Shown here: positions 1 to 64,000 of the stretch, in pieces
Numbering within the stretch: the stretch's first letter is position 1
Layout: every line of letters starts with the position of its first letter
Source of the DNA: Pimelobacter simplex
GTDB lineage: Bacteria; Actinomycetota; Actinomycetes; Propionibacteriales; Nocardioidaceae
Assembly (NCBI RefSeq): GCF_024662235.1
Contig: NZ_CP096277.1
Location: 46,948 to 110,947, forward strand
Direction of reading: 5' to 3'
Length of the DNA stretch: 64,000 nucleotides
Notes under the pieces: generated by a model
The model's input: only the letters and a program-made list of their open reading frames with translations
Databases searched by the model: none
What the model was told of the DNA's origin: nothing
Program-made: the position numbers and the translations under genes

Positions 1-27
1 TGATCCGCTACCCGGGAGGACCCCGAC

Positions 28-1032
28 ATGTCACACGAGATCGAGACCCACGGCACGCAGGCCGCAGCCGTCTTCGCCCGCAAGGACGCCTGGCACCGCC
101 TAGGCACCACCGTCCGCGACCGCGCGTTCACCGCCGAAGAGGCCATGCGGCTCGGTCACCTGGGCGGCTGGGACGTCCGCAAGTTGCCGCTCACCACCGC
201 CGAGGTAAGCGAGGGCGGCGTCACCGCGATCGAGGTCCCCGGCTTCGCCACGGTGCGCACCAACCCGTTCACCGGCGAGCCCGAGGCGCTCGGCGTCGTG
301 GGCGGCGGCTACACCCCGCTGCAGAACGAGGACCACGCCGAGTTCCTGAACCTGCTGGCCGACGAGTCCGGCGCGATCTTCGACACCGCCGGGTCGCTGC
401 GCGGCGGGCGGCAGGTGTTCATCACCATGCAGCTGCCGGACTCGCTCACCGTCGGCGGCACCGACCGCGTCGACCTGAACATCGCCGCGCTCAACAGCCA
501 CGACGGCTCCAGCGCGTTCCGCATCCTCGTGACCCCGGTCCGCGTCGTGTGCGCGAACACCCAAAGCGCGGCCCTGCGCAACCACGAGTCGTCGTTCTCG
601 ATCCGCCACACCCGCAACGCCAAGGCCGCCGTGCAGGCCGCCCGCGACGCGCTCGGCCTGACCTTCACCTACGTCGACGCGTTCCAGGTCGAGGCCGAGC
701 GGCTGATCCAGCAGACCATGACCGACGCCGCCTTCGACGCCCTGATCGACGCCACGTTCGGCAAGGCCGAGGCCCACGCGACCAAGCGCGTGCGCGAGAC
801 CGAGCGCCGTCGCCGCTCCCGGCTGCACTGGCTCTTCGCCGACGCCGACACCCAGGCCGGCATCCGCGACACCGCGTGGGCCGGCTACCAGGCCGTCGCG
901 GAGTACGTCGACCACTACGCCCCGGTCCGCACCAAGGGCGACGAAAAGACCGCCCGCGCCACCCGCGTCCTCACCAGCGATGACCCCGACCGGATCAAGC
1001 GCCGCGCCTGGACCGCGCTGGCCCCCGCCTGA
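28..1032 (+). CDS. DUF932 (TIGR03299-like) phage/plasmid protein
   Basis: This 334-residue protein matches the DUF932 / TIGR03299 family of phage- and plasmid-borne proteins. The N-terminal HAWH-like stretch (KDAWHRLG, about residues 19-26) and the central region around VRVVCANTQ (about 172-180) are typical of it. The biochemical role of the family is unknown. It is often carried on large plasmids and phages of actinobacteria. The ATG is preceded by GGAGG at a normal distance. It heads a same-strand string of small genes running to 2.5 kb. The length is normal for the family and I see no damage. Confidence 0.85.
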   Translation: MSHEIETHGTQAAAVFARKDAWHRLGTTVRDRAFTAEEAMRLGHLGGWDVRKLPLTTAEVSEGGVTAIEVPGFATVRTNPFTGEPEALGVVGGGYTPLQNEDHAEFLNLLADESGAIFDTAGSLRGGRQVFITMQLPDSLTVGGTDRVDLNIAALNSHDGSSAFRILVTPVRVVCANTQSAALRNHESSFSIRHTRNAKAAVQAARDALGLTFTYVDAFQVEAERLIQQTMTDAAFDALIDATFGKAEAHATKRVRETERRRRSRLHWLFADADTQAGIRDTAWAGYQAVAEYVDHYAPVRTKGDEKTARATRVLTSDDPDRIKRRAWTALAPA

Positions 1033-1113
1033 CCGTCCGTCCCGCAAGTCTCCTCCGGTGGCGGGCTGAGACCCCGAGTCCGGCCCGCCACCGGCCCAAA
1101 CGAAGGAGGAGCC

Positions 1114-1575
1114 ATGGCCAACACGACCACCCACACTGACCTCGCCACCGAGCAGGTCCGCGCGTGGGATCTCCGACCCACCGACACTCTGGTCGACCCC
1201 GACACCGGAGTCGCGTTCCCCATCACCACGGTGACCGTGGACGAACCCGGCCGCCCCGGGCGCGAGGTCCACATCGCAGCCTTGGTCCTCGGCGCCCGCA
1301 CCCTGCCGCTCAACCAGTTCGTCACCATCGCGACGCGGGACAACGTGCCGACTGGCGCTGCCCCCGACGTCGAGGCGAACACCGCCAAGGACCGGCACAC
1401 CCTCAGCGAGACGGCCTGCGACCTGATCGTCATCGAGCACCGGCTGCGCGACGTGCGCCGGTGGACCCCCGAGACCGCCCGCGCCCACCTGGACGCGGCC
1501 CTGTCCAGCGTCGCCACGGCGCTGGACGCCCTGCACGCCGAGTACGCCACCCGCACCACCGAACAGGAGCAGTGA
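1114..1575 (+). CDS. hypothetical protein, plasmid small-gene string
   Basis: The product is 153 residues and of unknown function. The first half is beta-rich (DTLVDPDTGVAFPITTVTV) and the last 50 residues look helical (WTPETARAHLDAALSSVATALDAL). No membrane segment or catalytic motif is visible. AAGGAGGAG sits six bases before the ATG. The stop codon overlaps the next start (TGATG), so it is translationally coupled to the following gene. Its position behind the DUF932 gene suggests an accessory role on the element, but nothing in the protein fixes a function. Confidence 0.7.
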   Translation: MANTTTHTDLATEQVRAWDLRPTDTLVDPDTGVAFPITTVTVDEPGRPGREVHIAALVLGARTLPLNQFVTIATRDNVPTGAAPDVEANTAKDRHTLSETACDLIVIEHRLRDVRRWTPETARAHLDAALSSVATALDALHAEYATRTTEQEQ

Positions 1576-1880
1576 TGACCGAGCAGACTCAGCCGGAGCC
1601 GACCGGCACCGTGATCAGCGAGCGCGACCAGCGCCGCATCGTCGCCGCCATGATGAAGATGCCGTACGCCGCCAGCAGCCGCGTCCCGAAGCCGTGGACC
1701 GCGATGGGCGAGGAGGTCACCGCCGAGGCCGTCGTGGCGTTCCTCGACGGCCTCGCCGGGGTCCTGACCGAGGTCGGCACGGAGAACGACCACCACCGCC
1801 GCCGCCTGTTCTCCCTCGAAGCCGACGTGGAGGCGTTCCGCCGCCTCATCGGCACCGCACCCGCCGAGGTGACCCCGTGA
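1575..1880 (+). CDS. hypothetical 101-residue protein
   Basis: This is a short acidic protein that I do not recognise. The ATG at 1575 shares a base with the stop of the preceding gene, and its own stop (1878-1880) overlaps the GTG of the next gene. Both overlaps are the main reason to accept it as real and to prefer this start over an earlier in-frame one. The middle reads EEVTAEAVVAFLDGLAGVLTEVGTENDHHRRRLF, which is probably a helical hairpin. No cysteine or metal motifs are present. Confidence 0.65.
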   Translation: MTEQTQPEPTGTVISERDQRRIVAAMMKMPYAASSRVPKPWTAMGEEVTAEAVVAFLDGLAGVLTEVGTENDHHRRRLFSLEADVEAFRRLIGTAPAEVTP

Positions 1881-2128
1881 GCGCGCACATCGAGTGGCTG
1901 GCAGCCCGCGAGACCAGCGTCCAGGTGTTCACCCCCGGCGAGGACTGGGTGGGAGCCGGTGAGCACCGCCAGCCGGTCCTGACGCTGGCCGGGGACGACG
2001 TGGTGGCGATCCAGGGCACGCCCGCCGAGTTGCGGGCGCTCGCCGCACGGATCACCGCCGTGGCCACCGCCGCCGCTGGACGGCTCGACCTCGCCGCCGC
2101 GACCGCCTGGCAGGACCAGCCAGCATGA
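1877..2128 (+). CDS. hypothetical 83-residue protein, GTG start
   Basis: This small unknown protein (SAHIEWLAARETSVQVF at the N-terminus) contains a probable beta-hairpin followed by an alanine-rich helix (PAELRALAARITAVATAAAG). The GTG at 1877 overlaps the previous stop in a GTGA arrangement, and the gene ends four bases into the next start. Coupled translation across four consecutive genes supports a single operon. An upstream start in the same frame would run through the previous gene and is unlikely. Confidence 0.6.
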   Translation: MSAHIEWLAARETSVQVFTPGEDWVGAGEHRQPVLTLAGDDVVAIQGTPAELRALAARITAVATAAAGRLDLAAATAWQDQPA

Positions 2129-2499
2129 GCGACGACGACGCCACGCTGCGTGCGCTGGAGGCCCGCGCGACCCCCGGCCCCTGGACTCCGAACGGCGACA
2201 AGATCCGCGCCACCGCCGCCGACGCCCTGATCCCGGACAACATCCTCGTCGCCTACGCCGGTGCTCACTGGCAGCGGCTCGGGCTCAGGACATACCCACG
2301 CGGGGGCGACGTTCCCGAGCACGCGCCCGACGTGAAGTTCATGGCCGCTGCCCGCACCGCGCTGCCCGACCGTCTGGACCGGCTCGACCGCATCCGCGAC
2401 CTTCACGCCCGGTGGGGCGAGCAGGCACCCGAGGACGCGGACGGCTACCTCGACCTGTGGGAGACGCTCGGTCGACTCCTCGACGGCGAACCCGCCTGA
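2125..2499 (+). CDS. Ead/Ea22-like phage-type hypothetical protein
   Basis: The 124-residue product has the layout ARATPGPW near residue 13, then a short core, then DVKFMAAARTALPDRLDRLDRI (about 68-90). That pattern is seen in Ead/Ea22-like proteins of phages and plasmids, whose function is not settled. The ATG overlaps the stop of the preceding gene by four bases. It is the last gene of the operon, and a strong hairpin follows 14 bases after the stop. Confidence 0.6.
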   Translation: MSDDDATLRALEARATPGPWTPNGDKIRATAADALIPDNILVAYAGAHWQRLGLRTYPRGGDVPEHAPDVKFMAAARTALPDRLDRLDRIRDLHARWGEQAPEDADGYLDLWETLGRLLDGEPA

Positions 2500-2513
2500 C
2501 CCACTCCGACCGC

Positions 2514-2550
2514 AAGGACGCCCGCAGCGGTCATCGCTGCGGGCGTCCTT
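2514..2550. terminator. bidirectional hairpin terminator
   Basis: A perfect 16-bp inverted repeat (2514-2529 with 2535-2550) encloses a 5-base loop. Its outer ends are AAGG and CCTT, so a short T-run appears on each strand. It lies between the end of the plus-strand operon (2499) and the end of the convergent HNH gene (2570), and can serve both. Confidence 0.85.
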
Positions 2551-2569
2551 CTGCGTGGGCGTCGGGCCG

Positions 2570-3097
2570 TCACCACAAGGTCAGCTGCTCGCCCAGCAGC
2601 TCCTGGAGCCGAGCAAGGTCGTCGGCTACGAGCTGCGGGTCCTCACGCGCCAGGTCGCGCAGTTCCCGCGCGCGTCGACGCGGGCCGCGCGGGTCGGCCA
2701 GCGGGCTGTACGGCAGCCGACGCTGCACCGACCACTCACGGCGGTTCTGCGCCGCGCTCGACACCACGACGTGGTCCGGCGCGATCCGCTGGCACAGCGG
2801 GTTGTGGCAGCGGTGCCCAAGCAGCCGCGCCTCCGCGAGCGCGTCAACGCCGTGCATGACTGCGTACGCGAACCGGTGGGCGATGATCACCCGCCCCGGC
2901 GCGTACCAGAACCGGCCATGGCCACCGCCGTCCGTGCGCTCCCGCTCGGAGCGACCGGCCACCGCCCCGGTCCACCACAGGCACTCACTGCCCGGCACCG
3001 TGGCGACCTTCGCCCGGTAGCGCGTGAGCACCGCCGGGTCCGCGATCGCTGCCGCGACCGCCGCGAGGCCGGCGTCATCCAACCGACGTACCGGCAC
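2570..3097 (-). CDS. HNH-endonuclease-like protein
   Basis: The 175-residue product carries an HNH-type core: GHGRFW and AHRFAY in the first half (about residues 58-78), then LLGHRCHNPLCQRIAPDHV (about 92-110) with the paired histidines and cysteines expected of the zinc/metal fold. Such proteins are common as phage and plasmid nucleases, and some are homing-type. The start overlaps the end of the upstream minus-strand gene by 23 bases, so the two are probably co-transcribed. The cut target cannot be inferred. The C-terminal 50 residues are charged and helical. Confidence 0.65.
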   Translation of the reverse strand: MPVRRLDDAGLAAVAAAIADPAVLTRYRAKVATVPGSECLWWTGAVAGRSERERTDGGGHGRFWYAPGRVIIAHRFAYAVMHGVDALAEARLLGHRCHNPLCQRIAPDHVVVSSAAQNRREWSVQRRLPYSPLADPRGPRRRARELRDLAREDPQLVADDLARLQELLGEQLTLW

Positions 3098-3458
3098 CCG
3101 CTCCCCCGCTCCCGGCAGACGCCAGCGCCGCGCCGTCGTCGCGTACGTCGCCGCTCGGCTCGCCGTCCGCGTTGGCGAGCCGCCGCAGCCGCGTCGCCTC
3201 CCGCACGGTGACCGTCTCGCCGCACCACTCCACGGCCTCGCCCAGGGACAGCCCCTCGACCTCGGTCAACTCCCGCAGCGCCTCACCGGCGCGCTTCTCG
3301 GTCTCGGCCACCGCCGCGTCCCGCTGACCGATCGCGACCATGACCTGTTCGGCCAGGTCGATCACCCGGCGCTCCCGCTCCTCGCGCTCCCTGCGCCGCT
3401 TCTCGGCCATCTCCCGCGCCGTACGCCGCGCCTGCTGCTTGATCGTCTGCTGACTCAT
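3075..3458 (-). CDS. basic coiled-coil hypothetical protein
   Basis: This unknown protein of 127 residues begins with a strongly basic helix (QQARRTAREMAEKRRREREER) followed by a probable coiled coil up to about residue 75 and a low-complexity Gly/Ala tail. I chose ATG 3458 because AAGGAG lies ten bases upstream; an earlier in-frame ATG at 3482 has no clear ribosome site. It is the first gene of a two-gene minus-strand unit with the HNH protein and is divergent from the relaxase gene. A DNA-binding role is possible from the basic helix, but this is inference. Confidence 0.55.
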   Translation of the reverse strand: MSQQTIKQQARRTAREMAEKRRREREERERRVIDLAEQVMVAIGQRDAAVAETEKRAGEALRELTEVEGLSLGEAVEWCGETVTVREATRLRRLANADGEPSGDVRDDGAALASAGSGGAGAGTSVG

Positions 3459-3749
3459 CCGGTCCTCACTCCTTGTCGACATGGACTCTGACAGTCACCT
3501 ACGACAAATCCCGGTGCCCGTGCGATCACCACCGGCCAAGAAACTTCCGAACCCGACCACCTCGACCCCCGAACCAGCCCAGCCAGAACCAGCCAGACCC
3601 ATCCACCCCAGCCAGCCCGAACCCGACGACCTCGCCGTCACCGACGCCCCTCAGCGCCCCCCCAGATTTCCGCGACCTCCCAAGTGCCACACACCTCTTG
3701 CATTCTCGGTCCGCCGAATAGAAAGAACACACCAGAAATCCGGCCGGAA

Positions 3750-3786
3750 GTGATCGCACCGCGCGCACGCGCGCACGTAGGTGACC
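3750..3786 (+). promoter_or_regulatory. 37-bp bipartite element, copy 1 (relaxase)
   Basis: The element has GTGATCGCACCG at its left, 11 variable bases, then GCACGTAGGTGACC at its right, the last bases overlapping the first possible start codon of the relaxase gene. The same two boxes with the same 11-base gap occur at 14235-14271 and 40546-40582 in front of other transfer operons. It is therefore a candidate operator or promoter element for conjugation genes. The remainder of 3459-3749 is a comparatively AT-rich divergent promoter region with no gene that I can support. Confidence 0.7.
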
Positions 3787-6700
3787 GTGACGATGAGCCT
3801 CCACAAGCTGACGGCGGGGTCGGGGTACGACTACCTGACCCGCCAGGTCGCAGCTCTGGATGCCACCGACAAGGGCCACACCGGGCTGGCGAGCTACTAC
3901 ACCGAGAAGGGCGAGACCCCCGGTGTGTGGGTCGGCTCGGGCATGGAGGGCCTGGAGGGCCTCGACGCCGGCGACATCGTCACCGCCGACCACATGCAGA
4001 GCCTGTTCGGCTCCGGTCACCACCCGCTGGCCACGCAGCGGACCAAGGATCTGGACCTGCGCATCGGCCGCGAGGGAGTCGACCGGCCGACCGAGGCTGA
4101 CTACAAGACCGCCCGCCAGCTCGGCACGCCGTACAAGGTCTACGAGAACGACATCAGCCCGTTCCGGATCGAGGTCGCCAAGCGCATCGCCGCCCTCAAC
4201 GAGGCCGCCGGCCTGCCGGGCGACTGGCCGGTCCCCGCGGCCGATCGGGCCAAGGTCCGCACCGAGGTCGCGGCCGAGTTCTTCCGTGCCGAGCACGGCC
4301 GGGAACCCGCCGACGCCCGCGAGCTGGCCGCCACGATCGCCAAGCACTCCCGCCCCAAGACCAACGCGGTGGCCGGCTACGACCTGACCTTCTCACCGGT
4401 CAAGAGCGTCTCGGTGCTGTGGGCGATCGCCGACCCGAAGACCGCCGCGGTGATCGAGCGGGCCCACCAGGCGGCGATCAAGGACGCCCTGGACTTCATC
4501 GAGTCCAAGGCGCTGTTCACCCGCCGCGGCACCAACGGCGTGCGCCAGGTCGACGTCCGCGGCCTGGTCGCCACGGCGTTCACCCACCGCGACTCCCGTG
4601 CCGGCGACCCCGACCTGCACACCCACGTCGCGGTGGCCAACAAGGTCCAGACCCTCGACGGCAAGTGGCTGGCGATCGACGGCCGGCCGCTGCACAAGGC
4701 GGTCGTCTCGGCCTCGGAGACCTACAACACCGCACTCGAGCGGCACCTGGTCGACGCCCTCGGCGTGCGTTTCGAGGAGCGCCCGAACGAGGACGCCCGC
4801 AAGCGGCCGGTGCGCGAGATCGTCGGCGTCGATCCCGAGCTGAACCGCCGGTTCTCCAAGCGCCGCGCCAGCGTCGAGGACCGCCGCAAGGTCCTCGCGG
4901 CCGCCTTCCAGGCCACCCACGGGCGGCCGCCGACGCCGGTGGAGACCATCCAGCTGTCCCAGCAGGCGACGCTGGAGACCCGCGAGGCCAAGCACGAGCC
5001 GCGCTCGCTGGCCGAGCAGCGCGAGACCTGGAACCGCGAGGCCGTCGAGGTCCTGGGCACCCCGCAGCGGGTCAAGCAGATGGTCCATGGCGCCCTCAAC
5101 CCCAAGGCAGCGGCCCGGTCCCTGGCCGACTCGGCGTGGTTCGCCAAGACCACAGACCGGATCGTGTCGACGATGGAGGGCCGCCGCAGCACCTGGCAGT
5201 ACTGGCACGTCTACGCCGAGGCACAGCGGCAGGTCAGGGGCGCCAACGTGCCCACCAACCAGGTCTCCGAGGCGGTCGACCTGCTGGTCAGCGAGGTCCT
5301 CGACGGACGCTCGGTGAGCATGGCCCGCCCGTGGGACACCATCAGCGAGCCGGCCGAGCTGCGCCGCGCCGACGGCGCCTCGGTCTACACCCAGAGCGGC
5401 GCCGAGCTGTTCACCTCGAGCAAGGTGCTGGGCGCCGAGGAGCGCCTGGTCGCGGCCGCCGGCTGCCACGACGGGTACGCCGTCTCGACCGACTCGGTCG
5501 ACCTGGCGCTGCTCGAGTCGACCGCCAACGGCATCACCCTCAACGCCGGTCAGGCCACCTTGGTGCGGGAGATGGCCACCTCTGGGGCACGGCTCCAGCT
5601 GGCGGTCGCGCCCGCCGGATCGGGCAAGACCACCGCGATGCGGGCGCTGGCCAGCGCGTGGGCGGACGGCGGCGGCACGATCATCGGCCTCGCGCCGTCG
5701 GCCGCGGCCGCGGACGCGCTGCGCTCGCAGATCGACACCCAGACCGACACCCTGGCCAAGCTCACGCACTCGCTGCAGGAGGCCCGCGAGTCGGGCGCCG
5801 CGATGCCCGCGTGGGTTGCCGGCATCGACTCCTCCACGCTGGTGGTCATCGACGAGGCCGGGATGGCCGACACCCTCTCCCTGGATGCCGCGGTGTCCTA
5901 CATCCTCGAGCGTGGCGGCAGCGTGCGTCTGATCGGCGACGACCAGCAGCTCTCCGCGATCGGCGCCGGCGGCGTGCTGCGCGACATCCGCGCCACCCAC
6001 GGCGCGCTGCAGCTGACCGAGCTCGTCCGGTTCAAGGACCCCGCCGAGGGTGCCGCCTCGCTCGCGCTGCGCGAGGGCAAGGCCGAGGCTCTCGGCTTCT
6101 ACCTCGACCGCGACCGGGTCCACGTCGGCGACCTGGCGTCGATGACCGAGGAGGTCTTCGCCGCGTGGCAGGCCGACCGCGCCGCCGGGTTGGACTCGAT
6201 CATGCTCGCCCCGACCCGCGACCTGGTCAGCGAGCTGAACCAGCAGGCACGCGCCCACCGGCTCGACGGGCTCGACCCGGCCGACCTCGCCAGCCTCGGA
6301 CCGGTGCGCCGGCTGGGCGACGGCAACGAGGCCTCAATCGGCGAGCTGATCATCACCCGCGAGAACGACCGCCGGCTGCGCACCTCAGCCACCGACTGGG
6401 TGAAGAACGGCGACCGCTGGCACGTGCTGGAGATCCACGACGGTGGCGACCTGACCGTCCAGCACACCCAGCACGGCCGCACCGTGCGGCTGCCGGCCGA
6501 CTACGTCGCCCGATCCACCGAGCTCGGCTACGCGTGCACCGTGCACACGGCCCAGGGCGTCACCGCCGACACCATGCACGGCCTGGCCACCGGCACCGAG
6601 TCGCGTCAACAGCTCTACACGATGATGACCCGCGGCGCGCACGCCAACCACGTCTACCTCGAGGTCGTCGGCGACGGGGACCCGCACTCGGTGATCCACC

Positions 6701-9700
6701 CGACGCTGGTCCGGCCGCTCACCCCCACCGACATCCTCGAGTCGATGCTGGCCCGCGACGACGCCCAGCGGTCCGCAACCAGCCTCATCCGCGAGCAGGC
6801 CGACCCGGCCACCCGGGTCGGCGAGGCCGCCCAGCGCTACCTCGACAGCCTCTACGTCGCCGCCGAGGACCTGCTGCGCCACGAGACCATCACCGCGGCC
6901 GACGGAACGGCGCTCAACGTGGTCGACGCGCTCGACAGCACCGTCGAGACGCTCGTCCCGGGACTCTCGGAGGAGGCGGCGTGGCCGACCCTGCGGGCCC
7001 ACCTGCTGTTGCTCGGCGCCGCCGGAGAGAACCCCGTCGACGCGCTCCGGGCAGCAGCCGGCGACCGCGAGCTGGAGACCGCGCACGACCGCGCCGCGGT
7101 CCTCGACTGGCGCCTGGACGCCTCCGGCCTGCGCAACGCCGGCGCCGGCCCGCTGCCCTGGATGCCCGCGGTCCCGCCCCGCCTGGCCGAGGACCCGCAC
7201 TGGGGCGCCTACCTCGCCCAGCGTGCTCACCTGGTCACCGAGCTCGCCGACCAGGTGAGCACCCGCGCGACCGACCAGGCCGACAAGGGTGCGCTGCCGG
7301 TGTGGGCCCAGAACGGCATCCGCCCCCAGTCCGCCACCATCGCCGACGTCGAGGTCTGGCGAGCCGCCATGCAGGTCCCCGGCGACGACCGGCGACCGAC
7401 CGGGGCGCCGCAGCTGCAGAAGATCTCCGCGACCTGGCAGCGGCGCCTCAACAAGTCCGTCACCGGAGACCACACCCCGGCGCTCAAGGAATGGCGCCAG
7501 CTGCTCTACTCGCTGGCGCCGCAGGTCCGCGACGACGAGTTCACCCCGCTGCTGGCCGAGCGTCTCGCCGCGATGTCCCGCGCCGGCGTCACCGCCCACG
7601 AACTGCTGCGCACCGCCACCGCCCCGGACCACCCGGCCGGCCCGCTGCCCGACGAGCACGCCGCGGCGGCCGTGTGGTGGCGCATGGCCCGTCAACTGAC
7701 CCCGGCCGTCGCCGCCCAGATCGGTGACGGTTCCCACGGCGAGAGCGTCACCACCGAGTGGACTCCGCGCCTCGTGGAGCTGTTCGGTCCCGAGCGCGCC
7801 GCGAGCATCCAGGCCAGCACCTGGTGGCCCGCTCTCGTCTCCAACGTGGACCACGGCGTTCAGCGCGGCTGGCAGGTCGAGGCCCTGCTGGGTGCCGGGC
7901 GGGCGATGCGGAGCGACGGCTGGGACGGCGTCGACGAGTGCCAGGCGCTGGTCTGGCGGACCTCGATCGCGCTGGAGACTGCCCCCGACGAGCACGCGCA
8001 CGAGGTCCACTTCGATGAGCCGCCGGCCGACCTGTGGGAGGGCGTGGATCCCGACCCGGCGGCGTTCGTCGACCACCCCGACGACGTCCCGTGGCCGCTG
8101 ACGGAGGACCCCGGCCCGGAGCACGGGCCGGTCGACGAGGGCCAGTACGACGAGCACCAGGTCAACGCGCTCGAGGCGGCCGACGAGGACCAGTACGTCG
8201 AACCCGACCTCACCCTGTCGGCCTACATCCGCGACCTGGGCGGCACCCGTCTGGAACCCACCGACGCCGACCTCCGGCTCATGTACCAGCGGGCCGAGGA
8301 GTGGCAGTCCTCCCCCGTCTCGCGTGAGCGCATGCTCGAGATCAACGACATGGCGCAGGCGTTCTTCGAGACCCGGTTCGCCGACTCGTGGGGTCGCGAC
8401 TACCTCACCGGCCGGTTCGGCGTCGACCTCGCCGGCGACGAGCGGTTCCGGCCCGGGCAGGCGCCGGCCGGGTGGACCAACCTGGTCGACCACCTGCGCG
8501 GCCGCGGCGTCAGCGACACCGAGATGCTCGCCACCGGAGTGGCGACCGAGGCCAGCACCGGCCGCCTCATCGACCGGTTCCGCGACCGGGTGATGTTCCC
8601 CGTGATCCACCAGGGCGAGGTGCTCGGCTTCGTCGGCCGCCGCCGACCCGACCTCACCGACGCAGACAAGGGCGGCCCGAAGTACCTCAACACCGCAGAC
8701 ACCCCGCTGTTCCACAAGGGCGCTCAGCTGTTCGGCGTCGTCGACGAGCTGCTCGCCGAGGGCGCCGTACCGGTGATCGTCGAGGGCCCGATGGACGCAG
8801 TCGCCGTCACGATCGCCAGCGCCGGCCTCTACGTCGGCGTGGCCCCGCTGGGAACGTCGCTGACCGACGAGCAGGCCGTCCAGCTGGCCGCCGTCGGCCG
8901 CGACCCGATCGTGGCCACCGACGCCGACCTCGCCGGCCAGGTCGCGGCCGAGCGGGACTTCTGGATGCTCACCCCGCACGGCCTCGACCCCGGCTACGCC
9001 CGGTTCCCTGACGGCCTCGACCCGGCCGACCTGCTCGCCCAGCACGGGCCCGCAGCGCTCACCGCCGCAGTGGCCAGCGGCCAGCCGGCCTTCCGATCGC
9101 TGGGAGACCAGCTGCTCACCGAGCGGCTCGACAACCTCGCCCCCGAGCAGGCGCGGGTGGCCGCCATGAGGATCCTGTCGGCGCGTCCCAGCCGCGCTTG
9201 GGAGCCGGGCGTGAACCAGGTGCGGGCTCGGCTGCAGCTCTCTCAAATGCAGGCCCGCCGGGACCTGCGCGACGCGGTCAAGAGCTGGGATGCCGACCCG
9301 CGGAAGGCGGCGCTGGCCGAGCTGCACAAGAGCACCGAGGTCCGCGCACGGCTCGCGGCCGCGGCCGAGCAGACCTCGGCCGAGCGCTGGGCGCCGCTGG
9401 CTCGCGAACTCGATCCGCGCCTGCTCGAGCAGGGCGACTGGGCCGCCACCGCGGCGATGCTGCAGCAGGCCCACGAACAGGGTCACGACGTCGGCGCCAG
9501 CACGCGCGGCCTGGTCGCCGAGAAGCCGCTGGGCGACAGCCCCGCCCGTGACCTGCGCTACCGGGTCATGTCCCGCCTCGAGCTCCCAATCGACGACACC
9601 GGCGCAGGCAGCCCGGCGTCGACCACGTCGCAGGGTGCGGCCCGCGACCGGCAGGACGTCAACCGTCCGCGGCCGCCGCGCCCCGGCACTCCGCGCCGCT

Positions 9701-9702
9701 GA
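3781..9702 (+). CDS. MobF relaxase-helicase with C-terminal TOPRIM domain
   Basis: This 1973-residue protein should nick the transfer origin, stay attached to the strand and unwind it during conjugation. The N-terminus (LHKLTAGSGYDYLTRQ) has the MobF catalytic tyrosines near residues 16-18, and the metal-binding His motif is at about 280-282 (DLHTH). A RecD-like SF1 helicase follows: Walker A GSGKTT near 616, Walker B VIDEAGM near 690, and VHTAQGVT near 921. The C-terminal part contains a TOPRIM-like region (VIVEGPMDAVAV near 1665, later DADLAGQVAAE), so it may also have primase-type activity. GTG 3781, GTG 3787 and ATG 3793 are all possible starts. The gene overlaps copy 1 of the 37-bp element. 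Confidence 0.93.
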   Translation: MTVTMSLHKLTAGSGYDYLTRQVAALDATDKGHTGLASYYTEKGETPGVWVGSGMEGLEGLDAGDIVTADHMQSLFGSGHHPLATQRTKDLDLRIGREGVDRPTEADYKTARQLGTPYKVYENDISPFRIEVAKRIAALNEAAGLPGDWPVPAADRAKVRTEVAAEFFRAEHGREPADARELAATIAKHSRPKTNAVAGYDLTFSPVKSVSVLWAIADPKTAAVIERAHQAAIKDALDFIESKALFTRRGTNGVRQVDVRGLVATAFTHRDSRAGDPDLHTHVAVANKVQTLDGKWLAIDGRPLHKAVVSASETYNTALERHLVDALGVRFEERPNEDARKRPVREIVGVDPELNRRFSKRRASVEDRRKVLAAAFQATHGRPPTPVETIQLSQQATLETREAKHEPRSLAEQRETWNREAVEVLGTPQRVKQMVHGALNPKAAARSLADSAWFAKTTDRIVSTMEGRRSTWQYWHVYAEAQRQVRGANVPTNQVSEAVDLLVSEVLDGRSVSMARPWDTISEPAELRRADGASVYTQSGAELFTSSKVLGAEERLVAAAGCHDGYAVSTDSVDLALLESTANGITLNAGQATLVREMATSGARLQLAVAPAGSGKTTAMRALASAWADGGGTIIGLAPSAAAADALRSQIDTQTDTLAKLTHSLQEARESGAAMPAWVAGIDSSTLVVIDEAGMADTLSLDAAVSYILERGGSVRLIGDDQQLSAIGAGGVLRDIRATHGALQLTELVRFKDPAEGAASLALREGKAEALGFYLDRDRVHVGDLASMTEEVFAAWQADRAAGLDSIMLAPTRDLVSELNQQARAHRLDGLDPADLASLGPVRRLGDGNEASIGELIITRENDRRLRTSATDWVKNGDRWHVLEIHDGGDLTVQHTQHGRTVRLPADYVARSTELGYACTVHTAQGVTADTMHGLATGTESRQQLYTMMTRGAHANHVYLEVVGDGDPHSVIHPTLVRPLTPTDILESMLARDDAQRSATSLIREQADPATRVGEAAQRYLDSLYVAAEDLLRHETITAADGTALNVVDALDSTVETLVPGLSEEAAWPTLRAHLLLLGAAGENPVDALRAAAGDRELETAHDRAAVLDWRLDASGLRNAGAGPLPWMPAVPPRLAEDPHWGAYLAQRAHLVTELADQVSTRATDQADKGALPVWAQNGIRPQSATIADVEVWRAAMQVPGDDRRPTGAPQLQKISATWQRRLNKSVTGDHTPALKEWRQLLYSLAPQVRDDEFTPLLAERLAAMSRAGVTAHELLRTATAPDHPAGPLPDEHAAAAVWWRMARQLTPAVAAQIGDGSHGESVTTEWTPRLVELFGPERAASIQASTWWPALVSNVDHGVQRGWQVEALLGAGRAMRSDGWDGVDECQALVWRTSIALETAPDEHAHEVHFDEPPADLWEGVDPDPAAFVDHPDDVPWPLTEDPGPEHGPVDEGQYDEHQVNALEAADEDQYVEPDLTLSAYIRDLGGTRLEPTDADLRLMYQRAEEWQSSPVSRERMLEINDMAQAFFETRFADSWGRDYLTGRFGVDLAGDERFRPGQAPAGWTNLVDHLRGRGVSDTEMLATGVATEASTGRLIDRFRDRVMFPVIHQGEVLGFVGRRRPDLTDADKGGPKYLNTADTPLFHKGAQLFGVVDELLAEGAVPVIVEGPMDAVAVTIASAGLYVGVAPLGTSLTDEQAVQLAAVGRDPIVATDADLAGQVAAERDFWMLTPHGLDPGYARFPDGLDPADLLAQHGPAALTAAVASGQPAFRSLGDQLLTERLDNLAPEQARVAAMRILSARPSRAWEPGVNQVRARLQLSQMQARRDLRDAVKSWDADPRKAALAELHKSTEVRARLAAAAEQTSAERWAPLARELDPRLLEQGDWAATAAMLQQAHEQGHDVGASTRGLVAEKPLGDSPARDLRYRVMSRLELPIDDTGAGSPASTTSQGAARDRQDVNRPRPPRPGTPRR

Positions 9703-9763
9703 CCACCGGCCTGCTTCCGGGCCGGTCGCGCGAGGCTGGTGCAGAGCAGACCGGCCAGCGATC

Positions 9764-10087
9764 ATGGTCACCATGGACCCAGCGACCGCACGGACGCTCG
9801 ACAACCGAGCGCAGCTGATCGGTGATCGACTGGGCTTGCGACTCCGGTTCCGGGTCGCTCCGGACGGCCTCTTCGCCGGCCTCACGGCCGGTAGCAGCTT
9901 GGCAGAAGCGCCGGTGGCCAACTTCGTCGGCTTTGGCCCCGCGGCAGCGCACGCAGCTCACTGGGATCTCGATCGCCTCGAGGACGGGAGGTACGTCATC
10001 CACGAGGCTCCCGCCGGCGCCGTTCTGGTCCGCTTCCTCTCCGCCGCCGAGTTGATCGCCAAGGCCGAGGGCCGCGGGCCGCGTTGA
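9764..10087 (+). CDS. hypothetical 107-residue protein
   Basis: This small protein of unknown function is downstream of and on the same strand as the relaxase gene, 61 bases after its stop. Two in-frame ATGs (9764 and 9773) are possible and neither has a strong ribosome site. The sequence has a compact alpha/beta look (LGLRLRFRVAPDGLFAGL, then GRYVIHEAPAGAVLVRFLSAAELIAKAEG). There is no signal peptide or membrane segment. It converges on the M48 protease gene with only 16 bases between the two stop codons. Confidence 0.55.
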   Translation: MVTMDPATARTLDNRAQLIGDRLGLRLRFRVAPDGLFAGLTAGSSLAEAPVANFVGFGPAAAHAAHWDLDRLEDGRYVIHEAPAGAVLVRFLSAAELIAKAEGRGPR

Positions 10088-10103
10088 GGACTCCTGGGGG
10101 CGC

Positions 10104-11066
10104 TTAGTCGGCTCGCTCGTCGACCAGGTGCCGACGCATCGCTGCGAGCCGCGCCCGGGGGTCCGGGTGGGTCGCGAACCAGCGGCGCTCGAACTGCGCC
10201 CACCCTCGGGCAAGACCGCCGGCCGGGAGGGGCTTCGCGACGTAGTCCTTGTAGAACCGCATCAGCTCGGCGGCCGCCTCGAGGTCGCGCGTCAGGGCTA
10301 CGGCGAACCGGTCGGCCGCGATCTCCTCACGTCGGTCGAACGCGATTTGGAGAGCGAGGAACGCCACCGCGGCGCTCATCGTGGTCAGCAGTGCCGGCCC
10401 GGCCATCTGGGGCGCGGCGACCAGTGCGACAACCGTGATCGCCGCGCCTGCGAGCACCAGGGCTAGGTAGCAGACGAGCCAGCCGTAGCGCGCCGCGACC
10501 GAGGAGCGCTCGCGTCGGATGACGTGCGCGAGCTCGTGCGCGGCGAGGCTCTGCACCGCGGCGGGGCTCAGGCTGGTGAGGGCGGACTGCGCGAACACCA
10601 CCGTGGGGTGCCCGGCCCGGAAGTGGGTCACCGCGAGACCACCGTCGCCCACGGGCCGTACGTCGTCTCCGGTGGGCGCACCGAGGTAGGCGACGACGTC
10701 GGTGGCCGGGGGCGTGACGTTCGCCAGGGCCGCGACGGCCGCCATCGCCGCGGCCGCCCGGCCCTTCAGCGCGGCGTCGACCGGCTCAGCGTGCCGGCGC
10801 GTGCGCCAGCTGGCGGCCCACGCGCCGAGGACCTTCGCCAGCGCGGCGACCACCAGGAAGGCGCCGGCGAGGTAGGCGATCGCCACGATGACAAGGAGTG
10901 CTGAGGTCACGGGATCGGCCACGTTCTGCGCCGGGGTGCTGGCGGTGAGGAGAGCGCTCAGAATCGCTCCCTGACAACCGAACGGGCCGCGAGTGCCTGC
11001 AAGCGGTGGTTCGGCGTCGCCCAGCGGCGTTCTGAGCCCGATTCGAGCCCGCCGCGCGCCCTTCAT
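10104..11066 (-). CDS. M48-family membrane metallopeptidase
   Basis: The 320-residue protein has the HExxH zinc motif (HELAH, residues 177-181) and a downstream glutamate in DRREEIAAD (about 244-252), as in M48 (HtpX/Ste24) peptidases. Probable membrane helices lie at about 54-78, 198-220 and 222-242, with the active site between them facing one membrane side. The family degrades or processes membrane proteins; the substrate here is unknown. The ATG overlaps the stop of the upstream gene (ATGA), making it the last gene of the coupling-protein operon. Its placement suggests a role in maintaining or processing transfer-channel proteins, which is inference. Confidence 0.8.
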   Translation of the reverse strand: MKGARRARIGLRTPLGDAEPPLAGTRGPFGCQGAILSALLTASTPAQNVADPVTSALLVIVAIAYLAGAFLVVAALAKVLGAWAASWRTRRHAEPVDAALKGRAAAAMAAVAALANVTPPATDVVAYLGAPTGDDVRPVGDGGLAVTHFRAGHPTVVFAQSALTSLSPAAVQSLAAHELAHVIRRERSSVAARYGWLVCYLALVLAGAAITVVALVAAPQMAGPALLTTMSAAVAFLALQIAFDRREEIAADRFAVALTRDLEAAAELMRFYKDYVAKPLPAGGLARGWAQFERRWFATHPDPRARLAAMRRHLVDERAD

Positions 11067-11431
11067 CGCGATGGAGCGGGAGCGCGGTCCACGCCCGCGG
11101 CCGGCGACGTCGACGGGATCGCGCGGTCCTCCGCCGCGCGGCCGCGGGAGGCTGTCGCAGGCTCCTCGAGGTCCTCGCTCGCCTCGACGAGCTGTCGCTG
11201 CTCCTCTGTGCTCGGCACGCCGTAGCGGCGCTCAGCCATCGCCTCGACCTGCGCCACGGCGTTCCACACGTGCTCCCCGGATGCGTGGGCGTAGCAGGCG
11301 TTGACGTGCTCGCGCGCGTGACCGAGCTCCTTCTTGCTCGAGCGCGGGTGCTCGCCGAGCGCCTTGAGTGCGCGCTGGGCTCGCTGGATGGCCTCGGAGC
11401 GCTCCTTCATCTGCATCGGTGCCTCTGTCAT
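11063..11431 (-). CDS. hypothetical 122-residue helical protein
   Basis: I do not recognise this protein. It is largely helical and charged (MKERSEAIQRAQRALKALGEHPRSSKKELGHAREHVNACYAH), with a disordered Ala/Pro-rich tail. The ATG at 11431 overlaps the previous stop and is preceded by GAAGGG. The end overlaps the M48 gene by four bases. It belongs to a tightly coupled minus-strand operon with the VirD4-like ATPase, so it may be an accessory transfer protein; the sequence itself gives no function. Confidence 0.6.
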   Translation of the reverse strand: MTEAPMQMKERSEAIQRAQRALKALGEHPRSSKKELGHAREHVNACYAHASGEHVWNAVAQVEAMAERRYGVPSTEEQRQLVEASEDLEEPATASRGRAAEDRAIPSTSPAAGVDRAPAPSR

Positions 11432-12135
11432 TCTCTCGGTCCCTTCTCGGTGCGGGTACGCGGCTGCGGGCCGTCGAGCTCGTCGTCCTGGAGCTCGCCG
11501 GTGTCGAGGTCGACGAGGCCGAGTCGCGGCGGCCCGGTCGGCGCCGACGGCTGCGCGTGTGCCCGCCTGTTGACCGGCAGCGCGTCGACGTCGTGGGCGA
11601 AGGCGTTCTCGCGCCGCTGGCGGCTGGCTTCGGCCAGGTGCTCGTTGTGTCGCGGCTTGGCCGGCCACGTCTTGTGCTCGTCGTCGCAGTGGGCCCGCAG
11701 CCTGTTGCGCATGCGGTCGGTGAACGCCGGCAGGCAGTAGCGGTGCCACTCCTCGAGCGCGTCGCTGGTCATCGCCAGCCCTGCTCGCCGGCGCTGGTCG
11801 GCCAGCACGGCGATCTCGTGGACCAGGTGCGGGTGCAGGGGCCAGCAGCTGGGGATGAGCCCGGAGACGTCCCAGGTGTACTCGCGGTTCAGCCAGATCA
11901 CGACGTCCTCGAGCCACTCCCACAGGTCGTGCCGAAGATCGGGGTCCAGGCAGGAGGCCGGCTCCCACGGCCGCGGCAGCAGCGCGTGGTTGCCGAGAGC
12001 CTTCTTCTCCTCCTCGGTGCCGTTGATGGCGATGTGCAGCTCCCGGTAGGCAAGCCGCACGTGGTCGCCGGGCATGGGGAACGGGAAGACCATCAGCGCG
12101 GGCGCCGCCCGGCGGGTCTGCTGCTCGGTGGTCAC
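11428..12135 (-). CDS. hypothetical protein of the coupling-protein operon
   Basis: The product is 235 residues and soluble by appearance, rich in aromatic residues and histidines (DLWEWLEDVVIWLNREYTWDVSGLIPSCWPLHPHLVHEIAVL at about 70-111). I see no catalytic motif. The start overlaps the end of the VirD4-like gene by four bases and the end overlaps the following start, so its dose is probably tied to the coupling protein. Homologues in other actinobacterial conjugative elements would be expected next to VirD4, but this could not be tested here. Confidence 0.65.
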   Translation of the reverse strand: MTTEQQTRRAAPALMVFPFPMPGDHVRLAYRELHIAINGTEEEKKALGNHALLPRPWEPASCLDPDLRHDLWEWLEDVVIWLNREYTWDVSGLIPSCWPLHPHLVHEIAVLADQRRRAGLAMTSDALEEWHRYCLPAFTDRMRNRLRAHCDDEHKTWPAKPRHNEHLAEASRQRRENAFAHDVDALPVNRRAHAQPSAPTGPPRLGLVDLDTGELQDDELDGPQPRTRTEKGPRE

Positions 12136-13592
12136 AGGTCATCACTCCTTGCGTGGTCGTCGTCGACGAAGCCGAGACGGCGTGCCTCGACGAGTGCCGC
12201 GGTGGCGCGGGCCTCGGGGGTGATGACCATGCGGCGGTCGTTGGTGAGGCGCTCGCGCAAGGCCCGCTGGTCGGCCAGGAGGCGTTCGCCGGCCTTGCCC
12301 TCCACACAGCGGTGCAGCTTGGCGATGATCGGCTTGCCGTTCTCGGCGATCACGAGAGCTTGGCGCTCGGGGAGCTGGCGGACCTCCTCGGGCCGCATGA
12401 TCGCGATGTCGTCGCCCTCGTAGCCGCCGCCACCACCGCGGTGCGTGCGCCGGCCGATCCGGACCTGGCCGAGGAGGTCGGAGATCTCCTGGTTGAAGGC
12501 GACGTCCTTGGACCCGCCGAACATGACCAGGGTGTTGGTGAGGCCGAGCAGCGCCCGGGCCTCGTGCTCGCCGAAGATGCTGGTCAGCTGGGGCCGGGTC
12601 TGGGCGGCCCAGATGAACGACAGCCCCAGTGCGCGCTCGTTGGCCATCCGGGTCCGCAGCGTCGGGAGCGGCGCGGTCGAGGGGAGCTCGTCGAGCACCG
12701 AGACAAGCGGCGGGCACAGCCGGCCTCCCCACGGGGAGTTGTTGGCCAGCACCAGGCCGGTGTCCAGCACGTGCTCGGCCACCGCAGTCATCAGTGGGCT
12801 GGCCGAGGCGTAGGGGTCCTCGCGGCCGAGGAGGTAGATGGTGCCGCGGCGGCGGATCACGTCGGCCAGGTCGGTGGCGGGGTGTCCGGGGCTGGGGATG
12901 CAGCGGCGGCGGATGTCGGCCTGGAAGAACAGCGACACCGCCTGCTGCACCGTGGTGACGGTGTTGCCGGCGGTGCGGTCGTCGCCGTTGAGTGCACCGT
13001 GCAGCAGGCCGTGCCAGAACGGCTCGGCGTGCGGATGCCGGCGCAGGATCTCCATCGGCTGGGTGGCCGCGGTCGGGTTCGCGACCCACTGCAGCACGTC
13101 CTCGAGCGTCTTCCCGGTCAGCGCCGCGGCGTGGAAGTAGCCCTGCAGGACCTTCGCGGACTCCGCGGCGTAGAACCGCGCGGCGTCGTCGCCGGTGCCG
13201 CCGGTGATCGCGCCCTTGACGGTGCCGGCGGTGAAGGCCTTGGCGCGACGCTCGGCCACCTTGGGGTCGACGCATCCGGCGATCGGGTCCCAGATCAGCT
13301 CGTCGACGACGCCCTCGGCCAGCCCGAACGGATCGAGCACCACGCACGGCCGGTCGTCGCGGGAGCGCTCGGTCAGGCTGAGCAGCAGGTCTTCGACCTT
13401 CGTCAACGTCACCAGGGCCGCGCCCGGGGCGCCGAGCAGCGCCGGGGTGAGCAGGTCGAGGGTCTTGCCGGAGCCCTGCGGGCCGATCACGCCGGCGGTG
13501 CGGTCCCACGGCACCCACAGCTCGCCGCCCCTCGGCTCGTGCGCGTCACCGATGCGCCAGCCGACGTCCCATGGGTCGAACCTCAGCTTCAT
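12132..13592 (-). CDS. VirD4/TraG-like type IV coupling ATPase
   Basis: This 486-residue ATPase should link the relaxase-DNA complex to the secretion channel and pump DNA. Walker A is GPQGSGKT at residues 37-44. The later VSVLDELPS stretch fits Walker B, and SFIWAAQTRPQL is the TraM-recognition/TraG C-terminal signature. Unlike most coupling proteins it has no membrane helices of its own; these are probably supplied by the overlapping upstream gene. AAGGAGGAG precedes ATG 13592, and both ends overlap neighbouring genes by four bases. Confidence 0.9.
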   Translation of the reverse strand: MKLRFDPWDVGWRIGDAHEPRGGELWVPWDRTAGVIGPQGSGKTLDLLTPALLGAPGAALVTLTKVEDLLLSLTERSRDDRPCVVLDPFGLAEGVVDELIWDPIAGCVDPKVAERRAKAFTAGTVKGAITGGTGDDAARFYAAESAKVLQGYFHAAALTGKTLEDVLQWVANPTAATQPMEILRRHPHAEPFWHGLLHGALNGDDRTAGNTVTTVQQAVSLFFQADIRRRCIPSPGHPATDLADVIRRRGTIYLLGREDPYASASPLMTAVAEHVLDTGLVLANNSPWGGRLCPPLVSVLDELPSTAPLPTLRTRMANERALGLSFIWAAQTRPQLTSIFGEHEARALLGLTNTLVMFGGSKDVAFNQEISDLLGQVRIGRRTHRGGGGGYEGDDIAIMRPEEVRQLPERQALVIAENGKPIIAKLHRCVEGKAGERLLADQRALRERLTNDRRMVITPEARATAALVEARRLGFVDDDHARSDDL

Positions 13593-14191
13593 CGCTCCTC
13601 CTTCGTTCGTCGCCCGTCCAGGAGCCAGGGGCTGAGCCCGTGGCCGAGCTGCGGGCCGGGTTGCTCGGTGTGGTCGCCGGGAGTGCGCTGCATCGGCGCG
13701 GCCGCGGCGGCGGCGTGCTTGCCGTAGATGTCGGGGCGGACGATGCCGGCGACCTTGCGCAGGCGGGTGACTCCCAGGAGCTTCTCGGCCTCGGCTGCAG
13801 TCGCCATGCCGCGCATCCGGCCGGGTCCCCAGCGCTGGTAGGCCCAGACGCCGGCCCAGATGGTCGCGGCCAGCAGCGAGAGCTCGGTCAGCGCGAGGCT
13901 GGCCCACACCAGGCCGCGGCCGGCGAGGTCGTCGGGGACCGGGGTGGGCAGTCCCGCCTCCGCGTTACCGCCGAGGACGCCGGGCAGGCTGGTCCAGAAC
14001 GCGGTCCCGATCGGTGAGGGGAAGGCGCCGGCGTTGGCGTCGGGCCAGGTCCACCCGGCGCCGGCCAGCAGGTTGGCCACCGATCGGCCGAGCTGGATGC
14101 CGATGACGATGACGAACAGGGTCGCCAGCGTCACTGCTAGCGGGACCTCCCAGGTCCAGGGGTAGGGGTCTCGTCGTCGGTCGCGCTGCAT
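13589..14191 (-). CDS. membrane partner of the coupling protein
   Basis: The 200-residue protein has two probable membrane helices (about residues 15-42 and 92-117) and a soluble C-terminal part ending in a basic tail. It sits directly ahead of the VirD4-like ATPase with an ATGA overlap. In many actinobacterial coupling proteins the membrane domain is fused in front of the ATPase, so I infer that here the two parts are separate genes. GGAGGTGG lies just upstream of ATG 14191, and copy 2 of the 37-bp element is 43 bases further upstream. No enzymatic motif is present. Confidence 0.75.
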   Translation of the reverse strand: MQRDRRRDPYPWTWEVPLAVTLATLFVIVIGIQLGRSVANLLAGAGWTWPDANAGAFPSPIGTAFWTSLPGVLGGNAEAGLPTPVPDDLAGRGLVWASLALTELSLLAATIWAGVWAYQRWGPGRMRGMATAAEAEKLLGVTRLRKVAGIVRPDIYGKHAAAAAAPMQRTPGDHTEQPGPQLGHGLSPWLLDGRRTKEER

Positions 14192-14234
14192 CGGTTGGCC
14201 ACCTCCGGGCGGTCGTGGGTCGTTGGGCCTCGCT

Positions 14235-14271
14235 GGTCACCTATGTGCGGTCAGCCCTCCGGTGCGATCAC
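14235..14271 (-). promoter_or_regulatory. 37-bp bipartite element, copy 2 (coupling protein)
   Basis: Read on the minus strand the boxes are GTGATCGCACCG and GCACATAGGTGACC with 11 bases between. They are nearly identical to copy 1 (one mismatch in 26 box positions). The element spans the 3' end of the EEP/M23 gene and lies 43 bases before the membrane-partner start at 14191, so that gene, VirD4 and the genes after them could form an operon controlled separately from the gene upstream. Confidence 0.75.
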
Positions 14272-17200
14272 ACGGCGCGGCTCGGGCGCGAGGCGTTCTC
14301 GGCAAGCCAGGTGGACGGGTCGACGTTGTCGGGGCCGTAGCTCGAGCCGTTCTTGAGGTGGACCTCGAAGTGGAGGTGGCAGCCCGAGACGTTGCCCTCC
14401 TTGCCGACCTGCCCGATCGGCTCGCCGGCGGCGACGGTCTGACCGCGGCTCACGCTGATGTTCTGCATGTGGGCGTACCAGGTGGTGAGGCCTCCGGCGC
14501 CGGTGGTGACCTTCACCAGCTGGGGACCAGCCCAGGAGCGCTGGGTGGTGTCGATCTCGATGGTGCCGGCGTGGGCGGCGTAGACGGTGGTCCCGCAGGG
14601 AGCCGAGAAGTCGGTGCCGGTGTGCCACTTGGACCAGTAGGGGCCGGTCTCGTGCCAGTTGTGGTTGTCGGCGCCGATGTACTTCGCCGGCACCGGGTAG
14701 ACCACCTCGTCACAGCTCGCACCCTCGAGGCCGACCGGTGAGACCTTGGCGTTGGGCAGCACGTTGATGTGCGGGTGGTCCATGTGGTTGGCGGTAGCGG
14801 AGCCGCGGTCCTCCATCCGACGCCAGCCCTCGTCGGCTCGAGCGACGGACCAGATCCGCTGGTACCAGATGATGTAGTCGATGCCGAGCTCGCGGGCGTG
14901 GGCCTGGGCGTAGGCCGCGAGTGCGTCTCCTTGGGCCTTGCCCGCGGGCGTCAGCGGGACCATGAAGTCGGCGGCGAGGCCAGCGGGGTGGCCGTTGGGA
15001 TCGGTGGCGCTCGCGCGGTAGCCGCCGACGGTCTTGATGCCGAACATGGGGCCGAGGATGTTGACCAGCTGGGTCAGCTGGGGCTTGACCGGCCCGAGGT
15101 TGTAGTTGGTCTCGGTGGCGACGGCGCACCCGGCGCTGCTCCCGGCCGTGGTGGCGGTCACGAGCGGGTGGTCGGCGAGCTTGCTGGCCTTGGTGCTGTT
15201 GTCGACCTCGGCGCTGGCCCAGGTGAGGTTGGTGCCGTAGACGTGGTCGATCGGCGCGTCCTGCTTGGGCTTCATGCAGGGCTCGGCCGACCCGCCGAAG
15301 GCGTTGGTCAGCTCAGGGGTCAGGGCGCAGTGCGAGGAGTTGTTGCCGTCCTTGCCGTCGTTGAAGTCACCCAGGATCACCGCCGGGGTGCCGGTGCCGG
15401 CGAGCTCGGTCATCGTGGCCAGCTGCCGGCGGAGTGCCTCCTTGCGGTGCCCCGCGGCGTTCCCCTGGGTGTCGGCCGGGTTGTGGATGCTCCAGACCCA
15501 GATCACCTGCCCGGCGCTGGGGCCTCCAGCTGTGCCGGTGAGCTGGACCAGCGGCATACCGGTGTCCTTGCCGCCGAAGTAGGGGATGTCGACGAGACGG
15601 GCGTCGGTCTGCTCCCACTCGTTGCGGTCCCAGACCACCCGGTTCTGGGCCTTCCCGGTGGCCGGGTACATGCCCCACTTGGCTGCGTACTGGTTGGCCA
15701 GGGCCTTGGCCTGGGGCGGGTGGACCTCCTGGAGGCCGGCGATCGAGACGCCGGCGTTCTCGATGGTCCGCATGGCGCCGGGCAGTCGCTTGTCCCAGGT
15801 GCCGTATCCCGGCCGCTCGCCGGGCTGGTCGGTGTGGCCTGCGCCGAGCAGGTTGAGGGTGCCGACGGTGATCGGGTTGACGGTGTCGCCCTGGCAGTTG
15901 GCGACGTTGGTGGTGGAGCCGTCGTCGGGCAGGTCGGGCAGGTCTCCACCGAGCAGGTCGGTGATGTCGCCGGCGACGTCCTCCCACTGGGCGTAGGCGT
16001 CGGGGTAGCCGGAGCGCTGAACGGCCTGCGCGGCCTGGGTGAGGGTCATGCTCTGCCAGCCGGGGATGTCGAGCAGGCCGGGGTTCCCGGTGTGCTGGGC
16101 CTGGCCGAAGAAGGCACGCGCGGACAGCACCGGGTTGGTGATCTCGGCTCGGGTGCCCCAGCCCTGCGAGGGCCGCTGCTGGAACAGGCCACCGGAGTCA
16201 CGGTCGCCGCCGGTGAGGTTGACCAGCTTGGACTCCTGGATCGCCGTGGCGATCGCGACCTGCAGGCCGCGGCGGGGAATCTGGAGGTCGCGGGCGACCT
16301 GGGCGATGGTGATCGCGTTGCCGGCCTGCTCGCTCGTCATGGTCGGGTAGCCAGAGGCGAACCGCAGCCGCATCAGCTGGGCGAGCACGTCGCCGGCCGG
16401 CGGCGCGGCCGCTGTCCTCGAGGTGTGGGCGACGTTCACGACGCCGTCGGTGGTGGCCGCGGGCTCGGGGGCGGTCTCGGGGCCAGCGCCGTTCATGGCG
16501 ATGCGCGCGGAGAGCCAGTGGTGGTCCGACACCATGGTGCCGTCCCAGCCCTGCTCGAGCCGGACGCCCTGGTACTGGGGGAAGAAGATGAAGTCGACGC
16601 CGTGGTTGTGCCAGGCGTAGCCGGCGGCCTTCATCTTCGCCGCGGCCGCCCACGGCAGGTCGGTGTAGGAGGCCTGGGTGTTCATGTCGCCGCCGATGAG
16701 CACCGGGCCGTGCGCGGCGAGCGAGTTGCGCAGCTGCAGCAGGATGTCCATCCCGGCGCCGTACTGCTGGGGGCGGGTCAGCGGCGGGTTGCCGTGCTGC
16801 TTCGGCCAGCGGTGCGGGTTGGTCATGTGGTGGGTGGAGACCACCGACACCACGGCGCCGTCGGCGCGCTCGAGGATCACCCAGGTGGCGAACCGGTCCC
16901 AGGTGACCGGCCGACCGTCGTAGAAGGTCTTGTCGTCGTCGACGAGCTGGACGCGGCCGCCGTTGGCCTTGGTCCAGGTCGACCGCTTCCAGAGCACGAC
17001 GTTGCCCATGGCCTGCTCGGCACCGGCACCGGACTCCGACGGTGTCGACACTCGGAAGGCGTCGTAGCCCGGGGCTGCGGCCTCGATCTGGGCGAGGCTC
17101 CAGCCGCCGGCCTCGTTCAGGGTGACGAAGTCGGGGCTCTTGGACAGCACCTTGGGCATGGAGGCCCGGAACCCGTCGAGGCCGGAGCGGCGCGGGATGT

Positions 17201-17414
17201 TGGCCTGGGCCATGGTGATCTTGCCCTTGACCGGGCCGCCCACGGGGCCGTCGATGGCACCGAGGTCGCCGAGCTGGGTTGGTGCTGACTGGGTGGTCTG
17301 GGTACGGCACTCGGCGGCCGCCGTGGTGGTCATGACGACCATCAGGGTCACGACGAACGGCAGCCCCATGAAGACGATCAGGACCGGCAGTCCGGCGAGC
17401 AGCAGCTTCTTCAC
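14268..17414 (-). CDS. secreted dual EEP-domain / M23 cell-wall hydrolase
   Basis: This 1048-residue exported protein has an N-terminal signal/anchor (1-34). EEP (DNase I-like) domain 1 (65-305) has N72, E101, H195, D243, N245 and D297-H298. A lytic-transglycosylase-like region (360-480) has AIQESK with E394. EEP domain 2 (515-755) has N521, E563, H644, D683, N685 and D748-H749. An ARB_07466-like region spans 762-885, and an M23 peptidase domain (905-1045) has HTGTD at 931-935 and HLH at 1013-1015. The last parts should open peptidoglycan for the mating channel, as VirB1-type proteins do. The substrate of the EEP domains is unknown. The GTG start at 17414 lacks a good ribosome site, and just upstream the transfer cluster is interrupted by block A. 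Confidence 0.85.
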   Translation of the reverse strand: MKKLLLAGLPVLIVFMGLPFVVTLMVVMTTTAAAECRTQTTQSAPTQLGDLGAIDGPVGGPVKGKITMAQANIPRRSGLDGFRASMPKVLSKSPDFVTLNEAGGWSLAQIEAAAPGYDAFRVSTPSESGAGAEQAMGNVVLWKRSTWTKANGGRVQLVDDDKTFYDGRPVTWDRFATWVILERADGAVVSVVSTHHMTNPHRWPKQHGNPPLTRPQQYGAGMDILLQLRNSLAAHGPVLIGGDMNTQASYTDLPWAAAAKMKAAGYAWHNHGVDFIFFPQYQGVRLEQGWDGTMVSDHHWLSARIAMNGAGPETAPEPAATTDGVVNVAHTSRTAAAPPAGDVLAQLMRLRFASGYPTMTSEQAGNAITIAQVARDLQIPRRGLQVAIATAIQESKLVNLTGGDRDSGGLFQQRPSQGWGTRAEITNPVLSARAFFGQAQHTGNPGLLDIPGWQSMTLTQAAQAVQRSGYPDAYAQWEDVAGDITDLLGGDLPDLPDDGSTTNVANCQGDTVNPITVGTLNLLGAGHTDQPGERPGYGTWDKRLPGAMRTIENAGVSIAGLQEVHPPQAKALANQYAAKWGMYPATGKAQNRVVWDRNEWEQTDARLVDIPYFGGKDTGMPLVQLTGTAGGPSAGQVIWVWSIHNPADTQGNAAGHRKEALRRQLATMTELAGTGTPAVILGDFNDGKDGNNSSHCALTPELTNAFGGSAEPCMKPKQDAPIDHVYGTNLTWASAEVDNSTKASKLADHPLVTATTAGSSAGCAVATETNYNLGPVKPQLTQLVNILGPMFGIKTVGGYRASATDPNGHPAGLAADFMVPLTPAGKAQGDALAAYAQAHARELGIDYIIWYQRIWSVARADEGWRRMEDRGSATANHMDHPHINVLPNAKVSPVGLEGASCDEVVYPVPAKYIGADNHNWHETGPYWSKWHTGTDFSAPCGTTVYAAHAGTIEIDTTQRSWAGPQLVKVTTGAGGLTTWYAHMQNISVSRGQTVAAGEPIGQVGKEGNVSGCHLHFEVHLKNGSSYGPDNVDPSTWLAENASRPSRAV

Positions 17415-17458
17415 GACAGGTCAGTCCCGGAGACGGCTCAGGCCGCAATCTCTAGGAA

Positions 17459-17468
17459 CTCAGGTTCG
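17459..17468 (+). repeat. 10-bp repeat at left edge of accessory block A
   Basis: CTCAGGTTCG occurs here and again at 32309-32318 in the same orientation, with an inverted copy at 32268-32277. The two direct copies bracket everything that separates the M23 gene from the VirB4-like gene. It could be a duplicated target or attachment core, but ten bases is short and I could not compare with an uninterrupted relative. Confidence 0.35.
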
Positions 17469-17494
17469 ATCGGACGTCCATGCGCCCCGATCTG

Positions 17495-17507
17495 CGTTTG
17501 CGCAGGT
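17495..17507 (+). repeat. CGTTTGCGCAGGT repeat, copy 1
   Basis: The 13-mer CGTTTGCGCAGGT occurs here, at 21122-21134 and at 41659-41671, always in the same orientation. The first two copies flank the three-gene recombinase module, about 80 bases before its leader ORF and 200 bases after its last gene. It is a candidate recombinase binding or crossover site. Confidence 0.45.
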
Positions 17508-17585
17508 GGCGTCGGTTCAGCTCTCTGGAGGGCGCGCATTGACGAAGCGTCACTCTGAACGACGGTTTGGCTGTAGTATCGACGC

Positions 17586-17615
17586 ATGATCGCCTCCACT
17601 GAAGTCGGTGACTGA
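17586..17615 (+). CDS. nine-residue leader ORF coupled to integrase
   Basis: A 10-codon ORF (MIASTEVGD then stop) ends in TGATG, so its stop overlaps the integrase start at 17615. The integrase itself has no ribosome site, so coupled translation from this leader is a sensible way to start it. A TAGTAT hexamer at 17574-17579 is six bases before the leader ATG and could be a -10 box of a leaderless transcript. I see no convincing -35 box. Confidence 0.4.
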   Translation: MIASTEVGD

Positions 17616-18700
17616 TGGGTCTGGTGGCGTTGCCGGGCGGCAGCGCTGTTGATCCGGCACTTATAGGTGCGCAGGCGGTCCAGGACTTCGAGCAGGAGCT
17701 GGTGGACCAGTACGCGCTGGCGATGTCGGCGGCCGGTCTGACTGACCGCCATATCGGCGCGACTCGGGCGATCGTCATCGAGTTCGCTCGCTCGCTGTCG
17801 ACTCCGCTGTGGGAGGCCACCTGTGCGGACGCGGACGCGTTCTTGGCCCAGCAACGGCGGATGGGGCTCAGCGTGTCGACCCGGGCGGGGAAGGCCGGCG
17901 CGGTGGCGGGCTTCTACGAGTTCGTGATCACCCGCTACGGGGGCACGATCCGCCGCGCGACTGGTGCCTTGGTCGAGCAGCCGATCGATGAGTTCAATCG
18001 CCAGTCGGGGGCATCGCTGGGCAAGGTCCGGGTGCCGCCGTCGGATGAGGAGATCGACTCGCTGTTCACTGCCTGGCGCGGGTCGGTCACACAGGCGCGC
18101 AAGTACCTTCCCGCGGCCCGCGACTACTTCGCTGCCTCGTTGTGGCGCCGACTCGGGCTGCGGATCAACGAGACCGTCATGCTCGACATCCGCGATTGGC
18201 GCCCCGATCTGGGCGAGTTCGGCAAACTCCACGTCCGCCACGGCAAGGGCTCGGGCGGCCGCGGACCCAAGCCACGGTTGGTGCCTGCGATCAACGGCGC
18301 GAACCAGTTGCTCGACTGGTGGCTGGCCGAGGTCCGTCCGCAGTACGGCGAGGACTGGGCCGACCCGGACGCGCCGCTGCTGCCATCCGAGCGGTTCGAT
18401 CGTGATCTGGATCGGTGCGGACGTGTCGGCGCGAACGCGCTGCGCCGCGCCCTGGGAATCCAGGTCGAGGAGTGGTTGCCGGCGTGGTCGGGTCGGATGA
18501 CGCCACACGTGCTGCGGCACTACTGCGCCTCGTCGCTGTACGCGGCCGGGATGGATATCAAGGCGCTCCAAGAACTGCTCGGCCACCAGTGGCTGGCGAC
18601 GACCTCGGGGTATCTGCATGTCCGCAGTGACCACATCGAACGCGCGTGGAACAGCGCGAGCGACCGCATCGAAGTCCGCCTGGGCCTCCGTACCGACTAA
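17615..18700 (+). CDS. tyrosine recombinase (first of three-gene module)
   Basis: This 361-residue integrase has the complete catalytic set: Arg in LGLRINE (R183), Lys in the beta-hairpin GKGSGGRGPK, HVLRH (H298, R301), the LGHQW His and the nucleophile Tyr in SGYLHV (Y333). A SAM-like N-terminal core-binding domain covers about residues 20-125. It cuts and rejoins DNA at specific sites, probably moving the module or a larger block. It is followed 31 bases later by an XRE-type gene and then by a zinc-ribbon recombinase-like gene, all on the same strand. The start has no ribosome site and overlaps a leader ORF stop. Confidence 0.92.
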   Translation: MGLVALPGGSAVDPALIGAQAVQDFEQELVDQYALAMSAAGLTDRHIGATRAIVIEFARSLSTPLWEATCADADAFLAQQRRMGLSVSTRAGKAGAVAGFYEFVITRYGGTIRRATGALVEQPIDEFNRQSGASLGKVRVPPSDEEIDSLFTAWRGSVTQARKYLPAARDYFAASLWRRLGLRINETVMLDIRDWRPDLGEFGKLHVRHGKGSGGRGPKPRLVPAINGANQLLDWWLAEVRPQYGEDWADPDAPLLPSERFDRDLDRCGRVGANALRRALGIQVEEWLPAWSGRMTPHVLRHYCASSLYAAGMDIKALQELLGHQWLATTSGYLHVRSDHIERAWNSASDRIEVRLGLRTD

Positions 18701-18731
18701 CGAGACCGAAGAACCGAAGGAGCTGATCCAG

Positions 18732-19091
18732 ATGCAGTGGAGCCTGCGGCTGCGGGCCGCCGAACGAGGGATCTGGAAGTCCGCGCAGTTGCGCAGGATG
18801 CTGTCCGATGCCGGGCTCGAGATCTCCGCCGGAAAGATGTCGTCGTGGTGGGCCGGGACCCCGCCGACGATGCGCCTCGAAGAGCTCGACGTGCTCTGCT
18901 TCGTGCTCGAATGCACCCCGAACGACCTGATGACACCCGAGCCGGACAAGGTCGCCGCGCGCCGTCCCCGCAACACCGACGCCGCCAACAACAACGGCGG
19001 AAATGGCGGCGACGATTCGAACGGCAGCGGCGGCGCGCCACCGGCGGTCACACCGCGGCTCGGCAAGCCCCGCTCGACCCCACCGCTGTAG
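18732..19091 (+). CDS. XRE-type helix-turn-helix protein
   Basis: The first 70 residues of this 119-residue protein form a Cro/C1-type HTH (MQWSLRLRAAERGIWKSAQLRRML, then ISAGKMSSWWAG, then RLEELDVLCFVLECTPNDLM). The remainder is a low-complexity Asn/Gly/Ser and Pro tail. It probably represses or directs the flanking recombinase genes. ATG 18732 has AAGGAG nine bases upstream; earlier in-frame starts overlap the integrase end and are less likely. It is the middle gene of the three-gene module. Confidence 0.8.
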   Translation: MQWSLRLRAAERGIWKSAQLRRMLSDAGLEISAGKMSSWWAGTPPTMRLEELDVLCFVLECTPNDLMTPEPDKVAARRPRNTDAANNNGGNGGDDSNGSGGAPPAVTPRLGKPRSTPPL

Positions 19092-19129
19092 CCCGCACCC
19101 CGATCGCCCACCGAAACGACGAGCACCGC

Positions 19130-20923
19130 ATGCCTGCGCCCGGCCCCAACGCGGCGTTGCGGTTGCCGCCCAAGTGCAACGCGTGCCAGAGCAACCGCGT
19201 CGCGTGGACCCGCCCCCGGGTCGACTTCTGCTATCAGTGCCTGCCCGGCGGCCCATTCGCGGCTCCACCGTGCAACCGCTGCCGCTCCCGCACGGACTAC
19301 TTCAGTCAGGGGCTGTGCAGTCGGTGCCATCCCCGCAGCTCCGAACACGTCGGATCGTGCAAGGGCTGTCTGGCCTGGGGTGTCTACCCCCGCTACAACT
19401 GGACCTGCTGGTCCTGTCGCTGGTGGCAGAGCCACCACCCGAAGGGCACCTGCGCCTCCTGCGGCCGCACCAGCCACGTCAGCGACCGGCAAGCCTGTCG
19501 GCTGTGCCTTGAGAACGCCCGCCTCGACCAAGAACCCGGCCGAGCACCCGATGTCGCCGCGGCGAACCAGCACAGCCAGCAGCTGTTCTTCGCCAACATG
19601 GTCTTTAAGCGGCGCGCGACACCGGTGCCTGACTACGTCCGCAGAGATCGCCGATGGTCGACGAAGACCAAGAACCAGCTGCCCTACGAACCCGGCACCA
19701 GCTTCGACGACCAAGCGCTCGAACAGCTGACCCTGTTCGACATGGACCCCGACCCCGCGGTGCTGCGCCAACGCCTCCTGGTCGAGGACAGCGAACTGAC
19801 CCGTTACTGCGCGGCCATCGTCGCCGACCACGCCCGCCGCTACGGCTGGAGCGTCAGACAGCGCAATGCCGTGATCCAGTCCCTGCGGCTGCTGCAGATC
19901 CTGCGGCCTACTTCCACCGCGAAGGTCCGCGCCAGTGACGTCGTGGCGTTGCGCCGATACGACGGCACCATCACCTCCACCCTCGACGTCCTCGCAGAAG
20001 CCGGGCTCCTGATCGAGGACGTACCAACCCGGGTCGAGCGGTACTTCAACGCCAAGTTCATCGAATCCGGAGCCCTCCCGGACACGATGCGGGGGCACCT
20101 CCAGTTGTGGCTTCAGATCATGCTCGGCGGATCCCGACAAGCACCACGCCAGGTGCCCCGCGAACCCGAGACCGTCGAGATCCACATCCAGGGCCTCGCG
20201 CCCGTCGTGCAGGCATGGGTCGAAGCCGGGCGCCAGTCGTTCGCCGAGATCAGCACAGACGACATCCTGGCCGCCCTCACGGCCCTGCCCGCCGGCACCA
20301 GCCACCGCCACTTCGCCGAGATCGGACTGAAGTCGCTGTTCAAGATCCTCAAGGGTCGCCGACTCGTCTTCACCAACCCGATCAAGGATCTCGACCTCAC
20401 CCGCATGGCCACGAACCTTCCGCTGCCGCTCGACCCCGCTTTGATCCGCGCCGAGCTCGACTCGCCCAATTCGGCCCTCGCTCTCGCCGTCGCGCTGGTG
20501 GCCTTCCACGGCCTGACCGGCAAGCAGGTCCGTGAGCTGCAGTTGTCCGACATCGTGGACGGCCGGCTGCACCTCGACGGCCGCGACATCCCGCTCGCCG
20601 CACCCGTGAGGACACGGCTGAGCGCCTGGCTCGATCACCGCAACCGCACTTGGCCGGCCACCGCGAACCCGCACCTGCTCATCAACCGACGCACCGCGCC
20701 GCGTCTCGTCCCCGGCGGTCCGTCCTTTCCCTGGAGGGACAGCCGCGTTCGCCCGCGCGCCCTGCGAGAGGACCGCATCCTGCACGAGATCCACGCCACC
20801 GGCGGCGACGTACGCCGCATCTACGACCTCTTCGGACTCAGCGTCGAAGGCGCCACCCGCTACCTCAAGACGATCGAGCACCCCGACCTGAGGAACAAGG
20901 ACCACCCCGGCAACCGGACATGA
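19130..20923 (+). CDS. zinc-ribbon protein with degenerate tyrosine-recombinase domain
   Basis: The 597-residue protein opens with four CxxC...CxxC zinc ribbons between residues 16 and 126. The middle is helical (about 180-400), and the C-terminal 170 residues follow the fold pattern of tyrosine recombinases: LTGKQVRELQLSDI, then RALREDRILHEIHATGGDVRRIYDLFGLS, then TRYL. The usual GLRxxE arginine box is altered and the HxxR box begins with Arg instead of His, so catalysis is doubtful. It may act as a DNA-binding partner of the first integrase. Start ATG 19130 is 38 bases after the XRE stop. I see no frameshift. Confidence 0.75.
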   Translation: MPAPGPNAALRLPPKCNACQSNRVAWTRPRVDFCYQCLPGGPFAAPPCNRCRSRTDYFSQGLCSRCHPRSSEHVGSCKGCLAWGVYPRYNWTCWSCRWWQSHHPKGTCASCGRTSHVSDRQACRLCLENARLDQEPGRAPDVAAANQHSQQLFFANMVFKRRATPVPDYVRRDRRWSTKTKNQLPYEPGTSFDDQALEQLTLFDMDPDPAVLRQRLLVEDSELTRYCAAIVADHARRYGWSVRQRNAVIQSLRLLQILRPTSTAKVRASDVVALRRYDGTITSTLDVLAEAGLLIEDVPTRVERYFNAKFIESGALPDTMRGHLQLWLQIMLGGSRQAPRQVPREPETVEIHIQGLAPVVQAWVEAGRQSFAEISTDDILAALTALPAGTSHRHFAEIGLKSLFKILKGRRLVFTNPIKDLDLTRMATNLPLPLDPALIRAELDSPNSALALAVALVAFHGLTGKQVRELQLSDIVDGRLHLDGRDIPLAAPVRTRLSAWLDHRNRTWPATANPHLLINRRTAPRLVPGGPSFPWRDSRVRPRALREDRILHEIHATGGDVRRIYDLFGLSVEGATRYLKTIEHPDLRNKDHPGNRT

Positions 20924-21060
20924 CCATGTCGTTGCGTCCCGCGCGGCGTGGGCCGAGAGTCGTCGCAACATCCTCACGCCACGGATAAGCAACCGTGACG
21001 CGCACAAATCGGACACTCTGACGCCACTGACTTTGGTCACGGCCGCAGCGTGGCGGCTCA

Positions 21061-21172
21061 GCGTCCCCCTATCCGTCCCCCCGGGCCGTCCAACCTCGGG
21101 GGGACGCAGCAGCCCGCGCCACGTTTGCGCAGGTCAGACAGCGTCCCCCCGAATTTCAAGAAAGTTCTGAGA
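21061..21172. repeat. GCGTCCCCCC inverted-repeat array, copy A
   Basis: This stretch has GCGTCCCCC at 21061, the inverted GGGGGGACGC at 21098-21107, the core CACGTTTGCGCAGGTCAGA at 21120-21138 and GCGTCCCCCC at 21141-21150. About 110 bases here resemble 41597-41705 base for base over most positions. It could be an operator, an att site or part of a replication region. The surrounding gene-free stretch 20924-21484 shows nothing else that I can support. Confidence 0.6.
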
Positions 21173-21484
21173 CCCGGTCACTCGGACGGTGGGTGGGAGT
21201 CCCGCAAGCGGATCCGCTGGCGGTCATCGGCCGGCGCCGTTGCGTCCGGGACCGCGGTCACGAGTTGTACGCCGTTCGGCCCCTCGTGCGATTCGAGCGG
21301 TCGAGCGCTAGCGGTGGCCGATAGGCAGAACCCAGCGGAATGCGCTCAGCAGGGGTTTGCGGCACCAGCACGTCGCCGAGCAGTGGCACCGTTGAAAGCC
21401 CGCTGCTTCGGCGGCCCGACTCCCCAGGGCCGCAGTGAGGTAGAGCGTGACCGGGATGATGATGCGGCGACTCATGCGGCGACG

Positions 21485-21919
21485 CTACTCCTGGACGGTG
21501 GCACCCGCGCGTGATGGTGAGCGCGGATGGGCGATGATGTGGCAGATCGCCTCGTCAGAGCAGTCGGCCGGGTCCAGCCGACGGCTGAGCCTGATCAAGT
21601 GGCCGAGCTCCGCCTCGAGGGTGACCAGCTCGCGTTGCCGCTGCTGCACGTCGAGCAACTTCGCAGCGAGGAGGTCCTGCACGTGTCCGCACGGAGTGGC
21701 GCCTTCGCGGCGCAGGTCGAGGATCGTCGCGATCTCGACCAGGGTGAGACCGGCGGCTTGAGCGTTGCGGATGAAAGCGAGCGTGGCGAGTGTCGAGTTG
21801 TCGTACTCGCGGTAGCCGTTGGGGCCTCGATGCGGCTGCGGCAGCAGTCCCTTGCGCTCGTAAAAGCGGATGGTGGCGGTCGGGACCCCGACGGCCTCGG
21901 CGACTTCTCCGATGCGCAT
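21485..21919 (-). CDS. MerR-family metal-responsive regulator
   Basis: The 144-residue protein has the MerR N-terminal winged helix (MRIGEVAEAVGVPTATIRFYERKGLL), a long dimerisation helix (about 78-112) and three cysteines, Cys77, Cys120 and Cys126, placed much as the Hg(II)-binding cysteines of MerR. It probably senses a soft metal and turns on the divergent genes. The start at 21919 was chosen because the HTH begins directly there; longer in-frame starts run into the promoter region. A 22-bp dyad lies between it and the next gene. Confidence 0.88.
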   Translation of the reverse strand: MRIGEVAEAVGVPTATIRFYERKGLLPQPHRGPNGYREYDNSTLATLAFIRNAQAAGLTLVEIATILDLRREGATPCGHVQDLLAAKLLDVQQRQRELVTLEAELGHLIRLSRRLDPADCSDEAICHIIAHPRSPSRAGATVQE

Positions 21920-21935
21920 GATCTCACTGTACCGC

Positions 21936-21966
21936 TTGACCTTGTACCGCGGTTCAAGGTTTAGCG
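21936..21966 (+). promoter_or_regulatory. MerR-type promoter and operator
   Basis: A -35-like TTGACC (21936-21941) is followed after 19 bases by a weak -10 (TTAGCG, 21961-21966). The long spacer holds a 22-bp dyad (21939-21960) with arms ACCTTG and CAAGGT around a central ACCGCGGT. A stretched 19-base spacer with a dyad inside it is the mark of MerR-activated promoters. The next ATG is only seven bases after the -10 box, so the transcript may be leaderless. Confidence 0.75.
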
Positions 21967-21973
21967 TCGGGGC

Positions 21974-22273
21974 ATGGACATCACGCTGCTCTACTTCGAG
22001 GACTGCCCGAACTGGAAAGTCGCGGACGAGCGCCTGGCCCTGATCGCAGCCGAGCGCGGCGACGTGACGGTGACCCACCGGCTGGTTGAGACCCCGGAGG
22101 ACGCCGAGCGCGTCGGATTCCTGGGCTCACCCAGCATCCAAATCGACGGCGTCGACCTGTTCGCCGAGCCCGGCGCACCCATCGGGCTGGCTTGCCGGAG
22201 ATACCCGGTCCCCGGTGGCCACGAAGGCGCACCGACACTCGACCAGCTCCGCGGGGCGCTCGCCGATGCGTGA
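21974..22273 (+). CDS. thioredoxin-like protein of mer-type operon
   Basis: This 99-residue protein starts MDITLLYFEDCPNWKVADERL, a thioredoxin-like beta-strand with a single cysteine (C11) in a CPNW motif, and later has FLGSPSIQIDGVDLF and a GLACRRY cysteine. Such small proteins are often found in actinobacterial mercury-resistance operons and may carry metal or thiols to the reductase. It is the first gene behind the MerR-type promoter and overlaps the next gene by eight bases. The exact substrate is unknown. Confidence 0.75.
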   Translation: MDITLLYFEDCPNWKVADERLALIAAERGDVTVTHRLVETPEDAERVGFLGSPSIQIDGVDLFAEPGAPIGLACRRYPVPGGHEGAPTLDQLRGALADA

Positions 22274-22523
22274 CCGGATGGGCACTGTCGGACCAGTGGT
22301 CGCCGTCGTCGGCGCAGTCGGCATCTGTTGCGGACTGCCGGTGCTGCTGTCGCTGGGGCTGCTAGGTGCGGTGGCCGGCATGTCCCTCCAGAGCTGGGCC
22401 CTGATCGGTGTCGGCCTCGTGCTCGTCGTCCTCGGATGGGTGACGCGGGTGCGGCGCCGGAGATGTCCCGCGTCAGACGTCAACGAGACCACCAACAACC
22501 CGCTGAAGGAGAACCACCGATGA
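22266..22523 (+). CDS. small MerT-like membrane protein with vicinal cysteines
   Basis: The 85-residue protein has two probable membrane helices (about residues 7-35 and 41-60). The first carries GICCGLP, a vicinal cysteine pair as in the first helix of mercury transporters such as MerT. A metal-uptake role feeding the next enzyme is plausible. It overlaps the previous gene by eight bases, and its stop overlaps the next start (ATGA). It is shorter than MerT and lacks the third helix, so the family assignment is tentative. Confidence 0.6.
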   Translation: MRDRMGTVGPVVAVVGAVGICCGLPVLLSLGLLGAVAGMSLQSWALIGVGLVLVVLGWVTRVRRRRCPASDVNETTNNPLKENHR

Positions 22524-23872
22524 GCGAAAGTTATGACCTGATCGTCCTTGGCGCCGGGATGGCCGGTGTGGCCTCTGCGAACAAGTCCGCCAGCCAGGGG
22601 TGGCGCGTCGCGATCGTCGACCCGCTGCCCTACGGCGGCACGTGCGCGCTGCGGGGGTGCGACCCGAAGAAGATCCTTCGCCGCGGCGCGGAGATCATCG
22701 ACAGCGCACGTTTGATGGAGGGCAAGGGCATCGACGCGGGCGGCCTGTCGATCAACTGGGGCGACCTGATGAAGCACAAGCACGGCTTCACCGACCCGGT
22801 GCCGGAGAACATGGAGGCCGGCCTGAGCCGCCACGGCGTCGAGACCCTCCACGGCCCGGCGCGCTTCACCTCCGAGCGACAGATCGACGTCGACGGCACC
22901 CGCTACGACGCCGACCGCTTCCTGATCGCCACCGGCGCCAGGCCCCGCCCCTTGGACTTCCCGGGGCACGAACACCTGATCGACAGCACCGGCTTCCTCG
23001 ACTTCGACGACCTGCCGCCACGGATCCTGTTCGTCGGAGGCGGCTTCATCTCTTTCGAGTTCGCCCACATCGCCGCCCGTGCCGGCGCGTCACCGGTCAT
23101 CGTGGACCGCGGCGAACGACCCTTGAAGGGATTCGACCCCGACCTCGTCGAGCTGCTGGTCGCCCGTGGCGCCGAGGTCGGTGTCGACCTGCGACGCTTC
23201 ACCGAAGTAGTGGCTGTCGAGCCGAACGGCCGCGGCTACATCGTCACTCTGGACCGGGCCGGAGTCCGCGAGAGCATCGAGACCGACCTCGTCGTCCACG
23301 GCGCGGGTCGTGTCGCGGACCTCGCCGGTCTTGCCCTCGACGCCGCCGGGGTGGAATGGGGCGAGCGTGGCGTGAGCGTCTCGGATCATCTCCAGAGCAC
23401 CACGAACGCAGCCGTGTGGGCTGCCGGGGACTCCGCGGACACCGCGGGGATGCCGCTGACACCGGTGGCGGTCATCGAGGCCAAGGTCGCCGCCTCCAAC
23501 ATGATCAAGGGCACCACGGCCGCTCCCAACTACAGCGGCATCCCTGCGGCGGTGTTCACCATCCCCGAGCTCGCCCGCGTCGGCATGCTCGAAACGGAGG
23601 CTCTCGAGCAAGGCATCGACCTGAGCGTCCGTCATAACGACACCAGCGGCTGGTACTCCAACTACCGCGTCGGCGAGACCACCGCGGCCGCGAAGGTACT
23701 CATCGACCGGTCCACGGACCGGGTCGTGGGCGCCCATCTGCTGGGACCCGAGTACGGGGAGCTCATCAACATTTTCGGCCTAGCCATCAAGCTCGGGCTC
23801 ACCACCCGTCAACTCAAGTCGACCACCGCTGCGTACCCGACCGTGGGGTCCGATCTCGGATCCATGGTTTGA
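22520..23872 (+). CDS. MerA-like FAD/NAD(P)-disulfide oxidoreductase
   Basis: The 450-residue enzyme has an FAD-binding GAGMAG motif (11-16), the redox-active pair C42/C47 in GGTCALRGC, an NAD(P)-binding GGGFISFEFA motif near 176, the second FAD motif WAAGDSAD near 299 and a dimerisation domain. The C-terminus ends AAYPTVGSDLGSMV: the His of glutathione reductase is replaced by Tyr, as in mercuric reductase, but the MerA C-terminal Cys-Cys pair is absent, as is an N-terminal NmerA domain. It is therefore MerA-related but may reduce something else. AAGGAG precedes ATG 22520. The gene-free stretch 23873-24193 shows no gene that I can support. Confidence 0.8.
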   Translation: MSESYDLIVLGAGMAGVASANKSASQGWRVAIVDPLPYGGTCALRGCDPKKILRRGAEIIDSARLMEGKGIDAGGLSINWGDLMKHKHGFTDPVPENMEAGLSRHGVETLHGPARFTSERQIDVDGTRYDADRFLIATGARPRPLDFPGHEHLIDSTGFLDFDDLPPRILFVGGGFISFEFAHIAARAGASPVIVDRGERPLKGFDPDLVELLVARGAEVGVDLRRFTEVVAVEPNGRGYIVTLDRAGVRESIETDLVVHGAGRVADLAGLALDAAGVEWGERGVSVSDHLQSTTNAAVWAAGDSADTAGMPLTPVAVIEAKVAASNMIKGTTAAPNYSGIPAAVFTIPELARVGMLETEALEQGIDLSVRHNDTSGWYSNYRVGETTAAAKVLIDRSTDRVVGAHLLGPEYGELINIFGLAIKLGLTTRQLKSTTAAYPTVGSDLGSMV

Positions 23873-24193
23873 GTGCGTCGTTCCGGCCCGGGGCACCGAA
23901 GTAGGGCCTTGTGGTGGCACGCTCCGAGCGACGGTCCGGCTGTGGTCACGTCCGCTTGACGGCAAGCAGATGTGGTGCACCGTGGCCGCAAGCGAATCGA
24001 CTCGCGGAGCGTGCCCAGCAGGATCCCCTGCCGGGACGACCTCGCCACAGAAGATCCGAGCGGACCAGATCGCCACTGGCGGTTCTGCTCTCGGAACGTC
24101 CAGGCCGGAGAGCGTACGTGCGGTGCCACTGGGGACAACCACCCTCAACGGTCCCTCCAGCGAGGTCGCGGACCACTTCGGCGTGGGCGCGGG

Positions 24194-24775
24194 TCATGGA
24201 AGGGTCAGCTCGATCTCCTGCTCGGGTTCGAGCTCGAGGTCGCCGGGGTCGCCGGTCACGGGGGCACCGTTGCTGGTCACCCTCACCTCCTCACCGGCGT
24301 TCGCCTTGACGCCACCGATCTGGGTCGGCGTCAGGGCGACGCCCCACTGGGTGAACAGCTGGCCGAGGGTGAACTTCTCCCCGACGGTGTGGGCTTCGAT
24401 GTGAATGGTGCCGTCACCTTCGTGGGTGTGGACCGCGGACATGGCGCCGGTATCGGGGTCGACGCCGATGTTGGGCGGGACGGGGACCGGCTGATCGTTG
24501 ATGGTGATGGCCAGCGTGGGGTGGTAGTGCTCGGCGGTGCCCATCGGGCCGAGGTCGAGGCCGGCGGCGGCGACCCGCGCAGGAACGTCGCCGGGTGCTG
24601 GCCATGGCGGGAGCGAGATGTCATCGGGCTCAACGCCGGCGGAGCTCGACGAACTCGATCTGGTCTCGCTAGTGGCATCGGTGGCCGCCGGGTCCGTGCC
24701 GCATCCGGCGGCGATGAGGGTGAGGATTGCTGCGACGGCGGCGGCCGCCAGCTGAGCGGGGGTGGGTGTCTTCAT
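24194..24775 (-). CDS. copper-cluster lipoprotein
   Basis: The 193-residue product has a lipoprotein signal (LTLIAAGC, cysteine at about residue 25) and a Ser-rich linker, then a beta-rich domain with HYHPTLAITINDQ and AVHTHEGDGTIHIEAH. The clustered histidines could bind a metal outside the cell, though this is inference. It is the last gene of the minus-strand copper cluster, behind a DUF305 lipoprotein. ATG 24775 was chosen because the signal peptide starts there; AAGGGA lies eight bases upstream. Confidence 0.7.
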   Translation of the reverse strand: MKTPTPAQLAAAAVAAILTLIAAGCGTDPAATDATSETRSSSSSSAGVEPDDISLPPWPAPGDVPARVAAAGLDLGPMGTAEHYHPTLAITINDQPVPVPPNIGVDPDTGAMSAVHTHEGDGTIHIEAHTVGEKFTLGQLFTQWGVALTPTQIGGVKANAGEEVRVTSNGAPVTGDPGDLELEPEQEIELTLP

Positions 24776-24895
24776 GGAGGTGTTCCCTTTGCTGTGGTGG
24801 CGTGCCTCGGTTGGGTCGCCGGCGGCGTGCGGGACGTGGGGCACACGAACAGGGCGGACGCCACCGCCACGGTGGCGTCCACCTGCGCTGCGGGT

Positions 24896-25537
24896 TCAGG
24901 AGTCGAGGAGGCCCCGCATGATGTCGATCTCCTGCTGCTGGGCGTCGATGATCTGTCCGGCGAGGTCGACGGCGTCCTTGAATTGGCCGTCTTCCTGCTC
25001 AGTCTCGGCCATCTCAATGGCGCCTTCGTGGTGCTCGATCATCATCTCGAGCCACATGTCCTGGAACTCGGCGTCGGAGGCGTTCTCGAGGGCGTCCATG
25101 TCCTCGGAGGTCATCATTCCGGGCATGTCGTCGTGGTCCATGTCGTCCATGTTGTCGGACATGTCGCCCATGTCGTGGCCGGAGTTGACGTGGTCGCGCA
25201 TGGTCTCGGGGACGTCTTCGCCCCACTGGGTGAGCCAGTCGGCCATGGTCTCAATCTCCGGGCCCTGGGCGTCGCGGATGTCCTCGGCGAGGGCCTGGAC
25301 CTCGGGGTCGAGGTCGCGCTTAATGGTCAGGTCAACCATCGACAGCGCCTGGGCGTGGTGGGCGATCATGTCGCTCGCGAACGCGACGTCGGCGTCGTTG
25401 TGCTCGGTGGCGCTGACCTCGGACTGGCCGCCCGCGTCGGAGGTGTCGTCGCCGCAGGCGGTGACGCCGGCGCCGAGGACAAGGGTGAGCGCGACGGCGC
25501 CGAGGGCGCGCGTACGGGTCTTGGTCTTGATTTGCAT
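24896..25537 (-). CDS. DUF305 lipoprotein
   Basis: This 213-residue lipoprotein (signal with lipobox VTAC, Cys at about 28) has the DUF305 histidine motifs FASDMIAHHAQAL (about 53-65) and MMIEHHEGAIEMAE, plus a Met/Asp/His-rich stretch (GHDMGDMSDNMDDMDHDDMPGMM is split across about 120-142). DUF305 proteins sit in metal-resistance clusters and are thought to bind copper or other metals outside the membrane. AGGAG precedes ATG 25537. It follows the DUF6153 gene on the same strand. Confidence 0.88.
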   Translation of the reverse strand: MQIKTKTRTRALGAVALTLVLGAGVTACGDDTSDAGGQSEVSATEHNDADVAFASDMIAHHAQALSMVDLTIKRDLDPEVQALAEDIRDAQGPEIETMADWLTQWGEDVPETMRDHVNSGHDMGDMSDNMDDMDHDDMPGMMTSEDMDALENASDAEFQDMWLEMMIEHHEGAIEMAETEQEDGQFKDAVDLAGQIIDAQQQEIDIMRGLLDS

Positions 25538-25664
25538 GCGAGTTCTCCTGGAAGTCAGGTAGTCAGGTGGGGTGTTGCGGGCAGGCGGAAGCGGCACCCG
25601 GCCGGGACGCTGGTGTCGAACTCTGACGGTCGAGGTCAGCGGTGGCGGGCGGTCGCAGGGCCTG

Positions 25665-26219
25665 TCAGCACCTGATGACGGAGAACTGCCACTCATGGGG
25701 TGGCCCGGTGCAACGCACCCACCGCAGCGCCCGTACGCGGACGGCTGCGGGCATGAACGCCTCCGACTGCAGCGGCCGGAGGAAGCCCTTGGCGAGGAGC
25801 GCCAGCAGCGTGAGCGCTGCAGCGGCGAGCATGACGACGCACAGCATCACCATGCTCGCCATGCCGTGACCCGAGCCGGAACCAGCGTCAGCACTGACCT
25901 CAACGCTGGCCTCGGGGGCTGCCATCGAGGACTGCGTCGCGGCGGAGTGCGCGTGTCCGTCGTGCGAGTCCCCCGAGGCCATCGCCGCCTCATGGGCAGA
26001 AGTCATGGCCGCCGTACTCGTCATGCTCATCGTGCTTGAGGGCGTTGGGACCGTGGCGGCTGGCGAAGCGCCGTGGCTGGCCAGGGCATGCATGCCGAGG
26101 ATGCCGACGACCAGGGCCGCTACGAGGGCGGCCACTGCGCTGCGGCCGGTCAGCCGCGCAGCCGTCCGCGCCCACAGGGAGTTGCGGGTGCGGCGGCTGG
26201 TCGCGGGCACGGGGCTCAT
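25665..26219 (-). CDS. DUF6153-family membrane protein
   Basis: The 184-residue protein has an N-terminal membrane segment (about 27-46), a Met/His/Ser-rich outer loop (STMSMTSTAAMTSAHEAAM, then DSHDGHAHS) and a second membrane helix (about 122-143). This pattern matches the DUF6153 family of actinobacterial copper clusters. Its role is not known; the Met/His loop suggests metal contact. It is 28 bases downstream of the copA-like stop and so probably in the same operon. Confidence 0.78.
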   Translation of the reverse strand: MSPVPATSRRTRNSLWARTAARLTGRSAVAALVAALVVGILGMHALASHGASPAATVPTPSSTMSMTSTAAMTSAHEAAMASGDSHDGHAHSAATQSSMAAPEASVEVSADAGSGSGHGMASMVMLCVVMLAAAALTLLALLAKGFLRPLQSEAFMPAAVRVRALRWVRCTGPPHEWQFSVIRC

Positions 26220-26247
26220 CGGCTTCGATGGTACGGAAACACAGGAA

Positions 26248-28665
26248 TCAGGGCAGCCGCTGGGTTCGCAACCTCAGGGCGTTGATGATGACGCTGACCG
26301 ACGAGAGAGCCATCGCGGCCGCGGCGATGACCGGGGACAGCAGCCACCCGAACACCGGGTACAGCACTCCGGCGGCGATGGGGATGCCGGCGGTGTTGTA
26401 CCCGAACGCCAGGACCAGACCGCGTCGGACGTTGGACATGACGGCATGTGAGAGCTGTCGGGCGTGGGCTATGCCGTTGAGGTCGCCGCGGAGCAGGGTG
26501 ACTCCGGCAGATTCGATGGCGACGTCGGTGCCGGTGCCCATCGCCAGTCCGACGTCGGCTGCGGCGAGCGCAGGGGCGTCGTTGACGCCGTCTCCGGCGA
26601 ACGCGACGACGCGGCCCTCGGCACGGAGTCGGTTGACGACGTCGGCCTTGTGGTCGGGCAGCACCTCGGCTTCGACCCGGTCGATGCCGAGGTCGGCGGC
26701 GACCGCGGCGGCGGTGACCTGGTTGTCACCGGTGAGCATGATGACCTCGATGCCCTCCTTGCGCAGCGCCGTGAGCGCGGCCGGGGTGGTGTCCTTGACC
26801 TGGTCGGCGATGCCGATGACGCCGGCTGGGGTGCCGTCGATGGCGACGAGGACGGCGGTCGCGCCGGTGCGGCGCAGCTTGTCGGCCTTGTCGGCCAGGG
26901 GCGCGGGGTCGATGTCCTGGCTCGTGAGGAACCCGGCGGTCCCGATAAGCACCTCGCGGCCCTCGACGATGCCGAGGACACCCTTGCCGGCGGGTGCGTC
27001 GAAGTCAGCGACCTCGGGCAGCCTGCCTGCGCTGGACTCGGTCCCGGCTGCCAGGGAGGATTGGGCCTTGTCGACGATGGCGCGAGCCAGCGGGTGCTCC
27101 GAGGCGTTCTCGACCGCGGCCGCGAGCCACAGCAGTTCGTCGGCGGTGTGCGTGTGGAAGCCCTCGGCGAGCTCGACGGCGACGACGGCGGGTTTGCCCT
27201 CGGTCAGGGTGCCGGTCTTGTCGACGACCACGGTGTCGACCTTCTCCATCAGCTCGAGCGCTTCGGCGTTCTTGATGAGGACGCCCATCTGGGCGCCGCG
27301 TCCGACGCCGACCATGATGGACATGGGTGTGGCCAGGCCCAGGGCACACGGGCAGGCGATGATCAGGACGCTGACCGCGACGACGAGCGCGTGAGCCAGC
27401 TTCGGATCGGGGCCTAGGAGCGCCCAGATGATGAATGCGAGCACGGCGACGCCGATGACGGCGGGTACGAAGACTGCTGAGACTCGGTCGACGGTGCGCT
27501 GGATGGGTGCGCGGGAGCGTTGGGCTTCGGCCACCATGTTCACGATGCGGGCAAGCATGGTGTCGCGGCCGACCGCGTTGGCGCGCACCAGCAAGGCGCC
27601 GGTCTGGTTGAGGGTGCCGCCGATGGCGTTGTCGCCGACGTTCTTGGTGATGGGCATGGACTCGCCAGTGACGAGGGACTCGTCGACAGCGGACTTGCCG
27701 TCCTCAACGAGCCCGTCGACCGGGACCTTCTCGCCGGGGCGGACGCGCAGCATGTCCCCGATCTCAACCTGGTCGAGAGTGACTTCCTCCTCGGTGCCGT
27801 CCTCACCGACGCGGCGCGCGGTCTTGGGGGACAGGTCCAGGAGGGCCTTGATGGCGCCGGAGGTCGCTTCGCGCGCGCGAAGCTCGAGGACCTGCCCGAG
27901 CAGGACGAGGGTGGTGATGACGGCTGCGGCCTCGAAGTACACCTCGACGGCCCGGTCCTCACGGAAAGCGGCAGGGAAGATGCCCGGCGCGACGGTGGCG
28001 ACGACGGAGAACAGCCACGCAACGCCCGTGCCCATCGCGATGAGCGTGAACATGTTGAGGTTCCGGGTCCGCACCGACGCCCAGCCGCGGACGAAGAACG
28101 GCCACCCGGCCCACAGCACCACCGGGGTCGCGAGCACGAGCTGGGTCCACGCCGACGCGGTAGCGGAGATGTTGTCGTGCAGCCACGGGACGAGATCGCG
28201 GCCCATGCCAAGGATCACGACCGGGATAGACAGGACGACTCCAACCCAGAAGCGGCGGGTCATGTCGCGCAGTTCCTCGGACGGGCCGGTGTCCGCGGTG
28301 ACGATCACGGGCTCGAGGGCCATCCCGCAGATGGGGCAGGTGCCAGGGCCGTCCTGGCGGATCTCGGGGTGCATCGGGCAGGTGTACTCGACCGACTCGC
28401 CCTCACTCGGGGTCGGCTGCCCATGTCCTGGCTCGGTTGCATGCCCGGCGCGGCCGCCTGCGGCACGGTCCGGGAAGCCATGGCCGGTGTACTGGCCGGG
28501 GTCGGCGAGGAACTTGCCCTTGCAGCCGGCTGAGCAGAAGTAGAACTGCTCACCGCGGTGGTCGACCGCGTGCTCGGCCACGGACGGATCGACCTTCATG
28601 CCGCACACCGGGTCGGTGACCTGGTCCATCGTGGCGGCGTCGGGACGATGGGTGTGCGCATTCAT
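26248..28665 (-). CDS. copA: copper-exporting P1B-type ATPase with YHS domain
   Basis: This 805-residue P-type ATPase should pump copper out of the cell. A YHS metal-binding domain (DPVCGMKV, then FYFCSAGC, residues 18-50) is followed by a heavy-metal-binding repeat (YTCPMHPEI...CPICGM, 94-115). The membrane core then carries the CPC motif ([11 protein letters not shown], near 437), DKTGT (near 482), MLTGDN and [11 protein letters not shown] with the CPMHP repeat fits Cu export (CopA/CopB type). Upstream is a promoter overlapping a CsoR-type box. The following DUF6153, DUF305 and lipoprotein genes look co-transcribed. Confidence 0.93.
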
Positions 28666-28671
28666 GACTCC

Positions 28672-28699
28672 ACTATACCCCCCTAGGGTATACGGTCAA
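28672..28699 (-). promoter_or_regulatory. copA promoter with CsoR-type operator
   Basis: On the minus strand TTGACC (28694-28699) and TATAGT (28672-28677) are 16 bases apart, a good vegetative promoter. A near-palindrome TATACCCCCCTAGGGTATA (28674-28692) fills the spacer, matching the ATACCC-GGGTAT form of CsoR copper-repressor boxes. The -10 lies six bases before the copA ATG, so the leader is very short. The -35 overlaps the stop codon of the upstream DUF305 gene. No csoR gene is visible in the window. Confidence 0.82.
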
Positions 28700-29370
28700 G
28701 GCAGTTCGACGCCGAACAGGGCCAACATGGCAAGGGCATCACTGACATCATCGAGGCTGCTGGCGGCGGTTCCCTCGAAGCTCGGGACGGGACGCTGATC
28801 GGCTTCCTCCTGAGTGGTGGCCGGGCCGTTCTTCTCGATATCCTCGATCAGCCAGTCCATCTCCTTAATCTCCTTGCGCTGGGCCTTGATGATCTCGTCG
28901 GCGAGTTCTCGAACGCGAACGTCATCGATGTCGGCCCGCTCGCTGGTCAAGATGGCGATCGAGTGGTGCGGGATCATGCCCTTCATGTACGCCTGGTCGT
29001 CGACCAACGCCTGGGAACGCGAGAGGTACAGCCCACCTGCACCGAGCAGCAGCGCCACCGCCACGAGCACGAGATTGTAGGCGCGGTTCTTGTACATCAT
29101 GCTGCGCATGAACGCGAACATCACCAGCGCCATGGCGCCGCCCATCAACAGCGCCATGTAGAAGCGCTCCTCGCTCCACCGCACGTGGTCAAAGGCGAAG
29201 ACGTTGGAGTACATCAAGACGAACATCACCACCGTGGAGGTGGCGATCATCAGTCCGAAACGTACGTACATCCGCCGCTCATGGGCCTTGTCCCCCTTCT
29301 GCTGCTCGGGCTTCTCCCGGTCACTGGGCTCGCTGGCACCGGACGGCTTCTGCGTATGAGGCGATGACAT
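28696..29370 (-). CDS. membrane DUF305 protein
   Basis: The 224-residue protein has three probable membrane helices (about 34-56, 70-88, 95-112) and then a DUF305-type domain with MKGMIPHHSIAIL (about 128-140) and a helical KAQRKEIKEMDWLIEDI segment. It is a membrane-anchored relative of the lipoprotein DUF305 in the same cluster, so a copper-related role is likely. It lies between the ArsR-type gene and copA, and its stop codon overlaps the copA promoter. Confidence 0.83.
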   Translation of the reverse strand: MSSPHTQKPSGASEPSDREKPEQQKGDKAHERRMYVRFGLMIATSTVVMFVLMYSNVFAFDHVRWSEERFYMALLMGGAMALVMFAFMRSMMYKNRAYNLVLVAVALLLGAGGLYLSRSQALVDDQAYMKGMIPHHSIAILTSERADIDDVRVRELADEIIKAQRKEIKEMDWLIEDIEKNGPATTQEEADQRPVPSFEGTAASSLDDVSDALAMLALFGVELP

Positions 29371-29428
29371 GGGGATTGCCCTTTCCGATGGGGGTCAGTT
29401 GCGGTGGTTGATGTCGCTCAGCTCGGCG

Positions 29429-29866
29429 TCAGACGTCGTCGTCCTCGATTGGAGCGCGAGACATCTCGATGAGCTGACGTAGACAGTGCTGACGAAGCGG
29501 CTCGGGAAAGCCCTCTGCGAGCCGGTAGTACACGATCCGGCCCTCCTTGCGTCGTCTCACCAGCCCGGCGGTACGCAGCACCCGAAGTCCGTAGGAGACT
29601 GCGTCCTCGCTCACCGACAACGCAATGGCGAGGTCGCCCACACAAAGCTCCTCGACCACGTCAAGCGCGTACAACAGTCGTGCCCGGGTGGGATCGGCCA
29701 TCAACGAGAGCACGCTGGTGAGCCGGTCTCCCTCCTCTGCCGACGGCAGGCGCTCGCGGGCCAAGGCAACCCGTCTCGGATCGACCGGGTGCTGGTGCCG
29801 GTCGCCGCCACCGGTGTTCTGGTCGGGCGCGTCTACGCGAGCGCGGACCGGATGGTCGTCAGTCAC
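29429..29866 (-). CDS. ArsR/SmtB-family metal regulator
   Basis: The product is a winged-helix repressor of the ArsR/SmtB type: RLTSVLSLMADPTRARLLYALDVVEELCVGDLA, then SVSEDAVSYGLRVLRTAGLVRRRKEGRIVYYRL. The Cys in ELCVGDLA is where CadC/CmtR-type sensors bind metal. I favour the GTG at 29866 (145 residues) because the ATG at 29959 would leave only 38 bases to the divergent DUF326 gene; that longer form (176 residues) remains possible. An ATCCG...CGGAT inverted repeat lies in the divergent region. It probably controls this cluster or the DUF326 gene. Confidence 0.8.
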   Translation of the reverse strand: MTDDHPVRARVDAPDQNTGGGDRHQHPVDPRRVALARERLPSAEEGDRLTSVLSLMADPTRARLLYALDVVEELCVGDLAIALSVSEDAVSYGLRVLRTAGLVRRRKEGRIVYYRLAEGFPEPLRQHCLRQLIEMSRAPIEDDDV

Positions 29867-29997
29867 CCCGCGGAAGTACCCGATATCCGTGCGGCTATGC
29901 GGATGATGCTCGTCCGGTTGGGTACAGACGTCAGGAGAGCGGCGGATCAAGAGCACCATGCCGGGATGACCTCGCCGCCGTAACTAGAGGAGGAACC

Positions 29998-30402
29998 GTG
30001 GCTCACACCAAGATGCTGGAGGCTTACCCGAAGGACTTGGGCAACATCGACAAGGAAAAGCTGGCCGAGTGCATCGCGGCCTGTTTCGAGTGCGCACAGA
30101 TTTGTACCGCGTGTGCCGACGCGTGTCTGTCGGAGGACATGGTCGCCGAATTGACCAAGTGCATTCGTACTGATCTCGACTGCGCCGACATCTGCGTCGC
30201 CACCGGGAACGCGTTGTCACGCCACACCGGGTACGACGCGAATGTGACCCGAGCGTTCCTGGAAGCCTGCGCGACCGCCTGCAAGGCATGCGGCGACGAG
30301 TGCGAAAGCCATGCCGACATGCACGAGCACTGCCGTATCTGCGCCGAAGCCTGCCGACGCTGCGAACAAGCCTGCCGCGACCTCCTCGCCAATCTGGCGT
30401 AG
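29998..30402 (+). CDS. four-helix-bundle copper-binding protein (DUF326/Csp-like)
   Basis: The 134-residue protein has 18 cysteines arranged in CxxxC/CxxC spacing along predicted helices (ECIAACFECAQICTACADAC and later CRICAEACRRCEQAC). This is the DUF326 / Csp copper-storage pattern, in which a four-helix bundle binds many Cu(I) ions in its core. GAGGAGG precedes the GTG start. It is divergent from the ArsR-type gene. IS copy 1 has inserted exactly at its stop codon, but the 8-bp duplication (TAGAGGTC) keeps the TAG intact. Confidence 0.9.
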   Translation: MAHTKMLEAYPKDLGNIDKEKLAECIAACFECAQICTACADACLSEDMVAELTKCIRTDLDCADICVATGNALSRHTGYDANVTRAFLEACATACKACGDECESHADMHEHCRICAEACRRCEQACRDLLANLA

Positions 30403-30407
30403 AGGTC

Positions 30408-31829
30408 GGTCAAGTCCGCTGGGGTGGTGTACGAGGTTGATCCCTCGGTTGGGCGTGTCGGTCAGGCTGTGAGGGCCTGGAGTTCGGGTTCGGTCACCTC
30501 CTCGACGACGCAGGTGTCGACGGCCTGGGCGCGGGCGAGGACGTCGAGTCCGAGGTAGCGGCGGCCTTCGGCCCACTCGTCGTGCTGCTCGGCCAGGACG
30601 GCGCCGACGAGCCGGATGATGCTGGCCCGGTCGGGAAAGATCCCGACCACGTCGGTTCGCCTGCGGATCTCGCGGTTGAGGCGCTCGTTGGGGTTGTTGG
30701 ACCAGATCTGGCGCCAGATCTCCTTCGGGAACGCGGTGAAGGCGAGGATGTCGGCACGAGCGTCCTCCAGATGCTCGGCCACCTTGGGGAGCTTCTCGGC
30801 CAGGGCGTCGACGACCCGGTCGAACTGGGCGTGGACAGCGTCGGCGTCGGGCTGGTCGTAGATCGAGTGCAGCAGCGCCTTGACCCAGCCCCACGAGGAC
30901 TTCGGCGTCGCCGACATCAGGTTCGCCGCGTAGTGGGTTCGGCAGCGCTGCCACGAGGCGCCGGGCAACGTGGCGCCGATCGCGGCCACCAGCCCGGCGT
31001 GGGCGTCGCTGGTGACGAGCTTGACCCCGGCCAGGCCGCGGGCGGTCAGATCCCTCCAGAAGGCCAGCCACCCGGCGCCGTCCTCGCTGCTGGTGACCTG
31101 CACGCCGAGGATCTCGCGGTGCCCGTCGGCGTTGACGCCGGTGGCGACCAGCACGTGGACCGGCACCACCCGGCCACCTTCGCGGACCTTGAGCACCAAC
31201 GCGTCGGCGGCCACGAAGGTGAACGGCCCGGCCTCCTCCAGCCGTCGGGTGCGGAACTGCTCGACGTGCTCGTCGAGTTCCTTGGCCATCACCGAGACCT
31301 GGCTCTTGGACAGGCCGGTGATGCCGAGGGTCTGCACCAGCTTGTCCATCCGCCGCGTCGAGACGCCGAGCAGGTAACAGGTCGCGACCACACTGGTCAG
31401 TGCCCGCTCTGCTCGCTTGCGGCGCTCCAGCAGCCACTCGGGGTACAGCGAACCGGTGCGCAGCTTGGGAACCGCGACGTCCAGAGTGCCGACGCGGGTG
31501 TCGAGGTCGCGGTGCCGGTAGCCGTTGCGGGAGTTGACGCGCTCCATGCTGCGTTCGCCGTAGCCGGCGCCGCACACCGCGTCGGCCTGCGCCGAGAGCA
31601 GCGCATTGACGAACGTGGTGAGCAGGTCCCGCATCAGATCAGGACTGGCCTGGGACAGCTGCTCGTTCAGGAACTGTGCAGGGTCGATACTGGGTCCAGC
31701 GGTCATCGTCGTGGTCCTTCTTCGAGTCGGTTTTCGCAGATCACTCGAAGGATCCACCCGGTGGCCGCGCCTACGTTGGAGGCACGCGCTCACTCAGGTC
31801 CGTCGTACACCACTCTGCTGGACTCCACT
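30408..31829 (-). mobile_element. IS256-family insertion sequence, copy 1
   Basis: This 1422-bp element is bounded by 8-bp target duplications TAGAGGTC (30400-30407 and 31830-31837). The ends are imperfect inverted repeats of about 26 bp, one beginning GGTCAAGTCC and the other, read inward, AGTGGAGTCC; both then share GTGGTGTACGA. The same element recurs at 45090-46511 (same orientation) and 49118-50539 (opposite), each with its own duplication. It carries a single transposase gene. Confidence 0.95.
30462..31706 (-). CDS. IS256-family transposase, copy 1
   Basis: The 414-residue mutator-type DDE transposase has its acidic triad in FVAADALVLKV, KLVTSDAHAGL and NPNERLNREIRRR. It catalyses movement of the surrounding 1422-bp element by cut/copy and leaves 8-bp duplications. 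I start it at the ATG at 31706 (MTAGPSIDPAQ), preceded by GAAGGA; a longer in-frame form would begin within the terminal region. Its protein is identical to those of copies 2 and 3, which argues for recent spread. Confidence 0.93.
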   Translation of the reverse strand: MTAGPSIDPAQFLNEQLSQASPDLMRDLLTTFVNALLSAQADAVCGAGYGERSMERVNSRNGYRHRDLDTRVGTLDVAVPKLRTGSLYPEWLLERRKRAERALTSVVATCYLLGVSTRRMDKLVQTLGITGLSKSQVSVMAKELDEHVEQFRTRRLEEAGPFTFVAADALVLKVREGGRVVPVHVLVATGVNADGHREILGVQVTSSEDGAGWLAFWRDLTARGLAGVKLVTSDAHAGLVAAIGATLPGASWQRCRTHYAANLMSATPKSSWGWVKALLHSIYDQPDADAVHAQFDRVVDALAEKLPKVAEHLEDARADILAFTAFPKEIWRQIWSNNPNERLNREIRRRTDVVGIFPDRASIIRLVGAVLAEQHDEWAEGRRYLGLDVLARAQAVDTCVVEEVTEPELQALTA

Positions 31830-31985
31830 TAGAGGTCGGTCCGGTGACCCTCGTGGCCATAGCTCCACGGCCGGGTGCGTTCGTTCCAAGCTGGCACAAG
31901 GGGTCCACCCGTAGGTCAGCGTGGGTCAGGCAGTCCAAACTACGACATACAGCACTGTCTCACCGAGAACCGGAATCATGATCGA

Positions 31986-32018
31986 CGACGCGGGCCCCGG
32001 CTGACCGGGCCCGCGTCG
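31986..32018. terminator. strong GC-rich hairpin
   Basis: A perfect 12-bp stem (31986-31997 with 32007-32018) encloses nine bases. It lies past IS copy 1 and before the IS inserted it would have followed the DUF326 gene by about 150 bases, so it may have ended that transcript. No long T-run follows. The rest of 31838-32348 has no gene that I can support. Confidence 0.55.
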
Positions 32019-32267
32019 CGGCCTCCGCCGCACACTTGGCCGGTCACTGTGCAGTGCAAGCGCGCCCAACATGCTCGCGGTCGCGGCGCGGCATCTGGGT
32101 TCCGCTCTACGACGTACTCGCGGGGACGCCTGCCCTCGGAGGTGAGGGCCCCATCACCGCATAGGGAACCGCCAACGGTGAACCCGCGGGGCCGACCCGA
32201 TCGCCGCTACTCCTTCTCGGTGACGGCTCCAGATCTGGCACACGACATGCCACGTCCCCGGCTTCTC

Positions 32268-32318
32268 CGAACCTGAGTGTCCGCACACACTCGAGGACGT
32301 TGCGTATGCTCAGGTTCG
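32268..32318. repeat. 10-bp inverted repeat at right edge of block A
   Basis: CGAACCTGAG (32268-32277) and CTCAGGTTCG (32309-32318) form an inverted pair with 31 bases between. The second arm repeats 17459-17468 exactly. The pair sits 30 bases beyond the end of the VirB4-like gene, where the transfer cluster resumes, and may mark the right junction of the inserted block. Confidence 0.4.
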
Positions 32319-32348
32319 TCGCAGAACCGTCAAAATTCGCGCGAACTT

Positions 32349-33884
32349 CTAAAGAGCGGCCTCGATGGCCTCGTTGGTGTAGTAGAGCTTCTTCTCCAGT
32401 GGGTGCAGCACGGTCTGGACCTTGTAGGTGGCGTCGCCGATGCACCACAGCGCGCGGCCCTTGTCCTGCATCGCCCACCCGGAGACGAGGTCCTGGGCGA
32501 TCGGGCCGAGACCGAGCATCGAGTCGAGCTCGCGGGCGACGCGAGGCTTCTGGGCGCCGAGGATCTTGATGTCGGCCAGCTCGAGGAGGTCCTTGGCGAT
32601 CATCGCGGCCTGGGAGTCGGCGTCGCCAACCGAGAGCAGGTCGGAGGGCTTGTGGAGGTTGCAGAACTGGATGTCGCCGCCCTTGCCGGCCATGCCGCGG
32701 GAGAGCCGCAGGTCGGCGTCGAAGCTGGCCACCGCGGCGGTTCCGAGACGCATCTGCTTCCAGACCTCGTCGCGCACGACGATGCGCAGGTCGCCGGGCT
32801 CGGCGATCTCCCGCAGGCCGCGGCCCCAGGAGTTCATGCACAGCAGCGCGATGCCGACCGCCTCATCGCCCAGGCCGTCGAGCCGAGAGAGGCTGAACGA
32901 CTGGATCGGGGCGCGCCAGTCGACCTCGATGTTTGTGAAGTCGTCGAAGAGGCCGGCCAGAGTGCCGGTGACGAGCTCGCCGAGTGCGTTGCGCAGCAGC
33001 CGGGTGTCGTCGAGGAACACGCGGGTGTTCGCGTACTCGCAGGCCCGGACGAGCTCCTCGGTGGGGTTGCGCAGCAGGTCCCACAGACGCGGGATGGTCG
33101 TCTCCTTGAGGACGGTGTTGCCGGCGGCGTAGCCGGTGAGGATCTGCAGTGCGTTGCGGACGACGTCGCTCTCGTCGGGACCGAACGGGACCCGGCGCTC
33201 GTCGTCGATCTTCATGGACCCGACGAGGCCGCGGACCAGGACCAGCCAGCGCTTGAAGATGATCGTGGCGCGGCGCTGCTGTTCCTCGGCGGAGAGGTCC
33301 TTCCAGCCGTCGCCGAGCGGGCCCATGTCCAGCGGGTTGACCCGCGCCCAGAAGCCGGGGGCGATGACGAAGGGCTCGACCCCGAGCGCGCGACACAGGG
33401 ACTCGTACTCGTCCTTGACGTCGCCGGTGACCAGCGTGCGGTAGCCGAAGGGCATCATCCGGGTGCAGAACGCCTTGGTGGTGCCGGACTTGCCGCTGCC
33501 GGGCTTGGCGAACTGAAAGATGTTGGGGTTGGTCGCCGGCACGTCGTCGCGCAGCACCCACCCGAACGGGTCGCAGTAGAACGAGCCGCCCGAGAGCTGG
33601 TCGACGCCCATCTGCGCGCCGGTCGGGGGCAGGGCGGGCGCGGAGACGAACGGCCAGAACACCGGCGCCTGGTCGCTGGTCATGCGCCAGGCCGACGCCG
33701 GCGCCGTGGCGGCCGCCCAGCCGCGGCCGCCACGAGCTGCACCGCGGCGCGGGGCGTACTTGAAGATCCGGGGCTCCTTGGCCTCCGGCTCGAGGGCGGC
33801 GATCGTGGGCAGGTCGTGACCGAAGTCCGACAGCAGGGCGGCCATGTCGCGGCCGCCGCGGCGGTTGCGGCGAGAGGTGGTCAT
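32349..33884 (-). CDS. VirB4-like conjugation ATPase
   Basis: The 511-residue protein is the energy source of the transfer channel. A P-loop (KPGSGKSGTTKAF, Lys near residue 131) is followed by VLVRGLVGSMKI and IVVRDEVWKQMRLG, the Walker B-like stretch of VirB4/TraC C-terminal domains. The N-terminal VirB4 part seems to be held by the upstream SCO6880-like gene. ATG 33884 shares a base with that gene's stop. The C-terminus looks natural. Block A begins about 30 bases after the stop, cutting it off from its likely downstream partner at 17414. Confidence 0.87.
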   Translation of the reverse strand: MTTSRRNRRGGRDMAALLSDFGHDLPTIAALEPEAKEPRIFKYAPRRGAARGGRGWAAATAPASAWRMTSDQAPVFWPFVSAPALPPTGAQMGVDQLSGGSFYCDPFGWVLRDDVPATNPNIFQFAKPGSGKSGTTKAFCTRMMPFGYRTLVTGDVKDEYESLCRALGVEPFVIAPGFWARVNPLDMGPLGDGWKDLSAEEQQRRATIIFKRWLVLVRGLVGSMKIDDERRVPFGPDESDVVRNALQILTGYAAGNTVLKETTIPRLWDLLRNPTEELVRACEYANTRVFLDDTRLLRNALGELVTGTLAGLFDDFTNIEVDWRAPIQSFSLSRLDGLGDEAVGIALLCMNSWGRGLREIAEPGDLRIVVRDEVWKQMRLGTAAVASFDADLRLSRGMAGKGGDIQFCNLHKPSDLLSVGDADSQAAMIAKDLLELADIKILGAQKPRVARELDSMLGLGPIAQDLVSGWAMQDKGRALWCIGDATYKVQTVLHPLEKKLYYTNEAIEAAL

Positions 33885-35389
33885 CAGGCGTCTCCGCTCC
33901 GGGTCAGGCTCGTTCCGAGCGGGATGGTCGAGGCGGAGAACCCCGTGTCCTGGGCGAGGTCGAGGCGCAGCGGCGCGAACCCGGCGCGGCGGACCGATGC
34001 GTCCAGGCGGCGGCCGAACTCGGTGATCCGCAGCGTCTTGGGGACGGTGACCGTGCACACCGCGTAGGGGCGGGTCAGCGAGTTGCCGCGGGCCAGCTTT
34101 GCGTCCAGTCCGCGGGCCTTGTGGGCCTCGTCGCGCTGCTTGGCGCGTGTCTTGCGGCCGAGCTTCTCGTTCATGCCCTCGGCCAGGTCGGCGGCCCACT
34201 CGGCGTTGCCGGACTGCCGGTCGGCCTTGGAGTGGGACACGATCGGGTAGGCGACGACGAACGAGCGCCGCTCGCCGGACTCGCTCGGGGTGAGGATCGG
34301 TGCGAGTGCGCCCATCGCCACGCCGCGGGTGGGCAGCTTGATGGTGGCGCTGATCGAGTTCCAGGCGTCGTGGCTGTAGTGCCGCACTGTGGCGTCGGCA
34401 CCGGACGGGCCGGCCATCGCCCACGGGACGTCGGCGTTCACGCCCGGCTCCTTCTCCCGCATCGCCAGGGCCTCGACGATGCCGGCGCGATCGCCGGGGG
34501 CGAACCCGGTCCGGCAGGCAAGCGCGAGTTCGGGCGAGGTGAGCCACCGGACGGAGGTCATGCCCATCGGGCCGCGCAGCTGTGCCTCGATCTCAGCCAT
34601 GAGCAGGTAGATCTCGCGGCAGCGTCCCTCGAAGCCGCCGCCGGACTCCTTGGCCGACCGGGCGATCCGGGTCTCGGGGACGACGATCGTCACGAACGTC
34701 TCGGTGCGCACCGACGCCTGGGTGAGGCCGTGGGCCAGGTCGCTGTTCACCACCTCGGCCAGCTCCGGGGCGTTGGCGCGGCGGTGCTTGGTGACCCACA
34801 GATCGCGCTCGGCGCCGTCCTCGGGGACGGTGCGGACCATGAAGAGGATCTCGTCGACCTTCTCGGTGCGCCCGGCGACGTCGAGCAGCCCGGCGAGCGC
34901 CTCGCCGTAGCGGTTGCGCTCCTCGACGTCCTTCATGCCGATGCCAGGGTGCACGATCGCGGCGGTGACCGCCCACGTCTTGGTGGCGTGGTCCTGGATC
35001 ACCGCGACGCGCTGCAGCTGCGAGCCGTGCGGCGGGCCGTCGTGGATCTGGACCCCCTGCAGCACCCCGGGCAGGTCCGGGGTGTCGAGGTCCTCGCCGC
35101 GGCCCTGGGTGGCCTTGGCCCTGAACGAGGTCCAGCCCAGCAGCCCACCCACGGCGTACGCCGTCGAGGCGAACACCCAGCCGGTGGCCGAGCGGCCCCG
35201 GACCGGGATGACGGTGATGGCCAGCAGGAACAGCCAGACCAGGGCGAACAGGAACGCGGAGAACCACGCCCCGCGGCTGATCGCCCAGAACGCCGGCAGG
35301 CTGGCCAGCGCCAGGAACATCAGCTGGCCTCCGGAGAGGCCGAAGAACCAGCCGATGCGGTCGCGCTGGTAGTCGGCGTAGATGGTCAT
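33884..35389 (-). CDS. SCO6880-family transfer protein (VirB3/VirB4-N-like)
   Basis: The 501-residue protein has two membrane helices near the N-terminus (about 25-62, VirB3-like: LSGGQLMFLALASLPAFW) and a large soluble part with the TRIARSAKESGGGFEGRCREIYLLMAEI stretch split over about 240-268. This matches the SCO6880 family of actinobacterial conjugation proteins. It is thought to join VirB3-like anchoring with the N-terminal part of VirB4. GGAAGG precedes ATG 35389, and the stop shares a base with the VirB4-like start. Confidence 0.85.
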   Translation of the reverse strand: MTIYADYQRDRIGWFFGLSGGQLMFLALASLPAFWAISRGAWFSAFLFALVWLFLLAITVIPVRGRSATGWVFASTAYAVGGLLGWTSFRAKATQGRGEDLDTPDLPGVLQGVQIHDGPPHGSQLQRVAVIQDHATKTWAVTAAIVHPGIGMKDVEERNRYGEALAGLLDVAGRTEKVDEILFMVRTVPEDGAERDLWVTKHRRANAPELAEVVNSDLAHGLTQASVRTETFVTIVVPETRIARSAKESGGGFEGRCREIYLLMAEIEAQLRGPMGMTSVRWLTSPELALACRTGFAPGDRAGIVEALAMREKEPGVNADVPWAMAGPSGADATVRHYSHDAWNSISATIKLPTRGVAMGALAPILTPSESGERRSFVVAYPIVSHSKADRQSGNAEWAADLAEGMNEKLGRKTRAKQRDEAHKARGLDAKLARGNSLTRPYAVCTVTVPKTLRITEFGRRLDASVRRAGFAPLRLDLAQDTGFSASTIPLGTSLTRSGDA

Positions 35390-35462
35390 CGTCGGCTTCC
35401 TTCCGGGTCAATGAGGTCGGGGTGGGTCGGCAGGGGGGTGAGGCGGATCGGGCGGCGCATCG

Positions 35463-37460
35463 CTACACCGCCACCGGGGGGATCCCGCCGGCGGCCGCGG
35501 CGGCACCACCGGCGCCGCCCGCCGCTCCCCCACCGCCACCGGCAGCCGGGGTCTTGGGAGCTGCTCCGGCACCGCCGGCACCGCCCTGACCGCCACCCGA
35601 GCCGCCACCAGGCGCACCGCCGGTGGGCAGCGTCGGAGGTGTCGGCGGAGCAGGCGGCATGGGCGGAGTCGGCATCTGCGGGTCGTAGTCCCCGCCGCCC
35701 TGCGAACCGGGGTGCGTTCCGCTGCTCTGGTCGCCGGACTGGCCGCCGGACTGACGGCCTCCCATGCCGCTGAAGTCCGGGCCGTAGGTGCTCTGCCCGA
35801 CGCCGGCCTGGTTGGTCTCGTCCGACATCAGCGAGGTCGCCTTGGCACCGGCGGAGTTGATCCAGCCCATGCCGGTCGACAGCGCCTGGCCGACCGGCCC
35901 GAAGCTGCCGAGGACGCCCTGGGTCGACTTGTTGAACCGGTCACCGGTCGAGGCCTCCGCGCTCTGCTCACCCGAAGACCGGCCGTTGGCGTCCGTGGTC
36001 GACGCGGCCGATGAACCGCCGCCGCCGGCACCGCCGCCGAGCAGGCCCTGGAGGCCGCCCTGGATGGCCATGCCCTGTCGGAACGACGCGCCGCTGGGGG
36101 TGCCCGGGTCGACGAACGCCAGGAGCTTGAACAGAGCCAGCGGCGCCACGACGCTGATCAGGATCGTCATCACTGCCGGCAGGGCGGTGCCGAACGCCTT
36201 GGCGGTGTCGTCGGCGAGGTGGGCGGCGACACCGTTGGCGAACTGCACGCCGATGCCCAGGACCATCACCATCAGCACCGGCGTGAAGGCCGCGGCGTGA
36301 AACCAGCGCAGCGACTTCCAGAACCAGGAGCGGGTGAAGTCCGAGACCAGGCCGGCCGCCGACAGCGGGCCGGTGGCGGTCAGCACCAGCAGCGACGCGG
36401 CGCGCGCGAGGTAGACCAGGACGTGCCCGATCGCGGCGAGCCACAGGAAGATCCCGAGGAACGCGAGCGCGGTGGCCACGCCGGCGTCGGTGATGTCATC
36501 GATGCCGAGGCCGCCCAGGGGGTCCCAGTCGGGCCAGGTCTGCACCTTGAGCAGCGACTTCATCAGCGCCTTGGTGATGGCGCCGCAGGCAGCGACGATC
36601 ATCACGCAGTAGCCGAACCAGCAGGCGCAGACCACGACGAACTGGCCGGCGCCGATGAACGCCCGCGCGAGGCCCTTCCCTTCGCGCTTGAAGGCGGCAG
36701 CGCCGAGCTGGATCATCGCCAAGATGACCACCAGTGAGAGGGCGAGCCAGAGCGTGAAGGCGTAGACGTCCTTGCCCGGTCCGTCGGCGCGCAGGTCGGG
36801 GGTCAAGAACAGCTCGCTGAACGTGAGCACGATGCGCAGCACGAACAGGCCGGAGTTCCAGACCGCGAGCATGGCTGCGGTCCAGGCATCGGCCGCGGCC
36901 TTGGCGATGACGTCGCCGATGGCCTCGAACGGGTTGGGGATGTCGCCCAGGCCGGGGATGCCGCCGCCGAACAGGTCGCCGACGTTCGGGAGGCCAGGGA
37001 TGCCGGGGATCCCGGGGACCCCCGGCAAGCCCGGGAGTCCAGGCAATCCGCCGTCGCAGATCGCGTCGAGGATGCCGCAGCCGTCCGGGAGCAGTCCGGT
37101 CGCGCCGTCGAGGACGTCGCCGGCGCCGTTGATCAGGTTCCCGGCGCCGTCCTTGACCTCGCCGGCAGCGTCTTTGCCGCAGTCGATCGGGTCCTTGGCG
37201 CAGTCGACGGCGTCGCCGCCGAGGTCGCACAGCGCGTCCGGGCCGGGGCAGCCCATCTTGACGTCACGGGCCGGCAGCTGGCCGGTGGCCGCCACCGGAG
37301 CGGACCGGGCCGTCGTGGCGGCCGTGCGGGCCACCGGCTCGGCCGCGGCCGCGGCGGGCGGCTGCAGCGCGGTGGCGGCACCGACGAGCGTGGTGAGGAC
37401 GAGGACGGCCAGCGCGGCGATGCCCAGCCTGGTCACTCGGTCGACGACAGCGGCGATCAC
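35463..37460 (-). CDS. VirB6/TrbL-like polytopic membrane protein
   Basis: The 665-residue protein has a signal-like first helix, a cysteine-containing outer region, a short collagen-like Gly-X-Pro run (about residues 138-158), then about six to eight membrane helices (about 195-460) and a long Gly/Ser/Pro/Ala-rich tail. This layout is that of VirB6/TrbL-type channel components. The GTG start at 37460 overlaps the upstream stop (GTGA). It should form part of the inner channel for DNA. The low-complexity tail is likely cytoplasmic or disordered. Confidence 0.8.
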   Translation of the reverse strand: MIAAVVDRVTRLGIAALAVLVLTTLVGAATALQPPAAAAAEPVARTAATTARSAPVAATGQLPARDVKMGCPGPDALCDLGGDAVDCAKDPIDCGKDAAGEVKDGAGNLINGAGDVLDGATGLLPDGCGILDAICDGGLPGLPGLPGVPGIPGIPGLPNVGDLFGGGIPGLGDIPNPFEAIGDVIAKAAADAWTAAMLAVWNSGLFVLRIVLTFSELFLTPDLRADGPGKDVYAFTLWLALSLVVILAMIQLGAAAFKREGKGLARAFIGAGQFVVVCACWFGYCVMIVAACGAITKALMKSLLKVQTWPDWDPLGGLGIDDITDAGVATALAFLGIFLWLAAIGHVLVYLARAASLLVLTATGPLSAAGLVSDFTRSWFWKSLRWFHAAAFTPVLMVMVLGIGVQFANGVAAHLADDTAKAFGTALPAVMTILISVVAPLALFKLLAFVDPGTPSGASFRQGMAIQGGLQGLLGGGAGGGGSSAASTTDANGRSSGEQSAEASTGDRFNKSTQGVLGSFGPVGQALSTGMGWINSAGAKATSLMSDETNQAGVGQSTYGPDFSGMGGRQSGGQSGDQSSGTHPGSQGGGDYDPQMPTPPMPPAPPTPPTLPTGGAPGGGSGGGQGGAGGAGAAPKTPAAGGGGGAAGGAGGAAAAAGGIPPVAV

Positions 37461-38257
37461 TGGGGCGCTCCGTCGATCGGGATCCAGCCGGCCTGCTTGT
37501 ACTCCGGGGTGCCCGGCGCGACCGCCTGTGGCTGGCCGGTGGAGACCAGGTGGTCGATGTCCTCATCGCTGCCCTGGACCAGGCGCCAGTCCCCTACTCC
37601 GTCGACCTCGGTCCAGCGCATCAGCTGGGTGCCGGCGTAGAGGCCATCGCTGACCTTGCCGTTGGCGGTGGTGAGGGTGACGTAGCTGAGCAGGTTCACC
37701 GCGTAGTAGCCGGTGTCGAGCTCTTCGAGGGTGTAGGCGATCGGTGTCACGGCGTACGACGCGGGCGGCGGGACGTCGCCCTGCTTCGGGACGCCGGCCT
37801 GCTGGCGGCGCAGCGCGACGGCGTCGCGGGCGCGTTGCTCGAAGACCGCCTTGTCTTCGGGGGCGGCGTACAGGCCGGCCACGGCGGCGGCCTGGTCGTA
37901 GTCGAACCCGAGCTGTGCCTTGGCGACCTCGACCTGCAGGGCGACCGCACCGAGGTCTGTGGCCGGGAACCGGATGGGGTGGCCGTCGACCACCTCGGCG
38001 CCGGTCGGGATCACGACGCCGTCCGCGGGGGCGGTGTCCGGGGCCACCTGCTCGACCGAGACGTTCTGCCCCTCGGTCTGGCTCGATCCGCCGGAGGTCT
38101 TGTCGGTGCCGCCGTTGTCGTCGGCGCGTCCTCGAGCTCCGAGCCACACGGCGGTGGCCACCAGGGCGGCGATCACCACCAGGACGCCCACACGCAGCAA
38201 GGTGGTGCGGGACTCCCCCATCGGGCCGTTGATCCGGTTGCTCATCTCGTTGCGCAT
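37457..38257 (-). CDS. VirB8-like transfer protein A
   Basis: The 266-residue protein has one membrane helix (about 19-40), a Ser/Gly/Thr-rich linker, and an outer domain ending in VSDGLYAGTQLMRWTEVDGVGDWRLVQG, the curved-sheet pattern of VirB8/TcpC (NTF2-like) proteins. It would act as an assembly factor outside the membrane. An internal start (MSNRINGPMGES) is possible. It overlaps the VirB6-like gene by four bases and follows the next VirB8-like gene by one base. Confidence 0.7.
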   Translation of the reverse strand: MRNEMSNRINGPMGESRTTLLRVGVLVVIAALVATAVWLGARGRADDNGGTDKTSGGSSQTEGQNVSVEQVAPDTAPADGVVIPTGAEVVDGHPIRFPATDLGAVALQVEVAKAQLGFDYDQAAAVAGLYAAPEDKAVFEQRARDAVALRRQQAGVPKQGDVPPPASYAVTPIAYTLEELDTGYYAVNLLSYVTLTTANGKVSDGLYAGTQLMRWTEVDGVGDWRLVQGSDEDIDHLVSTGQPQAVAPGTPEYKQAGWIPIDGAPQ

Positions 38258-38258
38258 G

Positions 38259-39134
38259 TCAGTGCTCCCCTTCGTGGTCGCCGGGGTTGGTGGGTTCGGT
38301 CGTGTGGTCGGTGGACCAGGTGCGCCAGCCGGCCTCGTGGGCTAGCTGGGTGCCGGGCCAGGTTGCGGGTGCGGGTGCCGGCGGAGTGCCGGGGGCGACC
38401 ATCCAGCGGCCGCCGACCCACTGCATGCGCTCGCAGTGCGCGAAGGCGATCTGGCCCTCGGACTTGTAGGTCGCGCTGACCTTCATCAGCACGCAGACTG
38501 TGGCCCAGTCGGGGCCGTCGGTTCCCTTGATCAGCGCGCCGGCCGGCTCGAGGGAGACCGAGGCGCTGGGGTCCTTGACCTCGCCCATCCCGGTGCTGGA
38601 CAGGAAGGCCCGGACGCTGGCGGTGATCCACCAGTCCTCCGCGCGGACGCCGCCGGGCAGCGCCCAGGCGTTGTAGACCTCCTCGGCGGTGGTCAGGCTC
38701 ATCGACTGCAGCACCGCGAGGTCGATCTGGGCGAGCTGTCCGATCGCGCCCTCGGGGGTCTGCGGGAACCCGGTCATCACGAAAGCGGGTCCGTTGACGC
38801 CGGCGCCGGCCGGGATCTTGATCTCCGGGGCCTTGGTGCTGGTGGTCTCGGCCGGGAAGGCCGCGCCCTCGGGGACGCTCAGCATCGGCTCGGCCGCGAT
38901 GTCGTCGCGGTGTGCGGCACCGCGGGCCACCGTCGAGTGGTCGGTCTCGCCGGTGGCCGCGCCGGTGTTCGCGTTCGCCTCGTCCCCGATACCGGCGATC
39001 GCCAGGTACACCGCGTAGACGAGGCCGACCAGCAGGAGCACAGCCACGGCGACGGCGGCGGCGAGGATGCCGAGCAGCCGGCGCCGGCCCCACTCGGTGG
39101 TGGCCTCGGCCTTCTTCGTGGCTGCGCGCCGCAT
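38259..39134 (-). CDS. VirB8-like transfer protein B
   Basis: This 291-residue protein has a cytoplasmic basic start, one membrane helix (about 19-47) and an outer domain with VCVLMKVSATYKSEGQIAFAHCERMQWVGGRWMVAPG, split over about 218-255, again like VirB8/TcpC. Two adjacent VirB8-like genes could form a hetero-oligomeric ring. ATG 39134 shares a base with the stop of the pilin-like gene. The tail is Pro/Thr-rich and ends NPGDHEGEH. Confidence 0.7.
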   Translation of the reverse strand: MRRAATKKAEATTEWGRRRLLGILAAAVAVAVLLLVGLVYAVYLAIAGIGDEANANTGAATGETDHSTVARGAAHRDDIAAEPMLSVPEGAAFPAETTSTKAPEIKIPAGAGVNGPAFVMTGFPQTPEGAIGQLAQIDLAVLQSMSLTTAEEVYNAWALPGGVRAEDWWITASVRAFLSSTGMGEVKDPSASVSLEPAGALIKGTDGPDWATVCVLMKVSATYKSEGQIAFAHCERMQWVGGRWMVAPGTPPAPAPATWPGTQLAHEAGWRTWSTDHTTEPTNPGDHEGEH

Positions 39135-39427
39135 CAGATGCAGCCCTTGCCGAGGATCCCGTTGAGCATGCCGGGCAGGACCAGGTAGGCGATCGCGCAG
39201 GCGAACACGACGACCACCGAGATCACGCCGACCTTGGAGGCGTGCGGCAGGGAGAACACTCGGCCGGCGATGATTGCGCCGATGGCGATGATGATGCCGA
39301 GACCGAACAGGACGATGACGCCCCACAGCACGTAGCTGGTGATCTCGTTGGTGGGTCCGACAGCACCCGGGGGTGCCTTCGGGCAGACCTTGGCGGCCAT
39401 CGGGAGAACAGCGGTCATGACGTCCAT
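39134..39427 (-). CDS. pilin-like (VirB2-like) small membrane protein
   Basis: The 97-residue protein has a short N-terminal segment with VCPKAPPGAVGPTNEI, then two membrane helices (about 33-57 and 66-90) joined by a small basic loop (LPHASKVG), and a cysteine near the end. Size, topology and position fit VirB2/TrbC-type proteins, although no pilus is established for these Gram-positive systems. AAAGGAAG precedes ATG 39427. It is downstream of the ParA-like gene. Confidence 0.65.
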   Translation of the reverse strand: MDVMTAVLPMAAKVCPKAPPGAVGPTNEITSYVLWGVIVLFGLGIIIAIGAIIAGRVFSLPHASKVGVISVVVVFACAIAYLVLPGMLNGILGKGCI

Positions 39428-39465
39428 GGGTGGACTTCCTTTCTGGGTTGCTGACCCCCGGTGGG

Positions 39466-40311
39466 TCAGGCGCTTTCGCTGGTGTCGCACAGGTGTGCGG
39501 GCTCGAGCAGCTGGCGGGCTGCCGAGATCAGGGGGGCCGGGACGGGCCGGGAGTCCAGGCCGTTGACCGCGAGCTCGCGGTCCTCGGGGATCTCCACGCA
39601 CCGGTCTGCGACTAGGGCGCGCCGTACGGCGGGCCCGCCGGCGTGCTCGAGGCCCCGGGGCCACTTCTTGCGGCGCGGACCGCGCACGGCGAGGGTGATC
39701 TGCTCGGGCTGCCAGTGGTTGGCCAGCAGCTCGAGCGCGACCGAGGCGCGGCGCATCCCGGGGACGGTGGCGGTGGTGACCAGGACGATCTGGTCGGCGG
39801 TGCGGACGGCCTCGGCGAGCCAGCAGTCGGTGGCCAGAAGTTGGCCGGCCTCCCAGCCGATGTCGAGGATGGTCAGTTGGGTCTCGTGCTCGGACTCGGT
39901 CGGCAGTGGAACCTCGTCGACGCCGGCGAGGACCTCGCTGGCCCGCTCGAGCAGGACGTGTTCGCGCTTGCCCTGGCGCCAGTCGGTCGGGTGCAGGCCG
40001 AGCTCGGCGGTGCTGGCCGCGGCGAGGCCCGACGCTGTGACCGAGCAGCACTCGATGACCCGGACCGGGCTGGCCGCTGCGAGGCCGGCGGCCAAGGCGA
40101 CGGTGCTGGCCCCGACCGACCCGGCGCAGCCGATGACCGCGATGGTGTGCTCACCCGCCGACGGGGTCCAGTTGTCCGCGGCGGCGGTGCCGCGGCCGCG
40201 GGGTCCCTTGCCGGCGCCGGGGCCGGTCCGGAACTCGCCTGCGCTCACCGCGTTCCAGGCCCGCTTGAGCTCGTCGACGCCGACCGGGCGGCTCGAGGTC
40301 TGGGTGCTCAC
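39466..40311 (-). CDS. ParA/MinD-like protein with degenerate P-loop
   Basis: The 281-residue protein has the ParA/MinD fold order: P-loop region TIAVIGCAGSVGAST (56-70), then VRVIECCS, then LTILDIGWEAG, and IVLVTTATVPGMRRA. The P-loop lacks both lysines of the canonical KGGxGKT motif, so ATP hydrolysis is questionable. Such proteins accompany many actinobacterial transfer clusters and may position the channel or the DNA. The GTG start overlaps the upstream stop (GTGA) and has GGGGAGG in front. Confidence 0.72.
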   Translation of the reverse strand: MSTQTSSRPVGVDELKRAWNAVSAGEFRTGPGAGKGPRGRGTAAADNWTPSAGEHTIAVIGCAGSVGASTVALAAGLAAASPVRVIECCSVTASGLAAASTAELGLHPTDWRQGKREHVLLERASEVLAGVDEVPLPTESEHETQLTILDIGWEAGQLLATDCWLAEAVRTADQIVLVTTATVPGMRRASVALELLANHWQPEQITLAVRGPRRKKWPRGLEHAGGPAVRRALVADRCVEIPEDRELAVNGLDSRPVPAPLISAARQLLEPAHLCDTSESA

Positions 40312-40529
40312 TGGGCCTCCCCGAGGCCGCCGCGGCGGTACTCGAGCGCGGCACGGACCTCGGCCGGGGTGAGGCTGGCCAGCTGGGCCTTGGCGGCCTG
40401 CACCTCGTGCAGCTGGGCGACGCAGCCGGTGAGCTGCTCGATCGCCTCGGTCTCGCGGCCGGCGATCGCGAACAGCTCGGCGATCTGCTCCGGCGTCCGG
40501 CTCTCGCCGTCGTCCTGGGTGTTTGTCAT
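40308..40529 (-). CDS. small helical protein, first gene of secretion operon
   Basis: This 73-residue unknown protein is mostly helical (EQIAELFAIAGRETEAIEQL, then LHEVQAAKAQLASLTPAEVRAALEYRR). I start it at ATG 40529 because GGAGGTGG stands ten bases before it; a longer form starting at 40601 would run through the 37-bp element. It is coupled to the ParA-like gene by a GTGA overlap. It is the first gene of the secretion-core operon and may be a small regulator or partner of that protein. Confidence 0.65.
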   Translation of the reverse strand: MTNTQDDGESRTPEQIAELFAIAGRETEAIEQLTGCVAQLHEVQAAKAQLASLTPAEVRAALEYRRGGLGEAQ

Positions 40530-40545
40530 GGGCTTCACCACCTCC

Positions 40546-40582
40546 AGTCGCCTATGTGTCTCGGGGCGGTGGGAGCGATCAC
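40546..40582 (-). promoter_or_regulatory. 37-bp bipartite element, copy 3 (secretion core)
   Basis: On the minus strand the boxes read GTGATCGCTCCC and ACACATAGGCGACT with the same 11-base gap as copies 1 and 2. It lies 17 bases before ATG 40529 and just after the stop of the candidate regulator gene (40591). It differs from copy 2 at 5 of 26 box positions, so it is the most divergent copy. Confidence 0.7.
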
Positions 40583-40590
40583 GGTTGCGC

Positions 40591-41544
40591 TCATTCGTCA
40601 TGGCCGAACTTCCTTGGGGCGGCCGCGGCGAGGGCGCGCACGGTGCGCGAGCCGTGGCGGCGGACGGTGGCCTCAGACACCCCGATGCGGGGTGCGACGC
40701 GGCTGGACACCTCGTTGCTGAGGAGGCCGCCGTAGCCGCGGGTCAGGTTTCGGGTCTCTATCCGGTCGGCTTCGTCGACCAGGCACAGCAGCAGGTAGCG
40801 GTCGGCCGGGCTGATCACCTGGTTCTCGCAGGCCCACGCCAGCAGCTCCAGCAGCTCCTCGGTGGCCGACGGCTCCTCCTGCTCGGGGCCGGCGTCGGCG
40901 AGGATCTCGGGCCGGTGGAACAGTGCGCCGGCGGACCTCTCGGTCGGCATGGCCGCCTGGTACTCAGCTCCGCCGTCCGGGCTGGTCAGGTCGCCCGAGG
41001 AGAAGGACTCGACGAGGGTGGTGTTCGCCCAGGTGCGGTCGGCGCGGGAGACGTGGAAGAAGTCGCCGACCTCGCGGAGTACCCCGACCCGGGTGTTGAT
41101 CAGGATGTTCGCTGCGACCTTGCGCAGCCGGCGCCACTTGAAGGTCCGCACCTCGATCCACAGCTGGGAGGCCACGAGTTCGTCGATCCGCTGGACGGCT
41201 GACCAGGAGCCGGCGGCGACGGGCTGGCTGTCCCGGAAGACCTCGCGGGGCGGCAGGGTGCTCAGCCAGCCGGCGAGCCGGCACGCACCCGGCAGCAGGC
41301 ACTTGGCGAGCGCGGCAGCCGCGGCAATCTCGTCGCCACCGTCGGGGGCCGCGAGCATGGCCAGCGCCAGGAGGACCTCGTCAGAGGCTGAGCTGTCCGC
41401 CGAGGGCAGCCAGGCCCGCAGGTCGTCGAACTCCTCGACAACCCCGAGCCGAGGATCCGCTGCTACCCAGGCCGGCCACTTCTGGCGGGCCTGGTCGAGC
41501 AGTTCGCTGTTGTCGTCGAGGCCGAGCTGGTCTCCCACACTCAT
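40591..41544 (-). CDS. candidate transfer-gene regulator with C-terminal HTH
   Basis: The 317-residue protein is helical throughout. Its last 65 residues (NLTRGYGGLLSNEVSSRVAPRIGV, SEATVRRHGSRTVRALAAAAP) look like a sigma-region-4/LuxR-type helix-turn-helix. It is placed directly upstream of copy 3 of the 37-bp element and before the secretion operon, so it is the best candidate in the window for the factor that reads that element. AAAGGAG precedes ATG 41544. The GCGTCCCCCC repeat array lies in its own promoter region. No known family could be named with confidence. Confidence 0.6.
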   Translation of the reverse strand: MSVGDQLGLDDNSELLDQARQKWPAWVAADPRLGVVEEFDDLRAWLPSADSSASDEVLLALAMLAAPDGGDEIAAAAALAKCLLPGACRLAGWLSTLPPREVFRDSQPVAAGSWSAVQRIDELVASQLWIEVRTFKWRRLRKVAANILINTRVGVLREVGDFFHVSRADRTWANTTLVESFSSGDLTSPDGGAEYQAAMPTERSAGALFHRPEILADAGPEQEEPSATEELLELLAWACENQVISPADRYLLLCLVDEADRIETRNLTRGYGGLLSNEVSSRVAPRIGVSEATVRRHGSRTVRALAAAAPRKFGHDE

Positions 41545-41596
41545 CGCACTCGCTCCTTTCGTCCGTGGCTGAGCACGGCAGAAAGGTCGCGAGCGG

Positions 41597-41705
41597 GCGT
41601 CCCCGCATCCGTCCCCCGAAACCCCGGATTTCGAGGGGGGACGCTGAGGGGGGACGCACGTTTGCGCAGGTCAGAGGGCGTCCCCCCGAAAGTTGAAGAA
41701 GATTC
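41597..41705. repeat. GCGTCCCCCC inverted-repeat array, copy B
   Basis: GCGTCCCC at 41597 is followed by GGGGGGACGC at 41635-41644 and 41648-41657, the core CACGTTTGCGCAGGTCAGA at 41657-41675, and GCGTCCCCCC at 41678-41687. It matches 21061-21172 closely. It lies about 50 bases upstream of the candidate regulator start, so it may control that gene. Between here and the IS at 41861 I see no gene. Confidence 0.6.
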
Positions 41706-41860
41706 TGGGCGGCCCCTTGCGCGGCCTCGTCGAATGTCGAGATGCAGCCAATCTGGACAATGGCGAACACTTGTCAAGATCTACTGATTCGGTGGACTTC
41801 TCAGACGCTGAACCTGCCGGCGTGTACAGCTGATGTCCCGGTGACCGATCGGGCGCGAGG

Positions 41861-43259
41861 AGAGTCCCGTGGAGTGGTGGGGTTTGAGGGTCAGCGGCGG
41901 GGCTGCGTGAAGTAGGCGGCCATCGGCGGGATCTTCGGTGTGAAACGACCAAGTCACGCACTGAAGGAGAACCACCGATGGCCTTGTCCCAGTCTGCCCT
42001 GTCTGAGTTGCTCGAGGCGTTCCGCACCGGCGATGGCGTCGACATGATCCGCGAGTCGGTCCGCACTGTGCTCCAAGAGCTCGTCGAGTTCGAAGCTGCG
42101 GGCGCGATCGGCGCCGAGCGCTACGAGCGCACCGAGGACCGCGTCACCGAACGCAACGGCACCCGTCCCAAGCTGCTGGCTACCAAGGCCGGCGACGTCG
42201 AGCTGCGGATCCCCAAGCTCCGCAAGGGATCGTTCTTCCCTTCGATCCTGGAGCCGCGGCGCCGGATCGACCAAGCGCTGTACGCGGTGGTGATGGAGGC
42301 CTACGTCCACGGCATCTCGACCAGGAGCGTGGACGACCTGGTCGTCGCCCTCGGCGCCGACTCCGGGATCAGCAAGTCCGAGGTCTCCCGGATCTGTGAG
42401 CAGCTCGATGAGTCGGTCGGCGCGTTCCGCACCCGGCCGCTGGACCACACGCCCTTCCCGTACGTCTACCTCGACGCGACCTACCTCCACGTCCGGAACA
42501 AGCCCGGCAAGGGCGGCCAGGTCGTATCCATGGCGGTCGTGGTCGCCACCGGGATCGCCGCCGACGGCAGCAGGGAGGTCCTCGGACTCGACGTCGGCGA
42601 CAGCGAGGACGAGACGTTCTGGCGAAGCTTCCTGCTCAGCCTCAAGCAGCGCGGCCTGTCCGGAGTGCAGCTGGTCATCAGCGATCAGCACTCCGGGCTC
42701 GTGAAGGCGTTGAAGCGGTCCTTCCAAGGCTCCGCGCACCAGCGCTGCCGGGTCCACTTCGCCCGCAACCTGCTCGCGCACGTGCCCAAGAGCCACGCCG
42801 ACATGGTCGCCGCGGTGTTCCGCACGATCTTCGCCCAGCCCGATCCCGAGGCCGTCGCCGCCGCGTGGGACGAGGTCCGCGACCAGCTCGCCAAGTCGTT
42901 CCCCAAGGTCGCTCCGCTGATGGACGAGGCCAAGGCCGAGGTCCTCGCGTTCACCGCGTTCCCCAAGGCCCACTGGCGCAAGATCTGGTCCACCAACCCG
43001 CTCGAGCGGGTCAACAAGGAGATCAAGCGCCGCAGCCGAGTGGTCGGGATCTTCCCGAACGCGGCCGCCGTGATCAGACTGGTCGGCGCGGTCCTCATCG
43101 ACATGCACGACGAGTGGATCGCCGGCGATCGCCGCTACCTCTCAGAGGAGTCCATGGCGCTGCTCAACGACCCGATGGATACTGGTGACCACGCCGCCAT
43201 CGACAGCGGCGAGTAGGACACCGAGGATCCCCTCAAAGCCCACCACCCCGCGGGGCTCT
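41861..43259 (+). mobile_element. second type of IS256-family element
   Basis: An element of about 1.4 kb is bounded by imperfect inverted repeats of about 28 bp, starting AGAGTCCCGTGG on the left and, read inward, AGAGCCCCGCGG on the right; both share GGTGGTGGG and TTTGAGGG. I find no clear target duplication, so the exact ends are approximate or the flanks have changed. It differs from the other three IS copies in sequence. Confidence 0.75.
41978..43216 (+). CDS. IS256-family transposase, second type
   Basis: The 412-residue mutator-type transposase has its DDE residues in VYLDATYLHV, LVISDQHSGL and NPLERVNKEIKRRSR. It is about the same length as the other IS256-type protein in the window but clearly different in sequence. 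AAGGAG precedes ATG 41978. The gene is intact. Its insertion is at the left edge of accessory block B, about 430 bases upstream of the candidate regulator. Confidence 0.93.
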   Translation: MALSQSALSELLEAFRTGDGVDMIRESVRTVLQELVEFEAAGAIGAERYERTEDRVTERNGTRPKLLATKAGDVELRIPKLRKGSFFPSILEPRRRIDQALYAVVMEAYVHGISTRSVDDLVVALGADSGISKSEVSRICEQLDESVGAFRTRPLDHTPFPYVYLDATYLHVRNKPGKGGQVVSMAVVVATGIAADGSREVLGLDVGDSEDETFWRSFLLSLKQRGLSGVQLVISDQHSGLVKALKRSFQGSAHQRCRVHFARNLLAHVPKSHADMVAAVFRTIFAQPDPEAVAAAWDEVRDQLAKSFPKVAPLMDEAKAEVLAFTAFPKAHWRKIWSTNPLERVNKEIKRRSRVVGIFPNAAAVIRLVGAVLIDMHDEWIAGDRRYLSEESMALLNDPMDTGDHAAIDSGE

Positions 43260-43362
43260 GTCTCGGCGCGCGGATCGCGGAGCAGGCGAAGCCCTGTGCG
43301 AGCCTGACCACAGCGCTATAAATTGCGGGCAACGGACGATCTCGTTGAGCACGGAGGTACGC

Positions 43363-43881
43363 GTGGGTTTGTTTGGAGGGAGTGCCGAAAAGGCGACCCG
43401 GAAGTTCTTCGCAGCCGACACACCTCGCGAGGCTCAGGCCCAGATCGCAAAGGGTGCCGACATCAACGGCTTCGACGTGCCCGGCATTGGGCGGATGATC
43501 CCTTTGGCTCGGCAGGCTCACCAGGGCAATGCCGCCATGGTGACGTGGCTGCTCGAGAACGGCGCCGACCCCGCCCTACAAGATGCAACGGGGGATACCG
43601 CGCTTCACATCGCGGCCAACCGCGGCAAGGTCACCGTGATTCCGATTCTGGTTGCGGGCAACGCCGACATCGAGGCCACCGACAGTCGGGGTAACACACC
43701 ACTGCACCGCAGCGTGATGCCCGGAGACCTTGAAGCGACGCGAGTACTGTTGGAACTTGGGGCGAACCCAAATGCTCGCTCCGAAGAAGGCACGCCGCTG
43801 TCACTCGCCGCTCGCGGCCTTCATCGCAACAGTTGGGAAATGGAGCAACTGCTCCGCTCTCATGGAGCGACACAGCACTAA
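43363..43881 (+). CDS. ankyrin-repeat protein
   Basis: The 172-residue protein contains about four ankyrin repeats (residues about 48-165: GNAAMVTWLLENGADPALQD, GDTALHIAANRGKVTVI, GNTPLHRSVMPGDLEATRVLLELGANPN, each given in part). Ankyrin proteins mediate protein contacts; the partner is unknown. GGAGG stands six bases before GTG 43363, which I prefer to the in-frame TTG at 43345. There is no signal peptide. It is an orphan gene between insertion elements. Confidence 0.83.
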   Translation: MGLFGGSAEKATRKFFAADTPREAQAQIAKGADINGFDVPGIGRMIPLARQAHQGNAAMVTWLLENGADPALQDATGDTALHIAANRGKVTVIPILVAGNADIEATDSRGNTPLHRSVMPGDLEATRVLLELGANPNARSEEGTPLSLAARGLHRNSWEMEQLLRSHGATQH

Positions 43882-44308
43882 ACGTCGGGCCTTTGATGCC
43901 GTCGCACAGCTCCGCCCGTTTCAGGGTTCACCTGTCGCCGATTGTGGCTTTGGGGCGCAGCGGGGCCGCTGAGGAGTGCGGCTGGCACAACTTCTCCCGC
44001 GGTCCGTTGACTCGCAGACTGCAGCGCCGTGGAGGGCCGTCGCCGGCGGACCTGTCCGGAATGAAGCACAGGGCGACGCGCGGCATGCGGGAATCTCTCG
44101 GCACCTCCATTGACGACCCCGTGCGACCGAGCCGGGTCCGTCAATGGTCAGCCCCGCGAGTTCGGCGAAGTTGGAACTTGCTCACGTGTCGTTGAACAAC
44201 TCGCGTTAGGTTGGGCTCCAGCCGCATGGAGGGCGCGGTCAGCAGCGTCGAAGGCATGCCGGTGGGAGACCTCAGCTCCTGGGCAAAGAGCGAGAAGGGG
44301 AGGCTGGG
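43882..44308. other. gene-free stretch with one inverted repeat
   Basis: I see no supported gene here. A 9-bp inverted repeat (CCATTGACG at 44107-44115 with CGTCAATGG at 44139-44147) is present. It could be a weak hairpin after the ankyrin gene or an operator; nothing else points to a function. Confidence 0.4.
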
Positions 44309-44932
44309 ATGTCCACTGTGAGCGCCCGCGCCGCGTTGGTGGACGAGATCAGCCGTGCCGTACGTGTGCAGCGCGGCGAGTTCTTGAACGCCGGCAAGGC
44401 CGTGACCGAGTCGTGTCGCTGCATCGCGGACTACTTCTACGACACCCCGAGCCCTGACAAGGCCCTGTGGCGCGAATTGTTCGTCAAGGTCAACACCGAG
44501 GGGCCATGGGCCGGACAAACAATGAATCCGATCGCCTCGAAGTTCATCGAAGTCGCTGGGCGCCTCGGATGGTCGGACGAAATGGCATTCGCCAAGACGC
44601 AACTCGATCGGCTCGCATCCGGCATCCCGATCCAGACTGGCCAGAGCAGCACTCAGCGACGCGACGCATTCGACAAGTTGTTCACTTCGACCGATCACGC
44701 CAAGTGCCCGAGATGCGACCACACCTGGGGTTGGCACCGATCGGGCTGGGGTCCCGTCCTCGGCCTCGGCGACGGCGGCCGGGTGGTGCCGTGCCGCCAA
44801 TGTGGCTGCACAGCAGTTCCGGCACCCATACCCTTCTGGAACTCCGTCACCACGGGTCTCTTCCAGCTCACCTACGTGGCGGCCGCCTTCGGTCTGCTCA
44901 TCGTTCTGCCGATCTACTTGTTCTCCCGTTAG
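44309..44932 (+). CDS. zinc-ribbon protein with C-terminal membrane anchor
   Basis: The 207-residue protein has a helical N-terminal part, a zinc-ribbon-like pair (CPRCDHTW and later CRQCGC, about residues 133-170) and a single C-terminal membrane helix (about 181-204). No family is recognised. GGGAGG precedes ATG 44309. It stands alone between the ankyrin gene and IS copy 2 and could be a tail-anchored sensor or effector, which is speculation. Confidence 0.65.
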   Translation: MSTVSARAALVDEISRAVRVQRGEFLNAGKAVTESCRCIADYFYDTPSPDKALWRELFVKVNTEGPWAGQTMNPIASKFIEVAGRLGWSDEMAFAKTQLDRLASGIPIQTGQSSTQRRDAFDKLFTSTDHAKCPRCDHTWGWHRSGWGPVLGLGDGGRVVPCRQCGCTAVPAPIPFWNSVTTGLFQLTYVAAAFGLLIVLPIYLFSR

Positions 44933-45089
44933 GTCCCAACCCGGAGCGTTGGGCTCGCTCGGTCAGCGCCGCTACGTCAACTTCGCCCGCGGGAGCTTCA
45001 TCGACCTTCACTCACCTGGGCTTCAATCTTGGAGTCGGCACGGCTGCGAGTAGGCACGACCTTCCCCCGAGAGTTCGCACGGTGCCCGG

Positions 45090-46511
45090 GGTCAAGTCCG
45101 CTGGGGTGGTGTACGAGGTTGATCCCTCGGTTGGGCGTGTCGGTCAGGCTGTGAGGGCCTGGAGTTCGGGTTCGGTCACCTCCTCGACGACGCAGGTGTC
45201 GACGGCCTGGGCGCGGGCGAGGACGTCGAGTCCGAGGTAGCGGCGGCCTTCGGCCCACTCGTCGTGCTGCTCGGCCAGGACGGCGCCGACGAGCCGGATG
45301 ATGCTGGCCCGGTCGGGAAAGATCCCGACCACGTCGGTTCGCCTGCGGATCTCGCGGTTGAGGCGCTCGTTGGGGTTGTTGGACCAGATCTGGCGCCAGA
45401 TCTCCTTCGGGAACGCGGTGAAGGCGAGGATGTCGGCACGAGCGTCCTCCAGATGCTCGGCCACCTTGGGGAGCTTCTCGGCCAGGGCGTCGACGACCCG
45501 GTCGAACTGGGCGTGGACAGCGTCGGCGTCGGGCTGGTCGTAGATCGAGTGCAGCAGCGCCTTGACCCAGCCCCACGAGGACTTCGGCGTCGCCGACATC
45601 AGGTTCGCCGCGTAGTGGGTTCGGCAGCGCTGCCACGAGGCGCCGGGCAACGTGGCGCCGATCGCGGCCACCAGCCCGGCGTGGGCGTCGCTGGTGACGA
45701 GCTTGACCCCGGCCAGGCCGCGGGCGGTCAGATCCCTCCAGAAGGCCAGCCACCCGGCGCCGTCCTCGCTGCTGGTGACCTGCACGCCGAGGATCTCGCG
45801 GTGCCCGTCGGCGTTGACGCCGGTGGCGACCAGCACGTGGACCGGCACCACCCGGCCACCTTCGCGGACCTTGAGCACCAACGCGTCGGCGGCCACGAAG
45901 GTGAACGGCCCGGCCTCCTCCAGCCGTCGGGTGCGGAACTGCTCGACGTGCTCGTCGAGTTCCTTGGCCATCACCGAGACCTGGCTCTTGGACAGGCCGG
46001 TGATGCCGAGGGTCTGCACCAGCTTGTCCATCCGCCGCGTCGAGACGCCGAGCAGGTAACAGGTCGCGACCACACTGGTCAGTGCCCGCTCTGCTCGCTT
46101 GCGGCGCTCCAGCAGCCACTCGGGGTACAGCGAACCGGTGCGCAGCTTGGGAACCGCGACGTCCAGAGTGCCGACGCGGGTGTCGAGGTCGCGGTGCCGG
46201 TAGCCGTTGCGGGAGTTGACGCGCTCCATGCTGCGTTCGCCGTAGCCGGCGCCGCACACCGCGTCGGCCTGCGCCGAGAGCAGCGCATTGACGAACGTGG
46301 TGAGCAGGTCCCGCATCAGATCAGGACTGGCCTGGGACAGCTGCTCGTTCAGGAACTGTGCAGGGTCGATACTGGGTCCAGCGGTCATCGTCGTGGTCCT
46401 TCTTCGAGTCGGTTTTCGCAGATCACTCGAAGGATCCACCCGGTGGCCGCGCCTACGTTGGAGGCACGCGCTCACTCAGGTCCGTCGTACACCACTCTGC
46501 TGGACTCCACT
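45090..46511 (-). mobile_element. IS256-family insertion sequence, copy 2
   Basis: This 1422-bp element has the same ends as copy 1 and is flanked by 8-bp duplications GTGCCCGG (45082-45089 and 46512-46519). It is in the same orientation as copy 1, so the two form direct repeats that bracket the secretion core (31830-45089). It lies between two convergent genes and interrupts no recognisable gene. Confidence 0.95.
45144..46388 (-). CDS. IS256-family transposase, copy 2
   Basis: The translated protein is identical to that of copy 1, including the DDE motifs (AADALV, TSDAHAG, NERLNRE). The start is the ATG at 46388 behind GAAGGA. The gene is intact and may still be active. Confidence 0.93.
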   Translation of the reverse strand: MTAGPSIDPAQFLNEQLSQASPDLMRDLLTTFVNALLSAQADAVCGAGYGERSMERVNSRNGYRHRDLDTRVGTLDVAVPKLRTGSLYPEWLLERRKRAERALTSVVATCYLLGVSTRRMDKLVQTLGITGLSKSQVSVMAKELDEHVEQFRTRRLEEAGPFTFVAADALVLKVREGGRVVPVHVLVATGVNADGHREILGVQVTSSEDGAGWLAFWRDLTARGLAGVKLVTSDAHAGLVAAIGATLPGASWQRCRTHYAANLMSATPKSSWGWVKALLHSIYDQPDADAVHAQFDRVVDALAEKLPKVAEHLEDARADILAFTAFPKEIWRQIWSNNPNERLNREIRRRTDVVGIFPDRASIIRLVGAVLAEQHDEWAEGRRYLGLDVLARAQAVDTCVVEEVTEPELQALTA

Positions 46512-46573
46512 GTGCCCGGATCCAGTGGCTGGTCGGAGGTTCCCTCAATCACGCTGCTGTCCGGCGTTGCAGG

Positions 46574-47320
46574 TCACTCTTCGTCCGCCGATGCGCCAGG
46601 AGCCGCACGCTCACGCCAGTGGGTCAGGACGTCATCGCTAAGGGGTGCCGACTTCATGCCCTGGATAACCCTGCCCTCGTTGATGCGGCTGGCGACCTCC
46701 CGAAGCTTCTCGGCATTGCTGGCCCGCCAGCCGTTCCCGATGGCATGGGTATGTAGCGCCCTCGGGTCAAGGGCATACCCGGCATCTCGCAGAATAGTGA
46801 GGCCCTTTGCCATGGCCGCCCGGTAGCGCTGATCGGCTGTCTTGTGCTGCCCAACGAGGATGCCGAGCCCATCGATCGCCTCGGCCACCACTGGGTCAAG
46901 GCGCCGGGTCGGACTGATGTCCGGACGGGGCCCCCCGATGGGTACCGCGCCTTTGGCCCGCGCCCATTCCAGAGTCTGGCGCGGACTCCACGTGACCGCC
47001 ACCAGCGCCCGCGTCGAGCCGCATTCATCAGCCTCAAGGAGGTGCCTCTCGTCCGGCCAGAGTGCGACGACCACGCCGCTGCCCGGACCGAAGTCCCTCC
47101 ATGTCGTGACGCGGACACCGCGTTGCATGAGCGCGTGCACAGCCGGGTGGTCCTGAGCCACATGCTGGAGGTTCTGCTTGCCCGGCGCGTACAGCGACAC
47201 CGCCGAGCCGAGCGCCTCGGCCTGCTCCAGCGCCCACTTCACACCCAACGTGCTGGCGGCTTTGTGTGGGATCCCGGGCACTGTGTAAGCCCGTGGGAAG
47301 TCTCGGTCGTGATCGAACAT
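46574..47320 (-). CDS. hypothetical protein divergent from NERD helicase
   Basis: This 248-residue protein is of unknown function. It has an alpha/beta feel in the first half (SAVSLYAPGKQNLQHVAQ, RVTTWRDFGPGSGVVVALWP, TRALVAVTWSPRQTLEWARA) and a helical second half. I see no nuclease or nucleotide motif. GGAGGG lies six bases before ATG 47320. It is divergent from the NERD-helicase gene across a 287-base region, and such pairs may act together in defence; that link is inference. IS copy 2 lies just beyond its stop. Confidence 0.65.
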   Translation of the reverse strand: MFDHDRDFPRAYTVPGIPHKAASTLGVKWALEQAEALGSAVSLYAPGKQNLQHVAQDHPAVHALMQRGVRVTTWRDFGPGSGVVVALWPDERHLLEADECGSTRALVAVTWSPRQTLEWARAKGAVPIGGPRPDISPTRRLDPVVAEAIDGLGILVGQHKTADQRYRAAMAKGLTILRDAGYALDPRALHTHAIGNGWRASNAEKLREVASRINEGRVIQGMKSAPLSDDVLTHWRERAAPGASADEE

Positions 47321-49117
47321 TGTGGCCCTCCGCCCGGCGAGCAGGCCTGGCGCTGCCCTCGGTTTCGAAGGTAGTTGGCGCCACCGACAGAACCGCGAGG
47401 CCCAAGCCCGACGCTCGTTGTGCAGAAGGGGACTACGCGATCGTCTGAACCGGCGGTGCCTCCGCCTTCCGCACTTGGACGACGTCGATGCTGAGAGCAG
47501 GCAGATTCAGGGGCTTCTCGAATCGGCGGCGGCATCGTCGCGCTGGTCAGTATCGTTCGAGTGCCACTAGCTAGGGCGACTTGGATCTGACGGGAGGAGG
47601 TCAACTGGTGCCTGGCCACCTTCACTCCCCCGTACCTGACCGCAAAGGGCACCTCGGGGAGCGGGCGTTCATCGAACGTCTCGTCGAACTGGGCGACACC
47701 CACACTCACGTCTGGGGTGATGTCGACTATCTGCCCAGTGGCGTTCCGGACATCGACGCGATCCTCGTCCACGAGGACCTGGCCTGCTTCAACATCGAAG
47801 TGAAGGCCGTTCCTCTCGATGCCGTCGAGGAGTTCGGACTCAAGGTTTGCCAGATCCGTGGCCGCAACGGCGGACACCACCCTGTGCTCCAGGCCGGTCG
47901 AGCCGTCACCGGTCTCGTCGCGTACGTCGGAACCACGGCGAACGTGCGAGCTCCATTCTTCTTCGCGACCGCGGCATTCCCGCTGATCAAGCGCAGTGAG
48001 TTCGCCGCGAGGTTCAGCGCAGCCCCGGTACGCCTGCAGGCCGAGGGCATGATCTTCGCCGACGACCTGGTCTCCTCAGACGCATTGCTCGGCCGGCTTC
48101 AGACCATCCGCGTCTCGCCACCGCACAAGGGATCACCACGTCGCGACATCGCGCCCACACCGGTCCAGGTAAAGGCTCTGCTCGAGGTGCTCGATCCCGG
48201 CTCACGCCCCGCTCCAACACGGGCGGACCGTGACCGCGGCGAGGTGCTACGGGTACGGGTCGGCGCTCCAGGCAAGACCGCCAGCTCATCTGGACCGGCG
48301 GCAAAGTACTTGACCCCAAGTAATCGAAAGCCGGTCGTGTTTCGGGGGGCGCCGGGGACTGGCAAGACGGTGCAACTGCAGGAGATCGCTGTAGCCCATG
48401 CTCGAGCCGGACGTCCCGTCCTCTTCACCTGCTACAACAAGGTGCTCGCCTCCACCTTGCGGGGCATCATGTCGACCCAGCGTCTTGGTGACGACGTCAA
48501 CAAGCGAGTCGTGGTGACGCACGTTGATGAGCTTGTGAATCAACTGAACGGTGACGACCGCGAGGCATTCCGCGGCCTCTTCGAGACGATCTGCGTCGAC
48601 GAAGCCCAGGACATGCCCCAGGAGCACTTCGACTTCCTCCGCGTCTTGGCGGCTGATGACGCAGAGTGGTTCCTTGCGGATGGTCCGGGCCAGGAACTGT
48701 ACGGGCCCGCGAACAAGACTGGCGAAGCTCCTCCCTTCGTGCAGCAGGCCCGCGCCGAGGGCTCAGTCGAGACGCTGCGCCGGAACTACCGCAACAAGAC
48801 AGCAAACTTCCTCTTCGCCCAAGCGGTGTACGAGCACGCCCCCAATACAGACGAGATCGCTGGGTGGGTCGCGAAACATCCGCTTCGGAGTGGGCCCAAC
48901 CCAGATGCGATGTTGGACCTTGGTGGAATTGAGTCGAATGCTGGTGGCGAGCTCCCCCGGATCGTTCGGATTGCGCTCCCCACCGGTCCCAGGACGAACT
49001 GGCAACAGGCCAAGTTGCACAGCTACGTCGCGATCTTCCATGAGGAGCTCGAGAAGCTTGCCGCCGAAGGAAAGCGGCGCGACCTGGCAATCCTCTGCGC
49101 AATGAGCGATAGCAAGA

Positions 49118-50539
49118 AGTGGAGTCCAGCAGAGTGGTGTACGACGGACCTGAGTGAGCGCGTGCCTCCAACGTAGGCGCGGCCACCGGGTGGATCCTTC
49201 GAGTGATCTGCGAAAACCGACTCGAAGAAGGACCACGACGATGACCGCTGGACCCAGTATCGACCCTGCACAGTTCCTGAACGAGCAGCTGTCCCAGGCC
49301 AGTCCTGATCTGATGCGGGACCTGCTCACCACGTTCGTCAATGCGCTGCTCTCGGCGCAGGCCGACGCGGTGTGCGGCGCCGGCTACGGCGAACGCAGCA
49401 TGGAGCGCGTCAACTCCCGCAACGGCTACCGGCACCGCGACCTCGACACCCGCGTCGGCACTCTGGACGTCGCGGTTCCCAAGCTGCGCACCGGTTCGCT
49501 GTACCCCGAGTGGCTGCTGGAGCGCCGCAAGCGAGCAGAGCGGGCACTGACCAGTGTGGTCGCGACCTGTTACCTGCTCGGCGTCTCGACGCGGCGGATG
49601 GACAAGCTGGTGCAGACCCTCGGCATCACCGGCCTGTCCAAGAGCCAGGTCTCGGTGATGGCCAAGGAACTCGACGAGCACGTCGAGCAGTTCCGCACCC
49701 GACGGCTGGAGGAGGCCGGGCCGTTCACCTTCGTGGCCGCCGACGCGTTGGTGCTCAAGGTCCGCGAAGGTGGCCGGGTGGTGCCGGTCCACGTGCTGGT
49801 CGCCACCGGCGTCAACGCCGACGGGCACCGCGAGATCCTCGGCGTGCAGGTCACCAGCAGCGAGGACGGCGCCGGGTGGCTGGCCTTCTGGAGGGATCTG
49901 ACCGCCCGCGGCCTGGCCGGGGTCAAGCTCGTCACCAGCGACGCCCACGCCGGGCTGGTGGCCGCGATCGGCGCCACGTTGCCCGGCGCCTCGTGGCAGC
50001 GCTGCCGAACCCACTACGCGGCGAACCTGATGTCGGCGACGCCGAAGTCCTCGTGGGGCTGGGTCAAGGCGCTGCTGCACTCGATCTACGACCAGCCCGA
50101 CGCCGACGCTGTCCACGCCCAGTTCGACCGGGTCGTCGACGCCCTGGCCGAGAAGCTCCCCAAGGTGGCCGAGCATCTGGAGGACGCTCGTGCCGACATC
50201 CTCGCCTTCACCGCGTTCCCGAAGGAGATCTGGCGCCAGATCTGGTCCAACAACCCCAACGAGCGCCTCAACCGCGAGATCCGCAGGCGAACCGACGTGG
50301 TCGGGATCTTTCCCGACCGGGCCAGCATCATCCGGCTCGTCGGCGCCGTCCTGGCCGAGCAGCACGACGAGTGGGCCGAAGGCCGCCGCTACCTCGGACT
50401 CGACGTCCTCGCCCGCGCCCAGGCCGTCGACACCTGCGTCGTCGAGGAGGTGACCGAACCCGAACTCCAGGCCCTCACAGCCTGACCGACACGCCCAACC
50501 GAGGGATCAACCTCGTACACCACCCCAGCGGACTTGACC
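49118..50539 (+). mobile_element. IS256-family insertion sequence, copy 3
   Basis: This 1422-bp element has the same ends as copies 1 and 2 but the opposite orientation. Its 8-bp duplications are TAGCAAGA (49110-49117 and 50540-50547). It interrupts the NERD-helicase gene between the helicase core and its C-terminal motifs. Confidence 0.96.
49241..50485 (+). CDS. IS256-family transposase, copy 3
   Basis: The protein is identical to those of copies 1 and 2 over all 414 residues. ATG 49241 follows GAAGGA. It reads in the same direction as the gene it interrupts, so some downstream transcription of the helicase fragment is possible. Confidence 0.93.
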   Translation: MTAGPSIDPAQFLNEQLSQASPDLMRDLLTTFVNALLSAQADAVCGAGYGERSMERVNSRNGYRHRDLDTRVGTLDVAVPKLRTGSLYPEWLLERRKRAERALTSVVATCYLLGVSTRRMDKLVQTLGITGLSKSQVSVMAKELDEHVEQFRTRRLEEAGPFTFVAADALVLKVREGGRVVPVHVLVATGVNADGHREILGVQVTSSEDGAGWLAFWRDLTARGLAGVKLVTSDAHAGLVAAIGATLPGASWQRCRTHYAANLMSATPKSSWGWVKALLHSIYDQPDADAVHAQFDRVVDALAEKLPKVAEHLEDARADILAFTAFPKEIWRQIWSNNPNERLNREIRRRTDVVGIFPDRASIIRLVGAVLAEQHDEWAEGRRYLGLDVLARAQAVDTCVVEEVTEPELQALTA

Positions 50540-50894
50540 TAGCAAGAGCGGGGAGCCTGCTCTCGCCCGCGATGCTTTCAGGATCTTGGGAGTCCCTGTG
50601 CACGACCAGATCGACACGTATGGTCGGGGACTTTCAGTTCCCGAGGAACATGTTCGCCTCGTCACGATGCACTCTGCCCGCGGCATCGAGGCCTCACGTG
50701 TCGTGATTCTCGGAATGGACAAGGGCGTGAGTGCATCCCCAAAGCATCTGCGCAACAGTCGGATCATGAGTCACATCGCGCTCTCACGGGGGCAAATCGG
50801 TACGACGATTGTTGCCCTGGAAGAGTCGACCAATCCGTTCATCACCTTCGTCGAAGAGCTCGCTCGCTCTTACGCCGCGGCGGAGTCGGAATAG

Positions 50895-51252
50895 TCGGAG
50901 CCGGGCCAGGTCCCCTCCCTCGTCGCCACGTCCCACCGTACTTTGACTACGGCCCTCGACCAGCGCGGTTTCATCAAAGTAGCCCGCGGCGGGGTCGCCA
51001 ACCTTTCCTGCAACTCGACATCGAACGAGGTCGAATGTGCAGAAGCGGCGAACATTGCCGAATCGCTGTCAGGGTCAAGACCTACAGACGAGTCGACTTT
51101 CAGGAGCGCCGGCATTCTCGGCACCCGGATCGTCGGTTCGCTACCCCCGACAGGGCACCGCGACGCCGCTGAACGAAGCCCACAAATCCGGTGCGAGGGC
51201 GAGCGCGGTCGTTCCCTAACGGGACGTTGAAGCGCCACCAACGAGGTGGCAG
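50895..51252. other. gene-free stretch with small inverted repeat
   Basis: No gene is supported here. An 8-bp inverted repeat TACTTTGA/TCAAAGTA (50939-50946 and 50974-50981) follows the helicase fragment and the next minus-strand gene ends at 51253. It may be a weak terminator between convergent genes. Confidence 0.4.
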
Positions 51253-52011
51253 TTACTGATCCCCTCGCTCTTCGATGGCAACAGGAGCGGCCTCGACTCG
51301 ATCGAGTCCAAGGAGGTTCCCAAGCTCCGCCAGGATGTCGCCCTTGAGCACCGACGGGTTCGCCTCGACGGCCTCGATGATGCTCCGGACCTGCTGCGGC
51401 GGTAGCTCCGCCAGTGTCTGTTGCAACTCAGCGAGACCCTCGCCGTCAACGATGTTCGCATTGGCTACGAGGTTCATCTGCTCATCGCTGAAAGCTCTGG
51501 CGGCGAGCGCCGCAAGGTAGCGCGCCTGCGCCTCGGCGCTGCTCATGTTGGTGCGGTAGTCCTCAGAGGCGACAGCGAGTTCCTGACCCGAGTCAACGAC
51601 GGTGGCTTCAACCGTGACGGGGTTCCTCGCCGCTGCCTTGAGAGCCTTGCGTGCCGCTCGCTTGGCTTTGCGCGCCTCGATGGCTGGGAGGGCCTTCTCC
51701 AGCCAGAAGCGCTTGGCGTGGGGCGTAGCAACCGCAACGAGCAGCACCACCACCTTCGCAATCAGCTCGGCGTTCTCCTGGCGCTCACGCTCGCGCTGAC
51801 GCTCGTACTCCGCGTCGTACACGTAGACCGGCTCGTAGATGACGACGGGTTCCGCGGCCGCGTCTTCCTGTTCGTCGTCGGGGATGAAGCGCGCGCTTCC
51901 CTTGAGGTTGCCCTCGCTGTCGAAGAGGTTCTGATGAAGACCGCCCTCCTTCTTCTTGCCAGGTGTCAGGTCGTCATCGTCGTACTCGTAGCGCCCCTTG
52001 ATGCTAGCCAC
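51253..52011 (-). CDS. hypothetical protein with single membrane helix
   Basis: The 252-residue protein begins ASIKGRYEYDDDDLTPGKKKEGGLHQNLFD, has an acidic and Tyr-rich stretch, then a coiled segment (ERQRERERQENAEL), one weak membrane helix (about residues 86-100) and a helical C-terminal half (LAALAARAFSDEQMNLVAN). No family is recognised. GTG 52011 was chosen because GGAGG stands six bases upstream; earlier in-frame starts lack this. It is downstream of the McrBC-type operon on the same strand but separated by a terminator. Confidence 0.65.
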   Translation of the reverse strand: MASIKGRYEYDDDDLTPGKKKEGGLHQNLFDSEGNLKGSARFIPDDEQEDAAAEPVVIYEPVYVYDAEYERQRERERQENAELIAKVVVLLVAVATPHAKRFWLEKALPAIEARKAKRAARKALKAAARNPVTVEATVVDSGQELAVASEDYRTNMSSAEAQARYLAALAARAFSDEQMNLVANANIVDGEGLAELQQTLAELPPQQVRSIIEAVEANPSVLKGDILAELGNLLGLDRVEAAPVAIEERGDQ

Positions 52012-52243
52012 GCGACACCTCCGGGCTGAGTGCGGCCAACCCCGCACCAGCCGGGATTCGCACCTGAGGAGTCATGGCGCCGACTGTACTTGCGGCCGCC
52101 GACCCGAATCGTCCGAATGCCAGCCCGGCCGACCTCACGGCGGACCGCTCGTCGGGCGCGGCCAGCGGCTCGACGCCCTCTCGAAGTGGCCGTGTTTCCG
52201 GTTCCCCTGTGCCGCGAGGACGGACGTGCTCTACTTGGGGTCA

Positions 52244-52275
52244 GAGCCCCAGGTGACCCGAGACGCCTGGGGCTC
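52244..52275 (-). terminator. hairpin terminator of the McrBC-type operon
   Basis: A perfect 10-bp stem GAGCCCCAGG/CCTGGGGCTC (52244-52253 with 52266-52275) has a 12-base loop. It lies 35 bases past the stop of the endonuclease-VII-like gene and ahead of the next minus-strand start at 52011. No long T-run is seen. Confidence 0.65.
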
Positions 52276-52309
52276 TCCTCATTGCCGAGGCCGGAGTGAA
52301 CCACCTCGC

Positions 52310-53083
52310 TCAGCCGCTCACGACCGCGGTCGCAGGCAGCCCCGCCGACTCCAATAGGCCCACGAAACGCTGACGACGGGCGGCGTACCTTCTGCTGTGG
52401 AGCTCAGTCCTCCAGCGGGGGTAGGTGATCGCCAGGGCTCGTGCCGGTGGGTCACCGAGGTAGTGCGAGAAGCGGCAACCTGATAGGTGCGGGCACAGGT
52501 CGACGACGGTGTTGCAGCTCGTGCACAGATAGCCGCGGACCTGTCCGGTGAAGTGATCGTGGTCGATCTTCGTCGCCCAAGGGTCTGGACACGTCGCGCA
52601 TCCCGACCCCAGCGCCTCGATGAGCTGTCGACGCACGGAAGCCCGTGCGTCCCGAGCAGTGGGCGGCGCGGGCCAGCGGCCGGCCGCTCGAGTGCAGCGT
52701 CGCTCGAGCGGCACTTGGGCGACGTCCACCACGGCCTCTCCGGTGCCGAACCTGACCTGAGCCTCGCACCATTCGGATCTGGTGCCCGACCCGAGGCAGA
52801 CCGAGCGGCCGCCGGCGAAGAGGTGGAAGCTGCCCGAACCGTCCGGCATCGCACGGTCACCGTAGGTCAGGCCCGCTTGCAAGGCGCAGGTGTCGAGCAA
52901 CTCCTCGAGCGGCTTGTGCACGTTGACCGTCGCTGCCGAGCTGAGCCGCCAGAGCAGGTTCTCCCGTCGTCCCGGAGGTAGTTCCAGCACGGTGCGTGCC
53001 TTGCGTTGCCCCTCCTCGCTGGTGGAGGGAGGGACGCGTCCCGCGGTCTCACTTGGGTCGATCTCAGGCACTCTGCGTGACAT
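52310..53083 (-). CDS. endonuclease-VII-like HNH protein
   Basis: The 257-residue protein ends in a recombination-endonuclease-VII (His-Me finger) domain: CATC (162-165), IDHDHFTGQVRG (173-184), LCTSCN (186-191). Two CxxC pairs hold the zinc and the central His-Asp-His is the catalytic strand. The N-terminal 140 residues are not recognised. I start at ATG 53083, which overlaps the McrC stop by 20 bases; a longer TTG start at 53131 is less likely. As the last gene of the defence-like operon it may cut foreign or branched DNA. Confidence 0.75.
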   Translation of the reverse strand: MSRRVPEIDPSETAGRVPPSTSEEGQRKARTVLELPPGRRENLLWRLSSAATVNVHKPLEELLDTCALQAGLTYGDRAMPDGSGSFHLFAGGRSVCLGSGTRSEWCEAQVRFGTGEAVVDVAQVPLERRCTRAAGRWPAPPTARDARASVRRQLIEALGSGCATCPDPWATKIDHDHFTGQVRGYLCTSCNTVVDLCPHLSGCRFSHYLGDPPARALAITYPRWRTELHSRRYAARRQRFVGLLESAGLPATAVVSG

Positions 53084-54365
53084 CGTCGGCCTGTCCGAGG
53101 CTTTGCTGGAGCGCGGCCCGTGCGCCGGCAACCAGCTTGTCGAATCCCCCGGCTTGGGCGAGGCCCTGGACTTGGACCTCGTACGCCGTGATCGTCAGAT
53201 CGTCGACCTTGACTTCATCGAACGACTTCCACTCCCCCAGCGGCAGTTGGTCGGGTGCGCTCAGCGCGGGGTAGAGAAGATTCATGGTGCCCGCGCCGGA
53301 CGCGCTGAGGAACGCCAACGACTCGTAAACGTCAGCTGAGCTGATGCTGGGTGTCCGCCCGAGTCGGGTCTTGTACTTGGCGTCGAGGAGAAGACTGGCG
53401 TCGGCGCCGGCCAGAGGGGTGATGTCTGGGGTGGCGTAGACCGGTTGCGTGCCGCGATGGCCGAGGACCCAACGCATCTGCCCAACGACCTTGTGATCCG
53501 GCAGCGCCCGCCGCACGACCTCCTCGCACAGCGATTGCCATGCTGACCATGTCGACAGTAGGAATCCGGGGCCGGTGAACGCGCCGCCGTCGAGGTTGAG
53601 GCCCAACCCCTCGACGACGAGGCGCGCGAGGTCATAGGCCTGCTGCCAGCCGCGGTGACGGACGGGCAGTGGCGGGAACACGGCCGGCGGGTTCATCTGG
53701 GGGGCCAACTGGCGGCCGAGGAGTCTGAGTTGTGCTTGGGTGTCGACGTCCGAGACCTCGGGTGTCAGGGTCGCGACGGCCGCGGCCAGGGTTGCGTTGT
53801 AGGGGTTGCGGCGGGTCAGTTCCAGGCGGGATACCTCGAAACCGTCGGGATCCGGCAACACGAGGGTCTCCCACTCCACGTCGCCGTCGATCGCGAAGTC
53901 GGTACTGGTTGTTCGACGGTAGGAGCGGATGGGGCGGCGCTCATTCTCGGCGTGGAGGTTGAGCAGAGACCTGGCGATCAGTGTTGCGAGGTCACCGCGG
54001 TCCTGGGTACCTGCGGAGATTTCATCGTGGATCAGAAGATGGCCGGTTCGGACGAGCACGGCGAGCAAGAAGAAGTCCGCACGCCAACCGCTCGTCGACG
54101 GGTCCAGGAACTTGGGTACTACCTCAAGTTCGACGTTGGCGTTGAGGCGAAGCAGGCCGGCGACGCCGTCCGCCTTCCACGTCCCGCCGGCTGTGGTGGT
54201 GATGGGGTCATTCTCGTACCCGAGCAGCGTCTTGACGCGGTCGTTCAACTCGCGCAACTGGATGAGGACTTCACCCTCGCTGATGCCGCTCAGCTCTGCG
54301 ACCTCACCGGTTGTTCCCGGCCGCTCGGTGAGCTCTTGGAGCACGAGCCGGTCCATGGCCGTCAC
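53064..54365 (-). CDS. mcrC: McrC-like nuclease subunit
   Basis: The 433-residue protein matches the McrC family: LLRLNANVELEVVPKF (about 71-86) in the N-terminal half and a PD-(D/E)xK site in the C-terminal half, PDITPLAGADASLLLDAKYK with D314, D328 and K330. McrC cleaves DNA when driven by the McrB translocase. The first 45 residues look like a winged-helix (RPGTTGEVAELSGISEGEVLIQLRELND). The start overlaps the McrB stop by four bases, so the two subunits are coupled. Confidence 0.88.
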   Translation of the reverse strand: MTAMDRLVLQELTERPGTTGEVAELSGISEGEVLIQLRELNDRVKTLLGYENDPITTTAGGTWKADGVAGLLRLNANVELEVVPKFLDPSTSGWRADFFLLAVLVRTGHLLIHDEISAGTQDRGDLATLIARSLLNLHAENERRPIRSYRRTTSTDFAIDGDVEWETLVLPDPDGFEVSRLELTRRNPYNATLAAAVATLTPEVSDVDTQAQLRLLGRQLAPQMNPPAVFPPLPVRHRGWQQAYDLARLVVEGLGLNLDGGAFTGPGFLLSTWSAWQSLCEEVVRRALPDHKVVGQMRWVLGHRGTQPVYATPDITPLAGADASLLLDAKYKTRLGRTPSISSADVYESLAFLSASGAGTMNLLYPALSAPDQLPLGEWKSFDEVKVDDLTITAYEVQVQGLAQAGGFDKLVAGARAALQQSLGQADDVTQSA

Positions 54366-55471
54366 TCGGTGGCGATGAGGGCGAGGAGCTTGTAGAGCTC
54401 CTCGGAGGTCGGCCGGAGGGGACCGGAGATTCGTCGCACCGTCTGCCCGGCGAAGGTGGACTCCTCCAACGAGTACACGCTCTTGCTGTTCTCGGCGCGC
54501 AGCACGTCGGAGACGGCTCGGGTGTTCCCGTAGAAGACCTCGTCGATGTGGCCGCGGATCGTCGCCCAGGCGGTGGCGACGTACTCCTGCGCGGCGCCGA
54601 CCGCGGACTCCGCGGATGCGTGCATCAGGGCGCCGTGGCCGAGCTGATAGGCCTGCCCCCTTCCCAGGAGTACTTGCTCGTTGATCTTGGTGAATGCCTG
54701 GGCGAGTGCCTCGTAGTAGTCCTCGGCGCTTGACGGGGTCTCGGGTAATGGGGCAGGTGTCGGGTCGAGGCCGAGGTGTTCGCGCAGCACGCTCGTTTGC
54801 GGCTCGAGGCGGTGGATATGGAACCGGCGCAGGAAGGCGACGTCGAGTGGTTCGACGCTCGTATCGGCCTCGTTCATCGCTGCCAGGAGATAGAGGTCAT
54901 GAGGCAGAGCGAACGATTCGTGTTCGCCACCGTCACCCAGGATCTCGAAGAACTGTGTGGTCTCAGTGGCCGTGCCGTCAGTCGGCATGCGCTTGTCTGC
55001 CTCCAGGCCAACCAGCGCACTTCCGAACGCAGCAACAGCCGGCCCGCGGTTGATCTCGTCGACGAGGACGAGGGCGGCATTGCCGTCGTGGCCAGCGTGC
55101 ACCGCAGCCCGGTAGAGCGTCCCGCTGGTCACCACGAATGCTCCGGCCTCACCGACCTTGGGGACGAGGCCGCGCATGAAGTCGCGGTACTTCGTGTTCT
55201 GGTCGAAGACCGTTTGGAACACGGCGCGGGTGACGTCCTGATCGGGGCTTGGAAACCATGGAGGGATCGGCCCCGAGGATGCCGGGATGGGGATCCGGCC
55301 GGTCGGAGCTGAGCCCGTTGCGCCCTGCTTCCACTGGAAGAGCTCGCGGACCTCGTTGAGCAGCCGTGACTTCCCGGTACCTGGCGGACCAGTGATGATG
55401 ACGTTCTTGCGGGTCGCGAGCGCTTTCAATACGGCGCGGGCGTCGGGGCTGATGTCGGCCTCAGTCGGCAT
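54362..55471 (-). CDS. mcrB: McrB-like AAA+ GTPase/ATPase
   Basis: The 369-residue protein has Walker A GPPGTGKS (28-35), Walker B LVLVDEINRG (134-143) and the McrB signature MNEADTS (199-205, compare MNTADRS). It is only the motor; the N-terminal modified-base-reading domain of classical McrB is missing. DNA recognition may therefore come from another subunit in the operon. ATG 55471 is preferred over 55489, since it starts at the motor domain; both overlap the upstream stop. It is coupled to mcrC. Confidence 0.88.
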   Translation of the reverse strand: MPTEADISPDARAVLKALATRKNVIITGPPGTGKSRLLNEVRELFQWKQGATGSAPTGRIPIPASSGPIPPWFPSPDQDVTRAVFQTVFDQNTKYRDFMRGLVPKVGEAGAFVVTSGTLYRAAVHAGHDGNAALVLVDEINRGPAVAAFGSALVGLEADKRMPTDGTATETTQFFEILGDGGEHESFALPHDLYLLAAMNEADTSVEPLDVAFLRRFHIHRLEPQTSVLREHLGLDPTPAPLPETPSSAEDYYEALAQAFTKINEQVLLGRGQAYQLGHGALMHASAESAVGAAQEYVATAWATIRGHIDEVFYGNTRAVSDVLRAENSKSVYSLEESTFAGQTVRRISGPLRPTSEELYKLLALIATE

Positions 55472-56024
55472 GGCAGTAGCCCGTCCCATCGGTGAAGTTG
55501 TAGTAGCCCTGGACAGTCCGGGTCCCGTTCCGTAGTGCTGCCGAAGCCATGCAGCTGAGGATCGCGCTGCTGACCTCAGTTGCCCAGAGGCCCTTCTTCT
55601 TCAGGTCGTCCTCGTAGGCGTAGTCGCATCGCACGGTGCCGTCGTCGAACTTGCTAAGCAGCAGGAACACCCGGCCCCTGTCTGTCGCGGGGAGTTGCCC
55701 GCCGAGTGCGGGGCTGGCGTGCACCTTCGCGATCCGGTCCTCAGCGGGTCGAGCGGACGTGGCCGGCCAATACTCCAGCTGGGTGCGTTGGGGTTGGTCG
55801 TTCTCATCCAAGAAGGTCACGTCAGCGACCCTGATCTCCCGGCCCCCTCGCCCGACGGCGTCCTTGGTGAAGATTTGCCGCATGATCGGACGGAACGTCT
55901 TCCAGGGCAGTCGGAGATCCCTCGCCCCACCACCGGTCTGCGAGTCGTTCGACTCGGCCAGGAGCTTGCGGATATCTCCGCTCACAATCTCCTTGTACAC
56001 GAACAGCACAGGACGGGCACTCAC
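55461..56024 (-). CDS. unknown protein of the McrBC-type operon
   Basis: This 187-residue protein lies between the large methyltransferase (9 bases upstream) and mcrB (overlapping). It begins SARPVLFVYKEIVSGDIRKLL and later has TQLEYWPATSARPAEDRIAKVH, RVFLLLSKFDDGTVRCDYAYEDDL and RTVQGYYNFTDGTGYCHAD. It looks like a compact alpha/beta protein; no motif is recognised. AGAGG precedes the GTG start. Because McrB here has no DNA-reading domain, this protein is a candidate for that role. That is inference only. Confidence 0.72.
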   Translation of the reverse strand: MSARPVLFVYKEIVSGDIRKLLAESNDSQTGGGARDLRLPWKTFRPIMRQIFTKDAVGRGGREIRVADVTFLDENDQPQRTQLEYWPATSARPAEDRIAKVHASPALGGQLPATDRGRVFLLLSKFDDGTVRCDYAYEDDLKKKGLWATEVSSAILSCMASAALRNGTRTVQGYYNFTDGTGYCHAD

Positions 56025-56033
56025 GCGGAACCT

Positions 56034-58172
56034 CTACACGTACTCGGCGGGGACGTAGGGGCTCGCCCCTCTTTCGCGAGCATTCTCGCGGCGCTGCCCG
56101 CTCGGATGTGTGACATCCAGAATGTTCGCGAGTTCCGCGAGGACACAATCGGCGGTGACGGTCGAGCGACTCTCCCCCGCGAGGGCGGGCTGGCCGCGGT
56201 CCAGCAGCGGGAAGTCCCGGAGCACGGTTTCCAGGTCACTGCAGCTGAGCCCCCACGAGGCTGCGACGAGCGCGTCCGAGCGCGCACGCCACTGACCGAC
56301 CTCCCAGGGGCTGCTAGCACTGTCCCCCTCCGCGGCCGTCAAGCGGCGCGCGAGGCTCACGAGTTCCCGGCCGGTCTCTGAGTCGTCGTTGATCCTCGGC
56401 AGAGGGAGTGTGTCGAGCAGGAAGAAGTTGACCGTCGTGGTGACGATGCGGCGCAGCATCCAGTCGACGACCAGCGAGTTCGCCAGCGCGAGGAACAGGT
56501 CCTCCCGATCCTCATCACCCGACTCGAAGGCAAGGGTCGGCACCTTGTTGCCGCAGACGACGTCGGCGGGGACGCGGGCCGCCAGCAGGGAGCGCTCGTT
56601 GGTTTGGCCAGTGATGTCGCAGAACCCGATCCGCGATCGTGTGGTGCGGTCGATCGTTGCCGGGTGCATTGCGCTGGCTGGCACGTGCCACTGGGTTCGT
56701 AGGAACGTGTCTGACAACGGCTCAGGCCGCCATATCGCGGCTCGACCTTCACCTGACTGATAGGTCTTGGCACGCCAGCGGTATTGCGCGACATGGCGCC
56801 CCTCCAGCAGCGGCATCGTCCCGTCACCAGGTTCGCGCCGGAAAGACTTCTGGTCGAGGGTCATGTCGACCTCACGGCGATACTCCGGATGCCACGGTCC
56901 TCCCGGGTCGCCGATCGTGGTCGCGTTCTTCGCGAGTCGCGAGTACAGGTCCCACTCCTCGGCCGTGCGAACCTCAGGGATGCTGAGGTCACCGCGGACC
57001 CGTGCCAGTTGGGCCCGGCTCAGCCTGACCGGTGTGTTCGGCAGGGCCCCGGCGCGGTCTGCCACTTTGAGCGCGATGGGCTTCTGTGGGCCGGTTCCGA
57101 TACGCGCGACGACCGAGAGGAACTTGAAACGGGTGTCGATGGCGAAGTTCCGTGCGCGATTCTCGATGACCGAAATCGAGAGCTCGCGGGCAAGGGCATT
57201 GAGCTCGCGGCGCAAGCTCTCGGTGCCTTGGGCCCGAATCAGGCCGGCGGGCAGGAGCAGCGCGAGGACACCGCCTTCGGCGGCGATCCCCATACCGAGC
57301 TCCAGGAAGAGTTTGTAGAGGTCGTGCTCGCCGCGGCCTTGGAGTCGAGTCCCGGTTGCGACATGCTCGATGTAGGTGAGGAGGGTTGAGCGGTGCTGTG
57401 CAAGGTCGACGTCCTCGTCGTAGCTCTGGCCGTAGGCGCGGGCGGCTCCCTGGCTCTTCGCGAGCTCGTGTCGTGAGACCTTGAGCTTCTCCCAAGGGGG
57501 ATTGCCGATCACGAGAGCCGCGCCGGTCGGTGCGAGCTCGGCCCAGGATGTGGAGCTGCGCAAGCTGTCCTGCACGACGAGTCGATCGGCGAAGCCGCGG
57601 ATCGCGTCGAGGTCGCTGGTCAGGCTGGCCACCGAGAGGAGCGCTCCGCGCAAGGCCCGGGCGGAAAGATCGGCACCGACAAGCTTGTCGCGGATGATTG
57701 CGTCTCGCCGTGCACCCTCTGGCATCTGCATCGCCGCCGCGGCGAGCAGGACGCCAGATCCGCAGGCGGTGTCTACCCAAGGCCCTTGAGCCTTGACGGC
57801 CGGCACACTCGTGCTCGCAAGGAGCTCAGCAAGGCGCCAGTCGGTGTAATACGCGCCGGTCTTTCGCTGCTGGCTGGCGGGGAGGACTTCCCGGCTCAGC
57901 GCGGACAAGGCGAGCGCCGTTGGGATTGGCGTGTCCGCGATACTGGCGAGAACCTTGTCCGCCCAGGGCGTTGGGTCCGACCGCACGGCAGACCTGTCCC
58001 TGTCCAGGGCATCCCAGAAGTCCTCGAGACGCCAGCCGCCGGTGACTGCAGCCGCCGCCTCGAGCACCGTCAGGCGGGCGTCGGTTCGGTCGGCATCTGG
58101 GCAGACATCGGACGCTGCCTGCTCGAGCAGCTGGTCGGCGTTGCCGAGGAGTCGCTGCTCGAGGCTCTTCAT
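56034..58172 (-). CDS. Eco57I/type-IIG-like N6-adenine methyltransferase
   Basis: The 712-residue protein carries KTGAYYT (104-110), the SAM-binding motif DTACGSG (134-140), a second motif LVGADLS (164-170) and the catalytic NPPW (224-227). The second half (about 380-700) should be the target-recognition and helical region. It most likely methylates adenine in host DNA to protect it from the linked nuclease. No nuclease motif is visible at its N-terminus, unlike true type IIG enzymes. Its ATG overlaps the D12 stop by four bases, with no ribosome site, so translation is coupled. Confidence 0.85.
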   Translation of the reverse strand: MKSLEQRLLGNADQLLEQAASDVCPDADRTDARLTVLEAAAAVTGGWRLEDFWDALDRDRSAVRSDPTPWADKVLASIADTPIPTALALSALSREVLPASQQRKTGAYYTDWRLAELLASTSVPAVKAQGPWVDTACGSGVLLAAAAMQMPEGARRDAIIRDKLVGADLSARALRGALLSVASLTSDLDAIRGFADRLVVQDSLRSSTSWAELAPTGAALVIGNPPWEKLKVSRHELAKSQGAARAYGQSYDEDVDLAQHRSTLLTYIEHVATGTRLQGRGEHDLYKLFLELGMGIAAEGGVLALLLPAGLIRAQGTESLRRELNALARELSISVIENRARNFAIDTRFKFLSVVARIGTGPQKPIALKVADRAGALPNTPVRLSRAQLARVRGDLSIPEVRTAEEWDLYSRLAKNATTIGDPGGPWHPEYRREVDMTLDQKSFRREPGDGTMPLLEGRHVAQYRWRAKTYQSGEGRAAIWRPEPLSDTFLRTQWHVPASAMHPATIDRTTRSRIGFCDITGQTNERSLLAARVPADVVCGNKVPTLAFESGDEDREDLFLALANSLVVDWMLRRIVTTTVNFFLLDTLPLPRINDDSETGRELVSLARRLTAAEGDSASSPWEVGQWRARSDALVAASWGLSCSDLETVLRDFPLLDRGQPALAGESRSTVTADCVLAELANILDVTHPSGQRRENARERGASPYVPAEYV

Positions 58173-59236
58173 GCGAGGGCCGCCGACTGACTGACTTCGA
58201 GGAAGCGTCGGTCCAACCGAACCGGGTTGATCTCGATGACGTACTCGTTGACCGTGTCGCCGCCGGCTGACGCCTGCGCGTTAGGCCGGTAGCGGCCGAT
58301 CGTCTTCACCTCGTGGAGCGTGACTTTGCCAGCCTCGCTGAGTGCATTGATCAAGTGGTGTTGCGGCACGTGTCCCTCATTGCTGTAGCTCAGCAGAATC
58401 TGCCGGGCAGTGGTGCCCATGACAAGTCGCGTGAGCGCGTCGAGGGCTCGGGTCTTATAGCAGAAGTCCGAGGCCTTCTCCTTCCATGGCCTCAGCCCGG
58501 TCACGCCATCGACCTCGGGAGCATCACCGGCATGAATGGTCTCAAGCAAGTGGTAGTAGGCGCTGTACTGCCGCTTGGTGTAGGGCGGGTCGAAGTACAC
58601 GGTGTCCGCGGAGGTGGTGCTCAGCTCGAACACATCACCCACCGAGGCCTGGAGATCGGTGGCCCCGTCAGCAAGTGGCCGAGGGGCCACACGAATGTCG
58701 CGAAGAGCGGTCGACGACCAGTTCTTGAGAAAGCAGCCGTAGGTCCCAGAGATGTTCGCGACGCGGTTGGCAGCTTGGAGGAGATCGGCCAGCAGCAGCT
58801 GCTCCTCGACCCAGGTGAGTTCGCCGGCCCGCGACCAAACCCCGATCTGGGCCCGCATCGCATCGATGCGGGCGGCGTTGGCTTCGGTGAAGTAGCGTCG
58901 CTCAACCGCGCCACGGGCCGCGGAGGCCGGGCTGTACGCCTCGTGAATGAAGCCCGGACGGCCGGGAACGGCGTTCAGCGCCTCGACAGCCGCCGTATAG
59001 CTACCCAAGGCCTCGAAGCGCACGTTCTCGCTTGCGACTGTGGCTCCGACGGTCATCGCGACGGCCGACGGTAGCGAGTCGTTCACCGTGACGCGCCATT
59101 CGCGCGCGGCGGCCACCGCCGCAACTGCGCCCGTGCCGCAAAATGCGTCCACGAAGCGGCCCTCCATGGGCCGTCCCGCGAGGTCGAGAATGGCGTCCGC
59201 TACCCGGGCCTTGCTACCGATGTAGCGCACGCTCAC
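58169..59236 (-). CDS. D12-class adenine DNA methyltransferase
   Basis: The 355-residue protein has motif I FVDAFCGTG (28-36), NDSLP (52-56) and the catalytic DPPY (216-219), as in Dam-like D12-class N6-adenine methyltransferases. It heads the operon of two methyltransferases, an unknown protein, mcrB, mcrC and an HNH nuclease. AGGAGG precedes the GTG start at 59236. The target sequence cannot be read from the protein. Upstream, 59237-59411 should contain the operon promoter, but I see no clear -35/-10 pair. Confidence 0.9.
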   Translation of the reverse strand: MSVRYIGSKARVADAILDLAGRPMEGRFVDAFCGTGAVAAVAAAREWRVTVNDSLPSAVAMTVGATVASENVRFEALGSYTAAVEALNAVPGRPGFIHEAYSPASAARGAVERRYFTEANAARIDAMRAQIGVWSRAGELTWVEEQLLLADLLQAANRVANISGTYGCFLKNWSSTALRDIRVAPRPLADGATDLQASVGDVFELSTTSADTVYFDPPYTKRQYSAYYHLLETIHAGDAPEVDGVTGLRPWKEKASDFCYKTRALDALTRLVMGTTARQILLSYSNEGHVPQHHLINALSEAGKVTLHEVKTIGRYRPNAQASAGGDTVNEYVIEINPVRLDRRFLEVSQSAALA

Positions 59237-59411
59237 GTAGTCCTCCTAGGTGTGTCGCCCCCCGCGAATCGCTGCTGGCTCCGGGACCAAATGGGCAGCT
59301 TCAGGCTAGCCGTCTGGGCACTGGCGCCCGCGGACCGTTCACGCACCGGCGCGTCCACTCTCCCCTAGCTGATCGTGCCTGACGAGCGGCCGCCGCCGGC
59401 TGAAATCGCGC

Positions 59412-59442
59412 GCCCAGGTGCTCATTGCGTTAGCACCTGGGC
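59412..59442 (-). terminator. hairpin terminator after secreted-protein operon
   Basis: A perfect 11-bp stem (59412-59422 with 59432-59442) with a nine-base loop overlaps the stop codon of the secreted protein gene at 59422. It marks the end of the minus-strand transfer operon and the right border of accessory block B. Confidence 0.75.
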
Positions 59443-60363
59443 CTCTCCGATGCGGATCGGGAGCGGGTCGGTGGTCAGGTCGAACTCGATGGTTCCGGAC
59501 TGGCCGCCGCCGGTCCACTCGACAACCCAGTGGCTCGTGGCGGTGACCTGGTAGGCGCCGTCGGGCTGGTCCGACGACATCTTCGCGTAGCGGTGGCCGC
59601 AGGTCGGCGAGGGCTGCTTCCCGTAGTGATCTGCGTACGGTGTGCCCTTGCCAGTGCAGGTCACCTTGGTGCCGTCGCCCATGTTCCACACGATGCTGGA
59701 GACGCTGGCGGTCGCGCTGACCGAAACCGATCCCTCGCTCGCGGAGCGGGTGATCGGACCGAACGTGTCCTCAGTCGGGCTGTCGACCCACATCCATACC
59801 GGGAGGCCGACCAGGCCGGCGCGGTTGGCGCCCGACTCGGGAACGATGCCGATCTCGATCGGGTCCAGGTCCATCGAGGCGATCGCACGCTCGGCGAGGA
59901 CCACCGGGTCGATGCCGACCTCACCGGTCTCGATCCACATGTACTCCCACGATGAGCCCGGCGGCGGGAAGTAGCAGACATGCCACCAGCCGTCCTCCTT
60001 GGTCTGACCATCCGGCGGGACCATGTCGTCCGGTCCCCTCGCCCCGATCCAGCACTTGTACTTGCTACTCCAGACCGAGCCTTCCGGGCCGGTGCACGGG
60101 ATCTCGTTGCCGGCGTAGGTACAGGTCGAAGAACCCCCGCCGCCGGGATCTTCGTTACCGCCCCCGCCATCGCCGGGGTCCTCGCAGACGAGCTTGACTT
60201 CCCCGGTGTTCGGGTCCGTTTCGTACCAGCAGTTCTCGCCGCCAGCAGCTGCGGCTGGTGAAGATGAGCCGACCACGACCAACGCCGCCGAGGCGAAGAT
60301 CATGGCGAGTGCCCGCGCTAGCACGGCTGATCCCAGAGCACGTTGGAGCTCGTTACGAGCCAC
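59422..60363 (-). CDS. secreted protein with PKD-like beta domain
   Basis: This 313-residue exported protein has a signal peptide (cleavage near SSSPAAAA, about residue 40), a Gly/Asp/Pro-rich linker, cysteine-containing segments (CWYETDPNTGEVKLVCED) and a C-terminal beta domain (SVSVSATASVSSIVWNMGDGTKVTC, partly PKD-like with NMGDG). The 5' end overlaps the preceding gene by 46 bases; a GTG at 60324 or ATG at 60303 could be the true start. Related secreted proteins occur in actinobacterial transfer clusters. Their role is unknown, perhaps at the cell surface. Confidence 0.75.
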   Translation of the reverse strand: MARNELQRALGSAVLARALAMIFASAALVVVGSSSPAAAAGGENCWYETDPNTGEVKLVCEDPGDGGGGNEDPGGGGSSTCTYAGNEIPCTGPEGSVWSSKYKCWIGARGPDDMVPPDGQTKEDGWWHVCYFPPPGSSWEYMWIETGEVGIDPVVLAERAIASMDLDPIEIGIVPESGANRAGLVGLPVWMWVDSPTEDTFGPITRSASEGSVSVSATASVSSIVWNMGDGTKVTCTGKGTPYADHYGKQPSPTCGHRYAKMSSDQPDGAYQVTATSHWVVEWTGGGQSGTIEFDLTTDPLPIRIGEAQVLTQ

Positions 60364-60881
60364 CGGCCCTTCTCCAGCACCAACTCGTACTCGATCGGCA
60401 CCGGATTGCGCAGCGGGTTGCCTTCGGGGTCCTTCTGCTCCGGGACCGGCTTGCCATCCTTGGTCCGCTTGACCCCGGTGCGGTCCTCACAGTCGATGAT
60501 CAGGATCTGGTCATCCGCACGCTGGCGCGGCTCACCAAGCGTGTGGACGTACTCACCGGTGACTTTGCTGCCAGAGCGCTCGATCCCGGACACGTTCTGC
60601 TGAACGTTCAGGAACTCTCGGCCTGTCGCCACCTTGTTGAGGCGCTTGAACTCGATGGTCGCGGCGCGAAATGCGTCGTCGCGGACATCGAGGTAGGCCT
60701 CCAGCTGGGCCGCGGCCTTCTCCTCGGGGGTCTTCGGGGTCGGCGTGCTGGTGGGTGTCGGCGAGGGCGACTGAGTGGGGGTCTCCTTGACCTCGGGGTC
60801 GGGGTCGTCGCCGCCGCAGCCGGTGAGGGCCAGGGCGAGCGCGAGGGCCACTCCCCCGAGTGCGGAGTGGTGCTTCCTCAT
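60318..60881 (-). CDS. transfer-cluster lipoprotein
   Basis: The 187-residue lipoprotein has a clear lipobox (LTGC, Cys at about 22), a Ser/Thr/Pro linker (TPTQSPSPTPTSTPTP) and an outer domain with a helical half (EEKAAAQLEAYLDVRDDAF) and beta half (SKVTGEYVHTLGEP, YELVLEKGRWLVTSSNV). The domain pattern is reminiscent of NTF2-like folds, which is tentative. AGGAGG precedes ATG 60881. It overlaps both neighbours on the same strand. Confidence 0.8.
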   Translation of the reverse strand: MRKHHSALGGVALALALALTGCGGDDPDPEVKETPTQSPSPTPTSTPTPKTPEEKAAAQLEAYLDVRDDAFRAATIEFKRLNKVATGREFLNVQQNVSGIERSGSKVTGEYVHTLGEPRQRADDQILIIDCEDRTGVKRTKDGKPVPEQKDPEGNPLRNPVPIEYELVLEKGRWLVTSSNVLWDQPC

Positions 60882-61150
60882 GCGGTGTCTCCTCCTGTGT
60901 GGGGCAGCGTCGTGACGGATCTGCTGACGTCGTTGGCGATGTGCTCGAGGTGCTCTTCGGCGGCGTCGACGAGCTCGGCGAGCGAGCCGTTGTCGGCCGG
61001 GTCGATGGCGAACTTCTTGTCGGCGTTGTAGAGGGTGCGGATGGTGCCGCGCACGAACACCGCCCGAGCGATACGTCGGGCGTCCGGGTCGGGACGGTCT
61101 CCGCCAGCCGCGGCGTAGCGGCCGGTGAGCTCCTGGTCGAACGTTGTCAT
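60878..61150 (-). CDS. hypothetical 90-residue helical protein
   Basis: I do not recognise this small protein. It is helical (DPDARRIARAVFVRGTIRTLYNADKKFAIDP split at about 21-50, then SLAELVDAAEEHLEHIANDV). It lies between the LysM/BTAD gene and the lipoprotein gene, overlapping the latter by four bases. It is soluble and may be a cytosolic partner of the large upstream protein. Confidence 0.65.
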   Translation of the reverse strand: MTTFDQELTGRYAAAGGDRPDPDARRIARAVFVRGTIRTLYNADKKFAIDPADNGSLAELVDAAEEHLEHIANDVSRSVTTLPHTGGDTA

Positions 61151-61172
61151 GTGCTGGGGGCTCCCTTCCGAG

Positions 61173-64000
61173 TCAGCTCGCGAGCCAGCCGTGCGTACGG
61201 ATGATGGTCTTCGTGCGTTCCGACAGTTCCATGGGGGCGTCGCCGTCGTCGGACCGGTTGCAGATCTCCTCGCGCAGGATCCGGTCGGCCTCGAGCTGGT
61301 CGCCCTCGGCCTTCATGACGTGCGCCAGGCACAGACGGGTGCTCTCGCCGTCGGGGTCGGCCCGGTTGGCCACGTAGGCCGCGGAGCGGGCCTTGACCAG
61401 GTCGCCGGCTGCGAGTGCCTCGGTGACGACGATGAGCGCGACGTCGGCGATCCAACCGGCGGCCATGAGGTCGACGCGGTCGGGCTCGTTGGCCAGCCAG
61501 GACCATCCCTCCTCGCGCAGCTGGCTGAACGGCTGGGCCTCCCCGACCAGCTCGAGCGCGGTGCACAGGTCTGCGACGCCTTCGGCGCCCCCTCGGGCCT
61601 GGCCGCGCTTGCGGAGCCGGAGGAACAGATCCAGGTCGACGAGCAGGCCGTCGTCGACCTGGTAGACGTTGACGCCGGTGACCTTCGCGGCCGGTGCCTT
61701 GTCGGCGTAGGGAAGGTGGTCCTCGCCGGTGCGGGGGTTGGTGCCGAGCCAGTCGCGGACGATGTTGGTGTAGTCGCGCACCTTGCCGTCGGAGATCGAG
61801 AAGGCCTCGCGGATCTGCTCGCGGGTGGCGCCGTGCTTGCGGTGCAGGGCGAGGAACGCCAGCAGCTCGGTGAAGTACGGCTTGCGCTTGGCCAGGGCCT
61901 TGCCGTGGGCGCGTGCTGCGACCGGTCCGAGCAGGGTGAGCCGGGGCCGGTCGCAGGTGGGTGAGAACCAGTCGGCGATGTCCTGGTCTAGGTCGGGGTC
62001 CTTCTCCTCGACCTCGGCGCGGACGTGAGCCGGCACCTTGGGCGCGAGCGCCTCGAGGTCCTCCTGCACGATCGCGCTCTCGCGGATGTACTCCTCGTCC
62101 TGACCCTCGAGGAGGGAGGACATCGGCTCGTCGACGGCGTCCTCGGGGGTGTTGCGCGGCAGGGTGTACTCGCGGCGCAGAGCCCCGGAGGAGTCGGTGT
62201 AGGCCTCCCATCCGTCGGTGGCGGTCTCGTCCACCGGGGTGTCGACGTACTCCGGGGTCTCGCTCTGGGCGTAGACCAGGGCGCAGCCGCGGGCCTCGTC
62301 GCTGGTGAGGCCGACGGCGATGAGGTTGAGGCCGGCGTGCTCGAGGACGACGCGGCCGGTGTTGGTCATGTGCAGCACCGCGCCCGGGGTGTTGGGGCGT
62401 TCGCCTGCGACGACGATGGAGGTTGCCGACTGTCCGACGTGGTCGTTGACCAGCTGCAGCAGCTGCTCGAGGTCATCGGGATCTCCGGCGGCGGCGTCGA
62501 CCAGGAGCATCCGGGCGGGCCAGGTGTCGTCGTCGACGCTGCCGGTGCGGGCCGTGGACACGTCGGTGTCGTGGCGCTTGGCCCGGTCGACGGTGGTGAC
62601 CGCGGCCGCGAGGATCTCCGCGGTTGCCGGCGACCCGGTTGCTCCGGTCGGGTAGAAGCTGATCCGCTCGTCCATGGCGACGGTCTCCTCGGCCACGCCG
62701 ATGCAGTCGACCTGCACCCGCCGCGACCAGGGGTTCACGGCCAGCTGGGCGGCGAGGTGGCGGGCGAGGTCGCGGCCGTAGGTGGGGTCTCCGCTGATGG
62801 TGAGGGTGGACAACTCCTCGCAGTTCAGCAGCCATGTCTCGCCGGTGTCGCTCATGCCGATGGTGGCCAGCAGCGGGTAGGGCGGCTCGACGTTGTCGGT
62901 GTCGGGACCGAGCTGGTCGACGTCGGTGTCCGTGGTGACGTGCCAGTGGGTCTGGTCGGGGCTGCCTACCCAGGGCGCGGGGATGGTGGCCGGCGCGCTG
63001 AGGTGCAGGGTCAGCTTGCCGTGCCCGAGCTCCACGGCCGCGAGCGGCGGCATCGTGGTGCCCTGGGCGCCGACGGCGGCCGCGAGGCGACGCAGCGCCT
63101 CGTCGGCGAACTCCACGGTGGCGGCCGCGGCGGCGCCGGTGGCGTTCAGGGTCATCTCCACCGGCGCGAGTTCCGGCGACGGGGCGGCGATCGCGCGGCC
63201 GGGCGGCCGGTTGCGGAACGCGGTGCGACGGCGTGAGCGCAGGGCCATCAGCAGGGCCCCGGACAGCAGCACGCCCCCGCCGGTGAGACCGGCGAGGACC
63301 CAGGGTGCCTCGAGGATCGAGTCGTCGCTGTCGTCGGCCTGGTCGACCTCGGCGGCTGCCGGCTCTTCGGCCTGGGGCGGTGCGACCTCGGGTGCCTCAG
63401 TCTCGGGTGCCGCAGTCTCGGGAACCTCCGGCACGTCGGGCTCCTGGACGACCGGCGGCTTCTCCTCGGCCGGCGGGTCGAGGGGCTGCTGGTCCTCGGG
63501 GCTGGCGGGGTTCTCGGGCTCGACCTCACGCGGCTGCTGCTGGTTGTCGGCATCGGGGATGTTGAGGGTCCAGCCGACGTCGATGACGTCGGGGTCGGTC
63601 AGCTGCACTCCGCCGGGCTGGGCGATTCCGGTGGAGGCCTGGTAGATCTCCGGCCACCGATCGGCGTCACCGAGCTGCTCCTGTGCGATCTCGCTGAGGG
63701 TGTCGCCGGCCTGGACGCCGTACTGGTGTGCGGCGGCGTCCTTGACCTGAGGCGCGGGCAGCTTGAGCACCCACCCGGGTTCGAGGAAGCTCGGCTGCGT
63801 GCCGAGCAGGTCGCGGTTGAGCTCGGCGATCTCCTTGTACCTGGCTCCGTCGCCGAAGTGGTCCTCGGCGATCGACCAGAGGCTCTCCCCCGGCTTCACG
63901 GCGTGATCGACGGTCTTGGGCGCCTGGCGCTCCTGCTTCACCTCGACCTTGACGTCCTGCTGCACGGGGGCCTGGTCGACGGCGGCGGCGTGGACGTGGC
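61173..64000 (-). CDS. LysM-membrane-BTAD protein, 5' end beyond window
   Basis: At least 941 residues are visible and the frame stays open to the right edge, so the N-terminus is missing. From the GTG at 63965 on, two LysM domains (about 18-70 and 78-135; GESLWSIAEDHFGD and GDTLSEIAQEQLGD) are followed by a Pro/Glu-rich linker and a membrane helix (about 215-240). A large region of unknown fold comes next, then a C-terminal winged-helix/BTAD-like part (RPRLTLLGPVAARAHGKAL, REQIREAFSISDGKVRDYTNIVRDWLG). It may link the cell wall to a transcription-like domain. Confidence 0.8.
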   Translation of the reverse strand, partial: HVHAAAVDQAPVQQDVKVEVKQERQAPKTVDHAVKPGESLWSIAEDHFGDGARYKEIAELNRDLLGTQPSFLEPGWVLKLPAPQVKDAAAHQYGVQAGDTLSEIAQEQLGDADRWPEIYQASTGIAQPGGVQLTDPDVIDVGWTLNIPDADNQQQPREVEPENPASPEDQQPLDPPAEEKPPVVQEPDVPEVPETAAPETEAPEVAPPQAEEPAAAEVDQADDSDDSILEAPWVLAGLTGGGVLLSGALLMALRSRRRTAFRNRPPGRAIAAPSPELAPVEMTLNATGAAAAATVEFADEALRRLAAAVGAQGTTMPPLAAVELGHGKLTLHLSAPATIPAPWVGSPDQTHWHVTTDTDVDQLGPDTDNVEPPYPLLATIGMSDTGETWLLNCEELSTLTISGDPTYGRDLARHLAAQLAVNPWSRRVQVDCIGVAEETVAMDERISFYPTGATGSPATAEILAAAVTTVDRAKRHDTDVSTARTGSVDDDTWPARMLLVDAAAGDPDDLEQLLQLVNDHVGQSATSIVVAGERPNTPGAVLHMTNTGRVVLEHAGLNLIAVGLTSDEARGCALVYAQSETPEYVDTPVDETATDGWEAYTDSSGALRREYTLPRNTPEDAVDEPMSSLLEGQDEEYIRESAIVQEDLEALAPKVPAHVRAEVEEKDPDLDQDIADWFSPTCDRPRLTLLGPVAARAHGKALAKRKPYFTELLAFLALHRKHGATREQIREAFSISDGKVRDYTNIVRDWLGTNPRTGEDHLPYADKAPAAKVTGVNVYQVDDGLLVDLDLFLRLRKRGQARGGAEGVADLCTALELVGEAQPFSQLREEGWSWLANEPDRVDLMAAGWIADVALIVVTEALAAGDLVKARSAAYVANRADPDGESTRLCLAHVMKAEGDQLEADRILREEICNRSDDGDAPMELSERTKTIIRTHGWLAS

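Follow-up and report, generated by a model that had tools for sequence, protein, structure and literature searches.

Genes at the locus

The window (the whole 64,000-nucleotide stretch of Pimelobacter simplex DNA that was analysed) contains six open reading frames on the minus strand, running from position 59236 down to 52310 (Table 1). They lie on plasmid pA-N39 of P. simplex N39 (NZ_CP097985.1; 110,939 bp, circular), to which window positions 52000-59500 are 100% identical over 7,501 bases. The first two genes encode putative DNA methyltransferases (MTases) and are followed by a small gene (gene 3) and by genes for an McrB-like NTPase, an McrC-like nuclease and an endonuclease VII-like protein.

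Table 1. Genes of the locus, with positions in the window.
Feature	Position	Strand	Family match
MTase 1, D12-class N6-adenine DNA methyltransferase, 355 aa	58169-59236	-	Pfam MethyltransfD12 2e-27
MTase 2, Eco57I/Alw26I-like N6-adenine DNA methyltransferase, 712 aa	56034-58172	-	Pfam Eco57I 1e-5; NCBIfam TIGR02987 1.1e-26 (below cut-off)
Gene 3, predicted B3-fold protein, 187 aa, probable free-standing sequence-recognition subunit	55461-56024	-	
Short McrB-like AAA+ NTPase, 375 aa	54362-55489 (RefSeq start 55471)	-	AAA_5 1.2e-12
McrC-like nuclease, 433 aa	53064-54365 (RefSeq start 54356)	-	Pfam McrBC 5.7e-14
Endonuclease VII-like HNH gene, 273 aa	52310-53131, longest ORF (RefSeq start 53071)	-	Endonuclease_7 4.5e-11

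The genes are tightly packed. MTase 1 and MTase 2 overlap by 4 bases, MTase 2 and gene 3 are separated by 9 bases, and gene 3 and mcrB overlap by 29 bases (11 with the RefSeq start of mcrB). The 4-base overlap of mcrB and mcrC becomes a 5-base gap with the RefSeq start of mcrC, and the overlap between mcrC and the endonuclease VII-like gene is 68 bases for the longest ORF and 8 bases with the RefSeq start. We took McrB as the 375-residue form; a second possible start would give 357 residues. The coordinates and junctions bear out the compact, single-strand arrangement of six genes in the original prediction, and the Pfam and NCBIfam matches, together with the motifs described below, support its identification of McrB, McrC and two N6-adenine-type MTases. 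The McrC-family match is the only one in the genome. A promoter and terminator scan of the locus found zero and two, respectively, not above shuffled sequences.

Plasmid pA-N39 also encodes a MobF relaxase and type IV secretion-like genes (window ~3793-9702 and 32349-37460); its type in PLSDB is nevertheless non-mobilizable. Three IS256 transposase genes share one protein accession (window 30462-31706, 45144-46388 and 49241-50485), and two of the copies flank a gene for a NERD-domain helicase (window 47608-49176), which resembles a composite transposon with defence-like cargo. A heavy-metal (copper-type) resistance island at window ~17615-31706 ends in a tyrosine recombinase gene on one side and an IS256 gene on the other.

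A conserved five-gene cassette

Using the six proteins as tblastn queries, we found all five core genes (those of Table 1 other than the endonuclease VII-like gene) in 12 of 14 loci. The other two loci (L012 and L017) represent opposite ends of a single circular Sphingobium plasmid, which jointly contain all five. Copies of the same system were merged, namely L023 with L011, which do not differ in any of the five proteins, and L012/L017 with L016, which share three proteins without change; in this second group gene 3 is identical across 192 of 195 residues and McrC across its first 347. This leaves 11 distinct systems including the window. The 10 others come from Aeromicrobium flavum, a Citrobacter plasmid/E. 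coli CFSAN051542, E. coli KFu015, Sphingobium TomTYG74, Sphingomonas/Sphingobium baderi and five IMG/VR contigs. The order of the five genes is identical in 11 of 11 systems, with gene 3 always between the MTase and the nuclease genes. A search for the same order in other genomes had been proposed with the original prediction; since the order recurs in 10 other distinct systems, the five-gene arrangement is not due to chance, nor is it peculiar to this strain. The conserved unit is thus composed of five genes: a D12 MTase, an Eco57I/Alw26I-like MTase, a 187-residue protein, a short McrB and McrC. These genes evolve as a unit: across the 11 systems, each of the ten protein pairs has correlated distance matrices (r = 0.88-0.99; 2,000 permutations, Mantel p = 0.0005 for every pair). 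Congruence is lowest for gene 3 (r = 0.88-0.89), which also diverges the most (mean identity 0.38).

The endonuclease VII-like gene had been counted as part of the system, and on this point the prediction is not supported: the gene was matched in one of the 14 loci, the window's own record, and was not found beside the cassette in the other systems (3.8-12 kb beyond mcrC covered in each). We therefore rejected it as a core gene; it is probably a local addition. The overlap of 8 bases with mcrC (RefSeq start) on the same strand makes co-transcription likely, and the gene could instead supply a second functional nuclease to a six-component system, acting for example on branched or cleaved intermediates after McrBC. 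Its relatives on plasmids bear on this reading in both directions. The gene matched 15 plasmid records, 14 besides its own; among the six of these 14 that were viewed, three have an annotated methyltransferase within ~4 kb (L029, L030 and L031), but none has an McrBC gene annotated within the surrounding 5-9 kb. Together with the 13 other loci searched, in which the gene was not found, this makes a six-component system unlikely, although close metagenomic relatives of the cassette might carry the nuclease.

The cassette is sparse, yet it crosses phyla on mobile DNA. In genome surveys that each count the window's own genome, it was matched in two of 391 genomes of the order, one of 396 of the phylum and one of 394 of the class, the second genome of the order being the Aeromicrobium locus already counted. 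Gene 3 was matched in five of 72,556 plasmid records and in none of 50,697 phage records; McrB alone was matched in 206 of the plasmid records. Five E. coli genomes in a set of 5,426 match the DNA of the Citrobacter cassette, one at 87.8% and the others at 99% or more. Of three E. coli contexts viewed, two lie inside a conjugative-element gene cluster, and the third is an island where an integrase gene adjoins ssrA. In one IMG/VR contig (L020) the cassette has a phage replication O-like gene on one side and a gene of ParB/DNA-methyltransferase type on the other (L020:2166-3731 and 11539-12801), so prophages may carry it; the neighbours in this contig include a gene that matches phage DNA methyltransferases. 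Another (L022) has a recombinase gene nearby.

In the window (61173-63965, minus strand) as in Aeromicrobium (L009:2725-6216), the region upstream of the cassette carries, on the cassette's strand, a gene for a large LysM-domain protein, which hints at a shared insertion place or element.

The methyltransferases

Both MTases match adenine-specific families. In MTase 1 the DPPY motif and motif I are intact in all 11 systems. MTase 2 scores weakly against the family models (26.1 bits against Pfam Eco57I, with a cut-off of 25.3; 93.7 bits against the NCBIfam model for Alw26I/Eco31I/Esp3I-type adenine MTases, with 353.5 required), yet its motifs are intact and NPPW is kept in 11 of 11 systems. We dropped a guess at the recognition motif from the Alw26I family, as the match is far under the model cut-off. 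A comparison in 40-residue blocks gave no clear specificity block that would mark a hypervariable recognition region in either enzyme (mean identity 0.26-0.72 for MTase 1 and 0.30-0.66 for MTase 2). The presence of two adenine MTases of different classes suggests an asymmetric site with an A in both strands, each strand being served by one enzyme.

PADLOC has MTase models for genes 1 and 2, matches gene 4 weakly and does not match genes 3, 5 or 6. The MADS system, whose gene set is mad1-mad8, was considered and rejected: both MTases have weak partial matches to mad2 (3.9e-8 and 2.6e-6) and McrB to mad8 (5.4e-4), and the MADS models gave no match on the other six proteins scanned.

In four of the 12 other loci searched (L011, L015, L023 and L024) a small conserved ORF precedes or overlaps the start of MTase 1 (L024:18352-18591 and L015:5402-5662, for example); it was not found in the window. 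The carriers are Enterobacteriaceae and one Sphingobium copy. The product looks ribbon-helix-helix-like by eye, has no Pfam match and may be a controller.

A short McrB, McrC and a predicted B3 protein

McrB matches the NCBIfam McrB model with an E value of 1.5e-13 but only 50.3 of the 637 bits required. Its AAA domain begins almost at the start of the protein, with the Walker A motif from residue 34, leaving no room for an N-terminal DNA-reading domain. Walker A (GxxxxGK(S/T), L016 included), Walker B and the NxxD motif (NEAD) are kept in all 11 systems, as is the PD...DAK motif of McrC, which is of the PD-(D/E)xK nuclease type. The McrC ORF of L016 is shorter than that of L017 (367 versus 427 residues) and may be damaged in that record.

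For gene 3, the subunit left without a function in the original prediction, a single-sequence search gave 157 relatives and a profile search 729 (120 listed in each case). Its product matches no Pfam family, and a Pfam search with 23 members of its family gave five families with one member each (best E value 0.025). The sequence profile of the family gave no match to solved structures up to an E value of 10. The predicted structure is confident, has the B3 pseudobarrel fold and is structurally closest to B3 domains for DNA recognition, among them those of LlaJI.R1 and BfiI. On this model, gene 3 most likely encodes the sequence-reading subunit, free-standing rather than fused to McrB, so the formerly unexplained protein now has a likely role.

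Many other B3 matches of gene 3 are plant transcription factors, and restriction systems often carry controllers. The B3 protein could accordingly be a transcriptional regulator of the operon, with specificity residing elsewhere, for example in McrC, the start of which looks helix-turn-helix-like by eye. However, the prokaryotic B3 matches are recognition domains of restriction enzymes, gene 3 keeps its place between the MTase and nuclease genes in every system, and the small ORF before MTase 1 is a better candidate for a controller. We consider a regulatory role for gene 3 quite improbable, and the sequence-reading role is the one carried forward here.

Restriction-enzyme relatives of the B3 protein other than LlaJI read unmodified sequence, and the text of PMC12707154 that bears on LlaJI describes the same for that system. 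This weighs against a type IV-like reading, in which McrBC would cut DNA carrying foreign adenine methylation and the MTases would be incidental or epigenetic. Methylation dependence is a property of McrBC proper, and in Thermococcus gammatolerans the YTH domain at the N-terminus of McrB is described as targeting 6mA DNA (PMC7680126, in part), but the McrB of the cassette starts with its AAA domain and has no N-terminal modified-base-binding domain. The two MTases, moreover, accompany McrBC in the same operon in all 11 systems and diverge together with it. We rejected type IV McrBC on these grounds and regard a type IV-like action of the cassette as very improbable.

Relationship to known McrBC-type systems

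All 11 systems have an McrB-like NTPase, an McrC-like PD-(D/E)xK nuclease and two MTase genes, the MTases presumably acting on a joint site. These are the components of the McrBC-related type II subfamily (LlaI, BsuMI and LlaJI), which is described in the cited part of PMC2614495 as cleaving unmethylated DNA with a pair of type IIS MTases alongside. The restriction-modification logic originally proposed (host DNA marked, unmarked DNA cut) is supported as the best inference for the cassette. With gene 3, the short McrB and McrC, it also resembles the three-ORF form of LlaI and BsuMI in the number of restriction ORFs and the short McrB.

The methylase of LlaI acts on adenine and has a FokI-like two-domain form; BsuMI differs from the cassette in its cytosine-5 MTases. 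The suggestion that an adenine version matches no named system is not supported, as LlaI (from the conjugative Lactococcus plasmid pTR2030) is described, in the excerpts cited here, as restricting an unmodified target in an McrBC-like manner, with three restriction ORFs in the operon of a methylase that a reference title calls a 'type II A methylase' (PMC3990576). Its McrB is short, with 337 residues for LlaIB compared with 375 here, and the McrB of BsuMI from Bacillus subtilis, BsuMIB, has 343; both come from three-ORF cassettes (PMC1459862, in part), and BsuMI is placed in the type II-like McrBC subfamily (PMC2614495). LlaI differs in having one methylase gene (llaIM in a reference title of PMC2614495), whereas the cassette has two unrelated MTase genes.

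LlaJI (Lactococcus pNP40; H. pylori) shares with the cassette two MTases, an McrB/McrC-like restriction pair and, according to the relevant parts of the literature, an asymmetric unmodified site for which two MTases are stated (PMC12707154) and DNA reading by a B3 domain (PMC12707154, PMC7680126). In LlaJI, however, the MTases are C5 enzymes and the B3 domain is at the N-terminus of a fused R1 protein of 585 residues (PMC1459862, PMC7680126, in part). The cassette has adenine-type MTases, and its B3 protein is encoded by a separate gene in 11 of 11 systems, with Walker A at residue 34 of McrB. A strict LlaJI assignment was rejected for these reasons. PcaI is also an McrBC-like restriction enzyme attacking unmethylated DNA, but it has one Dcm-like MTase and a CCNGG site, and no separate reader gene is reported in the cited part of PMC8989522. 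CglI and NgoAVII carry out NTP-driven restriction of an asymmetric site, and the term B3-like appears in the text (PMC5737866, in part), but their motor is SF2 helicase-like rather than McrB. Excerpts of two further papers mention a similar operon in Clostridium cellulovorans (PMC11779793) and, in a 2024 census, a particularly prevalent MTase-associated McrBC/McrB branch that was deferred to a later publication (PMC11090510).

Proposed mechanism

The cassette is best explained, with a probability of about 80%, as a type II-like McrBC restriction-modification system that is blocked by modification and acts on an asymmetric site; the endonuclease VII gene was most likely added locally. Computation supplies the gene set and its motifs, the B3-like fold, the conservation of gene order and the congruent divergence of the five proteins. 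From these we infer the asymmetric site with A on both strands, the assignment of one MTase to each strand, docking of the B3 protein on McrB, movement along the DNA, the identity of the nucleotide and a role in defence against phages. Each MTase would methylate adenine on one strand of the recognition sequence, and host DNA would thereby be protected. The same site, if unmethylated, would be bound by the B3 protein, which would then recruit or activate a ring of the short McrB. By analogy with McrBC and LlaJI, McrB would then move along the DNA by nucleotide hydrolysis and McrC would cut it.

We further propose, as a tentative idea at somewhat short of even odds, that the cassette represents a distinct McrBC architecture, one where a B3 subunit that is separate and non-covalent reads the target, with a role comparable to that of HsdS in type I systems. 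The motor may then leave the reader at the site, and the third restriction ORF of LlaI and BsuMI would be explained in the same way.

The idea of an McrBC system that marks self is already known, LlaI, BsuMI and LlaJI being a recognised family. The wider family is catalogued, but a search of open-licence papers found no name for this set of five genes. As far as our searches show, the gene set, the B3 assignment and the cross-phylum distribution on mobile DNA are new. Judged from its sequences, the cassette appears to follow the logic of LlaI, BsuMI and LlaJI while using two dissimilar adenine-type MTases and a B3 reader that stands alone. Through the B3 assignment, the small gene that lacked an explanation in this sparse, cross-phylum McrBC-type cassette gains a role that can be tested, and copies in E. 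coli, such as the one at L023:12001-18313, some of them chromosomal, make the system testable in a standard laboratory host. The assignment also points to a possible function for the third ORF of LlaI and BsuMI.
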